The notes under the pieces are model-generated. The model was given only the letters and a program-made list of their open reading frames with translations, was not told the DNA's origin and ran no database searches. The translations under genes and the position numbers were made by a program. Shown one piece after another: positions 1-59,815 of a stretch of 59,815 bases of DNA; the first letter of the stretch is position 1; each line of letters starts with the position of its first letter. The DNA is from Mycobacterium asiaticum (GTDB lineage: Bacteria > Actinomycetota > Actinomycetes > Mycobacteriales > Mycobacteriaceae), in NCBI RefSeq assembly GCF_001673365.1, contig NZ_LZLS01000040.1, forward strand, positions 1 through 59,815, read 5' to 3'.

Positions 1-2512
1 GGCACACTCCGGCGCCCCGACAGCGCGTTCAGACTGGTTGGACATGCTGGGCCTAGGCGATTCTGATCCGGCCGCGCTGTGGCGGACCCGAGGTCGTCGC
101 GACCGCTTGTGCGTCCCGATCGGCGTCAACCCCGAGGGCCAACCGGTGTACCTCGACATCAAGGAGGCCGCGGAGCACGGCATGGGCCCGCATGGCCTCT
201 GTGTCGGAGCCACCGGATCGGGGAAGTCGGAGCTACTGCGCACGGTCACGCTGGGCATGCTGGCGCTCAACTCCCCGGAGGTTCTGAATCTGCTGCTGGT
301 CGATTTCAAAGGTGGCGCAACCTTTCTCGACCTGGCCGAGGCGCCGCACGTCGCCGCGGTCATCACCAACCTCGCCGAGGAAGCACCGCTGGTCGCGCGG
401 ATGAGCGAAGCATTGGCGGGGGAGATGAACCGTCGACAACAGCTGCTGCGCGCGGCCGGATTCGCCAGCGTCTCGGCATATGAGCAAGGACGCGGCCCGG
501 GTTCGGCGCCGCTGCCGACATTGTTTGTCATTGTCGACGAATTCTCCGAACTGCTCAGTCAGCATCCCGATTTCGCGGACATGTTCGTCGCTATCGGACG
601 GCTGGGTCGGTCATTGGGAATGCACTTGTTGCTGGCCAGTCAGCGCCTCGACGAGGGCAGGCTGCGTGGACTGGAGGCACATCTGTCATACCGGCTGTGT
701 TTGAAGACGTTGTCGGCCAGCGAGTCACGAGCGGTGCTGGGCACGGCGGACGCCTACGAGTTGCCCAACATTCCCGGTGTCGGCTTGCTTCGGACCGCGG
801 GCGGCGGACTCATTCGGTTTCAGGCCGCATCCGTATCCGGTCTGACCCAGCCCACGCGCGCTGTCGAATCCAGCTCATTGGTGGTGCGGCCCTTCACCGC
901 CGAACCCGTGGGAGCAGTCGCGCCTGCCGATGTCGCGCCGGGAATCTCCGTCGTCGCTTCGGTATTGGAACGGCTGGCGTCCCATGGGCCACCCGCACAC
1001 CGGGTTTGGTTACCGCCGCTGGGCACCGCACCGTCGCTGGGCGCGCTGCTGTGTACCAGCCCGCCGGCGCATTTGCAGGTTCCAATAGGTGTGGTCGACC
1101 GACCGTACGAGCAGTGCCGCAGCCCGCTACTTGTCGATTTATCCGGTGCCGCGGGCAATGTCGCGGTCGTCGGTGCCCCGCAGTCGGGAAAGTCGACCGC
1201 ACTGCGCACACTGATACTCGCGCTGGCCGCCACTCACGACGCGGTGCAGTTCTACTGCATGGACTTCGGTGGCGGAGGGCTGTCCGCGCTGCGGGATTTG
1301 CCGCAGGTGGGGGCAGTTGCCGACCGAGGCCAACCTGAGCTCGTCCGGCGCATGACCGCCGAAGTGGAGTCAGCGGTGCGGTCCCGCGAAGCTTACTTCC
1401 GCCGCCACGGGACGCTGGACTCGTTTCCCGAGATGTTCCTGGTCGTTGACGGCTGGGCTAGTCTGCGCCCGGAGTTCGAAGCGGTCGAAGAGTCGATCAC
1501 CGCCCTTGCGGCTCAAGGACTTTCCTACGGGGTACATGTCGTGTTGTCGGCAACTCGTTGGGCGGAGATCAGGCCCGCGTTGCGGGATCAGCTGGGCAGC
1601 CGTATCGAGTTGCGGCTCGGCGATCCGGCGGACTCCGAACTGGACCGTCGGCGGGCTCGTGAAGTGCCCGGCGAGCATCCCGGCCGCGGCCTGACGCGCG
1701 ATGGTTCGCACATGATGATCGCGTTGCCCACCGAAGTCGACGTGCGCCAAGACGGACCGCCGGCTCCGCCGATACCGCTGTTGCCGGCCCGCGTGGACTA
1801 CCGCACGGTTATCTCGGAAAACGAGCATGCCGCCGCGATCCTGCTCGGCCTCGGCGAACGACTCGAACCGGTGGCCGTGGACTTCGAGCATCTATTGGTA
1901 TTGGGAGACAACGGCTGTGGCAAGACCGCCATGTTGCGCACCCTTTGCCGGGAGATCGTCCGCACCAACACCATCGAACAGGCGCAACTGTTCATCGTCG
2001 ATTTCCGGCGAAACTTGCTTGGCGTGTTGGAATCCGGATATCTCGGCGGCTTTGCGATGTCACCCGCTGCCTTGGGGACGCTGCTGCCGGGCCTGATCGA
2101 CGTGCTGAGACAGCGGATGCCCGGCCCCGATGTCAACCAGATGCAGTTGCGGGACAGATCCTGGTGGAACGGACCGGAGCTCTACCTCGTCGTCGACGAC
2201 TACGACCTGGTTGCCACCCCGGCCGGCAACGCATTACACGAACTGCTCGAATATCTGCCGTACGCAACGGATCTCGGACTTCACATCGTCGTGGCGCGCC
2301 GTTGCGGGGGAGCGGCGAGGGCATTGTTCGAACCGCTGCTCGCCGGACTGCGCGACTTCGGCTGTCTGGGACTGATGATGAGCGGGCGTGCCGAGGAAGG
2401 GGCGCTGCTCGGATCCAGGCCCCCGGTGCCGCTGCCCCCTGGTCGTGGCGTGCTGATCAGCGCTCCTGGCGTCGAACAGCTCATCCAGGTCGCCTGGAGC
2501 CCGCCACCGTGA
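1..2512 (+). CDS. eccC4: ESX-4 type VII secretion ATPase EccC4, C-terminal part (5' end outside window)
   Basis: FtsK/SpoIIIE-type motor ATPase of the ESX-4 secretion membrane complex. The frame is open from the first codon at base 2, so the N-terminal membrane part lies upstream; the internal TTG at 38 is not the start. Three ATPase modules are visible. Module 1 has a perfect Walker A (GATGSGKSE, nt 206-232) and an Asp-Glu Walker B (VIVDEF, about nt 529-546). Module 2 has GAPQSGKST (about nt 1172-1198) and module 3 GDNGCGKTA (about nt 1904-1930), but their Walker B sites read VVDGW and VVDDY. That fits the family rule that modules 2 and 3 are degenerate and bind substrate. The downstream gene overlaps the stop (GTGA). 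Orthologue by order and sequence: Rv3447c. Confidence 0.95.
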
Positions 2513-3711
2513 CCTCGCACCGCGCAGTCATTGCCGTCGGTCCCGACCGTGTCCGTCGATTGTGTTGCGGTGCAGGCGAAGTTGGCGCTGATGCGGCGGC
2601 GGCACTGGAGGCAGTCGACGACTCGGTGGTGCTGGTGGATGAGCGGCCGGTCGCGGTCGACGAGCTGTGGTCGAGCGTGCTGAGTTCGTTGGCCGCCGGG
2701 CACTGCGGCCTTGTCGTCGTGCATCCGTCCTGGTGGCCGGCGGCGCGCGTCGGCGTGGCGCGCAATGCCACGCGGACGCTCGGTGAAGACGTTGACGTAC
2801 AACCGCGGTCCTGGTTGCTGTCGCAGCCGGGGTCCGAGGCACCGTCGGTCGTCGTGGAGATCGCCGACCGGTTGGTAGCTGTCACCGGGCTGGACGTCGT
2901 CGCGGTCTCACGCCGGCGCGGACCCGAAGTGGTCACCGAAGAAGTCGCCTCCATTGTCGCCAGGCGAGCCGCGACGATGCAGCGACCCGAGGTGTTGATC
3001 GATGCGCCCAGCGCGGTCGGCGACGCGGCACGGCTGGCGACGTTGATCGCCCGTGCAGTCCCGGAAGGCGCCACGATCATTGACGACGACGCATTGGGGC
3101 GTAGGGCTCGAGCCGCCACGATGATTCCCGCCGAGCCAGTCGCCGCGCAGGTGCCGCCACATGCGCGGGGGCGAGCGGTCGCGCGATTCGTCTGCGCGGG
3201 CATCGGCGTGTCGGCAGTGGCACTGGCGTTGTCTTTGCTTAGCGGCGAGGACCCGCGGCGCGCGGTCCTCACACCGGCGGCGCCCACCACGGTTCTGGTC
3301 GAAGGCAGGGTCGCATTGACAATTCCGGCGAACTGGCTCACCCAGCGCGTCGTCGCCGGACCCGGCTCGGCCCGGGTACAGGTCACCTCGCCAGCTGACC
3401 CCGAGGTGGCGTTGCACGTCACGCAAACACCGACGCCGGCAGAGACGCTGGCCGACGCCGCCGATCGGTTGAAACGTGCGATCCTCGCCGAGCCCGCTGG
3501 CGTGTTCGTCGACTTCAACCCCTCCGGTTTCCACGCAGGGAGGCCAGTGGTGACCTATCGCGAGGTCAGGGCCGTCCACGACGTTCGGTGGACGGTACTG
3601 GTCGATCGGTCGGTGCGGATCAGCATCGGATGCCAGAGCCGGCGCGTCGACCCGGACAGCATTCGCGAGACGTGCGAGCAAGCGGTGCGCTCAGCGCACT
3701 CGCTGGAATGA
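2509..3711 (+). CDS. Type VII secretion-associated protein, Rv3446c family
   Basis: A 400-residue protein of the family found beside eccC in ESX-4 loci; its molecular role is not established. The GTG start at 2509 overlaps the eccC4 stop, so translation is probably coupled. Residues 1-220 are soluble and Ala/Val-rich. One hydrophobic segment follows at about residues 225-245 ([14 protein letters not shown]). The C-terminal domain of about 150 residues, presumably extracytoplasmic, has conserved-looking TIPANW and TYRE motifs and two cysteines near the end (ISIGCQ, ETCEQ) that could form a disulphide. The frame stays open far upstream, but only the 2509 start fits the operon and the family length (about 404 residues in H37Rv). 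Confidence 0.85.
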
Positions 3712-3751
3712 AAGTGGAACCAAAACGGGCACGCCAGCCGTCCAATCGAAT

Positions 3752-4060
3752 ATGACTACTTTGAACGCCGACTTCGACCTGATGCGCGCGGTCGCGGCCA
3801 CCACCGATGCCCGCAACGAGGAGATCCGGACCATGCTGCACGCCTTCGTAGGCCGAGTGAGCAGCGTGCCGCCGTCAGTATGGGGCGGGCTTGCGGCCGC
3901 CCGATTCAAGGACGTGCTGGACCGCTGGAACGTCGAGTCGGCCCGCCTGTACCACGTCCTGGGCACTATCGCCGACACCATCCGCTGCAACGAGGCCGCC
4001 TTGCGCGAGGCGGGTCAGAGCCACGCCCAGCGCATCGCGGCCAGTGGGGGGAATCTGTGA
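3752..4060 (+). CDS. esxU: EsxU, WXG100-family ESX-4 substrate
   Basis: A 102-residue helical-hairpin protein of the WXG100 (ESAT-6-like) superfamily, expected to pair with the next gene's product and be exported by ESX-4. The hallmark turn is present as VWGG (Trp at residue 44) between two predicted amphipathic helices. I see no clear C-terminal YxxxD/E export signal. It starts with ATG 40 nt after the Rv3446c-like gene, and its stop overlaps the esxT start (ATGA). This matches Rv3445c in position and length. Confidence 0.92.
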
Positions 4061-4362
4061 TGGCGGGCGAACCGGTACTTTCCTACAACTTCGACGCCAT
4101 CGAATGCTCGGTCCGCCAGGAGATTCACACCACATCGGCCCGGCTCAATGCCGCGCTGCACGAGCTGAGGTCTTCGATCGCGCCGCTGCAACATTTGTGG
4201 ACCCGCGAGGCAGCCGCTGCCTACCAGGCCGAACAGCTCAAATGGCACCAGGCGGCCACCGCACTCAACGAGATACTCGTCGAGTTGGGGCACGCGGTCC
4301 GCGACGGCGCCGACGAGGTGGCCGGCGCCGATCGTCGGGCTGCCGGCGGTTGGGCGCGCTAG
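4060..4362 (+). CDS. esxT: EsxT, WXG100-family partner of EsxU
   Basis: A 100-residue WXG100-family protein, predicted to form a heterodimer with EsxU. The ATG at 4060 overlaps the esxU stop. An in-frame GTG at 4057 is possible but would lengthen it beyond the 100 residues of Rv3444c. The turn contains the conserved Trp (residue 47) but reads W-T-R, so the canonical Gly of WxG is missing. The N-terminal block (VLSYNFDAIE) and C-terminal helix (AGADRRAAGGWAR-like) closely resemble the H37Rv protein as I recall it. This is the last gene of the ESX-4 operon before the ribosomal promoter. Confidence 0.92.
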   Translation: MAGEPVLSYNFDAIECSVRQEIHTTSARLNAALHELRSSIAPLQHLWTREAAAAYQAEQLKWHQAATALNEILVELGHAVRDGADEVAGADRRAAGGWAR

Positions 4363-4367
4363 TCATT

Positions 4368-4397
4368 TTGACCTGCGGGGATGCCCCTCGGTAAGCT
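4368..4397 (+). promoter_or_regulatory. Putative SigA-type promoter of rplM-rpsI
   Basis: TTGACC at 4368-4373 and TAAGCT at 4392-4397 are separated by 18 nt, directly after the esxT stop and about 150 nt before rplM. A leader of roughly 140 nt would result. It is long enough for autogenous control by a ribosomal protein, but I could not define a specific fold. The match is to housekeeping promoter consensus by eye only. Confidence 0.5.
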
Positions 4398-4545
4398 GCA
4401 CCGTTGGCGTGCGGGTACCTCCGGGTACTTCGGATTCCAGGGTTCCTCGGGTCTACGTCGGTCGCCGAGACGAACCCCAACCGCACGTCTGACCGGCACC
4501 CGGGTCGCACCGGGATCCAACCCGAGAGAAAAGAAGGTAAGCGCT

Positions 4546-4989
4546 GTGCCTACATACGCGCCCAAGGCGGGTGACACCACGCGCTCGTGGTACGTCATCG
4601 ACGCCACGGACGTAGTGCTTGGCCGCCTTGCCGTCGCAGCTGCCAATCTGCTGCGCGGCAAGCACAAGCCGACGTTCGCGCCCAATGTCGACGGTGGTGA
4701 CTTCGTCATCGTCATCAACGCCGAGAAGGTCGCCATCAGCGGCGACAAACTGCAGAGCAAAATGGCCTACAGCCACTCGGGTTATCCCGGCGGTCTGCGC
4801 AAGCGGAGCATCGGTGAGCTGCTGCAAAAGCACCCCGACCGGGTGGTGGAGAAGGCGATCGTCGGCATGCTGCCCAAGAACAAGTTGAGCCGACAGATCC
4901 AGAAGAAGCTTCGTGTCTACGCCGGCCCGGAGCACCCCCACACCGCTCAGCAGCCGGTTCCGTACGAGATCAAGCAGGTGGCACAGTGA
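4546..4989 (+). CDS. rplM: 50S ribosomal protein L13
   Basis: Ribosomal protein L13, an early-assembling large-subunit protein. The GTG at 4546 begins (M)[19 protein letters not shown], giving 147 residues, the length of Rv3443c. A purine-rich ribosome-binding site (AGAAGG, about 4533-4538) precedes it. Family motifs include RSWYVIDA near the N terminus, LRGKHKPTF, the HSGYPGGL block, [10 protein letters not shown] and the C-terminal YAGPEHPH. The frame is open upstream into the leader, but that extension has no family similarity. It overlaps rpsI by four bases (GTGA), the usual L13-S9 pair. Confidence 0.97.
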
Positions 4990-5441
4990 CCGAAACCAGT
5001 CTGGAAACCACCGAAGTGACCGAGACGGTGGTCGAGAGCGAGTCGTTCGTGTTCGAGCGCCCCATCCAGACCGTCGGCCGCCGCAAGGAGGCCGTGGTGC
5101 GGGTGCGGCTGGTGCCCGGCAGCGGCAAGTTCGACCTCAACGGCCGCAGCCTGGAGGACTACTTCCCGAACAAGGTGCACCAGCAGCTGATCAAGGCTCC
5201 GCTGGTCACCGTCGAGCGGTTGGAGAGCTACGACATCTACGCGCTGCTGCACGGCGGCGGCCCGTCCGGCCAGGCCGGCGCGCTGCGGCTGGGCATCGCC
5301 CGCGCCCTGATCGTGGCGAACCCCGAGGACCGTCCGGCGCTGAAGAAGGCCGGCTTCCTCACCCGTGACCCGCGCGCCACCGAGCGCAAGAAGTACGGGC
5401 TGAAGAAGGCCCGCAAGGCGCCTCAGTACAGCAAGCGCTGA
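4986..5441 (+). CDS. rpsI: 30S ribosomal protein S9
   Basis: Ribosomal protein S9, 151 residues. The first 25 or so residues are an acidic Thr/Glu-rich extension ([16 protein letters not shown]) typical of mycobacterial S9. The core then starts with [15 protein letters not shown]. The C-terminal tail that reaches the P-site tRNA is intact: [19 protein letters not shown] with the terminal Lys-Arg. The GTG start overlaps the rplM stop, indicating coupled expression. A large palindrome lies just after the stop codon. Confidence 0.97.
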
Positions 5442-5455
5442 TCGGCGACCACTTT

Positions 5456-5515
5456 TTGGCTGCGAGCGGGTGTCGCTCGGCGTGTCGCGGGTATAAGACG
5501 CACGCTCGCAGCCAA
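5456..5515. repeat. Long intergenic palindrome between rpsI and glmM
   Basis: A perfect 13-bp inverted repeat: left arm 5456-5468 (TTGGCTGCGAGCG) and right arm 5503-5515, separated by 34 nt that are GC-rich and partly self-complementary. It sits 15 nt after the rpsI stop and ends 44 nt before glmM. It could act as a transcription terminator or attenuator (there is no T-tract), an RNA-processing structure, or a copy of a dispersed mycobacterial palindromic element. A similarly built unit occurs at 50499-50570. Confidence 0.7.
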
Positions 5516-5559
5516 CAGTGGGTATCTGCAATGTCGCTATCTGTGAGAGGTTTGTCCGC

Positions 5560-6897
5560 ATGGGTCGACTATTCGGCACCGACGGCGTCCGCGGAGTCGC
5601 CAATCGTGAGTTGACCGCCGAACTGGCGCTTGCGCTCGGCTCCGCGGCGGCGCGGCACCTGGCGAGCTCGGCGGGGCCTGGACGTCGCGTTGCGGTCATC
5701 GGTCGCGATCCGCGAGCCAGCGGCGAAATGCTGGAGGCCGCGGTGATCGCCGGCCTGAGCAGCGAGGGTGTCGACGCGCTACGGGTCGGGGTGCTCCCGA
5801 CACCGGCGGTGGCCTACCTGACCGGTGCGTACGACGCCGACTTCGGCGTAATGATTTCGGCCTCACACAACCCGATGCCGGACAACGGCATCAAGATCTT
5901 CGGTCCCGGCGGCCACAAACTGGACGACGACACCGAGGACCAGATCGAGAACCTGGTTGCCGCCGGGCCCGGTTTGCGGCCCGTCGGCGCGGAAATCGGC
6001 CGCGTGATAGACGCTGCGGACGCCGCCGAACGCTATCTGCGCCACGTCGGCAAGGCCAGCACCAATCGGCTTGACGGTCTCACCGTCGTCGTCGACTGCG
6101 CGCATGGCGCGGCCTCCGAGGCGGCGCCGAGTGCTTATCGCGCGGCCGGAGCGCGGGTCATCGCCATCAACGCCGAGCCCAATGGTCTGAACATCAACGA
6201 CGGGTGCGGTTCCACCCACCTGGACGCGCTGCGCGCGGCGGTCATCGCTGAGGGTGCCGACCTGGGTCTGGCGCACGACGGTGACGCCGACCGCTGCCTG
6301 GCCATAGATGCCAACGGTGAACTCGTCGACGGCGACACCATCATGGTGGTGCTGGCCCTGGCGATGAAGGACGCCGGCGAGTTGGCCTCCGACACGCTGG
6401 TCGCGACGGTGATGAGCAACCTTGGGTTGCACCTGGCCATGCGTGCGGCCGGCGTGACGGTGCGTACCACCGGCGTCGGCGACCGGTATGTCTTGGAAGA
6501 GTTGCGGGCCGGCGAATACAGCCTGGGTGGTGAGCAATCGGGTCACATCGTGATGCCGGCGCTGGGCTCCACCGGTGACGGCATCGTCACCGGACTTCGG
6601 CTCATGACCCGCATGGTGCAGACGGGTTCGTCATTGGCTGCGTTGGCATCGGCGATGCAGACGTTGCCGCAGGTGCTGATCAACGTCGAGGTCGCCGATA
6701 AGGCCGCCGCCGCCGCGGCACGCTCGGTACAGACCGCGGTTGCGCAGGCCGAGGCCGAACTCGGCGATACCGGTCGGATTTTGTTGCGTCCCTCGGGAAC
6801 CGAGCCGCTGATCCGCGTCATGGTGGAAGCTTCCGACGAGGAGATCGCGCAGCGGTTGGCTACCAGCGTGGCCGACGCGGTCAGCACTGCCGACTAA
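5560..6897 (+). CDS. glmM: Phosphoglucosamine mutase
   Basis: Converts glucosamine-6-phosphate to glucosamine-1-phosphate on the route to UDP-GlcNAc, acting on the product of GlmS encoded about 5 kb downstream. It is a 445-residue alpha-D-phosphohexomutase. The phosphoserine loop ISASHNP has the active Ser at residue 102. The metal-binding loop is DGDADR (residues 240-245). The sugar-binding GGEQSGH and the C-terminal phosphate-binding [14 protein letters not shown] are present. I chose the ATG at 5560, beginning [12 protein letters not shown], preceded by GAGAGG. H37Rv counterpart: Rv3441c (mrsA). Confidence 0.96.
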
Positions 6898-6940
6898 ATC
6901 TTTTTGGAACCTAGACGCCGTTCGCCGCGTCGAACTAGGT

Positions 6941-7228
6941 ATGAGAGTTGAAAGTGCTGCGCTGTACCGGATCGCTGACCGAATTTCCGCGGCGGCCGGG
7001 CAAATCGATGATGCGGTAGGAAATCACCTGTCGCACTTGAGTTTTTGTGGAGCCCGCGCCGGCCGCGAATATGCTGAATACGGCGCTGCGGTGCGCGCCG
7101 GGCTGGACGGACTGGCCGCCGACCTTTCGCAGTGGTCCCGGGCGGCGCAGCAGATCGCGCTCGCATTGCGCGCCGGTGTCGACCGCTACCAGGACGCCGA
7201 GCGGTATGCCGCCGCCCGGATCGACTGA
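6941..7228 (+). CDS. Type VII secretion target-like protein (Rv3440c-like)
   Basis: A 95-residue Ala-rich helical protein resembling the small ESX-associated family annotated as 'type VII secretion target' (DUF2580 in my recollection). It has no signal peptide or membrane segment. The composition suggests two long helices, broken around SFCGARAGREYAEYG. It ends 2 nt before the next gene, so the pair is presumably cotranscribed. By position it matches Rv3440c. An export role is inferred from family and context, not shown by the sequence. Confidence 0.7.
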   Translation: MRVESAALYRIADRISAAAGQIDDAVGNHLSHLSFCGARAGREYAEYGAAVRAGLDGLAADLSQWSRAAQQIALALRAGVDRYQDAERYAAARID

Positions 7229-7230
7229 CC

Positions 7231-8520
7231 GTGGCCGAGTGGTTTGATGTCAGCGGGCGGCTGGCGGAAGGACTGCCGGCGGTGGAGCACACGCAGAGCT
7301 ATGTAAGCGCCTGCCACGATCCAACTCCGATCCGCGATCTGTACTCCAGTGAGGACGGCCTTGATCTTCGCGCGCTCGACGCCGACTGCGCGGCGCTGCG
7401 CGCGGCCGCCGCCCTTGCGGCCGAAGCGTTGCGCTTGCAGCGGGATCAACTCGCTGCCGTGCCGGGGGTATGGGCGGGGGCGGGTGCGGACTCCGCGGTT
7501 GCGTTCCTGCAGCGTCATTGCGATGCAGCCGTCGCGGTGGTCGCCGAAATCCGGGCGGCGGCCCGGCGGTGCGAGTCGTTGCGAGACGGCTTGTGGGATC
7601 TCGTCGACGCAAAGGTCGCGACCGTTATCGCGATCGACGACCGCACGCTGCCGCACCAGCCGGTATGGCTGGCCGCGGCCGCGGCGGCTACCACCGAAGC
7701 GGCGGCCCAGAATATCGTCAACCAACAAATAAAGCCGTACGTGGACAACGATATTCGCCACGACTGGCTCACTGCCATGCACTCGAACCGAGCGGGCGTC
7801 ACGGCCTGCTACGACACGGTCACCGACCAGTTCGCCGCCACGCCGCGAGCACACTTCGAAAGCCCCGTCGACTTCGGTCCCAGCAGTCCGCCACCGCGGT
7901 CGCCTGGCAGTCCGGCGCCCGTGGCGGCGGCCGTCGCACCGGCTACATTTTCCCGACCGTCGGTGTCGGCGCCGGTGCAGACGCCGAATTCGCCGCTGGT
8001 GCAACCGGAATGGGGGCAGGGGGTGAGCGAGTCCTCCGGCATGGCGAGTGTGGACAGCGGCCTCGGTGACGGCGGCGAGCTTGACAGTGCGGATGGGTCC
8101 GGCGGTGCCGGTGGACTCGGCGGTGCCGGTGTGCTCGGTGGCCTCGCGAGCCGCATTGTGCAAGCGATAGACAGCCTGTTGGGAGCGGCCACCGATCAAG
8201 CCGGCTACGCGGACGAACCACTGGACGAAGAAGGCGAACAGGACGATCCGGACGAGCCAGAACCCGGTCAGACCGAAAAGCCCGAAGCGACAAAAGCATT
8301 CGAGCCCACCGGGCGCGTCGGCGGTCCGGTCACAGTAGCCGCTCAACCGGTGCCGGAGGCGCCACGACCGGTGCCGGAGGCGTCACCGCCGCCGGTGCAG
8401 GCCGGGGCGCCGCCGGTGCAGGGCGCCGAGCCCGTTATCGCGCCGGCCAGACCGCCGCTTCCGCCGGGGGCAACGCCGTGCGAGATCGCCGCCAACGAAC
8501 TGCCGCAGGCCGGCCAGTGA
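7231..8520 (+). CDS. Ala/Pro-rich ESX-associated protein with WXG-like N-terminal domain (Rv3439c-like)
   Basis: A 429-residue protein. The GTG at 7231 lies 2 nt after the preceding stop and starts VAEWFDVSGRLAEG; upstream extension only overlaps the previous gene. Residues 45-200 are helical with a W-A-G turn at residue 81 (GVWAGAGAD), like WXG100/PPE-type secretion proteins. From about residue 210 to the end it is low complexity: Pro/Ala stretches, a Gly-rich block (GGAGGLGGAGVLGG), an acidic block (DEEGEQDDPDEPEP) and repeated PVPEA/PPVQ units. This suggests an exported or surface-exposed tail. Its function is unknown; the H37Rv counterpart is annotated only as Ala/Pro-rich. It converges on the next minus-strand gene with a 14-nt gap. 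Confidence 0.75.
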   Translation: MAEWFDVSGRLAEGLPAVEHTQSYVSACHDPTPIRDLYSSEDGLDLRALDADCAALRAAAALAAEALRLQRDQLAAVPGVWAGAGADSAVAFLQRHCDAAVAVVAEIRAAARRCESLRDGLWDLVDAKVATVIAIDDRTLPHQPVWLAAAAAATTEAAAQNIVNQQIKPYVDNDIRHDWLTAMHSNRAGVTACYDTVTDQFAATPRAHFESPVDFGPSSPPPRSPGSPAPVAAAVAPATFSRPSVSAPVQTPNSPLVQPEWGQGVSESSGMASVDSGLGDGGELDSADGSGGAGGLGGAGVLGGLASRIVQAIDSLLGAATDQAGYADEPLDEEGEQDDPDEPEPGQTEKPEATKAFEPTGRVGGPVTVAAQPVPEAPRPVPEASPPPVQAGAPPVQGAEPVIAPARPPLPPGATPCEIAANELPQAGQ

Positions 8521-8534
8521 AACTCAGCTGCGCA

Positions 8535-9587
8535 TCAGTGCGATCGAAGCTCCAACAACTCCTCGACATAGCGCACCGCTTCGCGAGGGTCTGCCGTGGC
8601 CGGTCGGACCATCAACGTGGTCACCCCAGCCTCGGCGAACACGCTCAACCGCTCGGCGACGAAGCCGCGCGGGCCGATCAGCGACACCCCGCGGACCAGT
8701 TCGTCGGGCAACGCCTCGATCGCCTCCCGTTTGCGGCCGGCCAGGTACAGCTCCTGGATACGGTCGGCAACCTCGCCGAAGCCGTATCTGGTGGCCAAAT
8801 CGTGGTAGAAGTTACGACCCTTGGCGCCCATGCCGCCGATGTAGAGGGCCAGTTGCGGCTTGATCCACGCAAACCGGTCATCGACATCATCGCCGAGGGC
8901 CAACGAGGTGCCGACCATCACGTCCAGCGGCCCCAGCGCAGGATCCCGCTTGGCACCGCCGGCCGCCAGCGCTTCGCCCCACACCAGATGTGCCTTGTCC
9001 GGATAGAAGAACGCCGGCTGCCAACCTTCGGCGATTTCCGCCGTGAGTTCGACGTTCTTGGGGCCCAGTGCCGCGATCGATATCGGAATTCGTTCTCGCA
9101 CTGGATGATTGATGAGGTGCAGTGCCTTTCCCAAGCCCGTCCCGCGGTCTGCCGGCAGCGGGATCTGGTAGTGCTTCCCGTCGTACTCAAGCCGCTCCCT
9201 GCGCCACACGCGCCGACAGATTTCGACCGCTTCGCGGGTACGGCCCAGCGGGGCGTCGAACTCCACGCCGTGGAAGCCCTCGATCACCTGTGGCCCGGAG
9301 GTGCCGATCCCGAGGTGGAATCGGCCGTCGGAGACGTAGTCCAGACCCGCGGCGGTCATCGCCAGCAACGTCGGCGTGCGGATGTACAGCGGCAGCACTC
9401 CCGAGGCGAGTTCGACGGTGTTAGTCTTGGCCGCCAAGAAACCCAACTGGCTGATGGCGTCGAACGCGTACGCCTCGGCCACCACGGCAAGGTCGATGCC
9501 GAGCTTTTCCAGTTCGACCACGCGTTCGACGGCCTCGTGGAATCCGCCCGAGTAATCCAGTGCTATCCCGATGCGCATCAACGACAC
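8535..9587 (-). CDS. LLM-class (probably F420-dependent) oxidoreductase
   Basis: A luciferase-like TIM-barrel oxidoreductase of about 350 residues. Typical family features are the N-terminal RIGIALDYSGG, VVAEAYAFDA, the SDGRFHLGIGTSGPQVIEG block, and IPISIAALGPKN followed by AEIAEGWQPAFF. It resembles the Rv3520c family of mycobacterial F420-dependent enzymes; substrate unknown. The GTG at 9587 (V-S-L-M-R) or the internal ATG at 9578 could start it, and neither has a strong ribosome-binding site. It follows the SnoaL-like gene by 15 nt, so it is probably the third gene of a minus-strand unit begun by the hydrolase. In H37Rv nothing like it sits here. Confidence 0.82.
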   Translation of the reverse strand: MSLMRIGIALDYSGGFHEAVERVVELEKLGIDLAVVAEAYAFDAISQLGFLAAKTNTVELASGVLPLYIRTPTLLAMTAAGLDYVSDGRFHLGIGTSGPQVIEGFHGVEFDAPLGRTREAVEICRRVWRRERLEYDGKHYQIPLPADRGTGLGKALHLINHPVRERIPISIAALGPKNVELTAEIAEGWQPAFFYPDKAHLVWGEALAAGGAKRDPALGPLDVMVGTSLALGDDVDDRFAWIKPQLALYIGGMGAKGRNFYHDLATRYGFGEVADRIQELYLAGRKREAIEALPDELVRGVSLIGPRGFVAERLSVFAEAGVTTLMVRPATADPREAVRYVEELLELRSH

Positions 9588-9602
9588 TTACCACGGGGTC
9601 AC

Positions 9603-9950
9603 CTACCCCGAGGAGGTACCCGTCCAGTACTCGGCGAATCGCCGGCCGTCGGCGGCAAGGCGCAGAATGTCATTGCCGGTGAAGCCAACCGAACCATCGG
9701 GGGCCTGCCCGGACCCGGCCCACCGGGCGGCCACCCAATCGCCGTCGCGAAACGGACCGATCTCCACGGTAAAAGTCAAGTCCGTCAACATATTTCGCGT
9801 CTGGGCGACGATCTGTTCGAGTTCGTCGGGGCCGTGAATGTCGCGGTCCGGCCAGTGACCGACGAAGTCGTCGGTGACGATCTCAGCGGCGATGGGTCGT
9901 CCGGCCCACAGTTCTGTGATCCAGCGTTGATACAGGTCGTGGACGGTCAT
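9603..9950 (-). CDS. SnoaL/NTF2-like fold protein
   Basis: A 115-residue alpha+beta-barrel protein of the SnoaL-like (NTF2 fold) superfamily. It starts MTVHDLYQRWITELW, followed by the usual DFVGHWPDRDIHGPDELEQIV helix-strand region, then a strand-rich half ending ILRLAADGRRFAEYW. Such proteins act as polyketide or steroid isomerases/cyclases or as small ligand-binding domains; the substrate cannot be read here. Its ATG overlaps the stop of the upstream alpha/beta hydrolase (4-bp overlap), indicating coupled translation. An LLM oxidoreductase follows. Confidence 0.8.
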   Translation of the reverse strand: MTVHDLYQRWITELWAGRPIAAEIVTDDFVGHWPDRDIHGPDELEQIVAQTRNMLTDLTFTVEIGPFRDGDWVAARWAGSGQAPDGSVGFTGNDILRLAADGRRFAEYWTGTSSG

Positions 9951-10786
9951 TTGAGCAGCGCCACGATCTTCTCTTCGGGGGTCACCGGCGGCGCTTCGAG
10001 GTCTACTGCATCGGTCTTGGGCAGCGTCACCTCGGGGTCGGCGAAGTCGCGGTAGGTCTTGTCACCAGCCAGGGTGTAGAGCAGGTAGCCGGTGAGTAGA
10101 GCGCGGACCGCCCGCTGGGTCTTGCGGTCCGAACCGGCCAGCCCGAGCGCCTTGGGCAGTCGGCGTCCCTCCACCAGACCGCCGGCCTCGGCCTTGCTGA
10201 CGATGCGCAGCGTTGCCTTCTCCCACGCCAGATCCAATGCCAGCGCGTTGGAGTTAAAAGATTTGGGGTCGCCCGGTGCGCTCAAAATCAGGCCCGGAAC
10301 GTCCAGCGTCGCGGCAGGTCGCTCAGCAGGGGGCGCTGTCACCGTCGGGAACAACGCCACCGCAGCCGCGGGCTTGTTCGGCATACCGGCCGCTGCGAAC
10401 ACCGCTGCCGAACCTCCGAAGCCGTGGCCGACCACGCCGAGCTTGGTGGGGTGCACGCTGATTTCACCCGGCCCCAGCCGTACCCCCGCCACGATGTCGA
10501 GGGCGACGCCCATGTCGAAGGCCAGATTCATCACCGACGGCACGAGGCCGCGCTGGGTATCCGGCGCGCCGGACACAATGCCCCAGGACGCCAGATGCTC
10601 GAGCAGACCGGAATACTGCGCAGCGCCAGTCAGCCAGTCGTGGCCGAACGCGATAGCGGGCAGGTTCAGCCCGGCTTCGGGGGTGTACACCACGCCCGGT
10701 AGGCCGGCAAAGGCCAGGTCACCACGCAGAACGCGGTGCGGACCGCGGCGGTTGAGGGCGGCGATGAGCTTACGGATCCGAGCCAC
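9947..10786 (-). CDS. Alpha/beta hydrolase, dienelactone-hydrolase-like (Rv3438-like)
   Basis: A roughly 279-residue alpha/beta hydrolase. It has a GHGFGGSA segment at the nucleophile elbow position, where the usual Ser is replaced by Phe (G-H-G-F-G-G), and FGHDWLTGAAQYSG in the oxyanion/lid region. The missing nucleophile means classic esterase activity is doubtful. I use the GTG at 10786 because it gives about the length of Rv3438 (280 residues). An ATG at 10891 would add 35 residues (MSHPHQTPAS...) with no family look. It heads the minus-strand unit with the SnoaL-like and LLM genes and is divergent from glmS. Confidence 0.72.
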   Translation of the reverse strand: MARIRKLIAALNRRGPHRVLRGDLAFAGLPGVVYTPEAGLNLPAIAFGHDWLTGAAQYSGLLEHLASWGIVSGAPDTQRGLVPSVMNLAFDMGVALDIVAGVRLGPGEISVHPTKLGVVGHGFGGSAAVFAAAGMPNKPAAAVALFPTVTAPPAERPAATLDVPGLILSAPGDPKSFNSNALALDLAWEKATLRIVSKAEAGGLVEGRRLPKALGLAGSDRKTQRAVRALLTGYLLYTLAGDKTYRDFADPEVTLPKTDAVDLEAPPVTPEEKIVALLK

Positions 10787-10940
10787 CCACCGAACGTTAG
10801 CGGACGTCAGCAGTGCAAAGGGGGATGGGTAATGTGCCCCCAGCTCGCGCCAACCCGTCCGAGACGCCGGCGTTTGATGCGGATGGGACAAAACAGGCCG
10901 TTTGTGCAGGTAGCGAGCTAGCCGTTACCGGCGGTCCCGG

Positions 10941-10947
10941 TGATAAT
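10941..10947 (+). promoter_or_regulatory. Putative -10 element (TGATAAT) of glmS
   Basis: TGATAAT at 10941-10947, 26 nt before the glmS ATG, is the best SigA-like -10 box in the region divergent from the hydrolase. No convincing -35 sits 17 nt upstream, so it may be an extended -10 type promoter. The leader would be too short for a glmS ribozyme. Confidence 0.35.
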
Positions 10948-10973
10948 TCCGCACCTGCACTACCCTGGTCAGA

Positions 10974-12839
10974 ATGTGCGGAATCGTCGGCTACGTCGGG
11001 CAGCGCCCTGCCTGCGACGTCGTCATGAACGCCCTACGCCGGATGGAATACCGCGGCTACGACTCGTCGGGCATTGCGCTGGTCGACGGCAAGGGCAAGC
11101 TCACGGTACGCCGCCGCGCCGGTCAGCTAGCCAATCTGGAAGCCGCGATCGCCGAAATGACCCCGACCGAACTGGCCGGCACCGCCGGGCTCGGTCACAC
11201 CCGCTGGGCCACGCACGGCCGCCCCACCGACCGCAACGCACACCCACACCGCGACGCCGCCGGCAAGATCGCCGTCGTTCACAACGGGATCATCGAAAAC
11301 TTCGCCTCGCTGCGCCATGAGCTGGAAGCCGAAGGGGTGGAGTTCGCCAGCGACACCGACACCGAGGTCGCGGTTCACCTGGTCGCGCACGAGTTCCATC
11401 ACGGTGAGACCGCCGGTGACTTCGTCGCCTCCGTACTGTCCGTGCTGCGCCGTCTCGAGGGCCACTTCACCCTGGTATTCGCCAACGCCGACGAACCCGG
11501 CACCATCATCGCCGCCCGCCGGTCGACGCCGCTGGTCATCGGCATCGGCGACGGCGAAATGTTCGTCGGATCCGACGTCGCCGCATTCATCGAACACACT
11601 CGCCACGCGGTCGAACTCGGCCAGGACCAGGCCGTGGTTATCAATGCGGATGGCTACCGCATCACCGACTTCACCGGCAACCCAGAGGTCGAGTACCGCG
11701 AATTTCATATCGACTGGGACCTGGCCGCCGCGGAAAAGGGCGGCTACGAGTACTTCATGCTCAAGGAGATCGCCGAGCAGCCCACTGCGGTGGCCGACAC
11801 GCTGCTCGGCCACTTCGTGGGCAACCGCATCGTGCTCGACGAGCAACGCCTGTCCGATCAGGAGCTGCGCGAGGTCGACAAGGTCTTCGTCGTCGCCTGC
11901 GGCACCGCCTACCACTCCGGACTGCTGGCCAAGTACGCCATCGAGCACTGGACGCGACTGCCGGTGGAAGTTGAGCTCGCGAGTGAATTTCGATATCGGG
12001 ACCCGGTGTTGGACCGCAGCACGCTGGTGGTGGCCATCTCGCAGTCCGGTGAAACCGCCGACACCTTAGAAGCGGTTCGGCACGCCAAAGAACAGAAAGC
12101 CAAGGTACTGGCGATCTGCAACACCAACGGGTCCCAGATCCCGCGCGAATGCGACGCGGTGCTCTACACCCGGGCCGGCCCGGAAATCGGGGTGGCTTCC
12201 ACTAAAACGTTCCTGGCCCAGATCACCGCCAACTATCTGGTGGGCCTGGCGCTGGCCCAAGCGCGTGGCACCAAATACCCCGACGAGGTCGAGCGCGAAT
12301 ACCGCGAGCTGGAGGCGATGCCGGAACTGGTCGCCCGGGTCATCGCCGCGACCGACCCGGTGGCCGAGCTGGCCTACCGGTTTGCCAAGTCTTCGACCGT
12401 GCTGTTTTTGGGCCGGCACGTCGGCTACCCGGTGGCACTGGAAGGCGCACTCAAGCTCAAAGAGCTGGCCTACATGCACGCCGAGGGCTTCGCGGCCGGT
12501 GAACTCAAGCACGGACCGATCGCGCTGATCGAAGACGACTTGCCGGTGATCGTCGTCATGCCCTCGCCGAAAGGCCAGGCCACCCTGCACGCCAAGCTGC
12601 TGTCGAACATCCGCGAAATCCAGACACGCGGAGCGGTGACGATCGTCATCGCCGAGGAAGGCGACGAGACGGTGCGTCCCTACGCCGACCATCTGATCGA
12701 GATGCCTTCGGTGTCAACGCTTTTGCAGCCATTGCTGTCCACGATCCCATTGCAGGTATTCGCCGCATCGGTGGCCCGGGCCCGTGGCTACGACGTCGAC
12801 AAGCCGCGAAACCTGGCCAAGTCGGTAACTGTCGAATAG
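10974..12839 (+). CDS. glmS: Glutamine-fructose-6-phosphate aminotransferase (isomerizing)
   Basis: Makes glucosamine-6-phosphate from fructose-6-phosphate and glutamine, the first committed step to UDP-GlcNAc for peptidoglycan and the arabinogalactan linker. 621 residues. The N-terminal nucleophile Cys2 (MCGIVGYVG) marks the class II glutamine amidotransferase domain (about residues 1-240), with RWATHG and HNGIIEN following. Two SIS sugar-isomerase domains follow; CGTAYHSG and SQSGETADT mark the first, and ELKHGPIALI lies in the second. It ends with the usual KSVTVE. The gene is followed 13 nt later by DUF4436-like membrane genes. Counterpart: Rv3436c. Confidence 0.97.
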   Translation: MCGIVGYVGQRPACDVVMNALRRMEYRGYDSSGIALVDGKGKLTVRRRAGQLANLEAAIAEMTPTELAGTAGLGHTRWATHGRPTDRNAHPHRDAAGKIAVVHNGIIENFASLRHELEAEGVEFASDTDTEVAVHLVAHEFHHGETAGDFVASVLSVLRRLEGHFTLVFANADEPGTIIAARRSTPLVIGIGDGEMFVGSDVAAFIEHTRHAVELGQDQAVVINADGYRITDFTGNPEVEYREFHIDWDLAAAEKGGYEYFMLKEIAEQPTAVADTLLGHFVGNRIVLDEQRLSDQELREVDKVFVVACGTAYHSGLLAKYAIEHWTRLPVEVELASEFRYRDPVLDRSTLVVAISQSGETADTLEAVRHAKEQKAKVLAICNTNGSQIPRECDAVLYTRAGPEIGVASTKTFLAQITANYLVGLALAQARGTKYPDEVEREYRELEAMPELVARVIAATDPVAELAYRFAKSSTVLFLGRHVGYPVALEGALKLKELAYMHAEGFAAGELKHGPIALIEDDLPVIVVMPSPKGQATLHAKLLSNIREIQTRGAVTIVIAEEGDETVRPYADHLIEMPSVSTLLQPLLSTIPLQVFAASVARARGYDVDKPRNLAKSVTVE

Positions 12840-12852
12840 TCTTCGGAAGCTA

Positions 12853-13695
12853 ATGAGATGGGGCATCGTTAGCTTCGCGGTTTTCGTCGTCGCATATGTC
12901 AGCCTTGCTGTGCTGTACGCCATTACCGGCATGGGTCCGCCGCATCCCGTCACCGACGGTCAAGCGGCGGCCGACGGAACGACGGTGACATTGGACATCG
13001 AAGGCATCCAGCCGTATCGCAGCGTGCTGGTTGCCAACCTCACCGTCTCGCCCGGGCCCGCACTGCTGGATCCGCGGACCGGCAATCTCACCGAAGACCT
13101 CAGCGTCTCAGTCACGTCCGCGGCGACACCGACGAAACACTCCTGGCCCAAAGGCACCCAGCCAGGCGTCTTTCCGGTCCCGCTGAACATCAACGGGGAC
13201 GTGTCGGATTGGCCGTTCGACGGCTACCGGTCGGGCCCGATCTCGGTCGATCTGTTTCGCGGTGCCGAGCAAGTACCGGAACGCGCGTCGGTCACGTTTG
13301 TCGATCGTCTTCCCGGCTGGCACGTCCAGGTGCCCGGCGGAAAGGACGCCGTGCCCTACCGAGTAGAAGTGCAGCGGTCGCCAAGCACCGTCGCCTTGGC
13401 CGTCGTCCTGCTCGGGGTGTTGGTCGCGCTGGCTGGTTTCGGCCTCGTCGTGGCCATTCAGACGGTGCGCAACCGGCGTAAATTCCAGCCGCCGATGACA
13501 ACGTGGTTCGCGGCCATGCTCTTTGCCGTGATACCGCTGCGCAACGCGCTGCCCGACTCACCGCCGTTTGGGGCCTGGGTGGACGTGATGATCGTGATTT
13601 GGGTGATCGTGGCGCTCGTGGTCGCGATGGGGGTGTACGTGTTCTGCTGGTGGCGGCATCTGGCACCTGACGCGCAGGCGCCCGCCAATCCCTGA
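12853..13695 (+). CDS. DUF4436-type membrane protein, copy 1 (Rv3435c-like)
   Basis: A 280-residue membrane protein. It has an N-terminal helix (about residues 5-25, FAVFVVAYVSLAVLYAI), then an extracytoplasmic beta-rich domain of about 150 residues with the signatures DGTTVTLDIEGIQ, PGVFPVPL, GDVSDWPFDGY and VTFVDRLPGW. Membrane helices at about 178-200 and 230-265 surround the highly conserved cytoplasmic loop RRKFQPPMTTW. The family is conserved in actinobacteria with no known function, and Rv3435c occupies this position. It begins 13 nt after glmS, so cotranscription is likely, and is the first of three consecutive paralogues. Confidence 0.82.
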   Translation: MRWGIVSFAVFVVAYVSLAVLYAITGMGPPHPVTDGQAAADGTTVTLDIEGIQPYRSVLVANLTVSPGPALLDPRTGNLTEDLSVSVTSAATPTKHSWPKGTQPGVFPVPLNINGDVSDWPFDGYRSGPISVDLFRGAEQVPERASVTFVDRLPGWHVQVPGGKDAVPYRVEVQRSPSTVALAVVLLGVLVALAGFGLVVAIQTVRNRRKFQPPMTTWFAAMLFAVIPLRNALPDSPPFGAWVDVMIVIWVIVALVVAMGVYVFCWWRHLAPDAQAPANP

Positions 13696-13719
13696 TGTGC
13701 GCCATGCGAAGGTAATGCC

Positions 13720-14598
13720 GTGGCGAAGACATCGGTGTCGACACGCAGCATCATCGGTTTGGCGGTCTTCATCTTGGCGTACGTCGCGGCGATCGCGCTT
13801 TATGTCAACAGCGGGATGGGCCATCGGCACCAGATTTCCAACGGTTCGGGTGACGGCACCAGGGTGACCGTTGACATCGAAGACATCCAGTCCAACAACG
13901 GCACGCTGATAGCAAACATCACCGTCGCGCTCGCGCCTGCCTTGGTCGATCCGGAAACCGGCGCCCTGAAGGAAGACCTCAGTGTCGTCGGCAACTCGCT
14001 GGCCCAAGCCAATAAGCGCATTTGGCCCAAAGGCACAGTCCCTGAAGTCTTTCGAGTGCCGATAAGCCTCACCGGCGACATCGCAAACTGGCCTTTCGAC
14101 CGCTACCAGACCGGACCGATCAACATTCAACTCTTTTCCGGCGATTCGAAAGTGCCCGCACCGGTGACCGTGACTCTGGTCGACCGGCTGCTCGGCTGGG
14201 AAGTCGACGTCTCCCGCATCAACATCGGCGAACTCCGTACGCCATACCAATTGCATTTGCACCGCTCGCACAGCACGACGGCGTTCGCTGTGCTGATCCT
14301 CGGTGTCCTCATCGCGCTGGCCGGAATGGCATTTTTCGTCGCGATCCAGACGATGCGGAACCGGAGAAAATTCCAGCCGCCGATGACGACTTGGTACGCG
14401 GCGATGCTGTTCGCGGTGATGCCCCTGCGCAATGCGCTGCCAGACTCGCCGCCCTTCGGAAGCTGGATGGACGTCACCATCGTCCTGTGGGTCATCGTCG
14501 TCTTGACGATTTCACTGGTGCTCTACATCTCTTGCTGGTGGCGGCACACTGCGCCTGAGGACAGCCAAGTTCCGACCGTAGCGGCAGGCAGCACATGA
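13720..14598 (+). CDS. DUF4436-type membrane protein, copy 2
   Basis: A 292-residue paralogue of the preceding gene with the same layout: an N-terminal helix (IIGLAVFILAYVAAIALYV), a beta-rich exported domain with GDGTRVTVDIEDIQ, PEVFRVPI, GDIANWPFDRY and VTLVDRLLGW, then two C-terminal helical regions flanking RRKFQPPMTTWYAAMLFAV. It differs most in the exported domain (NSLAQANKRIWPKG in place of the TSAATPTK region), so the ligand-facing part diverges while the membrane end is held. It starts with GTG 24 nt after copy 1 and overlaps copy 3 by 4 bp (ATGA). Function unknown. Confidence 0.8.
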   Translation: MAKTSVSTRSIIGLAVFILAYVAAIALYVNSGMGHRHQISNGSGDGTRVTVDIEDIQSNNGTLIANITVALAPALVDPETGALKEDLSVVGNSLAQANKRIWPKGTVPEVFRVPISLTGDIANWPFDRYQTGPINIQLFSGDSKVPAPVTVTLVDRLLGWEVDVSRINIGELRTPYQLHLHRSHSTTAFAVLILGVLIALAGMAFFVAIQTMRNRRKFQPPMTTWYAAMLFAVMPLRNALPDSPPFGSWMDVTIVLWVIVVLTISLVLYISCWWRHTAPEDSQVPTVAAGST

Positions 14599-15434
14599 AA
14601 CTCGGCATCGCGGGCCTACTGCTCTTCATCGCGGCCTATTTCGCGTCGACCTCGCTGTACGGCAGCGCAGGCAAGGGCCCGCATGATCTGACGCAAGGCC
14701 AGCCGGCGGCCGACGGGACCACGGTGACGATCGATCTGCAAGACGTTCAGCAGAGCAACACCGTGCTGCTGGCCAACCTGGCGATCTCTCCCGGACCCAA
14801 GATGCTGGATCCGCGAACGCACGGCCTCACCGAGGATCTCAGCGTCGTTGTGACGTCCGCGGTGTCGCCCACCAAGCGGACCTGGTCGAAAGATATGCTG
14901 CCCGGTACTTTTCCGGTACCGCTCACCCTCAGCGGCGACGTTGCCGACTGGCCATTCGACCACTACGTGTCGGGCCCGATCACCGTCGAACTCTTCCGCG
15001 GTCCCGAACAACTTCAGGAACGCGCGGCGGTGCGGTTCGTCGACCGCCTGGCCGGATGGCAGATCAGCGTTCGCGACTCCGGCAACGATCGCGGGCTCGC
15101 CCCGTACCAAGTGAACCTGCAGCGCTCGGCCGGCACCGTGGCATTCGCCGTCGTGATCCTCGGCGCGCTGATACTTCTGGCCGGCATCGGCCTCTTTGTG
15201 GCAGTTCAGACCGCGCGGGACCGCCGGAAATTCCAGCCACCCATGACGACGTGGTATGCGGCAATGCTTTTCGCGGTGGTGCCGTTGCGAAACGCGCTGC
15301 CGAACGCGCCACCGTTCGGCTCCTGGATCGATATCAGGGTTGTTCTCTGGGTGATCGTCGTCCTGGTGCTTTCGATGCTGATCTACATCACGTGTTGGTG
15401 GCGACATCTGGCGCCTGACTACGACAAGTCGTGA
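14595..15434 (+). CDS. DUF4436-type membrane protein, copy 3
   Basis: A 279-residue third paralogue. The N-terminal helix is LGIAGLLLFIAAYFAST. The exported domain has DGTTVTIDLQDVQ, PGTFPVPL, GDVADWPFDHY and VRFVDRLAGWQ. The conserved loop is RRKFQPPMTTWYAAM, followed by LRNALPNAPPFGSW and the terminal CWWRHLAP motif shared by all three copies. By shared signatures (AADGTTVT, PGPxxLDPRT, LTEDLSV, TSAxSPTK) it looks nearer to copy 1 than to copy 2. Translation is probably coupled to copy 2. A rhomboid-like gene starts 9 nt after its stop, continuing the glmS operon. Confidence 0.8.
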   Translation: MKLGIAGLLLFIAAYFASTSLYGSAGKGPHDLTQGQPAADGTTVTIDLQDVQQSNTVLLANLAISPGPKMLDPRTHGLTEDLSVVVTSAVSPTKRTWSKDMLPGTFPVPLTLSGDVADWPFDHYVSGPITVELFRGPEQLQERAAVRFVDRLAGWQISVRDSGNDRGLAPYQVNLQRSAGTVAFAVVILGALILLAGIGLFVAVQTARDRRKFQPPMTTWYAAMLFAVVPLRNALPNAPPFGSWIDIRVVLWVIVVLVLSMLIYITCWWRHLAPDYDKS

Positions 15435-15443
15435 AAGGGTTGG

Positions 15444-16169
15444 GTGGTGGCGAACAAGTCGGTGTCGCGGCGGGCGCGGGCCTTGGTGCGTGCCGTCTGG
15501 GCATATGTCACGAGCGCGCCACTGACCTACGGCTGGCTGTTGGTGTTGACGATCACCACGATCGTGCAGAACGTCCTCACCGGTCATCAGCTGCACTCGA
15601 TCCTGCTGCACCGCTACACCAACATTCACGCGCTGGCGACTGACCCGCTCGGCGTGCTGTTCTCCAGCCTGCTGTGGATCGACGGCAAGAGCTTGGAACC
15701 GTACTTGCTGATGTTCACCATCTTCCTCGCGCCCGCTGAACGATGGCTGCGTCAATTGCGTTGGCTCACCGTGGGATTGAGTTCACACATATTGGCGACC
15801 TATATCAGTGAGGGCCTGCTGTACCTGTCGATCGAGATGCGCGAGGCCTCGGAGAGATCAGTGCGTGCACACGACATCGGCGTCAGCTACTTTCTGGTGG
15901 GCGTGATGGGCGTTCTCACTTATCGCATCGCGCGACCATGGCGGTGGGGCTATCTGGCGGTGCTGCTATTGATTTTCGGCTTTCCCCTGATCTTGATGGA
16001 CCGCATCGAACTGAGCTTCACCGCTATCGGCCATTTCGCGGCTCTGCTGATCGGCCTGGCGTTTTATCCGATGGCCCGCGAGCGCAAGAGCACCCCCTGG
16101 AATCCGGCCACACTCAAGGATCTGTTTCGACGGCGCAAGGAACCGGAGGCCTCAGAGGGCGCCTCGTAG
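15444..16169 (+). CDS. Rhomboid-like polytopic membrane protein (Rv3434c-like)
   Basis: A 241-residue membrane protein with five to six predicted helices: YGWLLVLTITTIVQNV, LGVLFSSLLWI, YLLMFTIFL, LSSHILATYISEGLLYLSI, YFLVGVMGVLTYRI, and YLAVLLLIFGFPLIL plus FAALLIGLAFY. The arrangement recalls rhomboid-like proteins of actinobacteria. I do not see the catalytic GxSG serine or a matching His in usual context, so it is more likely a non-proteolytic member. The basic C-terminal tail (FRRRKEPEA) is cytoplasmic. A GTG at 15444 or the adjacent GTG at 15447 is the start, after AAAGGG. Counterpart by position: Rv3434c. It ends the run begun by glmS. Confidence 0.75.
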   Translation: MVANKSVSRRARALVRAVWAYVTSAPLTYGWLLVLTITTIVQNVLTGHQLHSILLHRYTNIHALATDPLGVLFSSLLWIDGKSLEPYLLMFTIFLAPAERWLRQLRWLTVGLSSHILATYISEGLLYLSIEMREASERSVRAHDIGVSYFLVGVMGVLTYRIARPWRWGYLAVLLLIFGFPLILMDRIELSFTAIGHFAALLIGLAFYPMARERKSTPWNPATLKDLFRRRKEPEASEGAS

Positions 16170-16228
16170 CAGCGCACCCGCAAGCGACGTCGGCTCACGA
16201 ATCTCGGCGGTGTGCAATGCTGGCAATG

Positions 16229-17644
16229 ATGCGGCATTACTACTCCGTAGACGCAATTCGCGACGCCGAAGCGCCGCTGTTGGCCAGCCTGCCCGATGGT
16301 GCACTGATGAAGCGGGCGGCCTACGGGTTGGCTACCGCGATCCTCCGCGAACTCAAGGACCGCACTGGCGGCGTTGCCGGACGCCGGATCTGCGCCGTCG
16401 TCGGTTCCGGGGACAACGGTGGCGATGCCCTGTGGGCGGCCACCTTCCTGCGCCGACGCGGCGCGGCCGCCGACGCGATCCTGCTCAACCCGGAACGCGC
16501 CCACCGAAAAGGTCTCGCGGCGTTTCGCAAGGCCGGTGGTCGGATAGTCGAAAACGTCCAGCCGGCAACCGATCTCATTGTCGACGGAGTGGTGGGCATC
16601 TCCGGGTCAGGTCCGCTGCGGGCGAATGCCGCCGAGGTGTTCGAGGCGGCGCCGACCGTGCCCGTCGTCGCCGTCGACATCCCCAGTGGCATCGATGTGG
16701 CCACCGGCGCGACCAGCGGGCCCGCCGTGCGTGCCGCGCTCACGGTGACCTTCGGCGGCCTCAAACCGGTTCACGCGCTGGCCGACTGCGGACGCCTCGA
16801 ACTCATCGACATCGGGCTCGACCTGCCCGAAACCGACGTCCTTGGTTTCGAGGCCGGCGATGTCTTGGCGCGCTGGCCGATCCCCGGATCCCATGACGAC
16901 AAGTACACCCAGGGCGTCACCGGAGTGCTGGCCGGATCCTCGACCTATCCGGGTGCGGCGGTCTTGAGCGCCGGCGCGGCAGTCGCCGCCACCTCGGGCA
17001 TGGTCCGCTACGCCGGTAGCGCCAACCATGAAGTGCTCGCGCACTGGCCGGAAGTCATTGCCGCGCCCACCCCCGCGGCGTCCGGCCGGGTACAGGCGTG
17101 GGTGGTCGGGCCAGGACTGGGAACCGACGAAACAGGCGCTGCCGCACTGTGGTTCGCGTTGGAGAGCGACCTGCCGGTATTGGTGGACGCGGACGGGCTG
17201 ACCATGCTGGCCGCCCACCCCGATCTGGTGGCCGACCGTGCCGCGCCGACGGTGTTGACACCGCACGCCGGCGAGTTCGCCCGGCTGGCCGGGTCGGCGC
17301 CCGGGGACGATCGGATCGGCGCCACGCGACGGCTCGCCGACACGTTCGGCGCCACGGTTCTGCTGAAAGGCAACGTCACCGTTATCGCCGAACCCGGTGG
17401 CCCGGTCTACCTCAACCCGGCCGGGCAGTCGTGGGCGGCCACCGCCGGCTCGGGTGACGTGCTGTCCGGAATGATCGGCGCGCTGCTTGCGTCGGGTTTG
17501 CCGGCCGCCGAAGCGGCCGCCGCAGCGGCGTTCGTGCACGCGCGCGCGGCCGCGCTCTCGGCGGCCGATCCCGGGCCCGGTGACGCACCGACCTCGGCCT
17601 CGCGAATCCTGCGGCACATCCGCGCCGCCCTGGCTTCCCTCTAA
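16229..17644 (+). CDS. nnr: Bifunctional NAD(P)HX epimerase / ADP-dependent NAD(P)HX dehydratase
   Basis: Repairs hydrated NAD(P)H. The N-terminal YjeF domain (about residues 1-215) epimerises R- to S-NAD(P)HX, and the C-terminal ribokinase-like domain dehydrates S-NAD(P)HX using ADP. N-terminal motifs: VVGSGDNGGDALWAA and VDIPSGIDVATG. C-terminal motifs: DKYTQGVTGVLAGS, VDADGLTML, LTPHAGEFARL, LKGNVTVI and the catalytic ATAGSGDVLSGMIGA. I chose ATG 16229 (MRHYYSVDAIR), the start used in H37Rv Rv3433c (473 residues; here 471); ATG 16217 would add four residues. gadB follows after 23 nt. Confidence 0.93.
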   Translation: MRHYYSVDAIRDAEAPLLASLPDGALMKRAAYGLATAILRELKDRTGGVAGRRICAVVGSGDNGGDALWAATFLRRRGAAADAILLNPERAHRKGLAAFRKAGGRIVENVQPATDLIVDGVVGISGSGPLRANAAEVFEAAPTVPVVAVDIPSGIDVATGATSGPAVRAALTVTFGGLKPVHALADCGRLELIDIGLDLPETDVLGFEAGDVLARWPIPGSHDDKYTQGVTGVLAGSSTYPGAAVLSAGAAVAATSGMVRYAGSANHEVLAHWPEVIAAPTPAASGRVQAWVVGPGLGTDETGAAALWFALESDLPVLVDADGLTMLAAHPDLVADRAAPTVLTPHAGEFARLAGSAPGDDRIGATRRLADTFGATVLLKGNVTVIAEPGGPVYLNPAGQSWAATAGSGDVLSGMIGALLASGLPAAEAAAAAAFVHARAAALSAADPGPGDAPTSASRILRHIRAALASL

Positions 17645-17667
17645 CAGCCCCCACCGAAAGGATCGTC

Positions 17668-19053
17668 GTGTCACGCAGCCACCCGTCCATGGCCACTCAC
17701 TCCATCGCGCCCGCCTACACCGGGCGGCTGTTCAACGCGCCGGTTCCCGCGCTGCGATTGCCCGAGGAGTCCATGGACCCCGACGCCGCCTACCGCTTCA
17801 TCCACGACGAGTTGATGCTCGACGGCAGTTCCCGGCTGAACCTGGCCACCTTCGTCACCACGTGGATGGATCCCGAGGCCGGCAAGCTGATGGCCGAGAC
17901 GTTCGACAAGAACATGATCGACAAGGACGAATATCCGGCGACCGCGGCCATCGAACAGCGCTGCGTATGCATGGTGGCCGACCTGTTCCACGCCGAAAAC
18001 CTCAGCGACGCCGACCCTTCCAGCGCATGCGGTGTGTCCACAATCGGGTCCAGCGAGGCGGTGATGCTGGGCGGTCTGGCCATGAAATGGCGGTGGCGCG
18101 AGAAGGTCGGTAAAGACTGGAAGGGGCGCACCCCGAACCTGGTGATGGGCTCCAACGTGCAGGTGGTGTGGGAAAAGTTCTGCCGCTATTTCGACGTCGA
18201 ACCGATCTACCTGCCGATGGAAGAGGGGCGCTACGTCATCACCCCCGAACAGGTAGTCGAGGCCGTCGACGAGAACACCATCGGCGTGGTGGCGATCCTG
18301 GGCACCACCTACACCGGTGAACTCGAGCCCGTCGCAGCGATCTGCGCGGCCCTGGACAAACTTGCCGCGGGCGGTGGCGCGGACGTTCCGGTGCACGTCG
18401 ACGCGGCCAGCGGTGGCTTCGTGGTGCCGTTCCTGCACCCCGAGCTCAAGTGGGATTTCCGGCTGCCGCGGGTGGTGTCGATCAATGTCAGCGGCCACAA
18501 ATACGGCCTGACCTACCCCGGCATCGGCTTCGTGGTGTGGCGCAGTGCCGAGTACCTGCCGGAGGACCTGGTTTTCCGAGTCAATTACCTCGGCGGCGAC
18601 ATGCCGACCTTCACGCTGAATTTCTCCCGGCCCGGCAACCAGGTCGTCGGCCAGTACTACAACTTCCTGCGACTTGGCCGCGAAGGCTATACCCAGGTGA
18701 TGCAGTCGTTGTCGTCGACGGCGCGCTGGCTGGGGGAGCAGTTGCGTGTCGGGGAGCACTGCGAGTTGATCACCGATGGTTCGGCGATCCCGGTGGTCAG
18801 TTTCCGGCTGGCCCGCGACCGCGGCTACACCGAGTTCGACGTCTCCCATGAGCTGCGGACCTACGGCTGGCAGGTGCCGGCCTACACCATGCCCGACAAC
18901 GCGACGAACGTGTCCGTGCTGCGCATCGTGGTGCGTGAGGGGCTGTCCGCAGACCTGGCCAGGGCACTTCACGACGACGCCGCCAAGGCTTTGGCGTCCC
19001 TGGACAAGCTTAAGCCCGGCGGGCACTACGACGCCGAGCACTTCGCGCACTAG
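17668..19053 (+). CDS. gadB: Glutamate decarboxylase
   Basis: PLP-dependent conversion of glutamate to GABA plus CO2, which consumes a proton and supports acid resistance or GABA metabolism. 461 residues, as in Rv3432c. Motifs: [47 protein letters not shown] with the PLP-contacting Asp, and SGHKYG with the Schiff-base Lys at residue 278. The GTG start is preceded by GAAAGGA. The gene follows nnr closely. In H37Rv a mobile-element-bearing segment separates gadB from alr, whereas here they are adjacent. Confidence 0.95.
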
Positions 19054-19075
19054 CTTTTTGCTCCCCTTTTGCCCG

Positions 19076-19180
19076 CGAGCCGAACCACACGGCGAAAATC
19101 GGCCGGAAATTCCGCAGCCTGGTTCGGCTCGGCGGCGAGATGGGGCGAGCCTGGTTCGGCTCGGCGGCGAGGTGGGGCGA
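19076..19180. repeat. Two-copy 32-bp tandem repeat with inverted half-copy, upstream of alr
   Basis: Copies at 19117-19148 and 19149-19180 are head-to-tail and differ at one position. A 12-bp segment at 19076-19087 (CGAGCCGAACCA) is the exact reverse complement of a core present in each copy, so the region can form alternative hairpins. It lies between the gadB stop (19053) and the alr start (19193). It may be the gadB transcription end or a regulatory leader of alr; the second copy ends 12 nt before the start and replaces a normal ribosome-binding site region. Confidence 0.8.
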
Positions 19181-19192
19181 TCCTCTGGGACA

Positions 19193-20332
19193 ATGGTCGG
19201 CGTGTCCGTTACGCCACTCGCCGAGGCCGTCATCGACCTTGGCGCTATCGCACACAACGTGCGGGTGCTGCGAGAGCACGCCGGGAACGCACAGGTCATG
19301 GCCGTGGTCAAGGCCGATGGCTACGGCCACGGCGCCACCAAGGTGGCCTACGCCGCGCTGACCGCCGGGGCATCGGAGCTCGGTGTCGCCACCGTGGAGG
19401 AGGCACTGGCACTACGCGCCGACGGCATCGCCGACCCGGTGCTGGCCTGGCTGCACCCACCCGGTTTCGACTTCGGCCCCGCGCTGGCCGGCGACATACA
19501 GATCGCGGTCTCCTCCCAGCGCCAGCTCGAGGAGTTGTTGGAGGCGGTGCGGCGCACCGACACGCCGGCCACCGTCACCGTCAAGGTCGATACCGGTCTG
19601 AACCGCAACGGGGTGGCCCCAGCCGAGTACCCGGCGGTGTTGGCCGCGCTGCGCAAGGCGGCTGCCGATGAAGAAATCACGCTGCGCGGCCTGATGTCGC
19701 ACATGGTTTTCGCCGACGCGCCCGACGAATCCATCAACGACGTGCAGGCCAAGCGGTTTCGCGAAATGCTCGCCTATGCCCGCGAGCAGGGCGTGGAGTT
19801 CGAGGTCGCGCACCTGTCGAACTCGTCGGCGACCCTGGCCCGTCCCGACCTGACCTTCGACCTGGTGCGCCCGGGCATCGCGGTATACGGACTGAGCCCG
19901 GTACCTGAGCTGGGGGACATGGGGCTGGTGCCGGCTATGACAGTCAAATGCCCTGTGGCACTGGTCAAGTCGATCAACGCGGGAGAAGGCGTGTCCTACG
20001 GGCACACCTGGACGGCGCCGCATGACACCAACGTGGCGCTGATGCCCATCGGTTACGCCGACGGTGTGTTCCGCGCGCTGGGCAATCGTCTCGAGGTGCT
20101 GATCAACGGCCGTCGCCGGCCCGGGGTCGGACGGATTTGCATGGACCAGTTCGTCGTCGACCTGGGACCGGGCAAGCCAGACGTCACCGAGGGCGACGAG
20201 GCCATTCTGTTCGGGCCCGGCACACAAGGCGAACCAACTGCACAGGACTGGGCCGATCTCGTCGGCACCATCCACTACGAGGTCGTCACCAGCGTCCGGG
20301 GTCGGATCACCAGAACCTATCGCGAGGCGTAA
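19193..20332 (+). CDS. alr: Alanine racemase
   Basis: PLP enzyme that supplies D-alanine for peptidoglycan; it is the target of D-cycloserine. 379 residues from ATG 19193 ([19 protein letters not shown]); the GTG at 19202 is an alternative start. The catalytic lysine lies in [11 protein letters not shown] (residue 40) and the second catalytic base Tyr in GVSYGHTW (residue 269). [13 protein letters not shown] and IHYEVVTS are typical C-terminal beta-domain motifs. The N terminus is shorter than the 408-residue annotation of Rv3423c, whose first part is not conserved. The gene is followed 4 nt later by a TTG-initiated hydrolase gene. Confidence 0.95.
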
Positions 20333-20336
20333 ACCG

Positions 20337-21464
20337 TTGAGTGCTGACGAATCCAATCGCGTCCAGAAAGGCAAGGCGTGGCTTGCCGGGGGAGCCGGAA
20401 TCAGCGCCGTGGCTACCTTGGTCGGAGCCTCGGCCCGCAAGTCGCTGGCCGAACGTACCAACATGTCCGAAGACCCTTGGGCCGACGAGGATTTCGAGCG
20501 GCTAGACAGCGACCGTGCCCAGGTGGTGACCACGAGCGACGGGGTGCCGTTGGCGGTGCGCGAGGCGGGGCCTCCGGACGCTCCGCTGACCATGGTCTTC
20601 GCGCACGGATTCTGTCTTCGCATGGGCGCCTACCATTTTCAGCGGGCGCACCTCGGGGAGGTGCTGGGCGATCAGGTGCGGATGGTGTTCTACGACCAAC
20701 GCGGTCACGGTCAATCCGGTGAGGGCGAACCGGATTCGTACACGCTGACCCAGCTTGGGCAGGATTTGGAGACCGTGCTGCAGGTGACAGCGCCGCGCGG
20801 ACCGGTTGTGTTGGTTGGTCATTCGATGGGCGGCATGACGGTGATGTCGCACGCCCGGCAGTTCCCCGAGCGGTACGGGCGCCGGATTGTCGGCGCGGCA
20901 CTGTTGTCCTCTGCAGCCGAAGGGGTCACCCGTTCTCCGCTGGGGGAGTTCCTGAAAAACCCTGCCCTGAATGCGGTTCGGTTCACCGCCAAGTCGGCGC
21001 CGCGCCTGGCACACCGCGGGCGCAACGTGTCGCGATCGCTGATCGGTCCGATTCTGCGTGCCGCTTCCTACAGTGACCTGCAGGTCAGCCGCAGCCTGGA
21101 CGCGTTCTCCCAGCGAATGATGAACGGCACTCCGATCGCCACCCTGGTCGGCTTCCTGCACGCGCTGGAAACCCACGACGAAACAGCGGGCTTGTGGACG
21201 CTGCTGAAGGTGCCGACGTTCATCGCCTGTGGTGACCACGATCTGCTGACTCCGGACGAGTACTCGCGGTTGATGGCGGAGTCGTTGCCGCAGTCTGAGC
21301 TGGTGATCGTAGAAGGGGCCAGCCATCTGGCGCTGCTGGACAAACCCGAGGCCATCAATGACGGGCTGATTCGGTTGGTGCAGCGGTCGCTGCCGGGCAA
21401 GATGACGCTGCGCTACCGGCGGTTGAGCGATCGGTTGCGAAAGCGGTTCCGGCGCAATGGTTAA
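20337..21464 (+). CDS. Alpha/beta hydrolase with N-terminal hydrophobic segment
   Basis: A 375-residue alpha/beta-fold hydrolase. The first 35 residues contain a weak hydrophobic helix (AWLAGGAGISAVATLVGASA), which may be a membrane anchor or uncleaved signal. The catalytic core has HGFCLRM (oxyanion), YDQRGHGQS, the nucleophile elbow GHSMGG, acid-loop GDHDLLTP, and the final His in EGASHLALLD. The C terminus is very basic (RYRRLSDRLRKRFRRNG). It probably hydrolyses a lipid or small ester; substrate unknown. The TTG at 20337 begins MSADESNRVQ. It overlaps tsaE by 8 bp, so it is embedded in the alr-tsaE-tsaB-rimI-tsaD transcription unit. H37Rv has no counterpart at this position as far as I recall. 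Confidence 0.85.
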   Translation: MSADESNRVQKGKAWLAGGAGISAVATLVGASARKSLAERTNMSEDPWADEDFERLDSDRAQVVTTSDGVPLAVREAGPPDAPLTMVFAHGFCLRMGAYHFQRAHLGEVLGDQVRMVFYDQRGHGQSGEGEPDSYTLTQLGQDLETVLQVTAPRGPVVLVGHSMGGMTVMSHARQFPERYGRRIVGAALLSSAAEGVTRSPLGEFLKNPALNAVRFTAKSAPRLAHRGRNVSRSLIGPILRAASYSDLQVSRSLDAFSQRMMNGTPIATLVGFLHALETHDETAGLWTLLKVPTFIACGDHDLLTPDEYSRLMAESLPQSELVIVEGASHLALLDKPEAINDGLIRLVQRSLPGKMTLRYRRLSDRLRKRFRRNG

Positions 21465-21915
21465 CGGCAGCGCGACCCTTGAGCGCGTCGAGCACACCCT
21501 GGAGCTGGGAGCGCAGCTCGGCGAGCAACTGCGCGCCGGTGACGTCGTGGTGCTCACCGGACCGTTAGGCGCCGGAAAAACGGTGCTGGCCAAGGGAATT
21601 GCGGCGGCAATGGACGTCGACGGGCCGGTGACTTCGCCGACCTTCGTGCTGGCGCGGGTGCATCCGGCACGCCAAGCGGGCAACCCGTCTCTGATCCACG
21701 TCGACGTCTACCGACTGCTCGACCAGCACGGGGCCGATCTGCTGGGCGAGTTGGACTCACTCGATCTCGACACCGATCTGCAGGACGCCGTGGTGGTCGT
21801 GGAATGGGGGGAGGGGCTGGTCGAACGCCTCGCTGAACGCCACCTCGATGTTCGACTCGAACGCCTCACCGGATCCGATGTGCGGATCGCCACCTGGGAG
21901 TGGGTGCAGACGTGA
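21457..21915 (+). CDS. tsaE: tRNA t6A biosynthesis ATPase TsaE
   Basis: Small P-loop ATPase that regenerates the TsaB-TsaD complex making N6-threonylcarbamoyladenosine at position 37 of ANN-decoding tRNAs. 152 residues. The Walker A motif GPLGAGKTVLAKG lies at about residues 36-48. SPTFVLARVHPAR and HVDVYRLLD follow, then the Walker-B-like VVVEWGEGLVE. The start ATG at 21457 overlaps the upstream hydrolase. Counterpart Rv3422c. Confidence 0.93.
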   Translation: MVNGSATLERVEHTLELGAQLGEQLRAGDVVVLTGPLGAGKTVLAKGIAAAMDVDGPVTSPTFVLARVHPARQAGNPSLIHVDVYRLLDQHGADLLGELDSLDLDTDLQDAVVVVEWGEGLVERLAERHLDVRLERLTGSDVRIATWEWVQT

Positions 21916-22532
21916 TCGTCCTGGCCCTCGACACCGCCACGCCGGCGGTCACGGCGGGGATCGTGCGCGTCCCCGACTTCGTCACGTTAGCCGAGCGGGT
22001 TACCGTCGACGCGCGCGCACACGCCGAGCGATTGACACCCAATGTGATTGCGGCACTTGGCGATGCGCACCTGAAGATGGCCGACTTGGACGCTGTCGTG
22101 GTGGGCTGCGGACCGGGCCCGTTCACCGGGCTACGGGCCGGGATGGCCACGGGCGCCGCCTACGGGCACGCCCTGGACATCCCGGTATACGGCGTGTGCA
22201 GCCTGGACGCCATCGGCCGGCTCACCAACGGTGACACCTTGGTAGTCACCGACGCCCGCCGGCGAGAGGTGTACTGGGCGCGCTACCACGACGGAATCCG
22301 CACCGAGGGTCCGGCGGTTAACGCCCCGGCCGATGTCGATCCCGGCCCGGCGCGCGCGGTGGCCGGCTCGCCCGAGCATGCCGCACTGTTCGGTCTGCCG
22401 GTCTGCGGGCCGGTCCACCCGACACCGGCCGGCTTGGTGCGCGCCGTGCCCGACTGGTCCGCCGACCCCGAGCCGCTGGTGGCGTTGTATCTGCGCCGGC
22501 CTGACGCCAAGCCCTTGGCGGCCCGGACATGA
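21912..22532 (+). CDS. tsaB: tRNA t6A biosynthesis protein TsaB
   Basis: ASKHA-fold scaffold protein that pairs with TsaD in t6A synthesis; it has no kinase activity of its own. 206 residues from GTG 21912, which overlaps the tsaE stop (GTGA). A GTG 12 nt upstream is possible but less likely. Motifs are VLALDTATPAVTAG at the N terminus and GCGPGPFTGLRAGMATG around residues 63-79. It overlaps rimI by 4 bp. Counterpart Rv3421c. Confidence 0.92.
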   Translation: MIVLALDTATPAVTAGIVRVPDFVTLAERVTVDARAHAERLTPNVIAALGDAHLKMADLDAVVVGCGPGPFTGLRAGMATGAAYGHALDIPVYGVCSLDAIGRLTNGDTLVVTDARRREVYWARYHDGIRTEGPAVNAPADVDPGPARAVAGSPEHAALFGLPVCGPVHPTPAGLVRAVPDWSADPEPLVALYLRRPDAKPLAART

Positions 22533-22993
22533 CCACCCTGCAGCCTGTGACGATCGGCGCCCTGACCCACGCGGACGCGCGCCGGTGCGCCGAATTGGAG
22601 GCGCTGCTGTTCGACGGAGACGATCCGTGGCCGGCCGTCGCGTTCCGAAGGGAACTGGACAGCAAGACCAATCACTACGTCGGGGCCCGCTGCGACGGCA
22701 CCCTGGTCGGCTACGCCGGCATCTCCCGGCTGGGTCGTGTCGCGCCGTTCGAGTATGAGGTGCACACCATCGGGGTAGACCCCGCGTATCAGGGGCGCGG
22801 CATCGGTCGTCGAATGCTCGACGAGCTACTGGACTTCGCCGACGGGGGAGTGGTCTTTCTGGAGGTCCGTACCGACAACGAGGCCGCGATCGGGCTGTAC
22901 CGCAGCGTGGGATTCGAGCAGATCGGTCTGCGCAAGCGGTATTACCGAGTCAGCGGTGCCGACGCCTACACAATGCGGAGGGCCGCGCGGTGA
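22529..22993 (+). CDS. rimI: Ribosomal-protein-S18-alanine-type N-acetyltransferase RimI
   Basis: GNAT-family N-terminal acetyltransferase, 154 residues. The acetyl-CoA pyrophosphate loop is Q-G-R-G-I-G ([12 protein letters not shown]). The preceding strand EVHTIGVDP, the following [30 protein letters not shown] block and the C terminus match RimI. It sits between tsaB and tsaD with 4-bp overlaps on both sides, the standard actinobacterial arrangement. The S18 target is the classical assignment; in mycobacteria the enzyme may have broader N-terminal specificity. Counterpart Rv3420c. Confidence 0.92.
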
Positions 22994-24015
22994 AAACCAT
23001 CTTGGCTATCGAAACCTCTTGTGACGAAACAGGTGTCGGCATCGCGCGGCTCAACGCCGACGGAACTGTCGCCTTGTTGGCCGACGAGGTCGCATCCAGC
23101 GTCGACGAACACGTACGGTTCGGCGGCGTGGTGCCCGAGATTGCGTCGCGCGCGCACCTGGAGGCGTTGGGACCGGCGATGCGCCGCGCGTTGGCGACGG
23201 CGGGACTGGACCGGCCCGACATCGTCGCGGCCACCATCGGACCCGGTCTGGCCGGCGCTCTGCTGGTGGGAGTTGCTGCCGCCAAAGCGTATTCGGCAGC
23301 GTGGGGGGTGCCGTTCTACGCCGTGAACCACCTGGGCGGACACTTGGCCGCCGACGTCTACGAGCACGGCCCGTTGCCGGAGTGCGTGGCGCTGTTGGTC
23401 TCCGGCGGGCACACGCATCAGCTGCACGTGCGTTCGCTCGGCGAACCGATCGTCGAACTCGGCAGCACCGTCGACGACGCCGCCGGCGAGGCCTACGACA
23501 AGGTGGCGCGGCTGCTGGGATTGGGATATCCGGGCGGGCGGGCGCTCGACGAACTGGCCCGCACCGGTGATCCGCAAGCGGTCGTATTCCCGCGCGGCAT
23601 GACCGGACCCAACGACGACCCGTATGCATTCAGCTTCTCCGGACTCAAGACCGCCGTGGCTCGATACGTGGAGAGCAACCCGGAGTTCAGGCCAGCCGAC
23701 GTGGCAGCGGGATTCCAGGAATCGGTCGCCGACGTGCTGACCCGCAAGGCGGTGCGCGCGGCGAACGAACTGGGAGTCTCGACGCTGCTGATCGCCGGTG
23801 GAGTCGCCGCGAACTCCCGGTTGCGCGAACTGGCCACCCAACGCTGCGCGGACGCGCGATTGACGCTGCGGATCCCGAAGCCGCGGCTGTGCACCGACAA
23901 CGGGGCGATGATCGCCTCCTTTGCGGCGCATCTGGTCGCTGCGGGGGCGTCGCCTTCACCTCTGGATGCGGCCAGCGACCCGGGGCTGCCGGTGGTGCGG
24001 GGACAGGTTGGCTGA
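22990..24015 (+). CDS. tsaD: tRNA N6-adenosine threonylcarbamoyltransferase TsaD
   Basis: Transfers the threonylcarbamoyl group from TC-AMP to A37 of tRNA; iron/zinc metalloenzyme of the Kae1/Gcp family. 341 residues. Features: [29 protein letters not shown], the metal ligands in [46 protein letters not shown] (only partly quoted family block), [11 protein letters not shown] and CTDNGAMIA. The GTG start at 22990 overlaps rimI. Counterpart Rv3419c (gcp). Confidence 0.95.
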
Positions 24016-24051
24016 GCCGAGGATCGGGACCACCGAGATGTCGTTCGTCCC

Positions 24052-24414
24052 ATGACGGCCGACCGTGAGTGGCGACAGCTCTTGAGTGACGAGCGGGCAA
24101 TTCTGACCGCGGTGATATCCAACTTGAAGCTGCCCGCGAAGCAGTCCCTGCTCGACGAGGTGGACGAGACCCTGGCGTCGAATTCCACCGCGTGGATCGT
24201 CGACCTCAAATCAGCCGCCGATGTGCCCGGCGCCGAAGTTCCGGACGGACCCCTGCCGGTACGAACCTACGTGCCCAACAAAGCCGCCTACCGAGGTGAG
24301 ATTCTCGTCTGGATCAAGAACGGCCGCCTCGACGGGTTGGAATACGCCTGGGTCACCGATGACCCGCCGAAGCGGTGGCCGCAACCCGCCGAGGTTGAGA
24401 TCCATCCGGAATAG
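24052..24414 (+). CDS. Conserved hypothetical protein
   Basis: A 120-residue soluble protein I do not recognise by family. It has an N-terminal helix (EWRQLLSDERAILTAVI), then a strand-rich second half with EILVWIKNGRLDGLEYAWVTD and a Pro-rich end (PPKRWPQPAEVEI). It has no signal peptide or membrane segment. The IKNGRLDGLEY segment resembles small DUF proteins in which an Asp-Gly-Leu-Glu turn contacts toxin or immunity partners, but that is only a resemblance. It begins 36 nt after tsaD and ends before the groES regulatory region. Codon use looks native. Confidence 0.7.
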   Translation: MTADREWRQLLSDERAILTAVISNLKLPAKQSLLDEVDETLASNSTAWIVDLKSAADVPGAEVPDGPLPVRTYVPNKAAYRGEILVWIKNGRLDGLEYAWVTDDPPKRWPQPAEVEIHPE

Positions 24415-24471
24415 TTCTGCTGTGGGACCAGGTGGTTTGCCGCAGCGCGCAAGAAGCACCATGCCGCCCTT

Positions 24472-24503
24472 GAGTGCTAGCACTCTCATGTATAGAGTGC
24501 TAG
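24472..24503 (+). promoter_or_regulatory. CIRCE operator (HrcA site) with an additional abutting half-site, upstream of groES
   Basis: The classic CIRCE inverted repeat is at 24477-24503: CTAGCACTC, nine bases, GAGTGCTAG. Directly upstream, GAGTGCTAG also occurs at 24472-24480, overlapping the left arm, so 24472-24485 is itself a perfect 14-bp palindrome (GAGTGCTAGCACTC). HrcA represses groESL through CIRCE in mycobacteria. The operator is about 175 nt upstream of the groES start, leaving a long leader. Confidence 0.93.
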
Positions 24504-24676
24504 GTGGCAGTCGGAGGACCCCCTTGTGTCGGCACCCGCGACGACGGCACTAGGGCTAGGACGAATGCCGAATCACCTGGTAATTCGGACGGTTCGGGGG
24601 GTTCCCCGGACCGACCGCCAAACTCTGGTCGGGGCGAACGCCCTGGACCCGATCTAACTAGTGGAGGGCTCCAATC

Positions 24677-24979
24677 GTGGCGAAGGTGAACATCAAGCCA
24701 CTCGAGGACAAGATTCTCGTACAGGCCAACGAGGCCGAGACCACGACCGCGTCTGGTCTGGTCATTCCTGACACCGCCAAGGAGAAGCCCCAGGAGGGCA
24801 CCGTCGTCGCAGTCGGCCCCGGCCGTTGGGACGAGGACGGCGAGAAGCGGATCCCGCTTGACGTCGCCGAGGGTGACACCGTCATCTACAGCAAGTACGG
24901 CGGCACCGAAATCAAGTACGGCGGCGAGGAATACCTGATCCTGTCGGCACGCGACGTGCTGGCTGTCGTTTCCAAGTAA
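24677..24979 (+). CDS. groES: Co-chaperonin GroES (Cpn10)
   Basis: The 10-kDa heptameric lid of the GroEL chaperonin, 100 residues. It starts (GTG) [20 protein letters not shown]. The mobile loop is [19 protein letters not shown], followed by [15 protein letters not shown] and the final [17 protein letters not shown] strong ribosome-binding site (GGAGG, 24663-24667) precedes it. Expression is under the CIRCE site at 24472-24503. It is cotranscribed with groEL1, 92 nt downstream. Counterpart Rv3418c. Confidence 0.97.
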
Positions 24980-24990
24980 GACACCGTGTT

Positions 24991-25036
24991 CCGCCCCGGC
25001 GATCCCCGCGCCCCGCGCGGGTGATTTCCGGGGCGG
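24991..25036 (+). repeat. groES-groEL1 intergenic stem-loop
   Basis: A perfect 9-bp inverted repeat, CCGCCCCGG (24991-24999) and CCGGGGCGG (25028-25036), encloses a GC-rich interior that can fold further. It occupies the gap between the two cotranscribed genes, 35 nt before groEL1. Processing of the groES-groEL1 transcript between the genes has been reported in M. tuberculosis; this structure is a good candidate for the processing or attenuation signal here. Confidence 0.75.
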
Positions 25037-25062
25037 CATGCGTCGGTGCCTAGATCGGGTGA

Positions 25063-26691
<1,629 letters not shown>

Positions 26692-26713
26692 GAAATACTG
26701 CATTTCGGGACGT

Positions 26714-26735
26714 CCTCGGCCTGCAAAGGCCGAGG
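26714..26735 (+). terminator. Stem-loop after groEL1
   Basis: A perfect 9-bp stem CCTCGGCCT / AGGCCGAGG with a GCAA tetraloop, 22 nt past the groEL1 stop. GNRA-type loops stabilise such hairpins. No T-tract follows (GCGCTTCCGTCTG), as is common for mycobacterial terminators. It also marks the left edge of the accessory region. Confidence 0.8.
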
Positions 26736-26784
26736 GCGCTTCCGTCTGTAGCGGACAGCGGATTGCGTTGTGCCGCCGGGGATC

Positions 26785-27756
26785 TCAGTCATCGGCTGTC
26801 GAGGAGTCTGGCACGTTCGGATCCCACGGCTGTGGCGCTAACAGTCGCGCCGGCCAACGACCGGATCGTATGAGTTCAGCAATTTCCTCGCGCAGCACCT
26901 CGCCGATCTTCGCAGTAAACTCGCGCGGCAACTCCAAGCGTGCCGTCGCGGCCACTCCCACTTGTTGTTTGAGGACGGGGTTGCATGGGGCGCAGCGCAA
27001 GCGGCCGATAGACACGTCGTGTCCACATGCGGATAGCGGCAGCACACCGTACGCAGTGCCTGCTGCAATGAGTGACTTGGTTACCGCTATGGAGTCGGTG
27101 GACGTCCGGTAGCCGATTTTGACTTTAGTTCGCAGAGCAGCGTTTTCGAGAATTGCTCCGATGCCGGTGGGAGAATGCGGAATCACTAGTGGCCAGTTTG
27201 TGAGTTCTTCGAAGTCGACGGGCTTGTCGGGTTGCAGAGGTGATTGCCCGCCGCCCACGACGACCAGCTCTTCTTCAAGAAGCGCGCGATAGAACACCCT
27301 GTCGTCGGGAACAGGGTTGATCAGTGCGACGTCGACGGTTCCCCTCAGCATGGCTTCGACGAGATGGTCAGTGCTGCCGACCGTTACGGAGAAGACCGCG
27401 TTTGGAAACGCTGCGCTAAGGCTGCCGATCAGCGGGGCGGCGAGTAGGTCGACGGCCGTCTCGGGTAAGCCAAGCAACATGTTGCGCTTGAGCCGTGCCA
27501 ACGGCGACGCCGCATACTTCACGGCCAAGTCCAGCTGACGCAACGGCGCCGCAGTCGATGCGCGCAGGCGTTCGCCTGCATCTGTCAACTCGACCCCGCG
27601 ACGCGTTCGCCGGAACAATTCGACGCCGAGGTCGGCTTCGAGCATCTGCAGCTGACGACTCAATGCGGGCTGGGCAATGCCAAGCATCTCCGCCGCGCGG
27701 GTGATCGACCCCTCTTCCGCGATACGTAAGAAGTACTTCAGCCGATGCGTGTCCAT
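26785..27756 (-). CDS. LysR-family transcriptional regulator
   Basis: A 323-residue LTTR. The N-terminal winged HTH (MDTHRLKYFLRIAEEGSITR, then AAEMLGIAQPALSRQLQMLE) covers residues 1-60. The substrate-binding domain is of the periplasmic-binding fold (GSTDHLVEAMLRGTVDVALI, VIPHSPTGIGAILENA). I start it at ATG 27756; a longer GTG/ATG extension to 27807 has no family similarity and would run into the regulatory region. It is divergent from the SDR/sulfotransferase operon starting at 27872 and is the obvious candidate to control it. Its effector would be a substrate or intermediate of that pathway (inference). Confidence 0.88.
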   Translation of the reverse strand: MDTHRLKYFLRIAEEGSITRAAEMLGIAQPALSRQLQMLEADLGVELFRRTRRGVELTDAGERLRASTAAPLRQLDLAVKYAASPLARLKRNMLLGLPETAVDLLAAPLIGSLSAAFPNAVFSVTVGSTDHLVEAMLRGTVDVALINPVPDDRVFYRALLEEELVVVGGGQSPLQPDKPVDFEELTNWPLVIPHSPTGIGAILENAALRTKVKIGYRTSTDSIAVTKSLIAAGTAYGVLPLSACGHDVSIGRLRCAPCNPVLKQQVGVAATARLELPREFTAKIGEVLREEIAELIRSGRWPARLLAPQPWDPNVPDSSTADD

Positions 27757-27768
27757 ATGCTTCGACGT

Positions 27769-27814
27769 ATACCAGCCATCGAAAAAAGGCATGACTGAAC
27801 GCCGCAATTGGTAT
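27769..27814. promoter_or_regulatory. Candidate LysR-binding inverted repeats in divergent intergenic region
   Basis: ATACCA (27769-27774) and TGGTAT (27809-27814) form inverted arms 34 nt apart, and the right arm lies in a local palindrome GGTATTACC (27811-27819). The region is the only shared upstream sequence of the LysR gene and the SDR operon. The arms fit the general LTTR pattern of A/T-rich dyads, but no T-N11-A core is decisive. Confidence 0.35.
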
Positions 27815-27871
27815 TACCGCCCCTGCAGGCCCCGGCCATATCGTCGCCATCGAACCCTGTGAAGGAGCGCC

Positions 27872-28744
27872 ATGACTGTCGACGACGCCGAGGCCGTTGC
27901 CGCACTGAACCTCGATAAGTTGCCGACCCATATTGTCGGCAAACGCGTAACAGAGTTGATGGACCTGACCGGGAAGAAGGCGTTTTGCACCGGCGCTGGC
28001 GGCGATGGCTTGGGGCACGCGATCGCCAACCGGTTGGCTGGGTCCGGTGCCGACATGGCGCTGGTTGGACGAACACTGGAGCCGTTGCAGCGCCGCGCCG
28101 AAGAGATCGCGCAGCGGTGGAATGTGAACACGGTGCCAGTACAGGCTGACATGTCGAATTGGGACCAGATACACAACGCAGTCGCTGAAGCGCACGACAA
28201 GCTCGGCGGGTTGGACATCATGATCAACAACCCGGTCATGGTCGCGGCGGGGCCATTCGAGTCGCAGACCAAAGCCGACATCGACCTCACTGTGTTGGGC
28301 AGTTTGACCATGATGATGTACGGCGCTCATGCCGCGTTGGAGTACCTGCTGCCGCAGGGGTCGGGGACCATCATCAATATCGGCTCTGTCGGTGGTCGCA
28401 TTCAACAGCGCGGACTGGTCGCCTATAACGCGTGCAAAGCCGGAGTCATCGGATTCACCCGCAATCTGGCTCACGAGGTGGCATTACGCGGCGTGAATGT
28501 GTTCTGCGTAGCGCCGGGCATCATGATCTAAGAACAGATGAAGCAGTATCTCTATGATCCGCAGACTCCGGCGCATTACGCCGGTCGAGGCGCGATCTTA
28601 GAAGCGATCACCACCCAGGTCCAGTTGGGCCGGGCATCGCTGCCGGAAGAGGCCGCCAACATGGTCGCCTTCTTGGCTTCCGAAGCAGCCAGTTACATGT
28701 GCGGACAAACTATCGACGTCGCCGGCGGACAATGGATGGGCTGA
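27872..28744 (+). pseudogene. SDR oxidoreductase split by an in-frame TAA (possible pseudogene or two-piece gene)
   Basis: A 290-codon short-chain dehydrogenase frame interrupted by TAA at 28529-28531 after residue 219. Upstream part: cofactor loop CTGAGGDGLGHAIA, VPVQADMSNWD, catalytic Ser in NIGSVGG, YNACK (Tyr/Lys pair), and VFCVAPGIMI just before the stop. The same frame resumes directly with EQMKQYLYDPQTPAHYAG and keeps the normal SDR end FLASEAASYMCGQTIDVAGGQWMG. A single base change (for example TCA or CAA to TAA) explains it. The second half has its own ATG at 28538, 6 nt after the stop, so re-initiation could yield a two-chain protein. The catalytic residues all lie in the first part. 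A good ribosome-binding site (GAAGGAG) precedes 27872. Confidence 0.8.
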
Positions 28745-28747
28745 AAC

Positions 28748-29899
28748 ATGCTCTCGCTGAATGAGATACAGGACACCGCGGTCGCTCAAACCGGCCTGAG
28801 CGACTTCGGTGACCCGTCCTATCAAGAGGGCCTGACCGTACTGCTGACGGCACTGAATGACGAGGCTCGGCTGAACTCTCGCGGTGACGCATTCATCACC
28901 CAGCGCATCGTGGGCTATCTGGCGCAGCGTCTGCAGGTTGAGGACTGGTACCGGCGCCACCCCGAGATCGAGGACGTGCCCATCGAGGCGCCGCTGATCG
29001 GGCTCGGTCTGCCTCGCACGGGTTCGACGGCACTGTCCATGCTGCTCGCCCAGGATCCCGAGGTGCGTTATCTGCGGAGATGGGAGTCCGTGCAGCCTTG
29101 TCCGCCGCCGTCCACTGTGCAGGGCATCGACCCACGGATCCCTCCAGACAAAGGCGAGATGATCGGTACGCGATACCACGTGCCGGGCGATACGCACGGC
29201 CCGATGGAGTGCCACGAGCTGATGGCGTTGAGTTTTGCTTCCCACATCTTCCAGTCGTTCGCCCAGGTGCCGTCCTACTCTCGGTGGCTGGTCGAGGACG
29301 CCGACCTGACACCGACACTGCGCTACCAGCGCCGCGTGATGAAGCTGCTGCAGTGGGGCGAGGCTGCCCGTACCTGGCGACTGAAATGCCCCTCACACGT
29401 GTTGTGGCTTGATGCGCTCGACTCGGTCTTCCCCGACGCCCGCTACGTGATGACTCACCGAGACCCCGCCGACGTGATCCTGTCGGTGGCCGAGTTGTAC
29501 GCCGACATCATCGGGTCGTTCACCGACAACATCGATCGGCCCTACATCGGCCGTCTGAACATCGAGCATTGGTCACTAGGAATGCGACGAGCCCTCGAAT
29601 TCCGTAGTGCTGGCGCCGACAACCGGTTCTACGACATCGACTTTCGCGCGATGCAGGCCGATCCCATCGGAGAGGTCAGCGGACTGTACGAGTGGCTCGG
29701 GGACGCGTTGACCGATGAGTTCACCGCCCGCATGCACAGCTGGTGGGAGCAGGCCGCCGCCGAACGTGAACCGAGCCACTGCGCCGACCCCGCGGAGTTC
29801 GGCATCAACCTCGACCATGTGCGTCCGCTCTTTGCGGACTACGCCGATGCTGCTGTCCGGTGGACAACGCACAACCCAATTGAAAGGCGGACGAACTGA
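28748..29899 (+). CDS. Sulfotransferase-family protein
   Basis: A 383-residue PAPS-dependent sulfotransferase-like protein. The 5'-phosphosulfate loop is GLPRTGSTALS (residues 87-97) and the 3'-phosphate-binding motif lies around THRDPADVILS (residues 236-246). A hydrophobic acceptor-pocket region lies between, and WRLKCPSHVLWLDAL has the Lys-Cys-Pro-Ser-His pattern seen in bacterial Sulfotransfer_3-type proteins. The substrate is unknown; sterol, phenol or other hydrophobic alcohols are plausible given the neighbouring dehydrogenases. It starts 3 nt after the interrupted SDR and overlaps the next gene by one base (TGATGG). Confidence 0.88.
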   Translation: MLSLNEIQDTAVAQTGLSDFGDPSYQEGLTVLLTALNDEARLNSRGDAFITQRIVGYLAQRLQVEDWYRRHPEIEDVPIEAPLIGLGLPRTGSTALSMLLAQDPEVRYLRRWESVQPCPPPSTVQGIDPRIPPDKGEMIGTRYHVPGDTHGPMECHELMALSFASHIFQSFAQVPSYSRWLVEDADLTPTLRYQRRVMKLLQWGEAARTWRLKCPSHVLWLDALDSVFPDARYVMTHRDPADVILSVAELYADIIGSFTDNIDRPYIGRLNIEHWSLGMRRALEFRSAGADNRFYDIDFRAMQADPIGEVSGLYEWLGDALTDEFTARMHSWWEQAAAEREPSHCADPAEFGINLDHVRPLFADYADAAVRWTTHNPIERRTN

Positions 29900-30966
29900 T
29901 GGCGGTCGACCTGACCGGCGGCATAGATCCGACTCGCGAGCACGTGTTCGACCATCGCCCCGACAACCCGGAAATGCGCGACTCAGTGAGCTTCTGGACT
30001 GTCGACGACCGCGGCGAGGTGGGACTGCCGCGCATCGGTATCGAGGCGGTCGCCGCGAACTGGGACGCTCACGACATCCAGGTCAATCTCGCCTACCCCG
30101 ACGGCCGGGTGTATCGACTACGCACTAATGGCCCTTCGATGCCCGCAACAGGACCCGATGGCAAGCCCACGATACTGGGCGCCGGGGGGCTCGCCTTCCG
30201 CTGCATCGAGCCATTCTCGGTATGGACGATGACCTTCAAAGGCAAGGCGCTGCAAACCTCTTCGGAAGATCTGATCGCGGGACGCAAGGAAGGTCCAATG
30301 GTCGACGTCGAATTCGATGTCGAGGCGACGATGGCTGTTCCGCCCTGGGTCCAAGGAAGCTTGCACTCCGATGCAGGTGAGCAACTCAAAACCTCAATTG
30401 AGGGCGGCCTAATGGGCGGCCCGCGCTACGAGCAGCTTTACACCGCAACAGGATCGGTCACCATCGACGGCGGCGCACGTAAAGCGATTACCGGCAGCGG
30501 ATTGCGGATTCGCCGCCAAGGTGTGCGCAAACTCGGCGGCTTCTGGGGCCACAGCTGGCAGTCGGCGGTGTTTCCCAGCGGCAAAGCATTTGGATACATC
30601 GCCTACCCGCCTCGACCCGATGGTCAACCCACCTTTAACGAGGGCTACCTGTTCACCGGGGACGGTCCACTAATCCCAGCGCGTGTCATCGAGGCGCCAT
30701 GGCTGACCAAGCTGCAGGCGCTGGGGGAGGACGTATCGATGGTTCTCGAAACCGCCGACGGGACAACACGTATCGAAGGAGAAACAGTCTTCTCCGCTCA
30801 CGACATCCACCACGACGACGACATGTATTCCATGCATGCACTGAAAAAGGAGATGCCCTCCTTCCCCGCGCTTCAGCAGGCGGGCGTGCGCTACCGATGG
30901 GACGGCGAAGAGACGTACGGCATGCTCGAGCGATCAAATCCACTCGACAAGATCAAGCGTGGTTAG
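29899..30966 (+). CDS. Unrecognised conserved protein, possibly AttH/lipocalin-like beta protein
   Basis: A 355-residue soluble protein. I do not recognise a named enzyme. It is strongly beta-rich, with repeated short strands and several conserved-looking tryptophans (SVSFWTVDD, PFSVWTMTFKG, GGFWGHSWQSAVF) and a late HDIHHDDDMYSMH histidine/aspartate cluster. The layout recalls AttH/CrtC-like double-lipocalin proteins found beside sulfotransferases and SDRs in catabolic clusters (a family guess, uncertain). It has no signal peptide. It is translationally linked to the sulfotransferase (1-bp overlap), which suggests both act on the same hydrophobic substrate. Confidence 0.75.
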   Translation: MAVDLTGGIDPTREHVFDHRPDNPEMRDSVSFWTVDDRGEVGLPRIGIEAVAANWDAHDIQVNLAYPDGRVYRLRTNGPSMPATGPDGKPTILGAGGLAFRCIEPFSVWTMTFKGKALQTSSEDLIAGRKEGPMVDVEFDVEATMAVPPWVQGSLHSDAGEQLKTSIEGGLMGGPRYEQLYTATGSVTIDGGARKAITGSGLRIRRQGVRKLGGFWGHSWQSAVFPSGKAFGYIAYPPRPDGQPTFNEGYLFTGDGPLIPARVIEAPWLTKLQALGEDVSMVLETADGTTRIEGETVFSAHDIHHDDDMYSMHALKKEMPSFPALQQAGVRYRWDGEETYGMLERSNPLDKIKRG

Positions 30967-30970
30967 GGCG

Positions 30971-31795
30971 GTGGGCCAAGATCTATCGGGCAAGGTGGCG
31001 CTTGTCACGGGAGCCGCGCGGGGACAAGGCCGGGCACATGCGCAAAGGCTCAGTGCCGAGGGCGCTGACATCATTGCCCTCGACATCGCCGGGCCCCTTC
31101 CCGCGAGTGTTCGCTACGCCTCGTCAACGCCCGACGACCTCGCGGAAACTGCGCGTCTGGTCGAAGCGAACGGCCGACGGGTCGTGCTGGCTGCCAACGA
31201 TATTCGCGATCTCGACTCACTCGTCGCGGCCGTCGACCGGGCCGTCACGCAATTGGGTCGCCTCGACATAATCGTTGCCAACGCCGGGATCTGTACGCCC
31301 GCGCCATGGGATCAAATTACTAAAGAGGCCTTTCACGAAACCATCGAGACGAACGTGACGGGCACCTGGAACACCGTCATGGCCGGCGCTCCGCACATCG
31401 TCCGCGGTGGGCAAGGCGGTTCGATCATTCTCATCGGATCCGCGGCCGGGGTGAAGATGCAGGCGTTCATGATTCATTACACGGCAAGCAAGCACGCGAT
31501 CACTGGTATGGCACGTGGTTTCGCAGCTGAACTCGGTATGCACAACATCCGCGTGAACAGTTTGCACCCTGGTTCGGTCGCCAGCCCTATGGTGACCACC
31601 GGAGGCTTACGTGAGGCACTCATGGAGGCGCGTGAGACCAATCCTCACCTTGCAAACCTCCACACGCCGCTGCTACCGCAGGGCATCGCACGCCCGGAAG
31701 ACATCGCCGACGCGGTGGCCTGGCTGGCATCGGACCAGTCGAAGTTTGTTACGGCGTCTGCGATTTCAGTTGATATCGGCGTCGCAAATTGCTGA
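30971..31795 (+). CDS. Mycofactocin-coupled-type SDR oxidoreductase
   Basis: A 274-residue short-chain dehydrogenase. The cofactor loop reads VTGAARGQGRAHA, with the Arg-Gly-Gln-Gly-Arg signature and about 50-residue insert (DLAETARLVEANGRRVV) typical of the mycofactocin-coupled subfamily, which holds a non-exchangeable nicotinamide reoxidised by the redox peptide mycofactocin. VANAGI, the catalytic Ser in LIGSAAG, and YTASK are present. GTG 30971 (GQDLSGKVALVTG) is preferred; GTG 30959 would overlap the upstream gene. A secondary alcohol, possibly a steroid or terpenol, is a likely substrate (inference). Confidence 0.87.
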   Translation: MGQDLSGKVALVTGAARGQGRAHAQRLSAEGADIIALDIAGPLPASVRYASSTPDDLAETARLVEANGRRVVLAANDIRDLDSLVAAVDRAVTQLGRLDIIVANAGICTPAPWDQITKEAFHETIETNVTGTWNTVMAGAPHIVRGGQGGSIILIGSAAGVKMQAFMIHYTASKHAITGMARGFAAELGMHNIRVNSLHPGSVASPMVTTGGLREALMEARETNPHLANLHTPLLPQGIARPEDIADAVAWLASDQSKFVTASAISVDIGVANC

Positions 31796-31827
31796 TCGAG
31801 CCGCCACACTGTGACTGAAGGAGATCC

Positions 31828-32601
31828 ATGCGCGGCCTAGCCAATAAGACGTTCATCGTCGCCGGTGGCGCCACCGGTATCGGAGCTGGAACAGCGCGAC
31901 GTTTGGCCGAAGAAGGTGCAAACGTCGTCATCGGAGACATCAACATAGTTGGCGCCACTCACACTGCCGAGGCGCTCAACGCCGCCGGTGGTCGCGCCAT
32001 CGCGGTCGAATTCGACTTAGCGGACGAAGCCTCCGTGAACCAGTTAGTGGACAAGACAATCGTCGAATTCGACTCTCTGAAGGGCCTATTCAACGTCGGC
32101 GCAGACTTGTCTGCCGAAATCAACGGCAGCGACTTCACCGTGCTCGACACGAGTATCGATATCTGGCGACGCACCCTAGAGGTCAACTTGCTCGGCTATG
32201 TCCGAACCATCCGGGCGGTGCTGCCACACCTGATCGAGCAGGGAGCCGGCAGCATCGTCAACACCTCATCGGGTGGATCGCTGGGCACCGGAGACCCGAT
32301 GCACGTCGCGTACAACGCCTCCAAGGCCGCCGTCAACCAGTTAACCCGCCATGTCGCAAATAATTACGGCAAGGACGGTGTGAGAAGCAACTGCGTAATG
32401 CCGGGCCTGGTGTGGGGCGAAACGCAAGAACGCGCCGGCCTTCATGTTTTGCAGGAGATGTTCGTGGTCGCGGCTAAGACTACCCGCGTGGGTCAAGCTT
32501 CCGACCTCGCTGGGATAACCGCGTTTCTTTTGTCTGACGAGGCCGAGTGGATCAACGGTCAATGTTGGTACATAGGCGGCGCGGCACATATGCGCCAGTA
32601 G
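31828..32601 (+). CDS. Short-chain dehydrogenase/reductase
   Basis: A 257-residue classical SDR. Cofactor motif AGGATGIGAGTAR, acidic Asp after strand 2 (VVIGDIN, suggesting NAD preference), catalytic Ser in VNTSSGGS, YNASKAAVN with Tyr and Lys. The usual NNAG motif is replaced by FNVGAD. The C terminus is EWINGQCWYIGGAAH. It has a clear ribosome-binding site (GAAGGAG) and follows the mycofactocin-type SDR by 32 nt. Its third-position base use is visibly more A/T-rich than the flanking backbone genes, in keeping with acquisition by transfer. Confidence 0.87.
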   Translation: MRGLANKTFIVAGGATGIGAGTARRLAEEGANVVIGDINIVGATHTAEALNAAGGRAIAVEFDLADEASVNQLVDKTIVEFDSLKGLFNVGADLSAEINGSDFTVLDTSIDIWRRTLEVNLLGYVRTIRAVLPHLIEQGAGSIVNTSSGGSLGTGDPMHVAYNASKAAVNQLTRHVANNYGKDGVRSNCVMPGLVWGETQERAGLHVLQEMFVVAAKTTRVGQASDLAGITAFLLSDEAEWINGQCWYIGGAAHMRQ

Positions 32602-32667
32602 ATCGCACAAGTCGGCAGCGACGATCTGGCACCTTCCTCGGCGTCGTCCAGGGGCTACTCTCACGCC

Positions 32668-34209
32668 ATGGACCGCATCTTGCAGGCGGCGTGGGACCGT
32701 CACGGCGCGAAATACTCATGGGCACTTGCCGTGGTCGTTCTTGTGCTCGCCTGCCCAATCTTCTTCTTGTTGTCGTTCGTCATTGTCGCCGTTGAGAATT
32801 CGAGCCGATTCGTCGAGGCCACCGGCGTCACTACAGTCGCCGTCCTAGCGTTCGCGATTCTGCTCGGTGCTCCCAGCCACGGCGTATGGCGGCAGTTCGA
32901 ACGCTGGGCGGCCGGTGCAGAGGTTGATCGCTTCAAGACGTTGGAGGCCACCTACGTCTTGGCGCGCAAACTGCCGGCTCGGTTGGTTAGCGTCGGTGCC
33001 GTTACGGCGGCCGCCCTGTCGATCGCGGTGGGTATGGTCGCCGGAGCTTCCCCATCACGGCTTATTCAGTACGCGGTGGTGGGCGCCACGATTCAGGGTC
33101 CTTGCCAGCTGATTGGGGTGCACAGTCTGGTCGAGGCGATGATGCGCCCGGTGCGAATATCTTTGGTCGATCACACCGGAATCGGGGATTCGCTGCCCCG
33201 TGCCCACCCAACATTCGCCACGTGGTCGAAGGTGTCCATGCTCGGCGTTTCGTTGGCGTTCGCTGTCGAAAGCGCAATGCTGTCAGCGGTTTTCGACGAG
33301 GCGAGCCAGGAGCCCATCTTGTGGGTGGTGATCGGTGGTGTGCTGACATTGGTCATCGGCGTGCCGATAACGGTCGGCGCTGCCTTTGCTCCGTCGCTTC
33401 GGCCGATCCGGGATCTTGCCGAGGGCACCCAACGAGTCGCGGCCGGGGACTACAACGTGCGATTGCCGGTAGTTCAGGATGACGACCTCGGAGCCTTGGC
33501 GGCGTCATTCAACCGCATGCAGGCGGGTTTGGCTGAGAGGCAACGACTTCAGGCCGCATTCGGCACGTATGTCGACCCGGTCCTGGCGGCGCGGCTGCTT
33601 GAGCAGGGTGACGACGTGTTCAGCGGTGAGCGTCGAGAGGTGACGGTGATGTTCATCGATATCCGTGACTTCACACCGTTTGCTGAGACCAATTCCCCTG
33701 AAGATACCGTGGCTCGGCTCAACGCATTGTTCGAGATCGTGGTGCCCGCAGTCGTCAACGCCGGTGGGCACGTCAACAAGTTCCTCGGCGACGGTGCCCT
33801 GGCGGTTTTTGGCGCCCCGAACGATCTAGCCGATCATGCGGATGCCGCGGTGGGCGCGGCGTTGTCGATTCATCGGCTCGTCGCCGACCGATTCGCCGGC
33901 GAGCTTCGAATCGGCATCGGCATCAATACCGGTGTGGTGATCGCGGGCACCATAGGTGGCGGAAGCAAGCTTGAGTTCACGTTGATCGGCGACACCGTCA
34001 ACGTGGCCGCGCGCGTCGAGCAGCTCACCAAGAACACTGGTGACGCAGTCCTGCTCACTGGCCACACCGTCGACGCACTGACATCGCGACCGTCCGCACT
34101 CACCGACCGGGGATCGCACGCCTTGAAGGGCAAGTCAGCCGAGACGCAGGTCTTCGGACTTGACCCGACAGGGCTGCAATTCAGCACTGAAAATGGCACA
34201 CATGGATAA
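32668..34209 (+). CDS. Membrane-bound class III adenylate cyclase with HAMP domain
   Basis: A 513-residue protein with six predicted membrane helices (about residues 18-42, 54-73, 106-127, 134-154, 188-208, 217-241), a HAMP linker (RPIRDLAEGTQRVAAGDYNV and following, about 242-295) and a C-terminal class III cyclase domain (about 315-500). Cyclase residues: first metal Asp331 in MFIDIRDF, second metal Asp in NKFLGDG, adenine-specifying Lys of the same motif, and TLIGDTVNVAARVE with the partner Asp and the transition-state Asn/Arg. All key positions look intact, so a functional homodimeric cAMP synthase is expected. This six-helix/HAMP layout is that of the Rv1318c-Rv1320c group. It overlaps the RidA-like gene by 17 bp. 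Confidence 0.9.
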   Translation: MDRILQAAWDRHGAKYSWALAVVVLVLACPIFFLLSFVIVAVENSSRFVEATGVTTVAVLAFAILLGAPSHGVWRQFERWAAGAEVDRFKTLEATYVLARKLPARLVSVGAVTAAALSIAVGMVAGASPSRLIQYAVVGATIQGPCQLIGVHSLVEAMMRPVRISLVDHTGIGDSLPRAHPTFATWSKVSMLGVSLAFAVESAMLSAVFDEASQEPILWVVIGGVLTLVIGVPITVGAAFAPSLRPIRDLAEGTQRVAAGDYNVRLPVVQDDDLGALAASFNRMQAGLAERQRLQAAFGTYVDPVLAARLLEQGDDVFSGERREVTVMFIDIRDFTPFAETNSPEDTVARLNALFEIVVPAVVNAGGHVNKFLGDGALAVFGAPNDLADHADAAVGAALSIHRLVADRFAGELRIGIGINTGVVIAGTIGGGSKLEFTLIGDTVNVAARVEQLTKNTGDAVLLTGHTVDALTSRPSALTDRGSHALKGKSAETQVFGLDPTGLQFSTENGTHG

Positions 34210-34624
34210 GCCGATCTTTTTTGTCACTCCTGGCTATGGGAAACGCCAGCTGCGGGACTTTCACTACTCACAAGCCGTTCGGTGCGGCAACCGGGTAGAG
34301 ACCGCCGGTCAAGGAGGGTGGGACGACGACTGGTGCTATCCGGAGGCAGTCCACGACGAAGTCATTCAGGCCTTCGACAACGTCGAACGGACGTTGGCAA
34401 CGGCCGGAGCATCCTGGCTGCAAGTGATAACCGTGCACTCCTACCATGTGCCGGGCTCAGACGGCCGGATCGGGCCTGAGCACCTTGACACCATGGTCGA
34501 ACAGTTGCGCCTACGTACGGGTGATCGCGCACCGTTGTGGACATGCATCGGTGTCGCCGCGCTGGCGGGTCCAAAGATGCGCGTGGAGATTCAAGTCGCT
34601 GCGATCGTTGAGAACGAAAACTGA
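34193..34624 (+). CDS. RidA/YjgF-family protein
   Basis: A roughly 143-residue Rid-family protein. Family members deaminate reactive enamine/imine intermediates or act in degradative pathways. It has the expected HYSQAVRCGNRVETAGQGG near the N terminus, the helix EVIQAFDNVERTLATAGASWLQVITVHSYHV (only partly quoted elsewhere), and APLWTCIGVAALAGPKMRVEIQVAAI. The Arg that binds substrate carboxylates in archetypal RidA (xRx near residue 105) is replaced here by Lys-Met-Arg, so the activity may differ. The ATG at 34193 or 34202 is the start; both overlap the cyclase gene. Confidence 0.82.
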   Translation: MAHMDKPIFFVTPGYGKRQLRDFHYSQAVRCGNRVETAGQGGWDDDWCYPEAVHDEVIQAFDNVERTLATAGASWLQVITVHSYHVPGSDGRIGPEHLDTMVEQLRLRTGDRAPLWTCIGVAALAGPKMRVEIQVAAIVENEN

Positions 34625-34646
34625 GTGCGTTGGCCGCGCGCCCAAG

Positions 34647-35162
34647 CTACCGAGGTGTCGGCTGGATAGTTACCAGGCGAAACCAGCCGGGCTGGGCATC
34701 ATCAGGGGTGAACCGGACCAGCAGGGTATCGGGCGGAAATTGGGCGGCCAGGTCATTTAGCGTCCGGGGCAGAAACGCCTTGGCCTTGGCATTTCCGTAC
34801 CAGTTGGGATCGGATTGGTCGACGCTGAGTTCACTCACGCTTTCGATCGCAGCGTCCCACCGCTGAACGGCGTCCGGCCGGGCGTTCCCAAATCCCGCCG
34901 ACATTTGGTAGGCGTCACCTTGTCCGGCCAAGGTGACCGCCGTCCCGCCGCCGACGGGCGTCCCGGTGATCGTGCCGTCGACGACGTTGGCCGTCACCGA
35001 GGTCAGCCGCGCCGTGCAAACGTTGTCGACGACGCTGGACGCCACGCAGAAGGCCGGCAGTGGCCCAGCGTGAGCCGTGGCGGCGTTCAGGACGGCCGGC
35101 ACCGCCAGGACGGATATTGCGGCGCTGATAGCGGCCGTCGCACGGCTGCGATCGTTGGGCAT
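34647..35162 (-). CDS. Secreted protein of unknown function
   Basis: A 171-residue exported protein. The start at ATG 35162 has AGGGGA 9 nt upstream. The N terminus has Arg residues, a hydrophobic core (AAISAAISVLAVPAVLNA) and an ATAHAGP cleavage region, so a Sec signal peptide of about 35 residues is expected. The mature part has two cysteines close together (FCVASSVVDNVCTA) that likely form a disulphide, then a beta-rich domain ending LVRFTPDDAQPGWFRLVTIQ. I do not recognise a family. It converges on the RidA-like gene. Confidence 0.75.
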   Translation of the reverse strand: MPNDRSRATAAISAAISVLAVPAVLNAATAHAGPLPAFCVASSVVDNVCTARLTSVTANVVDGTITGTPVGGGTAVTLAGQGDAYQMSAGFGNARPDAVQRWDAAIESVSELSVDQSDPNWYGNAKAKAFLPRTLNDLAAQFPPDTLLVRFTPDDAQPGWFRLVTIQPTPR

Positions 35163-35315
35163 CAGGATGTGTCCCCTGCTCGTCACGAAATCGGATTGAC
35201 CACCAAATTTACGCGACCCGCAAGACGCCGACCCCCATCAAGACACGCGCGGCCGCAGCTCTTGTGAGCAACCGCACGTTGACGCTCGCAAGCGGTCGGC
35301 GAGAAAATAGTTAGC

Positions 35316-35516
35316 GTGGGTAATAAAAGCGAGGAAGAACTGATACGCGAGGTTGAGCAGCGCCTCATGGCAGCCTTCGTTGAGTTGCCCACGGACCTGG
35401 TCGCCAACGCTGTGCAGGACGCTTACGCCCGCTTCGACGAGAGCGCGATCCGCGACTACGTTCCGCTGCTCGTCGAACGCCGCGCCCACCGCGACTTGAC
35501 CCGGGCAGCTGCCTGA
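35316..35516 (+). CDS. Small three-helix protein (DUF3562-like)
   Basis: A 66-residue, mostly helical acidic/basic protein: MGNKSEEELIREVEQRLMAA, then VELPTDLVANAVQDAYARFDESAIRDYVP (given in part) and VERRAHRDLTRAAA. It resembles the small actinobacterial family described as a three-helix-bundle dimerisation domain (DUF3562). Likely a cytoplasmic dimer; function unknown. The GTG at 35316 has no good ribosome-binding site, so expression may be low. It lies 43 nt upstream of an alpha/beta hydrolase gene. Confidence 0.65.
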   Translation: MGNKSEEELIREVEQRLMAAFVELPTDLVANAVQDAYARFDESAIRDYVPLLVERRAHRDLTRAAA

Positions 35517-35559
35517 CCTGCTCGCCCGTAGCCCGTAACACGCCGCATACGCTGCGGAC

Positions 35560-36429
35560 ATGCAGACGTTGCCCGAAGCACGTATTCAAGCGGGTGCCGA
35601 GTCGGCCGCTTTGTCCCAGGGGCTTACCGCGTACCGCGTGGCCGGGAAACGCGGCCCCTGGGTGGTATTGGTGCACGGTCTGATCACGCCCAGCTATGCG
35701 TGGGAGCCGCTCGCGGAAACTCTTGCCGGCCAAGGGTTTCGGGTCCTCCGCTACGACCAGTTCGGTCGGGGGCTGTCGGACCGCCCCTCGGTCCGATACG
35801 ACCTCGACTTGTACGTCGCACAGTTGCGCGAACTGCTCGATGCGTTGAGCATCGAGTCCGCGCATTTCATCGGTTGGTCGATGGGTGGCTTGATCCTGAC
35901 CCGCTTCGCCGCCGAAGACCCCGAGCGCGCAACCAGTCTCACGCTGATCGCGCCCGGTCTGTACGCGGGTGGGGCGCTTGCGTATCTTGCCAAGCTGGTG
36001 TCACGGTTGCCCGGTGCTCGAAAACTGTTGGCGCGGCGCGTCGGTGACGCGATCAACCGCCTGGACAAACAGCACCTGAGCCGGCCCGAACGATTCCCCG
36101 ATTACAACCGGCGTGCCAGTGAACAACTGGGGTTCCCCGGGATGGCGGAGTCCTTCGCATCGACGGTGACCAACTACCCCGCCAATGCCGGTGATCAGTG
36201 GGCTGCGGTAGGTCAGCACCCGCGTCGCGTCCTGGTGGTCTGGGGCACCCGCGACCGCGTCACGCCGTATGAAAACAATCGCCGCGTCACGCAGTTGTTT
36301 GTCCGCTCGGAGTTGCTCAGCGTCGACGGCGCGAAGCATGCCCCGCATGTGGACCACGCGGAGGTCGTATTTCCGGCGATCTCACGGCACCTGGCGGGGG
36401 CAGCTAACCAGGCCGAGAATCAGTCCTGA
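35560..36429 (+). CDS. Alpha/beta hydrolase
   Basis: A 289-residue alpha/beta-fold hydrolase. HGLITPS (oxyanion), YDQFGRGLSDRP, nucleophile elbow GWSMGG (Ser), acid-loop GTRDRVTPYENN and catalytic His in DGAKHAPHVDHAEV are all in family order. The region around residues 140-185 (KLVSRLPGARKLLARRVGDA) forms a helical cap over the active site. It looks like a meta-cleavage-product hydrolase or lactonase-type enzyme; substrate unknown. A strong bidirectional terminator follows. Confidence 0.88.
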   Translation: MQTLPEARIQAGAESAALSQGLTAYRVAGKRGPWVVLVHGLITPSYAWEPLAETLAGQGFRVLRYDQFGRGLSDRPSVRYDLDLYVAQLRELLDALSIESAHFIGWSMGGLILTRFAAEDPERATSLTLIAPGLYAGGALAYLAKLVSRLPGARKLLARRVGDAINRLDKQHLSRPERFPDYNRRASEQLGFPGMAESFASTVTNYPANAGDQWAAVGQHPRRVLVVWGTRDRVTPYENNRRVTQLFVRSELLSVDGAKHAPHVDHAEVVFPAISRHLAGAANQAENQS

Positions 36430-36437
36430 GCATCAAA

Positions 36438-36464
36438 CACCCCCGGCGCAATTCGCCGGGGGTG
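36438..36464. terminator. Bidirectional terminator hairpin between convergent genes
   Basis: An 11-bp perfect stem CACCCCCGGCG / CGCCGGGGGTG with a CAATT loop, placed between the alpha/beta hydrolase stop (36429) and the stop of the minus-strand membrane protein (36485). Symmetric enough to work both ways; no clear T-tract. Confidence 0.85.
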
Positions 36465-36484
36465 CTGACGCAATCTGCGTCGGT

Positions 36485-36907
36485 CTACCGGGCCGATGCG
36501 GTTAGGGCAGGTACGCGCTCGTCTTCAACCACTTGCGCGACATCGTATTTCGGCGCCCGACCGCCCACCAGAACGGTCAGGCCCGAGTCCGCCTCCGAAC
36601 TGGCTTCCTCAGCGCGACGGTAGGAGTCGAAGTAACGATCGATCTGCTCCCGGCGCAGTGGCGTCGAGAAGATGCTGATGTTGTTGCTCGGATCGTCGGA
36701 GTCCTTGAACAGGGCGATTTTGCGGCCACTCGCGCGGAACCCGGCGACCGCCCCTACAAGGCATGCGATCAGACCAATTGCGGCGGCGATGGCCAGGCTG
36801 CTGCCGGCCGCTAAGGCCGCGACCAACCCGCCGAGAAAAGCGAACGCCAGCAACAGCGATACGACCGCCAGGCCGGGGACGTAGAAATGCCGGACATGCT
36901 TGAACAC
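36485..36907 (-). CDS. Small membrane protein with two transmembrane helices
   Basis: A 140-residue membrane protein: two adjacent hydrophobic segments (VVSLLLAFAFLGGLVAALAA and SLAIAAAIGLIACLVGAVAG, about residues 15-60), then a soluble tail with RRAEEASSEADSGLTVLVGG near the end. I chose GTG 36907 because GAGGG sits 9 nt upstream; the frame is open to 37039 but that part overlaps the TetR operator region. The gene is divergent from tetR at 37033 and shares its control region, so it is a probable target of that repressor. Family not recognised. Confidence 0.65.
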   Translation of the reverse strand: MFKHVRHFYVPGLAVVSLLLAFAFLGGLVAALAAGSSLAIAAAIGLIACLVGAVAGFRASGRKIALFKDSDDPSNNISIFSTPLRREQIDRYFDSYRRAEEASSEADSGLTVLVGGRAPKYDVAQVVEDERVPALTASAR

Positions 36908-36950
36908 AGTCACCACCCTCTTCGAGAACCTCTTGGAACCAATAACAAAA

Positions 36951-36978
36951 ACGATACGCGTAGCGTAGCGATACGTAT
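36951..36978. promoter_or_regulatory. Two palindromic operators between the membrane protein and tetR genes
   Basis: A 16-bp near-palindrome at 36951-36966 (ACGATACGCGTAGCGT, one mismatch pair) and a second with core ATACGTAT at 36971-36978, both centred on TACGYGTA/TACGTA-like sequence. Centres are about 16 bp apart. The sites lie 55-80 nt upstream of tetR and 45-70 nt upstream of the divergent gene, a standard position for TetR-type autorepression. Confidence 0.7.
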
Positions 36979-37032
36979 AGTGTAGCGCATCTCGGTCGAT
37001 GAATATTCCCGTGCAGACGAAGGAGCTTTGAG

Positions 37033-37578
37033 ATGCCACAGCGTCAGCCCGTCGAGGACGTCATCGCGGAAGCCGCACTTCGTCTGCTGCGCACCGGCGG
37101 ACCTCGGGCGGTGACCGTAGAGGCGGTCGCGGCGCACTCCGGGATTGCGAAAACGACCATCTACCGGCGTCATCCCAATCGACGGGACATGCTGTCTACC
37201 GCTCTGTCGCGGGTGGCGTCACCGGAACCACTGGGTTCTGAGGCCGGGGCGCCCGAACGGCTTCGGTGGCTGATCAAGCACGCGGTCGAGATGATCGACG
37301 AGGGCATCGGGCTAGGCGGGGTGGCGGCGCTGCTTACCGAGGACGATCCCGAGTTCAACGCTTCCTTCCGGCAGATCCTGGCCGAGCAGCGACGGAAATT
37401 GACAGCTGCGATCGATGCGGGCAAAGCTGACGGCTCGATGCGGACCGACTTGGCCCCCGAGGCGCTGATCGACGCGGTGGTGGGTGCCTACATCGCCGAG
37501 CGTGCGCGCACGGGGGAAATCGCGCGCGGTTGGCAAGAGCGACTGTTCGACCTCTTCTGGCCGACGGTGCAGGCATGA
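37033..37578 (+). CDS. TetR/AcrR-family regulator
   Basis: A 181-residue TetR-family repressor. The N-terminal HTH is DVIAEAALRLLRTGGPRAVT, then VEAVAAHSGIAKTTIYRRHPNR (residues 10-52). The ligand domain has the TetR_C-like features GGVAALLTEDDPEFNASFR (part) and IDAVVGAYIAERARTG. A strong ribosome-binding site (AAGGAG) precedes the ATG. It is followed 41 nt later by an LLM oxidoreductase and then a lipase-like gene, so this three-gene unit plus the divergent membrane protein probably form its regulon. Confidence 0.9.
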   Translation: MPQRQPVEDVIAEAALRLLRTGGPRAVTVEAVAAHSGIAKTTIYRRHPNRRDMLSTALSRVASPEPLGSEAGAPERLRWLIKHAVEMIDEGIGLGGVAALLTEDDPEFNASFRQILAEQRRKLTAAIDAGKADGSMRTDLAPEALIDAVVGAYIAERARTGEIARGWQERLFDLFWPTVQA

Positions 37579-37619
37579 ACGTGGAATGAAATCCGTGAAT
37601 GTCGCCGTTGCACCAATGC

Positions 37620-38543
37620 GTGACTATTCGACTCGGCTTGCAGATTCCCAATTTCTCTTACGGCGCCTCAGTCGCCGACCTTTTCCCGGCCGTCACGGCC
37701 CAGGCGCAGGAGGCCGAAGCCGCCGGCTTCGACACGGTCTTGTTGATGGACCACTTCTATCAGCTGCCGGGCCTGGGTGAACCCGATGAACCCATGCTGG
37801 AGGCCTACACGGCCCTCGGTGCTTTGGCCACGGCCGTGCAGCGAGTCCAGCTGTCAACGTTGGTGACTGGCAACACTTATCGCAATCCGGCCCTACTCGC
37901 CAAGATCATCACCACGCTGGATGTGGTCAGCGCGGGACGGGCAATCCTGGGCATTGGAGCCGGCTGGTTCGAGCTCGAGCACCGGCAGCTGGGCTTCGAT
38001 TTCGGCACCTTCACCGAACGCTTCGAGAAGCTCGAGGAGGCTCTGCAAATCATCGTCGGGATGCTGCACGGTGAGCGACCTACGTTCTCCGGCAAGTGGT
38101 ATCGCGCCGAAAACGCGGTCAATGAACCGCGCTACCGCGACCACATCCCGATCATGCTCGGCGGCAGCGGCGAGAAGAAGACGTTTCGCCTGGCCGCCCG
38201 CTACGCCGACCATCTCAACATCATCGCCGACATAGACCAGCTCCCCGCCAAACTCCAAGTGCTCCAACAGCGCTGCGCCGAAATCGACCGCGACCCAGCA
38301 ACTTTGGAAACCAGCGCATTGTTGACGCTCGTGGTCGACGGCTATGGTGCCCACCGGGATATCGCCGAAGCACAGGGTGGCCGCGCGGTCACCGGCGCTA
38401 TCGATCAGATCGCCGACGAGATCAAACGCCGAGTGCTCGACGTCGGCATCGACGGTGTGATCGTCAACCTGCCGACACACCGCCACACACCCGGAGTAAT
38501 CACCGAGGTCGGTCAGGCACTCAAAGGGCTGCTCGACGGTTAA
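37620..38543 (+). CDS. LLM-class F420-dependent oxidoreductase
   Basis: A 307-residue luciferase-like oxidoreductase. I start at GTG 37620 (VTIRLGLQIPNFSYG); the ATG at 37599 would add seven residues outside the family. Family landmarks: VLLMDHFYQLPG, RVQLSTLVTGNTYRNPALLAKI (part), GRAILGIGAGWFELEH and PIMLGGSGEKKTFRLAARYAD, the last two being the core LLM signatures. Probably F420H2-dependent, as for most mycobacterial members. It sits between tetR and a lipase-like gene (9-nt gap). Confidence 0.87.
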   Translation: MTIRLGLQIPNFSYGASVADLFPAVTAQAQEAEAAGFDTVLLMDHFYQLPGLGEPDEPMLEAYTALGALATAVQRVQLSTLVTGNTYRNPALLAKIITTLDVVSAGRAILGIGAGWFELEHRQLGFDFGTFTERFEKLEEALQIIVGMLHGERPTFSGKWYRAENAVNEPRYRDHIPIMLGGSGEKKTFRLAARYADHLNIIADIDQLPAKLQVLQQRCAEIDRDPATLETSALLTLVVDGYGAHRDIAEAQGGRAVTGAIDQIADEIKRRVLDVGIDGVIVNLPTHRHTPGVITEVGQALKGLLDG

Positions 38544-38552
38544 GCTCCCGAT

Positions 38553-39545
38553 GTGAAGCGGCTCGCAATGATTGCCGTGCTCGGGTTGACCGCGTTGGCG
38601 GTGCGCCGTTACCGGGACGCCCGGGACGCGTTGGCCGCCGTCGCCCCCGATCTTCGAAGTCCGTTGCTGCCGTTCATCTCTGAAACGCGGCACGCTTGGT
38701 TGCTGCCGTTGTTTCGGCTCAATGCGCGGATCCCGACGCGCTCGGGTCCCGGCGTAATCGTGACCGAGCGTCACGTCGGGCAGCCCGCCGTGCGAGTAAT
38801 GATCACCACCCCGGCCGGCGGACAGGCGCCGCGCCCGGGCGTGCTGTGGATACACGGCGGTGGCTACGTCGTGGGTTCACCGCAGCTGGAGGCGTTCGCA
38901 ACCGCTCACCTGGCAAGGGATCTCAACGTCGTCACCGTGTCACCGGACTACCGGTTGGCCCCCGTCCACCCGTTCCCGGCCGCGCTGGACGACTGCATGG
39001 CCGTGCTGCGCTGGATGCGTAGCAACGCCGAAGAATTGGGCATCGACCCGACCCGCGTCGCGGTCATGGGCGCCAGCGCCGGAGGCGGCTTATCCGCTGC
39101 AGTAGCGCAGCGCAGTCACGACGAGGGAATCCCGTTGCGCGCTCAGGTGCTGGCCTATCCGATGCTCGACGACCGCACGGTGCTGCGCCTCGATCACGAG
39201 GGGCGTGGCCGGTTCATGTGGACGCCGGCATCCAATCGGCTGGGCTGGAGCAGTTACCTCGGGCGGGAGCCACGGATGTCGGACGCGCCGCAATACGCTG
39301 CGCCGGCGCGCCGCACGGATCTGACCGGCCTGGCCCCGGCCTGGGTGGGCGTCGGCGAACTCGACTTGTTCTACGACGAGGATGTTGCCTATGCGCAGGC
39401 GTTGAAGGACAGCGGGGTGGACACCACGCTGGTCATCGTTGCGGGCATGTATCACGGCGCGGATGCCATTCGGCGAAAATCTCTGTCAATGAAGGACTTT
39501 CGGGCAAGCATGCACAATCATCTGCGCACCTACCTGGCTCAGTAA
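38553..39545 (+). CDS. Alpha/beta hydrolase of the hormone-sensitive-lipase family
   Basis: A 330-residue esterase/lipase of the HSL (Lip) family. It has an N-terminal hydrophobic stretch (LAMIAVLGLTALAV) that may be a signal anchor. The HSL oxyanion motif is WIHGGGYVVGS (about residue 102-112). The nucleophile elbow is GASAGGG with Ser at about residue 175, the acid is in GELDLFYDED and the His in GMYHGADA. It probably hydrolyses short/medium acyl esters. Third gene of the TetR-LLM-hydrolase unit. Its stop overlaps the end of a convergent small gene by 7 bp. Confidence 0.9.
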   Translation: MKRLAMIAVLGLTALAVRRYRDARDALAAVAPDLRSPLLPFISETRHAWLLPLFRLNARIPTRSGPGVIVTERHVGQPAVRVMITTPAGGQAPRPGVLWIHGGGYVVGSPQLEAFATAHLARDLNVVTVSPDYRLAPVHPFPAALDDCMAVLRWMRSNAEELGIDPTRVAVMGASAGGGLSAAVAQRSHDEGIPLRAQVLAYPMLDDRTVLRLDHEGRGRFMWTPASNRLGWSSYLGREPRMSDAPQYAAPARRTDLTGLAPAWVGVGELDLFYDEDVAYAQALKDSGVDTTLVIVAGMYHGADAIRRKSLSMKDFRASMHNHLRTYLAQ

Positions 39546-39751
39546 CCCTCGCCGTCGTCGGCCAGGTAGGTGACGAGGTACCAGCGCTGGGGCGGGGTGT
39601 CGAACTCCTCGGTTGCAGTCGCTTGATCAAGCCGAACATCGGTCAGCTGCGGATTGTGCGCCCGGACATAATCTTCGAGCGCAGCGGTAAGAGCGTCGCC
39701 TCTAAGAGTCGAATCGGCAAGGGCCTTCGCCTCGTGCTTGTTCCAGCTCAC
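39539..39751 (-). CDS. Small conserved hypothetical protein
   Basis: A 70-residue acidic protein, (GTG)SWNKHEAKALADSTLRGDAL followed by a short second half ending RWYLVTYLADDGEGY. One amphipathic helix followed by a beta hairpin is likely. No recognised family. It lies downstream of the whiB3 terminator hairpin on the same strand, and its 3' end overlaps the convergent lipase gene by 7 bp. Confidence 0.55.
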   Translation of the reverse strand: MSWNKHEAKALADSTLRGDALTAALEDYVRAHNPQLTDVRLDQATATEEFDTPPQRWYLVTYLADDGEGY

Positions 39752-39765
39752 GCCCTAGCAGAACA

Positions 39766-39795
39766 CAGGCCCGGGCAGTGTTCCACCCGGGCCTG
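39766..39795 (-). terminator. Terminator-like hairpin downstream of whiB3
   Basis: A 10-bp perfect stem CAGGCCCGGG / CCCGGGCCTG with a 10-nt loop, 16 nt beyond the whiB3 stop on the minus strand and before the start of the next minus-strand gene. No T-tract. Confidence 0.8.
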
Positions 39796-39810
39796 CGTCG
39801 TCTAGAGCGA

Positions 39811-40119
39811 TTACGCCGAGCGCCGAATCCCGCGGTTGCGTCCGATCGAGCCCTTGAGCAGCATGTCGCGTTCGGCCTCCGACAGGCCACCCCACACTCC
39901 GTAGGGCTCGCCTACGTCCAATGCATGGGTGCGGCACTCGTCGATCACCGGGCAGCTCCGGCACATCTCCTTGGCGCGCTGTTCGCGTTGCATGCGCGCG
40001 CGTCCGCGTTCACCGTCGGGGTGGAAGAACATCGACGAGTCGACACCGCGGCACAATCCCTGCAACTGCCAGTTCCACATGTCGGCGTTGGGTCCAGGTA
40101 GCTCTTCCGGCTGTGGCAT
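39811..40119 (-). CDS. whiB3: Redox-sensing transcriptional regulator WhiB3
   Basis: A 4Fe-4S Wbl protein that binds SigA, senses redox state and NO, and controls lipid and virulence genes in mycobacteria. 102 residues from ATG 40119, preceded by GAGAGGATC. The frame extends further upstream without conservation. Cluster ligands are Cys23, Cys53, Cys56 and Cys62 (GLCRG and CRSCPVIDEC). The Wbl turn GVWGG and the basic DNA-binding tail GRNRGIRRSA follow. Sequence matches Rv3416 closely as recalled. An unusually long A/T-rich region lies upstream. Confidence 0.96.
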   Translation of the reverse strand: MPQPEELPGPNADMWNWQLQGLCRGVDSSMFFHPDGERGRARMQREQRAKEMCRSCPVIDECRTHALDVGEPYGVWGGLSEAERDMLLKGSIGRNRGIRRSA

Positions 40120-40200
40120 TGCTGATCCTCTCTGCACGGCACACCTGAAGCAGGCTGGCGGACGGGGCGAGTTGTGCAACTGAATTGGCGGTGGCGTCAT

Positions 40201-40481
40201 CGATGACTACACCGAACACGGTAGACGCTAGGTGGGCTATCGAATTTCAGTCAATAGGTCTGTGTTGTGGCCAAAAACGTACCGGTTGTTTGAGAATTAA
40301 CGTTGCGTTCATCTGTGACGCCTTTACTGACGGCTAGGTGTGCTAACCGGATCGGACTGTTATGTCAAAACCCCAGTTCAGCTGGGTACCAACGAGTTGC
40401 TCTAATGCCCAATCGGGCGCCTGTTAGTAATGATTTGGTAACACAGAGCGCACGAACTTTTTACGATTCATTTGCAGCCAA
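40201..40481. promoter_or_regulatory. Long A/T-rich, hairpin-containing region upstream of whiB3
   Basis: About 280 nt with no convincing gene, visibly richer in A/T than the surroundings. Two small hairpins lie close together: CCCAG/CTGGG (40372-40376 with 40382-40386) and GCCC-AATC-GGGC (40407-40418). Tracts such as GAGAATTAACG and CAAAAACG resemble Lsr2-type binding stretches. Read on the minus strand it would be promoter and 5' leader of whiB3, which is known to respond to several stresses. An embedded small RNA is possible. Confidence 0.4.
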
Positions 40482-40670
40482 TCACGCTGATTGAAACCCT
40501 TCCGGTTGGGCAGAACGGCCGGCGCTTAGCCCCAGCCGCGTAGCCAACGTCATTAGTTGAGCCGCCAGCGGCGGGTTGCCCGCCGCCGGAGCCAGCACGT
40601 CCGCCCCCGCGTCCGCCACGCCGAATGCGCGGCGGTACTGCGCCCCGCACCGGGAGTCGCCGCAAACCAT
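40482..40670 (-). CDS. Candidate small Cys-motif protein upstream of whiB3
   Basis: A possible 62-residue protein: MVCGDSRCGAQYRRAFGVAD, then ADVLAPAAGNPPLAAQLMTL and a Gly/Ser/Gln-rich end. AAAGGGG about 9 nt before the ATG is a good ribosome-binding site. The C-x4-C pair at residues 3 and 8 and a well-formed helix argue for a real gene; short length and lack of a known family argue against. It reads in the same direction as whiB3, 360 nt upstream. Confidence 0.4.
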   Translation of the reverse strand: MVCGDSRCGAQYRRAFGVADAGADVLAPAAGNPPLAAQLMTLATRLGLSAGRSAQPEGFQSA

Positions 40671-40910
40671 TTCGCACCACCCCTTTCTGGCGGCTGATCC
40701 GTGGACTCGAGAACGGCGGAATGAAAGTCGCATTCTGGGGTTCTGTAGAGAACCGGCGCGCCCTGGGGCGCTGAGAAGTCAAGTGCGCGTTCGCTTCCCG
40801 TGCCGCTGAGCACAGATCGGCCCGCATTACGTAACAGCAGTTGCGAGGGGGCTATGCAATAATCCCGAGCTGGAATATTGATTAATACCGGCGGGGGCAC
40901 AGCAATTACC

Positions 40911-41771
40911 GTGAGTGAACCTCCAGGCGTCAGCGATGTTGAGTCCGACGACGCAAAGCTGGTCTGCCGGCTAAATGAAGCCGCGTTCGGTCCCCACCCG
41001 GGCAGCTGGCCACTGCCGACCGCGACCTGCCCGCGCCAGTTGTGGTTACGTGCCGTCGCCGCCGGAGGTCAGGGCCGCTACGGCAGCGCCTATGCCGACC
41101 TTGCCCTGCTGCGCCGGCAGGTCAACGCAGGACCGCTGGCCTCACTCGCGCACAGCACGCAGGGCTCGTTTCTGCGCCAGCTCGGCTGGCACGCCCGGGC
41201 GCGCGGCTGGGACGGGCGCGCATTGGCGCTGGCCGGCGACGATCCCGAAGCGCAAGCCGACGCGTTGGTCGGGTTGGCAGCCGACGCACTGGGCATCGGC
41301 CGCCTCGCCGCGGCCGGCGCATTGTTGACGCGCGCCGACGCGGCGCTTGACGGGGTCGAGTTGCCGGCAGCGACGGCGGAGCGATTGACCGTGCGTCGGG
41401 GCTGGGTGGGCGCCGAGTTGGCGATGGCCTCCGGTGACGGCCCGACTGCCGTCGCCCGCGCCGAAGAGACTCTCCGACAGGCCCAGGCCATGACCAACGC
41501 GTCGGCGCGGCACCTGATCAAGAGCGAGGTGGTGCTGGCGGCCGCGCTGTGCAGCGCCGGTGCCGTCGAGCGGGCCCGCAGTGTCGCGCAACGGGCACTT
41601 CAGGCCACCGGACCGCACCGTCTGTTGCCGCTGCGTTGGGCTCTCGCTTGCTTGCTGATGGATACCGGAAACGTCACGGTTCCGGAACAAGGGCTGCCCG
41701 AACTGGCTGAAATTAGAGATATTTGCGCAGGTGAGGTGCAACGCGCCGGTGGCAACTGGCGTACCGCTTGA
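40911..41771 (+). CDS. Conserved protein upstream of sigD, TPR-like (Rv3415c-like)
   Basis: A 286-residue Ala/Leu/Arg-rich all-helical protein, reminiscent of tetratricopeptide or other alpha-solenoid repeats (GRYGSAYADLALLRRQV; ALVGLAADALGIGRLAAAGALL in part; GDGPTAVARAEETLRQAQAM). The GTG at 40911 begins VSEPPGVSDVESDD; upstream extension has no family look. It lies 57 nt before sigD and matches Rv3415c in place and length (275). Function unknown; the constant linkage to sigD suggests a role in that stress response. Confidence 0.8.
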   Translation: MSEPPGVSDVESDDAKLVCRLNEAAFGPHPGSWPLPTATCPRQLWLRAVAAGGQGRYGSAYADLALLRRQVNAGPLASLAHSTQGSFLRQLGWHARARGWDGRALALAGDDPEAQADALVGLAADALGIGRLAAAGALLTRADAALDGVELPAATAERLTVRRGWVGAELAMASGDGPTAVARAEETLRQAQAMTNASARHLIKSEVVLAAALCSAGAVERARSVAQRALQATGPHRLLPLRWALACLLMDTGNVTVPEQGLPELAEIRDICAGEVQRAGGNWRTA

Positions 41772-41828
41772 AAATCCTGTCCGGCCGTTACTACTGATCA
41801 GCGAGTTAGCCCGGGATGTGTCCCGTTC

Positions 41829-42428
41829 GTGACTTTGGAGAAACCAGCGTCGATGACAATGCAGAAAGAACGTCTCGATGCTGTGGTCGTGGAGGCCGCT
41901 GCTGGGGACCGAAACGCGCTTCGGGAGGTGCTGGAAACGATCCGTCCGATCGTCGTCCGCTACTGCCGAGCACGCGTCGGCACGGTCGATCGGGGCGGGC
42001 TGTCAGCAGATGACGTGGCTCAGGAGGTGTGCTTGGCCACCATAACGGCGCTGCCGCGCTACCGGGACCGAGGACGCCCGTTCCTGGCCTTCCTGTACGG
42101 CATCGCAGCACACAAAGTCGCCGACGCCCATCGTGCCGCCGGCCGCGACCTGGCCTACCCCGCCGAAGAGGTGCCCGAACGTCGGTCATTCGACGCCGGC
42201 CCTGAGCAGCGGGCCATCGAGGCCGATTCGGTCAGCCGGATGAGCGAACTGCTCGAGATATTGCCGGCCAAGCAGCGCGAGATCCTGATCCTGCGGGTGG
42301 TGGTGGGTCTTAGTGCAGAGGAGACGGCGGCGGCCGTGGGCAGCACGACCGGCGCGGTCCGGGTGGCCCAGCACCGCGCACTTCAACGATTGAAAGACGA
42401 GATCGTCGCGGCAGGTGACTATGCGTAA
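41829..42428 (+). CDS. sigD: ECF sigma factor SigD
   Basis: RNA polymerase sigma factor of the ECF class, 199 residues. Region 2 is ALREVLETIRPIVVRYCRAR through DDVAQEVCLATITALPRYRDRGRPF (in part), with the -10-recognition helix. Region 4 is LPAKQREILILRVVVGLSAEETAAAVG (in part), then GAVRVAQHRALQRLK. The GTG at 41829 (VTLEKPAS) or the ATG at 41853 (MTMQKERLDAV) starts it; GGAG upstream of the latter makes it plausible. It overlaps the frame of its anti-sigma factor gene. Counterpart Rv3414c. Confidence 0.95.
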   Translation: MTLEKPASMTMQKERLDAVVVEAAAGDRNALREVLETIRPIVVRYCRARVGTVDRGGLSADDVAQEVCLATITALPRYRDRGRPFLAFLYGIAAHKVADAHRAAGRDLAYPAEEVPERRSFDAGPEQRAIEADSVSRMSELLEILPAKQREILILRVVVGLSAEETAAAVGSTTGAVRVAQHRALQRLKDEIVAAGDYA

Positions 42429-43575
42429 TTTCGGTTCTGATTTCGGCGCTCCTCGCGGGGAGCAGCCCGCGCTCGACGAGGTTTCCCGAACCGACCTACT
42501 CCTGGACGCTCTGGCGGCCCGTACCGAGAGCCAATTCGGTCCGCCCGGCGAATTCGACGACTTCGACGACCAAGCGCTGACCGCGCTGCTCGGCGACTGG
42601 CGAGACGATCTGCGGTGGCCACCGGCCAGTGCACTGGTCTCGCAGGACGAGGCCGAAGACGCACTGCGCGCCGGGATGATGGCCCGCGGCCATGGCCGGC
42701 GCGGTTTGGCCGCGGTCGGGTCGGTGGCCGCGACCCTGTTGATGCTCAGCGGGTTTGGCGCCGTGGTGGCCGACGCCAAACCGGGCGACCTGCTGTACGG
42801 CCTGCACGCCATGATGCTCAACGAGCCGCGCGTCAGTGACGATTCAATCCTGTTGTCCGCCAAGGCAGATCTGGCCAAGGTTGAGCAGATGATCGCGCAG
42901 GGCCAGTGGGATCAGGCGCAGAGCCAGCTGGCCGAGGTGAGCAGCACCCTGCGGGCCGTCAACGACGGCGGCCGCCGGCAGGGCCTGCTCGATGAGGTCA
43001 ACCAGCTCAACACCAAGGTGGAAAAACGCGACCCGAACGCGACGGTGCGGCCCGCCACCCCGCCCACCACCGAACTCGCCGTTCCCAGCGCTCCGGCGAA
43101 GTCGTGGACGCCGCTGGCTCCCGCCACCGAGCCCGCCATCCAGTCGCAGCCCCCGGCGGCCACCGCACCAGCCACAGAACCATCCACTGATGCCCCGGAG
43201 CCGACTGAACCCGCCAACCCGGAGGTTTCGGCCACCCTGACACCGACGACCACGCCACCGACGACCACCAACCCGAGCTCGACTACCAGCCCGACTACAA
43301 CGACCAAGCCGAAGTCCACGACCACGACGCCTTCCACGGGGCCGTCCACCACGACCACGACGCCGTCCACGGTTTCGCCGCACACCACACAACCCAGCTC
43401 AAGCAAGCCCGGGACCAGCGCGTCGGCGACACCGAGCGGCACGCCTAATTCGCCGGCGGCAGCAGCGAGCTCACCGGTTCCCACGTCACAGTCGGGGCAA
43501 CTTTGGGATAGAACGACCGGGCCGGCGAGTCCAACCGGGCCGCGAACACCGTTCCCGAAGGGGACGGCGCCTTAA
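42421..43575 (+). CDS. rsdA: Anti-sigma-D factor RsdA with long Thr/Pro-rich extracytoplasmic tail
   Basis: Membrane-spanning anti-sigma factor that holds SigD; release is by regulated proteolysis. 384 residues from ATG 42421, matching the H37Rv start (MRxFG). The N-terminal cytoplasmic domain (residues 1-95) has LDEVSRTDLLLDALA and LLGDWRDDLRWPPASALVSQ (the SigD-binding part). The membrane helix is at about 98-118 (VAATLLMLSGFGAVVA), followed by KPGDLLYGLHAM. From about residue 210 the tail is Pro/Thr/Ser-rich low complexity (TTTTPSTGPSTTTTTPSTVS-like), far longer than in Rv3413c (299 residues). Overlaps sigD. Confidence 0.9.
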   Translation: MRNFGSDFGAPRGEQPALDEVSRTDLLLDALAARTESQFGPPGEFDDFDDQALTALLGDWRDDLRWPPASALVSQDEAEDALRAGMMARGHGRRGLAAVGSVAATLLMLSGFGAVVADAKPGDLLYGLHAMMLNEPRVSDDSILLSAKADLAKVEQMIAQGQWDQAQSQLAEVSSTLRAVNDGGRRQGLLDEVNQLNTKVEKRDPNATVRPATPPTTELAVPSAPAKSWTPLAPATEPAIQSQPPAATAPATEPSTDAPEPTEPANPEVSATLTPTTTPPTTTNPSSTTSPTTTTKPKSTTTTPSTGPSTTTTTPSTVSPHTTQPSSSKPGTSASATPSGTPNSPAAAASSPVPTSQSGQLWDRTTGPASPTGPRTPFPKGTAP

Positions 43576-43576
43576 C

Positions 43577-43996
43577 TCACAGGTGGCGGCGGAAGCCGTC
43601 GGCGTCTGACGTCGCCTCGTTCAGCGATGCGTCGGCGTACCCGCGGCAGTAATCCCACGTGACGTAGGCGTCCGGTTCCGGGTCGTAGGCCGGCTCGTGG
43701 GGGCGCACGGTGCCGTCGATCAACAGCTGCAGCAGATTGGCGCGCAACATGTCCCAGTCGTGGTAGTGATCCTGCTGGCACTCGTCGCAGCACACCACCA
43801 GTCCGCGAATGCCTTTGTGCGCCAGCAGGGCTTCATATACCGCTAGGTCCGCGAGGTCCGCTTCGACGGCCATCCGCTCTTGCTGATCGAGTGGCTGACC
43901 AGGCTCGACGGCTTCCAGCGCTGCCGACGGGTCACAGGGGTCGTCGGCGAATGGATCGGGCGGCAAACCCGGCGGGAGGTGGTCACGCACCCCCAT
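43577..43996 (-). CDS. Conserved actinobacterial protein, Rv3412-like (DUF5319-like)
   Basis: A 139-residue acidic soluble protein: MGVRDHLPPGLPPDPFADDP, a helical middle, then VVCCDECQQDHYHDWDMLRA (residues 68-87). Its Cys-Cys-x2-Cys and His-x-His look like a metal site. It ends with WDYCRGYADASLNE. Conserved in actinobacteria beside guaB2; function unknown. Stop codons of this gene and rsdA are adjacent (convergent, 1-nt gap). It is divergent from guaB2. Confidence 0.85.
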   Translation of the reverse strand: MGVRDHLPPGLPPDPFADDPCDPSAALEAVEPGQPLDQQERMAVEADLADLAVYEALLAHKGIRGLVVCCDECQQDHYHDWDMLRANLLQLLIDGTVRPHEPAYDPEPDAYVTWDYCRGYADASLNEATSDADGFRRHL

Positions 43997-43998
43997 AG

Positions 43999-45759
<1,761 letters not shown>

Positions 45760-45770
45760 GCGAACCGAAC

Positions 45771-46898
45771 ATGGTCGAGATCGGCATGGGCCGCAGCGCC
45801 CGTCGCACCTATGAACTCAGCGAAATCAACATCGTGCCGTCGCGACGCACCCGCTCGTCGCAGGACGTGTCTACGGCCTGGCAACTCGACGCCTACCGGT
45901 TCGAGATCCCGCTGCTGGCCCATCCGACCGACGCGCTGGTGTCACCGGAATTCGCCATCGAACTCGGCCGCCTTGGTGGCCTGGCGGTGCTCAACGGCGA
46001 GGGGCTGATCGGGCGCCACGCCGACGTGCAAGCCAAGATCGCCCAGCTGGTGGAGGCGGCCAGTAAGGAACCGGAACCGTCGGCGGCGATCCGCCTGCTG
46101 CAGGAGTTGCACGCCGCACCGCTCGACCCGGAGCTGCTCGGCGCCGCGGTGGCCCGCATCCGCGAGGCCGGCGTCACCACGGCGGTACGGCTCAGCCCGC
46201 AGAGCGCCCAGACGCTCACCCCGGTGCTGGTACAGGCCGGCGTGGATCTGCTGGTCATCCAGGGCACCATCGTCTCGGCCGAACGGGTCGCCAGCAACGG
46301 CGAGCCGCTGAACCTGAAGACCTTCATCTCCGAGCTCGACATCCCCGTCGTCGCCGGCGGCGTGCAGGACCACCGCACCGCGCTGCACCTGATGCGCACC
46401 GGCGCGGCCGGCGTCATAGTCGGCTACGGATCGACCAGGGGAGTGACCACCACCGACGAGGTGCTGGGCATCAGCGTGCCGATGGCCACCGCGATCGCCG
46501 ACGCCGCCGCCGCGCGGCGTGAGTATCTCGACGAAACCGGTGGCCGCTACGTGCACGTGCTGGCCGACGGCGACATCCACACCTCCGGCGAGCTGGCCAA
46601 GGCCGTCGCGTGCGGGGCCGACGCGGTAATGCTGGGCACCCCGCTGGCCGAAGCCGCCGAGGCCCTGGGCGAGGGCTGGTTCTGGCCGTCCGCCGCGGCG
46701 CACCCGTCGCTGCCACGTGGGGCATTGCTGCAGATCGCGGTCGGCGAACGTCCGCCGCTCGAACGCGTGCTCAACGGGCCGTCCGACGACCCGTTCGGCA
46801 CCCTGAACCTGGTCGGCGGTCTGCGGCGCGCCATGGCCAAAGCCGGGTACTGCGACCTCAAAGAGTTCCAGAAGGTCGGACTGACGGTCACCAGCTGA
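45771..46898 (+). CDS. guaB3: GuaB3-family IMP dehydrogenase-like protein
   Basis: A 375-residue IMPDH/GMP-reductase superfamily TIM barrel without CBS domains; same length as Rv3410c. The family lacks the canonical catalytic Cys: at the loop position it has VIVGYGSTRGVTTTDEV rather than GSICTT, so IMPDH chemistry by the normal mechanism is not expected. Other phosphate- and base-binding parts (IVPSRRTRSS, GGVQDHRTALHLMRTGAAG in part, DGDIHTSGELAKA) remain. ATG 45771 (MVEIGMGR) is preferred; TTG 45756 would overlap guaB2. Its exact reaction is not settled in actinobacteria. Confidence 0.93.
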   Translation: MVEIGMGRSARRTYELSEINIVPSRRTRSSQDVSTAWQLDAYRFEIPLLAHPTDALVSPEFAIELGRLGGLAVLNGEGLIGRHADVQAKIAQLVEAASKEPEPSAAIRLLQELHAAPLDPELLGAAVARIREAGVTTAVRLSPQSAQTLTPVLVQAGVDLLVIQGTIVSAERVASNGEPLNLKTFISELDIPVVAGGVQDHRTALHLMRTGAAGVIVGYGSTRGVTTTDEVLGISVPMATAIADAAAARREYLDETGGRYVHVLADGDIHTSGELAKAVACGADAVMLGTPLAEAAEALGEGWFWPSAAAHPSLPRGALLQIAVGERPPLERVLNGPSDDPFGTLNLVGGLRRAMAKAGYCDLKEFQKVGLTVTS

Positions 46899-46964
46899 AC
46901 CTCCGGCATCTCGCGGTCGGTGGCTGGTTGACCACTCCGGTGTAAAGCGGGTCATACTGCACCG

Positions 46965-48701
46965 ATGAAACCGGATTACGACGTTCTGATTATCGGTTCG
47001 GGGTTTGGCGGTAGCGTCAGCGCGCTGCGGCTGACGGAAAAGGGTTACCGGGTCGGTGTGCTCGAGGCGGGCCGCCGGTTCTCCGATGAGGAGTTCGCCA
47101 AGACCTCCTGGGATCTGCGTAAGTTTCTGTGGGCCCCCCGGCTGGGCTGCTTCGGCATCCAGCGCATCCATCCGCTGAAGAACGTGATGATTCTTGCCGG
47201 TGCGGGTGTGGGCGGCGGTTCACTGAATTACGCCAACACGCTCTACATCCCGCCGGACCCATTCTTCAACGACCAGCAGTGGAAGCACATCACCGACTGG
47301 CGTGATGAGCTGATGCCCCACTATGAGCAGGCGCAGCGAATGTTGGGCGTCGTCTACAACCCGACGTTCACCGACGCCGACCGGATCGTCAAAGAAGTTG
47401 CCGACGAGATGGGTTGCGGCGACACGTTTGTGCCGACCCCGGTGGGTGTCTTCTTCGGTCCTGACGGCACCAAGACCCCGGGCCAGACGGTGCCCGACCC
47501 CTTCTTCGGCGGCGCCGGTCCGGCCCGCACCGGCTGCCTGGAGTGCGGCTCGTGTATGACCGGCTGCCGCTACGGCGCCAAGAACACGTTGGTGAAGAAC
47601 TACCTTGGTCTGGCGGAATCGGCTGGGGCCGAAGTGATTCCGATGACAACCGTGAAGGGGTTCGAGCAGCGATCCGACGGACTGTGGGAGATCAAGACCG
47701 TCCGTACCGGCAGCTGGCTGCGCCGCGACCGCCGCACGTACACCGCGGCGAACGTGATTCTGGCCGCCGGCACCTGGGGCACCCAGCACCTGCTGTTCAA
47801 CATGCGCGACAAGGGCAAACTGCCTCGGCTCTCGGAGCGATTGGGCGTACTGACCCGAACCAACTCCGAGTCGATCGTCGGCGCCGCGACGCTGAGTGTG
47901 AAGGAAGACCTAGACCTCACTCACGGGGTGGCGATCACGTCGTCGATTCACCCCACATCCGACACACACGTCGAACCGGTTCGTTACGGCAAGGGCTCCA
48001 ACGCTATGGGACTGCTGCAGACCCTGATGACCGACGGGGCCGGACCGAAGGGCACAGATGTGCCGCGCTGGCGACAGTTGCTCAACGAGGCGCGCTCGGA
48101 TCCCAAGCTGATGCTGCGGATGCTTTATCCGCGGCAGTGGAGCGAGCGCACGGTGATCGCGCTGGTGATGCAGCACCTTGACAACTCGATCACCACGTTC
48201 ACCAAGCGCGGCAAGCTGGGCATCCGCTGGTACTCGAGCAAGCAGGGCCACGGCGAGCCGAACCCGAGCTGGATCCCGGTCGGCAACGAGGTGACCCGGC
48301 GCATCGCCGAGAAGATCGACGGCGTGGCCGGCGGCACCTGGGGCGAGCTGTTCAACATCCCGCTCACGGCGCACTTCCTCGGCGGCGCGGCGATCGGCGA
48401 CAGTCCGTCCAACGGGGTCATCGATCCCTATCACCGGGTTTACGGTTACCCGACGTTGTTCGTCGTCGATGGCGCCGCCATCTCGGCCAACCTCGGCGTT
48501 AACCCCTCGTTGTCTATCGCCGCGCAAGCCGAGCGGGCGGCTTCGCTCTGGCCGAACAAAGGCCAGAACGATGAACGGCCGCTGCAGGGAGATCAGTATC
48601 AGCGGCTGAACCCGATCGAACCGGAGAATCCGGTGGTGCCCGCCGACGCCCCTGGCGCCCTGCGGTGGCTGCCGATTGACCCGGTCGGCAAGACCGGCTG
48701 A
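46965..48701 (+). CDS. choD: Cholesterol oxidase-like FAD enzyme ChoD
   Basis: GMC-family FAD oxidoreductase, 578 residues, exactly the length of Rv3409c. FAD-binding IIGSGFGGSVSALRL near residues 8-22, ADP-pyrophosphate loop GAGVGGGSLNYANTLY, Cys-rich CLECGSCMTGCRYG (residues about 190-203) and C-terminal FLGGAAIGDSP plus GVNPSLSIAAQAERA. Annotated as cholesterol oxidase; its role in cholesterol breakdown is debated since HsdD/other enzymes do the first step. No signal peptide visible. Third gene of the guaB2-guaB3-choD series, 66 nt after guaB3. Confidence 0.94.
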   Translation: MKPDYDVLIIGSGFGGSVSALRLTEKGYRVGVLEAGRRFSDEEFAKTSWDLRKFLWAPRLGCFGIQRIHPLKNVMILAGAGVGGGSLNYANTLYIPPDPFFNDQQWKHITDWRDELMPHYEQAQRMLGVVYNPTFTDADRIVKEVADEMGCGDTFVPTPVGVFFGPDGTKTPGQTVPDPFFGGAGPARTGCLECGSCMTGCRYGAKNTLVKNYLGLAESAGAEVIPMTTVKGFEQRSDGLWEIKTVRTGSWLRRDRRTYTAANVILAAGTWGTQHLLFNMRDKGKLPRLSERLGVLTRTNSESIVGAATLSVKEDLDLTHGVAITSSIHPTSDTHVEPVRYGKGSNAMGLLQTLMTDGAGPKGTDVPRWRQLLNEARSDPKLMLRMLYPRQWSERTVIALVMQHLDNSITTFTKRGKLGIRWYSSKQGHGEPNPSWIPVGNEVTRRIAEKIDGVAGGTWGELFNIPLTAHFLGGAAIGDSPSNGVIDPYHRVYGYPTLFVVDGAAISANLGVNPSLSIAAQAERAASLWPNKGQNDERPLQGDQYQRLNPIEPENPVVPADAPGALRWLPIDPVGKTG

Positions 48702-48714
48702 TTCAGCTCGCTTG

Positions 48715-49614
48715 TTAACTCGCTAAAGCCAGCGGCGCCCCGCTCACAACTCGGCTGCGCTGTCCGTGCTTGTTGACGGGGACGTCGCCCATCAGCGTGA
48801 CCCGGTGCATCAGCCGGTGCTGGTCGTCGTAGTCGTCGACGGCGCGGTGCTGAGTGGCGCGGTTGTCCCAGATGGCGACGTCGCCGGCCTGCCAGTTCCA
48901 TCGAACCGTGTTCTCGGGCTTGGTGATTCGCCGCTGGAGCAGTTCGAACAGCGCATTGGATTCGTAGTTGTCCAGACCAACGAAGCTGCGCACGAAGTCA
49001 CCGGCGACCAGCGTGCGCTCGCCGGTCTCGGGGTGCACCCGCACCAGGGGGTGCACGGTCTGAAAGTCCGGTGTCTCGAACGCCTGCCGGAATGCGCGCT
49101 GCAGATCGGTCATCTGCTCGTTCGTGGCCGCGCTTGCCGCGTAGTCGTAGCGGTTGGTGTGCAGGGCCCACAGGTTGTCGACCAGACATTTCAGCGGCTC
49201 AGGCAGTTCGGTGTAGGCCGTTGCGGTGTTGGCCCACAGCGTAGAGCCGCCGTAGCTGGGCAGCGTGATCGCGCGCAGGATCGAAGCCGCTGGGTAATTC
49301 GCCGCGAAGGTCACATCGGTGTGCCAGCGGTTGGCTTTGCCGAACTCGGAGTTGATCGGCGTGATGATCGAGGCGTCGGGTGCGATCGACGTCGCCGCGG
49401 GGTGCCCGATCGGGGTCCCGAGCAGCGCTGCGAACCCGAGTTGCGCCTGGTCGTCGAGGTGGTGCTGGTCGCGGAAGAAGATCACCTTGTGAGTCAGCAG
49501 GGCCGCGCGGATTTCCTCGACCGCTGCGTAGGGGAGGTCGCCGTGCAGGCGCACTCCGCTGACCTCGGCGCCGATGCGGCTGCCTAGCTTCTGCACTGCG
49601 ATGTGGTCTGTCAT
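48715..49614 (-). CDS. atsK: Fe(II)/2-oxoglutarate-dependent alkylsulfatase, Rv3406/AtsK-like
   Basis: A 299-residue TauD-family dioxygenase that oxidatively cleaves alkyl sulfate esters to aldehyde and sulfate, as shown for Rv3406. The iron triad is His98, Asp100 (RWHTDVTF) and His256 ([11 protein letters not shown]); the 2-oxoglutarate Arg lies in HRLMHRVTL. Substrate-binding [11 protein letters not shown] and the [13 protein letters not shown] block closely match Rv3406. It has its own twin operator (49642-49684) upstream for the divergent TetR regulator, and a decayed duplicate lies next to it. Convergent with choD. Confidence 0.93.
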
Positions 49615-49641
49615 GCTCTGGTCCTTTGTGCCTCAGCGTGT

Positions 49642-49684
49642 GTAGTCAACTGACTACGCATGCTGACTGTAGTCGATTGACTAC
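49642..49684. promoter_or_regulatory. Twin TetR-type operators upstream of atsK
   Basis: Site 1 at 49642-49657, GTAGTCAACTGACTAC (arms GTAGTCA and TGACTAC, 2-nt centre). Site 2 at 49669-49684, GTAGTCGATTGACTAC (arms GTAGTC/GACTAC). Centres are 27 bp apart, i.e. roughly two and a half helical turns. Both lie 28-70 nt before the atsK ATG (49614). The same motif appears at 49863-49878 before tetR. Confidence 0.88.
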
Positions 49685-49832
49685 GCCACGGCAAGGGGGT
49701 GCTCCACTGAGCACCCGACTGGCCCTGCCCTGGGTATCGACCGGGACGTCGCCAAGCAGGGTGACGCGGTGCATGAGCCGGTGCTCGTCGTCGTAGTCGT
49801 CCACGGCGCGGTGCTCGGTGGCCGTCTGTCAT
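49646..49832 (-). pseudogene. Remnant of a second atsK-like gene (deleted in the middle)
   Basis: On the minus strand, codons from 49822 to the TGA at 49646-49648 read [20 protein letters not shown] and continue with [20 protein letters not shown]. By eye about 33 of 42 residues equal the C terminus of the intact AtsK-like protein next door. Upstream, the first nine bases of a start (ATGACAGAC, 49832-49824; M-T-D as in AtsK) are fused directly in another frame, so roughly 250 codons have been deleted. It carries the terminal iron-ligand His but no HxD motif. It is clearly non-functional, although a 73-codon frame starts at the ATG. Confidence 0.88.
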
Positions 49833-49862
49833 GGGTGTGGTCCTTTTCCGGCGAGGCCTGGT

Positions 49863-49878
49863 GTAGTCATTTGACTAC
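49863..49878. promoter_or_regulatory. TetR-type operator upstream of the tetR gene
   Basis: GTAGTCATTTGACTAC: perfect arms GTAGTCA / TGACTAC around TT. It lies 19 nt upstream of the tetR GTG (49897) and 31 nt upstream of the remnant atsK start, so it would serve both. Same motif as the pair at 49642-49684. Confidence 0.88.
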
Positions 49879-49896
49879 CTCGGTTAACGTAGGCGG

Positions 49897-50478
49897 GTGA
49901 CTACACGGTCGGCAAGCGTTTCGCGCGGCGAAATTCCCACCGGACGCGAACAGGTCGCGGCTGCGGTATTGCAGGCCGCCGCCGAGCTGTTCGCCGAGCG
50001 TGGCCCCGCGGCGACATCGATCCGCGACATCGCCACGCGCTCAAAAGTCAACCACGGCTTGGTTTTCCGCCACTTCGGCGCCAAAGAGAAGCTGGTCGGC
50101 GCCGTGCTGGACTACTTGGGCGCCGACCTGACGGGACTGCTGCAGTCCGGTGCTGCCCCCGATGTCATCGAGGGCGCATTGGACCGGCAGATGCGGGTAT
50201 GGGCTCGCACCCTGCTCGACGGCTATCCGGCCGAGCAGTTGCAGACCCGGTTTCCCAACATCGCCCCGCTGCTCGACGAGGTGCGTGACCGCTTCCGCGA
50301 AAACGGCCAGCCCGACTCGGCTGCGCGGCTGGCCGTCGCCAATGCCCTTGCGTTGCAAATGGGTTGGCGGCTTTTCGAGCCGATGTTGCGCTCGGCGACC
50401 GGACTTGAAGAGCTGGACGACGCCGAGCGCCGGCAGGCGGTGCTCGCCGAATCCGCCCGCATGATCGCCCCGGACTGA
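49897..50478 (+). CDS. TetR-family regulator of the alkylsulfatase gene (Rv3405c-like)
   Basis: A 193-residue TetR-family protein. HTH: REQVAAAVLQAAAELFAERG, then SIRDIATRSKVNHGLVFRHF (residues 17-65). The C-terminal domain binds an unknown ligand (GALDRQMRVWARTLLDGYPAEQLQTRF, in part). The GTG at 49897 begins VTTRSASVSRG. The gene is preceded by an operator and faces atsK with two more; Rv3405c in M. tuberculosis has the same arrangement and is linked to repression of Rv3406. The conserved layout supports autorepression plus control of atsK. Confidence 0.9.
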   Translation: MTTRSASVSRGEIPTGREQVAAAVLQAAAELFAERGPAATSIRDIATRSKVNHGLVFRHFGAKEKLVGAVLDYLGADLTGLLQSGAAPDVIEGALDRQMRVWARTLLDGYPAEQLQTRFPNIAPLLDEVRDRFRENGQPDSAARLAVANALALQMGWRLFEPMLRSATGLEELDDAERRQAVLAESARMIAPD

Positions 50479-50498
50479 CGGTGGCCGTCGAGTCCCGT

Positions 50499-50570
50499 TG
50501 CCGAGTCCCCGCGAGAGTGCATTTCTCGACAGCAGACCGGCGCGTCGCGTCGTGAAATCCACACTCGGCA
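50499..50570. repeat. Second long intergenic palindromic unit, between tetR and the GH65 gene
   Basis: Arms TGCCGAGT (50499-50506) and ACTCGGCA (50563-50570) enclose a 56-nt interior with further self-complementary words (GAGAG/TTCTC). It sits between two convergent stop codons (50478 and 50588), so it is likely a bidirectional terminator or a dispersed repeat, built like the unit at 5456-5515. Confidence 0.6.
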
Positions 50571-50587
50571 GGGGGGTTTCGGCGAAT

Positions 50588-52960
50588 TTAGTCGGGCGCC
50601 ATCCTCGCCAGGCTCCGACGATGAAGCGGTTCGCGGTTCGGCGGCTGTGGTGGCGGGGGCAGCAGCGCCTCTTGCCGTCGCACCGCGATGGTCGACGGCT
50701 CCTCGGTGGTCAAGGTGACTTCCTCACCGGCGTGCTTAATGGTCAACTCCCCGTCGGGACCGTCGCGCAATGTGTAGGTGACGTTTTCGTGGTCGGCATC
50801 GACCGTCAACCGGCAACCTCGCCAGCGCACCCGGAACCGGAGCCGCGAAATGCCCTCGGGCAGTTGAGGATCGAGGGACAAGATGCCCTCGTCGTCGCGC
50901 AGGCGCCCGAACCCGACGACCAGGGCCATCCACGCCCCGGCCAGCGAGGCCATGTGTAGACCGTCGCGGGTGTTGTGGTGCAGGTCGCGCAGGTCGATCA
51001 GCGCGGCCTCGTAGGCGTAGTTGTGGGCCAGCTCCAAATGGCCGACCTCCGCGCACATCACCGCCTGGGTGCAGGCCGACAGCGACGAGTCGCGCACGGT
51101 GCGCCGCTCGTAGTAGTCGACGTTGCGGGCCTTCTGCTCTGGGGTGAACGCGTGGCTCTGCCACTGCATGGCCAGCACCAGGTCAGCCTGTTTGATCACC
51201 TGAGAGGGGTAGAGCCGCACATAAGCCTCGTGCAGCAGCAAGGGGTAGGTGTCGTTGGCCTCGAAATCCCATTCGGCGAAGTTGGTGAAGCCTTCGCACT
51301 GCTCGTGGACGCCCAACTCCTCGTCGTAGGGGATGTTGACGGCGTCGGCCGCGTCGCGCCAGGCCGCCATCTCTTCGTTGGTGACACCCAACGCGCTTGC
51401 CTTGTCGGGATGGCGCTTGGCGGCGTCGGCGGCGATGCGCAGGTTGTTGGCCGCCATCAGATTGGTGAACACGTTGTCCCGCACGATCGCCGTGTACTCG
51501 TCGGGACCGGTGACGCCGTCAAGATGCCAGACGCCTTCGCGGTCGTGATGTCCCAGCGAGATCCACAGCCGTGCGGTCTCGATGAGCACCGGCAATCCGC
51601 ATTCCTCTTCCAGTGACTCGTCCCCGGTGACGATGCGGTAGCGCTCGAAGGCCATGGCGATGTCGGCGTTGATGTGCCAGGCCGCGGTACCGGCCGGCCA
51701 GTACGCCGAGCACTCCTGCCCCCGAATGGTTCGCCAGGGAAAACTCGCGCCGTCCAGGCCGAGTTCGGCAGCCCGCTCCTTGGCCAGGTCCAACGTAGAG
51801 GCCCGCCAGCGTAGCGCGTCGGCGACCGCATGCGGGACCGTGTAGGTGAGCACCGGAAGCACGAAACCCTCAGTGTCCCAAAAGGCATGGCCGTCGTAAC
51901 CGGTTCCGGTAAGCCCCTTGCTGGGAATGGCCCGACGCTCGGCGCGCGCACTGGCCTGCAGCAGGTGGAACAACCCGAACCGGACCGCCTGCTGGCTTTC
52001 CGGGTCGCCGTCGACCTCGACGTCCGCGGCATCCCAGAACAGATCCAGATAGGCCCGCTGGCCGTCGAGCAGGCCCTGCCAGCCGCTGTAGCGTGCACTG
52101 GACAGTGCCGCGGCGGCCTGATCGCGCAGCGCCGGACGCGACCGCAGACTGGACCAGCCGTAGGCAAGGTATTTGACGATGCGCAGCTTCTCCCCGGGGC
52201 GCAGTCCGCAGATCACCGTTGTGCGCGCCAGGTCGGCGCGGGCGTCGGTGGTGACGTCGACGCGCCCCGGAACGTCGACTTCGTGATCCATCGCGGCGGC
52301 CATCATCAGTGCACTGCTACGCGTCCGGTGCATGAGAAGCGCTCTGCCCTTGGTGATTTCGTGATCGACTGCCTCCAGCGGGTTCTCCAAGATGGCCGAC
52401 ACGCGTGGGTCGTCGGAGGTCTCGGGCTGGTCCTCGTTGGTCACCAACTCCGACTGCACGGTGACGCGGGCGAAATCGTCGATCGCCTCGACTACGTACT
52501 CGATGGCCGCCACACTGCGGTGCACCAGCGAGACCAGCCTGGTCGAGACCACCTTGACCTGCTTGCCGGTGGGGGAGCGCCAGTGCGCGCAGCGCGTCAT
52601 CGTGCCGGCTCGTAAGTCGAGAATTCGCTCGTGGTCCAGTAATTCGCCGTAGCGGACGTCGAAGGGCTCGTCGTCGACCATCAGCCGAATGATCTTGCCG
52701 TTGGTGACGTCGACGACGGTCTGGCCGGCCTCGGGATATCCGTAGCCGGCTTCGGCGTAGGGCAACGGGCGGATTTCGTAGAACGAGTTCAGGTAGGTGC
52801 CGGGTAGTCCGTAGGGTTCACCCTCGTCGAGGTTGCCGCGTAATCCGATGTGCCCGTTGGATAATGCGAACACCGACTCCGATTGCGACAGCAGGTTGAG
52901 GTTGAGCTTGGTCTCGCGGATCTGCCACGGCTCGACCGGGAATGCCTCCTCCGAGATCAT
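50588..52960 (-). CDS. GH65 family glycoside hydrolase/phosphorylase (Rv3401-like)
   Basis: A 790-residue GH65 protein; the family includes maltose, trehalose and kojibiose phosphorylases. Features: N-terminal beta-sandwich (LSNGHIGLRGNLDEGEP), VSRLVSLVHRS-type core, catalytic Glu in HLDGVTGPDEYTAIVRDN, (alpha/alpha)6 barrel segments (FWDTEGFVLPVLTYTVP), and KQADLVLAMQWQSHAF phosphate/sugar region. The C-terminal jelly roll ends ELTIKHAGEEVTL. It is coupled to the HAD gene (11-nt gap): the phosphorylase would produce beta-glucose-1-phosphate and the partner would convert it to glucose-6-phosphate. The exact disaccharide is not determined. Counterpart Rv3401. Confidence 0.92.
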   Translation of the reverse strand: MISEEAFPVEPWQIRETKLNLNLLSQSESVFALSNGHIGLRGNLDEGEPYGLPGTYLNSFYEIRPLPYAEAGYGYPEAGQTVVDVTNGKIIRLMVDDEPFDVRYGELLDHERILDLRAGTMTRCAHWRSPTGKQVKVVSTRLVSLVHRSVAAIEYVVEAIDDFARVTVQSELVTNEDQPETSDDPRVSAILENPLEAVDHEITKGRALLMHRTRSSALMMAAAMDHEVDVPGRVDVTTDARADLARTTVICGLRPGEKLRIVKYLAYGWSSLRSRPALRDQAAAALSSARYSGWQGLLDGQRAYLDLFWDAADVEVDGDPESQQAVRFGLFHLLQASARAERRAIPSKGLTGTGYDGHAFWDTEGFVLPVLTYTVPHAVADALRWRASTLDLAKERAAELGLDGASFPWRTIRGQECSAYWPAGTAAWHINADIAMAFERYRIVTGDESLEEECGLPVLIETARLWISLGHHDREGVWHLDGVTGPDEYTAIVRDNVFTNLMAANNLRIAADAAKRHPDKASALGVTNEEMAAWRDAADAVNIPYDEELGVHEQCEGFTNFAEWDFEANDTYPLLLHEAYVRLYPSQVIKQADLVLAMQWQSHAFTPEQKARNVDYYERRTVRDSSLSACTQAVMCAEVGHLELAHNYAYEAALIDLRDLHHNTRDGLHMASLAGAWMALVVGFGRLRDDEGILSLDPQLPEGISRLRFRVRWRGCRLTVDADHENVTYTLRDGPDGELTIKHAGEEVTLTTEEPSTIAVRRQEALLPPPPQPPNREPLHRRSLARMAPD

Positions 52961-52971
52961 GCCAATTTCCC

Positions 52972-53727
52972 CTATCCATCAGCGAGCAGTTCGGCGAGAT
53001 CGGTGACAACCACATCGGCGCCGTTGTCGCGCAGATCCTGCGCCTGGCCGATGCGGTCCACCCCGACCACGAGTCCGAAGTTACCGGCTCGGCCGGCCTG
53101 GACGCCGGATATTGCGTCTTCAAAAACGGCGGCCGCGCCGGGTTCGACCTCGAGCAACTCCGCCCCGCGCAGATAGGAGTCGGGGGCCGGCTTGCCGGCG
53201 ATGTTCTCCTCCCGCAGCGTCACACCGTCCACGCGCTGCTGGACGAACCGATCCAGGCCGGTGGTCTCCAGGACATCGCGCGTGTTGGCGCTCGAGGAGA
53301 CCACCGCTATCGCCAGGCCCGCCTCCGAGACCGCCTCCAGGTATCGGCGTGATCCTTCGAAAACTTCGATCCCGTCGTCGTGCAAAACCTTCTGAAACGC
53401 ATCGTTTTTGCGGTTGCCCAACCCATGTATCGTCTCGGCGTCATCGGGATCGTCGGGGCCGCCGTCGGGCAACTCGATGTCCCGGCTTGCCAAGAATGAT
53501 CGAACGCCGTCTTCGCGTTTCTTGCCGTCCACGTACTTGCGGTAGTCGGCGGCCGGATCGAACGGGACGAATTTGTCGCCGGTGCGCTCTGCTCGCTCGG
53601 ACAGGTAGGAATCGAACATCTCTTGCCACGCCTTGGTGTGCACGCTCGCGGTGTCGGTTAACACACCGTCGAGGTCGAACAGGCAGGCACGTACGTTATC
53701 TGGCAGGCCCAACTCTGAGTGACTCAC
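52972..53727 (-). CDS. Beta-phosphoglucomutase-family HAD protein (Rv3400-like)
   Basis: A 251-residue HAD-superfamily protein of the beta-phosphoglucomutase type. HAD motif I is [14 protein letters not shown] (nucleophile Asp18, acid/base Asp20). The cap region includes [19 protein letters not shown]. Motif II Ser lies in [15 protein letters not shown], the motif III Lys is in the [16 protein letters not shown] region, and motif IV is [15 protein letters not shown]. It is expected to interconvert beta-glucose-1-P and glucose-6-P, the product of its GH65 partner. It begins at ATG 53727 and precedes the GH65 gene. Counterpart Rv3400. Confidence 0.9.
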
Positions 53728-53837
53728 GGGTACCTCGTGTCCTGGATGGTTAATGGCTTACCTGTTCCCCATGCCCTCCCGATCGAATTCAGAAACCCGA
53801 TGCGGTCTTTGCACAGGTCCGGACGCGTAAGTACGGC

Positions 53838-54254
53838 TCAGGAGTCAATTAGGCCGTGCTTGCGTGCCACTTCCTCGAAGCTGCTCCGCACCGCGAGGAT
53901 CTGCTGGGCGCTCAGCGCCGGAGTGATGTGCAGTAGCTTCTCGGTTATCGTGTGGCGAAATTCGTCAGCCGATAGCACGTCGAAGTACTCGTCGCCACCC
54001 GGAAACGCTTCGTCATCGTCCTTATGACGCGGCTTTGCCGATCCCGCGTCAGTTGCCAAATGGACCTGCGTTGCAAATTTGCCCCGTGCTCCTTCTTCAA
54101 TTTCAAAAGAAACCCGAGCACCGGCACGGGCTTGACGTTTGTCCATTTCTAGATCGTTAGCGTGCAAGAAAACATCTTCGCCACCGACATCCGGAGTTAT
54201 GAAGCCATAGCCCCGCACATCGTCAAACCGCACCACTTTCCCAGTAACCCGCAC
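53838..54254 (-). CDS. Cold-shock-domain protein with C-terminal extension
   Basis: A 138-residue protein. The N-terminal 70 residues are a cold-shock domain: TGKVVRFDDVRGYGFITPD (RNP1-like KGYGFI equivalent RGYGFI), DVFLHANDLE (RNP2-like VFLH) and GARVSFEIEEG. The remaining 65 residues are a helical acidic extension (DEYFDVLSADEFRHTITEKL; LSAQQILAVRSSFEEVARK) of unknown role, longer than classic CspA. Binds RNA/ssDNA. The GTG at 54254 follows GAGAGG. It is divergent from guaA; in H37Rv a different gene set (idsA1/phyA region) lies here. Confidence 0.87.
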   Translation of the reverse strand: MRVTGKVVRFDDVRGYGFITPDVGGEDVFLHANDLEMDKRQARAGARVSFEIEEGARGKFATQVHLATDAGSAKPRHKDDDEAFPGGDEYFDVLSADEFRHTITEKLLHITPALSAQQILAVRSSFEEVARKHGLIDS

Positions 54255-54446
54255 CTCGACCTCTCAACGCTCGTCGCCGCCCGGCGAACCATTGCCGACA
54301 ATAAAGAAGGGTACTGTTTCCGGCGCTGCATTTGACAGGTGAGAGTTTTCCATTGTGGTGCTGGAGAAATCCCTGCCGCGGAAGGCCTCTCGGCGCAACG
54401 CGAGGCCGGAGGGTGCGGCCAGGGCCAGCGGCTAAACTGACTCGCC

Positions 54447-56024
54447 GTGACCGAGCCTGCTGACCTTGATGTGCCTGGGGCACCGGTGCGCCCGGTGCTT
54501 GTCGTGGATTTCGGTGCACAGTATGCCCAGCTGATCGCCCGGCGGATCCGCGAGGCGCGGGTCTTTTCGGAGGTCATTCCGCATACCGCCTCGATCGAGG
54601 AAATCCGGGCTCGCGACCCGTTGGCGCTGGTGCTGTCCGGCGGACCGGCCAGCGTCTACGTCGAGGGTGCCCCGCAATTGGACCCGGCGCTGTTCGAGCT
54701 TGGTCTGCCGGTATTCGGCATCTGCTACGGATTCCAGGCGATGGCCCAGGCGCTCGGTGGCACCGTGGCGCATACCGGCACCAGCGAGTATGGCCGCACT
54801 GAACTGAAAGTCGTTGGCGGCGAACTGCATTCAGATCTTCCCGAGGTTCAGCCGGTGTGGATGAGTCACGGGGACGCGGTTACCGCCGCCCCGGATGGAT
54901 TTACCGTGGTGGCCACCAGTGCGGGTGCGGCGGTGGCAGCGTTCGAAGCTCGGGATCGTGGCCTGGCTGGCGTGCAGTACCACCCTGAGGTGCTGCACAC
55001 CCCGCACGGGCAACAGGTGCTCAGCCGGTTCCTGCACGAGTTCGCCGGAATCGGCGCGCAGTGGACCCCCGCCAACATCGCCAACGCGCTGATCGAGCAG
55101 GTGCGCGCGCAGATCGGGGACGGCCATGCGATCTGCGGCCTGTCCGGCGGAGTGGACTCGGCCGTGGCCGCCGCCCTGGTGCAGCGAGCCATCGGCGACC
55201 GGTTGACTTGCGTCTTCGTCGACCACGGGTTGTTGCGCGCCGGTGAGCGTGCCCAGGTGGAGCGCGACTTCGTCGCCGCCACCGGCGCCAATCTGGTTAC
55301 CGTCGACGCGGCGCAGACGTTTTTGGCCGCGCTATCCGGTGTCAGCAATCCAGAAGGCAAACGCAAGATCATCGGCCGCCAATTTATTCGCGCGTTCGAG
55401 GGTGCGGTGCGAGATGTCCTGCACGGCAAGGAGATCGACTTTCTGGTGCAAGGGACGCTCTACCCGGACGTGGTGGAGTCCGGCGGGGGCAGTGGCACGG
55501 CCAACATCAAGAGTCACCACAACGTCGGCGGCCTGCCCGATGACCTGAAGTTCACCCTCGTCGAGCCGTTGCGGCTGCTGTTCAAAGACGAGGTGCGCGC
55601 GGTCGGACGGGAATTGGGCCTGCCTGAGGAAATCGTTGCGCGCCAACCATTTCCGGGCCCGGGGCTGGGAATCAGAATCGTCGGAGAGGTGACCGCGCAG
55701 CGGTTGGAGACGCTGCGTCGCGCGGACTCGATCGCGCGCGAGGAGCTGACCGCGGCGGGCCTGGACAACCTGATCTGGCAATGCCCGGTGGTCTTGTTGG
55801 CCGATGTCCGCTCGGTGGGTGTGCAGGGGGACGGCCGCACCTATGGACATCCGATCGTGCTGCGACCGGTGTCCAGTGAGGACGCCATGACCGCCGACTG
55901 GACCCGGGTTCCCTACGAGGTGCTCGAGCGCATTTCCACCCGCATCACCAACGAGGTCCGCGAGGTCAATCGCGTGGTGCTCGACATCACCAGCAAACCA
56001 CCTGGCACCATCGAGTGGGAGTAG
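54447..56024 (+). CDS. guaA: GMP synthase (glutamine-hydrolysing)
   Basis: Converts XMP to GMP using glutamine and ATP. 525 residues, as Rv3396c. N-terminal class I glutamine amidotransferase: [15 protein letters not shown], catalytic Cys in [13 protein letters not shown], and the triad His-Glu in [13 protein letters not shown]. The ATP pyrophosphatase domain has the P-loop [15 protein letters not shown], and the C-terminal dimerisation domain ends [13 protein letters not shown]. The GTG at 54447 begins [13 protein letters not shown]. It completes the GMP branch with the guaB genes. Confidence 0.97.
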
Positions 56025-56078
56025 CCCGACCTGCGCTGATCGCACTCCGGGCGGTCGGTCCTGGGTTACGATATCGCG

Positions 56079-57005
56079 ATGATCGGTACCCTTTCTGCTG
56101 CCCACGTGGAGCGCCGCGAGTTCTGGGGGGAGCTGTGCCCGGGGATGTCCATCGAGGCGGGCAATGTCGCCAGACCCGCCTCGGTCGGTGAAACCGCCCC
56201 GCTGTTCGCCGACCTGAAGCGCGAGGGTTACGTCCAGGTGGCCGACGCCCTGTCGGAGGCCATCACCGCACCGATCCGCTACGCCGTTTCGACGTTGTTC
56301 CAGCGCGGGATTCCGCTGGCGTTCGCGTTCGTCTACGACGAGTTGTGGCTTGCCTTCCAAGGACTTTCGGACTTCCTGACGTCCGTGCTCGGCGAGGGTT
56401 ACCTGGCGCTGCCCGACTTCTGGGTATGGCACGTCAACCCCAACGAGAACGCAGTGGGCTGGGGGCCGCACCGCGACCGGTTGATGCCGACCCTGGATGC
56501 CGACAACTCGCCGCACACCCTGACCGTGTGGCTTCCGTTCACCGACGCCACCCCGCTCAACGGCTGCATGTACATGCTGCCCGCCCATCTCGACGACCGC
56601 TTCCGGCAACGCAGATGGGATGGCGCCGACAACACCGTCGTTTACAACCCGCAGGACATCCGTGCGTTGCCGGCGACGGCCGGGTCCATGCTGGCCTGGA
56701 ACCAGGCGGTCCTGCACTGGGGCGGTCGGGGCAGCCGGCTGGGGACGGCCGCGCGGATCAGCGCCGCCTTCGAGTTCCAGCGTGCCGACCGGCCGGCGTT
56801 CAACAATCCGCTGCTGGATCCCGCTCGGGTGCCGACTTTCCACGAACGGCTCGGACTGATCGGAAAGCAGGTGCTGCAGTACCGGCACATGTATCCGCTC
56901 AGCGATGACGTCGCGGCCGTTGCCACGTCGCTTTTCCAGCGCTACATGCCGGGAATGCCGGTGCCGGTTGGGGTTTCGGCCCCGCCCGGCCTCGCTGTCA
57001 GCTGA
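56079..57005 (+). CDS. Phytanoyl-CoA dioxygenase-like Fe(II)/2-oxoglutarate oxygenase
   Basis: A 308-residue PhyH-like protein. The iron triad is His131 and Asp133 (GPHRDRL) plus His213 (LHWGGRGS), with the 2-oxoglutarate-binding Arg nearby. The HxD is followed by NSPHTLTVWLPFTDA, and GCMYMLPAHLDDRF is the usual core strand block. Full triad is retained, so an active hydroxylase is expected; substrate unknown (lipid or CoA ester). It follows guaA by 54 nt and converges on an SDR. I do not recall this gene at this place in H37Rv. Confidence 0.87.
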   Translation: MIGTLSAAHVERREFWGELCPGMSIEAGNVARPASVGETAPLFADLKREGYVQVADALSEAITAPIRYAVSTLFQRGIPLAFAFVYDELWLAFQGLSDFLTSVLGEGYLALPDFWVWHVNPNENAVGWGPHRDRLMPTLDADNSPHTLTVWLPFTDATPLNGCMYMLPAHLDDRFRQRRWDGADNTVVYNPQDIRALPATAGSMLAWNQAVLHWGGRGSRLGTAARISAAFEFQRADRPAFNNPLLDPARVPTFHERLGLIGKQVLQYRHMYPLSDDVAAVATSLFQRYMPGMPVPVGVSAPPGLAVS

Positions 57006-57049
57006 GTTATCGGGCTGCCGCCACCGCAGTCGTTGTTCGACGGCTTGGG

Positions 57050-57859
57050 CTAGGTCGTCGGTCCGAGCGCATAGGCGCCGGTCTCTGGATCGTGATACCA
57101 GCCGCTGGCTGCGTGGGTGCCGCCGTCGACGTGGATCGTCTGCCCGGTGATGTAGCTCGACATTTCAGATGCGAGAAACACTGCCGCGCCCGCCATCTCA
57201 TCGACGTGACCGGCGCGTCCCAACGGGACGGTGAGGCCGAAACGCTCGTCGGAACCCGGCGGTGCCATCTGCATGATGCCTTCGGTAAGCGTGATGTCGG
57301 GCGCCAGCGCGTTTACCCGGATGCCGTGCGGTGCGAGTTCGAGGGCCGCGGTCTTGGTGTAGTTGATGACTCCGGCCTTGGCGGCCGCATACGCTGCGTA
57401 ACCGGGCGCGGCCCGGACGCCTTCGATCGACGTGATGCTGATGATGCTGCCCGGCAGCTTCTGTTCGACGAGGCCGCGGGCCACCCGTTGAGTGCACAGG
57501 TAGACGTGGCGCAGATTCGATTTGTACAGCGCATCCCAGCCGTTCTCGCTGGTGTCGAGGATCCCTGATGAGAACACCCCGCCGGCGTTGTTGACCAGGA
57601 TCGTGACGGGTCCGAGTTCGGCGGTGGTATGCGCGAGCGCGGCGTCGACCGCGGTGCTGTCTCGGACGTCGACGGGGATGCCCAGCGCGCCGATTTCCCC
57701 GGCGGCTTCGGCGCACGATTCGGGGTTGCGTTCCCAGATGGCCACTTTGGCGCCGAAGGTCGCCAGGCCTGCGGCAATGCCGCGCCCGATCCCGGCACCT
57801 GCGCCGGTGACGACTGCGACGCGGTCGGTCAACAGGATGCTCGCCGGATTGATCGTCAT
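57050..57859 (-). CDS. Short-chain dehydrogenase/reductase
   Basis: A 269-residue classical SDR. Cofactor loop VTGAGAGIGRG, NNAG motif LVNNAGGV, catalytic Ser in SITSIEG, Tyr/Lys in YAAYAAAKAG, cofactor-exit ALAPDI, and end GQTIHVDGGTHAASG. It has a long C-terminal extension (WYHDPETGAYALGPTT). Likely NAD-linked dehydrogenase of an alcohol or ketone of lipid metabolism; the closest subgroup is unclear. Its ATG at 57859 has a remnant gene just upstream (57871-58032). Confidence 0.9.
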   Translation of the reverse strand: MTINPASILLTDRVAVVTGAGAGIGRGIAAGLATFGAKVAIWERNPESCAEAAGEIGALGIPVDVRDSTAVDAALAHTTAELGPVTILVNNAGGVFSSGILDTSENGWDALYKSNLRHVYLCTQRVARGLVEQKLPGSIISITSIEGVRAAPGYAAYAAAKAGVINYTKTAALELAPHGIRVNALAPDITLTEGIMQMAPPGSDERFGLTVPLGRAGHVDEMAGAAVFLASEMSSYITGQTIHVDGGTHAASGWYHDPETGAYALGPTT

Positions 57860-57870
57860 GCGCTGACTAT

Positions 57871-58032
57871 AGGAAGGCGCGTGCGCTGGTTCGCGATCCG
57901 GACAAAGCCGAGGCGTTGCGCCGGATCGGCGTCGAACTCGTCGAGGGTGATATCAGCGATGCCGGCGATGTGCTGCGCGCTGCCCACGGCGCTGAGTACG
58001 GCCACGTTCTTCAATTTGCTGCGGCTGATTGA
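57871..58032 (+). pseudogene. Fragment of an NmrA/NAD(P)H-binding epimerase-like gene
   Basis: The frame on the + strand from about 57871 to TGA 58030-58032 reads RKARALVRDPDKAEALRRIG then VELVEGDISDAGDVLRAAHG. This is the strand 2 to strand 3 segment of an NmrA-like or NAD-dependent epimerase domain. It lacks the N-terminal Gly-x-x-Gly nucleotide loop and all downstream parts, and no start codon precedes it. The remaining 140 nt before imuA' holds only the SOS box and promoter. A decayed, transferred or deleted gene. Confidence 0.75.
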
Positions 58033-58131
58033 GCCTCATTTCATGCCAGGAGTCACACCAGCATCGAACGCATAAAGCCGCCTCTTGCGTTGCTTGACGG
58101 TTGTCAGAGGGCAGGTGTTTACTCAAGCCAA

Positions 58132-58147
58132 TCGAACATATTTTCGA
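58132..58147 (+). promoter_or_regulatory. LexA (SOS) box of imuA'-imuB
   Basis: TCGAAC-ATAT-TTTCGA matches the mycobacterial SOS consensus TCGAAC-N4-GTTCGA with one mismatch (T for G in the right arm). It lies 26 nt upstream of the imuA' ATG. LexA represses and DNA damage induces imuA'/imuB in mycobacteria. Confidence 0.88.
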
Positions 58148-58173
58148 AAAGAGCGCCAAGGTGGGAGGCTGAT

Positions 58174-58782
58174 ATGACTGTGGCTTTGGCCTCCGAAAGC
58201 CGGGCTGACCAGCTCGAATCGCTGCGTCGGCGGATGGAGGCGATGTCCGGAAAGAGCACCGCCCATACCGAGGAACTGTTGCCGGGGGCGAGCCCCTCCA
58301 TGTTGCCGCGTGGAACGGTGGCGGTGCTGTCCGGCGCGCGCTCGCTGGTGCTGCGCATGGTGGCTTCGGCGACGGCCGACGGAGGCAACGTCGCCATCGT
58401 CGGCCAGCCGAATATCGGGTTGCTGGCCGCGGTGGAGATGGGGGCGGATCTGAGCCGGATCGCGGTGATACCAGATCCCGGAAATGATCCGGTAGAGGTG
58501 GCCGCCGTACTCGTCGACGGTATGGACCTGGTGGTTCTCGGCCTGGGTGGGCGCCGGGTGACGCGGACGCGGGCCCGGGCCGTGGTCGCCCGGGCCCGTC
58601 ATAAAGGGTGCACGGTGCTGGTCACCGATGGTGACTGGGAAGGGGCGTCGGCGCGGTTGGAGGCTCGGGTCTGCGGTTATGAGCTGAGTCTGGGCAGCCG
58701 CCCGGGGTTCGGACGCATCAGCGGGGTGCGGTTGCAGATCAGCCGGTGCGGGCGGTCGATCGGTCGAGTTCGCACCGGTTGA
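58174..58782 (+). CDS. imuA': ImuA' mutasome accessory protein
   Basis: A 202-residue RecA-fold-like protein that works with ImuB and the polymerase DnaE2 in damage-induced mutagenesis. ATG 58174 ([20 protein letters not shown]) has GGGAGG upstream; the longer frame from 58090 crosses the SOS box. Features: [20 protein letters not shown] in the place of a Walker A (degenerate, no GKT), [21 protein letters not shown], and a C-terminal basic tail (RSIGRVRTG). Counterpart Rv3395c (204 residues). Confidence 0.92.
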
Positions 58783-58787
58783 CGTCG

Positions 58788-59815
58788 ATGGCCCCTTCTC
58801 GAGTGCTGGCGATCTGGTGCATGGACTGGCCGGCGGTCGCGGCGGCCGCGGCCGCGGGCCAGCCCGCGACGGCCCCGGTTGCGGTCACGTTGGCAAACCG
58901 GGTCATCGCCTGTTCGTCGATGGCTCGGGCGGCCGGGGTACGCCGAGGGCTGCGGCGCCGGGAGGCGGCCGCGCGGTGCCCGCAACTGCACGTCGCGGCC
59001 GCCGATGTGGACCGCGACGCCCGCTTCTTCGAAAGCGTGGTCACCGCGGTGGAGGATCTGGTGCCGCGCGCCGAGGTGCTGCGGCCCGGGCTCCTGGTGC
59101 TCCCGGTGCGCGGTGCGGCCCGGTTCTTCGGGTCCGAGCAGCAGGCGGCCGAGCGACTGATCGACGCGGTTGCAGTGAGTTCGGGGGTCGGTGCCGAGTG
59201 CCAGATCGGGATCGCCGACGGGCTGTCCACCGCGGTCTTCGCCGCGCGGGCCGGTCGCGTTGTGGAGCCCGGTGGCGATGCGCGGTTTTTGTCCGCGCTG
59301 TCGATCCGCCAACTGGCCACCGAGCCGAGCCTGTCCGGACCGGGACGAGAGGAGCTGGCGGATCTGTTGTGGCGGATGGGGATTCGCACCCTCGGGCAGT
59401 TCGCCGCGCTGTCTCGCACCGACGTCGCGTCCCGGTTCGGGGCCGACGCCATGGTCGCACACCGGTTCGCTTGCGGCGAAGCTGAACGCGGTCCTTCCGG
59501 CCGCGAACCGCCGCAGGAACTCGAAGCCGTGCTGGACTGCGATCCGCCGATCGACCGCGTCGACGCCGCGGCATTCGCCGGGCGCTCACTGGCGGCCACG
59601 CTGCACCAGGTGTTGCTGGCTGCCGGAGTGGGCTGCACCCGGTTGGCCATTCACGCGGTCACTGCCAACGGCGAAGAGCTCAGCCGGGTGTGGCGGTGCG
59701 CCGAACCGTTGACCGAGGACGCCACCGCAGACCGGGTGCGTTGGCAGCTGGACGGTTGGTTGAGCCATCGCATCGCGCGCGGCCGCCCACTGGACGCACC
59801 GGTGACGCTGCTACG
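58788..59815 (+). CDS. imuB: ImuB, catalytically inactive Y-family polymerase-like mutasome hub (3' end outside window)
   Basis: 342 codons of a Y-family-polymerase-like protein; the frame runs off the window, so it ends beyond 59815. ATG 58788 begins MAPSRVLAIWCMDWPAVAAA, where the catalytic Asp region of true polymerases (DMD) reads W-C-M-D-W. The second acidic pair is also absent, in line with ImuB being a clamp-binding hub that recruits DnaE2. GVRRGLRRREAAARCP, RPGLLVLPVRGAARFFGSE and LATEPSLSGPG match Rv3394c as recalled. It starts 5 nt after imuA'. Expression is presumably from the SOS promoter upstream of imuA'. Confidence 0.94.
   Translation, partial: MAPSRVLAIWCMDWPAVAAAAAAGQPATAPVAVTLANRVIACSSMARAAGVRRGLRRREAAARCPQLHVAAADVDRDARFFESVVTAVEDLVPRAEVLRPGLLVLPVRGAARFFGSEQQAAERLIDAVAVSSGVGAECQIGIADGLSTAVFAARAGRVVEPGGDARFLSALSIRQLATEPSLSGPGREELADLLWRMGIRTLGQFAALSRTDVASRFGADAMVAHRFACGEAERGPSGREPPQELEAVLDCDPPIDRVDAAAFAGRSLAATLHQVLLAAGVGCTRLAIHAVTANGEELSRVWRCAEPLTEDATADRVRWQLDGWLSHRIARGRPLDAPVTLL

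What the first reader, a model, noticed from the sequence alone, without database searches (positions are those of the whole stretch)
26785..34624. LysR-controlled island combining SDRs, a sulfotransferase, an unrecognised beta protein and signalling genes
Between groEL1 and whiB3, adjacent in H37Rv, lies about 13 kb of extra DNA. Its first part is a tight, partly overlapping run: SDR (interrupted), sulfotransferase, unknown protein, mycofactocin-type SDR, SDR. A LysR regulator faces it across a 115-nt control region. An adenylate cyclase and RidA-like gene follow. The combination suggests a pathway for sulfated or hydrophobic alcohol substrates (for example sterols or terpenols), previously undescribed in this arrangement as far as I can say.
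Basis: partly seen in the sequence, partly recalled or inferred. Interest (0 to 1): 0.8.

Follow-up and report, generated by a model that had tools for sequence, protein, structure and literature searches.

The report
Sulfate-powered alcohol-dehydrating gene cluster
A LysR-controlled mycobacterial gene cluster, with the same gene order in at least 15 other mycobacterial genomes, pairs a sulfotransferase with a protein predicted to fold like a steroid phosphate lyase; the pair would likely strip hydroxyl groups from greasy alcohols by adding sulfate and then expelling it, a sulfate counterpart of a known phosphate-based route.

Summary
A LysR gene faces SDR1 (stopped by an in-frame TAA here, intact in 20 of 20 relatives), a sulfotransferase (SULT), an unknown beta protein (DUF), a mycofactocin-type SDR and a third SDR. 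The six-gene order recurs in 15 of 37 loci, in 4 more without the mycofactocin SDR; SULT and DUF are neighbours in 33 of 37. The cyclase and RidA genes occur in none of the 37 and are not part of it. A LysR box is exact in 18 of 20 control regions.

Best reading: SULT sulfates a hydrophobic alcohol and DUF eliminates the sulfate. The SULT-DUF coupling is well supported; the elimination is inferred. The 25-PSL Asp is absent, sequence profiles do not match, the substrate is unknown.

The parts
26785..27756 (-). LysR-type regulator, divergent to the operon (open frame runs up to 27807 from a TTG; the HTH begins just after the ATG at 27756)
   Evidence: HTH_1 E 1.4e-24 and LysR_substrate E 3.4e-28; homologue divergent to the operon in 21 of 37 loci: 15 full, 4 without SDRm, 2 LysR-SULT-DUF
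27773..27797 (.). LysR box CAGCCAT-N11-ATGACTG, a near-perfect inverted repeat (T-N11-A)
   Evidence: exact in 18 of 20 control regions (window and 19 loci), 1 mismatch in L022 and 2 in L001; 5 mismatches in L035, which has no LysR; the only place in the window at up to 2 mismatches, 0.48 matches expected by chance
27806..27818 (.). second conserved element AATTGGTATTACC, always 33 bases start to start from the box; probable activation site or promoter part (inferred)
   Evidence: same offset in 20 of 20 control regions, one mismatch in L001
27872..28531 (+). SDR1, first piece up to the in-frame TAA at 28529-28531; the same frame stays open from 28532 to the TGA at 28742-28744; interrupted copy in this genome
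   Evidence: adh_short E 1e-42 on the first piece; stop seen; 20 of 20 related loci have intact copies
28748..29899 (+). sulfotransferase (Sulfotransfer_3), predicted PAPS-dependent; stop codon overlaps the start of DUF (TGATG)
   Evidence: PF13469 134.6 bits, cut-off 27; PRTGSTAL and RDPxxVxxS motifs in the window gene and in the 29 homologues that were aligned, of 33 loci with the pair; related by sequence to solved 2z6v and 2zq5
29899..30966 (+). DUF: DUF7064-like protein with the fold of 25-phosphosteroid lyase/AttH; proposed sulfate-ester lyase
30959..31795 (+). mycofactocin-coupled SDR (subfamily 1)
   Evidence: TIGR03971 327.2 bits, cut-off 300; present in 15 of the 19 loci that have LysR, SDR1, SULT, DUF and SDR3
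31828..32601 (+). SDR3
   Evidence: adh_short_C2 E 6.3e-49; best solved relative PtmO8 E 2.9e-49; adjacent in 19 of 37 loci plus 2 contigs that start inside DUF

Best explanation
The cluster encodes a sulfotransferase and a partner protein that likely act in sequence: the sulfotransferase would move sulfate from PAPS onto a hydroxyl of a hydrophobic alcohol, and the partner, predicted to fold like 25-phosphosteroid lyase, would then expel the sulfate and leave a double bond. The net reaction would be an energy-driven dehydration, as in the kinase/25-phosphosteroid lyase pair of anaerobic cholesterol degraders, with PAPS in place of ATP and sulfate in place of phosphate. The SDRs likely oxidise or reduce neighbouring carbons before or after, one of them with mycofactocin, and a LysR protein likely switches the operon on through the box at 27773-27797 when a substrate or intermediate is present. 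Shown: gene order and its conservation, the cofactor-binding motifs, PAPS-making genes in three related clusters, a kinase beside a distant DUF relative, the conserved LysR box; predicted with high confidence: the fold. Inferred: that DUF acts on the sulfate ester, that the reaction is an elimination, the redox roles, the substrate class (steroid or terpenoid alcohol), catabolic rather than biosynthetic use. In this genome SDR1 is interrupted, so the unit may be partly disabled here.
For: SULT-DUF neighbours in 33 of 37 loci, from mycobacteria to Williamsia and Streptomyces, with overlapping stop and start here. PAPS motifs kept. CysD and CysNC (which together make PAPS) directly downstream of SULT-DUF in both Streptomyces loci and beside SULT and DUF on a Sphingomonas plasmid, there also with CysQ, which would remove the by-product PAP; 3 of 46 stretches outside the window, 5 of which repeat a locus. 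DUF model matches 25-PSL first among solved structures by Foldseek (E 1.5e-12; next kind, AttH, 2.9e-9) and by Z (23.7, tied with AttH 23.4); 25-PSL follows a kinase and expels phosphate to give an alkene (passages). A DUF relative in another actinomycete (27% over 362 columns, E 2e-18) overlaps an APH kinase gene and lies next to a P450. The same genome holds a 25-PSL homologue overlapping an APH kinase and one protein joining a kinase to DUF7065-DUF7064. In this genome 9 of 11 Sulfotransfer_3 matches sit beside a partner: 6 DUF1214-like (all 6 found in the genome), 2 alkylsulfatase-like metallo-beta-lactamases (of 3 in the genome), 1 DUF; elsewhere 12 of 13 examined. An alkylsulfatase-like partner points to removal of the sulfate.
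Against: Sequence gives no direct link to 25-PSL: the profile comparison scored 0.4% probability, E 0.15, the profile search of solved chains found nothing, and L093, the kinase-partnered relative, does not match 25-PSL or its homologue either. The Asp of the 25-PSL motif SRDRSWG, the residue changed to Asn in 9g4c, falls on Ile204 (94 of 96 Ile) in the register that L093's RDHSSG suggests, so the base or acid must be another residue. The same fold serves pericyclases and hydratases at nearly the same Z (21-23; AttH tied), so fold alone does not name the reaction. No CysD or CysNC lies in any mycobacterial stretch scanned, the window included. L025 and L034 have DUF without SULT. SDR1 is interrupted here. 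DUF1214-like partners have no known chemistry. No substrate evidence.
Confidence: 0.5

Rival explanations
1. The cluster makes a sulfated end product (a lipid, terpenoid or signal); DUF acts before sulfation as a hydratase, cyclase or pericyclase, and the SDRs tailor the skeleton.
For: DUF's fold is shared by the pericyclases CghA, Phm7 and Fsa2 and by kievitone hydratase. DUF keeps an H-x-W pair (His218, Trp220; 96 of 96), which resembles His239 and Trp241 of the carotenoid hydratase CrtC (abstract and passages). Several known mycobacterial sulfotransferases make sulfated lipids (recalled).
Against: The partner position is filled by alkylsulfatase-like proteins at two sulfotransferases of this genome, which fits sulfate removal better; one DUF relative pairs with a kinase; the related plasmid clusters look catabolic (P450 and aldehyde dehydrogenase in both; acyl-CoA dehydrogenase and CoA transferase in Sphingomonas).
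Confidence: 0.27
2. DUF is not an enzyme: it is a lipocalin-like carrier that presents an insoluble substrate to the sulfotransferase.
For: DUF is mostly beta strand by model, with the fold of the AttH group; tight gene coupling with SULT; the Asp of 25-PSL is missing.
Against: The 40 invariant positions in 96 sequences include eight Arg, four Glu, one Asp, one His and six Trp, more polar than a mere hydrophobic pocket needs; most of the fold relatives listed are named as enzymes; DUF occurs without SULT in L034.
Confidence: 0.13
3. A loose collection of acquired genes, now decaying; no shared pathway.
For: Lower G+C (0.60-0.64 over 27001-33000, against 0.63-0.70 in the 5 kb before it; the whole window ranges from 0.59 to 0.70), patchy presence (5 of 37 genomes of the genus including its own), SDR1 interrupted.
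Against: Order and LysR box conserved across many species; SDR1 intact in 20 of 20 relatives.
Confidence: 0.04

Closest known systems
25-hydroxysteroid kinase / 25-phosphosteroid lyase pair of Sterolibacterium denitrificans (PMC8449060, PMC7411048, PMC11061730: passages; structures 9fzn, 9g2i, 9g4c)
   Same: Group-transfer enzyme plus a lyase of this fold; proposed activation of an alcohol followed by elimination to an alkene
   Different: Sulfotransferase and PAPS instead of kinase and ATP; the Asp of SRDRSWG apparently replaced by Ile; no significant sequence similarity; in Sterolibacterium no lyase candidate was seen near the kinase gene (PMC8449060 passage)
Sulfotransferase-thioesterase of curacin A and cyanobacterial olefin synthase (PMC3903477: passages)
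   Same: Sulfate from PAPS used as an activating group that is lost as a double bond forms
   Different: Domains of a polyketide synthase acting on beta-hydroxyacyl chains with decarboxylation; the partner is a thioesterase
Sulfotransferase-SDR-DUF1214-like trio at L042 and L067-L068 (likely Rv3529c-Rv3531c of the cholesterol region; match by recalled gene order, not tested; KstR motif upstream of Rv3531c: PMC1995591, passages)
   Same: Sulfotransferase of the same family next to an SDR and a partner protein
   Different: The partner is a DUF1214-like protein, not DUF; other regulator
CrtC carotenoid 1,2-hydratase (PMC4717167: abstract and passages), AttH (2ich), kievitone hydratase (7a0q, 7a0t)
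   Same: AttH and kievitone hydratase share the predicted fold; CrtC has an essential His-x-Trp pair, also found in DUF
   Different: The hydratases add water to alkenes without a group-transfer partner (kievitone hydratase's reaction recalled); CrtC-DUF kinship was not tested here

Membership tests
PAPS-dependent sulfotransferase (Sulfotransfer_3) for 28748-29899 | Pfam PF13469 above cut-off | tested here: met
   134.6 bits against 27
PAPS-dependent sulfotransferase (Sulfotransfer_3) for 28748-29899 | 5' and 3' PAPS-binding motifs (definition recalled) | tested here: met
   PRTGSTAL and RDPxxVxxS in the window gene and 29 of 29 homologues aligned
PAPS-dependent sulfotransferase (Sulfotransfer_3) for 28748-29899 | transfers sulfate from PAPS | not testable with these tools
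   only genetic support: CysD-CysNC in three related clusters
25-phosphosteroid lyase (25-PSL) for DUF | same fold | tested here: met
25-phosphosteroid lyase (25-PSL) for DUF | sequence similarity above chance | tested here: not met
   hhalign E 0.15; no hit with the A1 profile
25-phosphosteroid lyase (25-PSL) for DUF | SRDRSWG motif with its Asp (changed to Asn in 9g4c; its catalytic role is inferred) | tested here: not met
   RIRRQG 203-208 in DUF; register from L093 RDHSSG, the equivalence to RDRSWG being by motif
25-phosphosteroid lyase (25-PSL) for DUF | elimination from an activated ester | not testable with these tools
   needs enzyme assay
Pfam DUF7064 for DUF | score above gathering cut-off | tested here: not met
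   18.5 bits against 24.7; 14 of the 120 listed relatives of the L034 homologue bear a PF23212 label
Mycofactocin-coupled SDR for 30959-31795 | TIGR03971 above cut-off | tested here: met
   327.2 against 300 bits
Mycofactocin-coupled SDR for 30959-31795 | mycofactocin maturase in the genome | tested here: met
   TIGR03962, 663.9 bits at C58
LysR-type regulator with divergent T-N11-A operator | HTH_1 and substrate domain, divergent gene, conserved T-N11-A box | tested here: met
   binding itself not testable here

The most novel reading that the evidence does not exclude
Bacteria use sulfate as a throw-away leaving group in catabolism. The many Sulfotransfer_3 genes of mycobacteria do not make sulfated products: each works with a dedicated partner of one of three unrelated families (25-PSL-like, DUF1214-like, alkylsulfatase-like) that breaks the fresh sulfate ester and so removes, moves or inverts a hydroxyl on steroids and other greasy alcohols. 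The window cluster is the 25-PSL-like version, a sulfotransferase/sulfo-lyase dehydratase.
Probability: 0.35. Interest if true: 0.88.

Novelty: new variant of a known kind. Interest (0 to 1): 0.74.

Why it matters
Mycobacteria carry many sulfotransferases whose substrates are unknown, usually assumed to make sulfated lipids or signals (recalled). If sulfate here is a leaving group, these genes belong to degradation, explain why nearly every one examined has a fixed kind of neighbour, and give a testable job to protein families without known function or substrate. It would also show that one lyase fold can be driven either by ATP through a kinase or by PAPS through a sulfotransferase, and would offer enzymes that dehydrate unactivated alcohols under mild conditions.

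Tried and rejected
Single-sequence fold of DUF: pLDDT 34, discarded. Search of solved structures by sequence with DUF or with its 96-row profile: no meaningful hit. Profile comparison of DUF with the 25-PSL homologue family: not significant. DUF-type HMM over the eight other sulfotransferase neighbourhoods and the C157 contig: no DUF there, which led to the DUF1214-like and alkylsulfatase-like partners. By Pfam, three of five DUF1214-like partners tested first score above the PF06742 cut-off, one below, one (L042) not at all; L042 was grouped by BLAST to the others. PF06742 alone found one gene in the genome, below its cut-off; the home-made profile A2, 5 of whose 6 hits are its own seeds, found six. 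Adenylate cyclase and RidA as parts: rejected (0 of 37 loci). CysQ near DUF in L015 (the same genome as L081) and L020: probably the housekeeping gene (neighbourhood recalled), not counted. My first reading, that His-Ser-Trp 218-220 is the counterpart of the 25-PSL motif, was dropped when L093 gave another register; the insignificant hhalign alignment has the same register. My simple gene caller often picked antisense frames in this island, so counts rest on tblastn and HMM hits instead. Rows dropped or missed: two short Sulfotransfer_3 matches on a 3.3-kb contig (C157) are the misses in '9 of 11'; two below-cut-off matches in other genomes (L065, L066) were not examined, hence 13 of 15; four of 33 SULT homologues were not in the motif alignment. 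Genome G002 has no such gene. The sulfotransferase tree (33 rows, one gene twice) puts the DUF-type genes in one clade (100/100) with a DUF1214-type gene as neighbour (86/94) and needs four changes of partner label where three is the least possible, so it does not show repeated partner swaps; several joins involve long branches. The phylum search scored only five candidates per genome. In the plasmid collection DUF hit 2 of 72,556 records. Literature: no paper linking sulfotransferase with DUF1214 or with elimination; DUF7064 and DUF7065 in no held paper; one search showed only 5 of 1,576 papers; two searches were seen as listings, with passages read only of PMC3903477. Subscription papers are not covered, so 'unreported' is limited to this library.
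Full report
What is there. The window lies in a 5.89-Mb genome (G000:C40), a mycobacterium by its nearest relatives. Between groEL1 (ends 26691) and whiB3 (39811-40200) sit about 13.1 kb. From 26785 to 32601 there is one regulator facing one run of genes: LysR (-), then SDR1, a sulfotransferase (SULT), an unknown protein (DUF), a mycofactocin-type SDR (SDRm) and SDR3. SULT ends and DUF begins in the overlap TGATG at 29897-29901. SDR1 carries an in-frame TAA at 28529-28531; in 20 of 20 related loci the gene is intact, so among these the break is special to this genome (a sequencing error was not excluded). G+C is 0.60-0.64 over 27001-33000 against 0.63-0.70 in the 5 kb before it.

Is it a system? 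DUF was used to fetch 37 loci with names. LysR-SDR1-SULT-DUF-SDRm-SDR3 occurs in 15 of 37, the same without SDRm in 4, LysR-SULT-DUF in 2, SULT-DUF alone in 12, DUF alone in 2 (L025, L034), and 2 contigs start inside DUF. Adenylate cyclase and RidA have no relative in any of the 37, so they are neighbours only. Among 37 genomes of the genus (own included) 5 hold DUF; in a phylum sample, 4 of 396 including G000 itself (five candidates scored per genome). The unit is thus conserved but patchy. Five of 37 loci also lie near a WhiB3-like gene, and one of these, L030, near groEL1 as well, so this spot has received the SULT-DUF pair in other species too.

Control. The region between LysR and SDR1 holds CAGYCAT-N11-ATGACTG, a near-perfect inverted repeat of the LysR type, exact in 18 of 20 control regions and within 1-2 mismatches in the other two. 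A second element, AATYGGTATTACC, follows at a constant 33 bases in 20 of 20. L035, which has SDR1 but no LysR, lacks the box. In the window the box lies at 27773-27797 and nowhere else at up to 2 mismatches.

The sulfotransferase. PF13469 at 134.6 bits; the PAPS-binding motifs PRTGSTAL and RDPxxVxxS are kept in all 29 homologues aligned, of 33. Its nearest solved relatives by sequence are 2z6v and 2zq5. In Streptomyces fuscichromogenes (L031) and S. cylindrosporus (L035) the genes right after DUF are CysD and a CysN-APS kinase fusion, over their curated cut-offs; together these make PAPS. L031 also has a CysQ-like gene next. On a Sphingomonas paeninsulae plasmid a DUF relative, a sulfotransferase, an SDR, CysQ, CysNC, CysD and a second DUF relative lie within 10.4 kb. 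CysD and CysNC were found in 3 of 46 stretches scanned outside the window, five of which repeat a locus; mycobacterial loci have neither nearby, but the genome has two APS-kinase genes elsewhere.

Links between the two systems. A DUF relative in another actinomycete (L093; 27% over 362 columns, E 2e-18) overlaps an APH-type kinase gene and lies beside a P450; it does not itself match 25-PSL by sequence. The window's own genome has a 25-PSL homologue (E 4e-76 to 9fzn) overlapping an APH kinase, and a 670-residue protein joining an ecdysteroid-kinase-like domain to DUF7065 and DUF7064. So proteins of this kind are found with a kinase, fused to a kinase, or with a sulfotransferase.

A wider rule. 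The genome has 11 Sulfotransfer_3 matches. Nine are full genes, and all nine stand beside one of three partner types: DUF1214-like (6), alkylsulfatase-like metallo-beta-lactamase (2), DUF (1); the two short matches on a 3.3-kb contig have none. The six DUF1214-like genes are all that the genome search found (five are seeds of that profile), and two of the three Alkyl_sulf_dimr genes of the genome are among the partners. In three other complete genomes 12 of 13 examined sulfotransferases have such a partner (11 DUF1214-like, one alkylsulfatase-like; one of the former separated by one gene), and L071 has none. Pairs may have been copied as pairs, so these are not independent events, and the tree of 33 sulfotransferases shows each partner type largely bound to its clade (four label changes, three being the least possible). 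An alkylsulfatase-like partner is hard to understand if the sulfated compound is the goal; it fits if sulfate is put on in order to be taken off.

Mechanism. I therefore read SULT-DUF as an activated dehydratase: PAPS sulfates a hydroxyl of a hydrophobic alcohol, DUF expels sulfate. Sulfate as an activating group lost during alkene formation has a precedent in curacin A and the cyanobacterial olefin synthase (passages in PMC3903477). The SDRs would set up or use the product; SDR3's best solved relative is PtmO8, from platensimycin biosynthesis (recalled), and its sub-threshold family hits include hydroxysteroid dehydrogenases, so polycyclic alcohols are a fair guess and no more. The two plasmid clusters that hold SULT and DUF also hold P450 and aldehyde dehydrogenase genes and, in Sphingomonas, acyl-CoA dehydrogenase and CoA transferase genes, which suggests degradation.

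What speaks against it. No sequence-level match to 25-PSL. DUF has RIRRQG 203-208 where L093 has RDHSSG; by motif this is the SRDRSWG of 25-PSL, whose Asp is Asn in the product complex 9g4c. Position 204 is Ile in 94 of 96 and Arg206 in 96 of 96. DUF would need another acid or base; His218, Glu248 and Glu178 are invariant candidates, unproved. The fold also serves pericyclases and hydratases. DUF stands alone in L025 and L034. SDR1 is interrupted here.

Verdict. The module, its regulation and the SULT-DUF coupling are well supported. The sulfate-elimination step is the best single explanation at about even odds. It would be a new variant of group-transfer-driven dehydration, not a member of the 25-PSL family as tested. 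I found no report of it in the searches made of the held library.

Noticed in passing
L085 (G000:C176), 4545-5663 and 5660-6778, - strand: A clear 25-phosphosteroid lyase homologue (E 4e-76 to 9fzn) overlapping an APH kinase gene; close homologues (80-93%) fill the list of 120, many from mycobacteria, so a kinase/lyase pair may also act in aerobic actinomycetes.
   Followed up: partly
L084 (G000:C130), 4416-6428: One 670-residue protein with ecdysteroid-kinase-like, DUF7065 and DUF7064 domains: a natural kinase-lyase fusion candidate, beside a carboxylesterase gene.
   Followed up: partly
L039, L045 (G000:C220, C219): Alkylsulfatase-like metallo-beta-lactamase genes in the same run as sulfotransferase genes.
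   Followed up: partly
L087 (Mycolicibacterium madagascariense plasmid pJCM13574), 3015-15038: SULT-SDR-DUF on a plasmid typed as mobilizable, in a cluster with two P450s, ferredoxin, a mycofactocin SDR and several SDRs.
   Followed up: partly
window 32668-34624: HAMP-class III cyclase overlapping a RidA-like frame; not linked to the SULT-DUF unit in other genomes.
   Followed up: no
window 35560-39545: Further genes before whiB3: alpha/beta hydrolase, TetR regulator, F420-dependent LLM oxidoreductase, Abhydrolase_3 hydrolase.
   Followed up: no
G000:C64:48943-49398 and C112:32842-33297: Two APS kinase domains in 627- and 658-residue frames, so the genome may have two CysNC genes.
   Followed up: no
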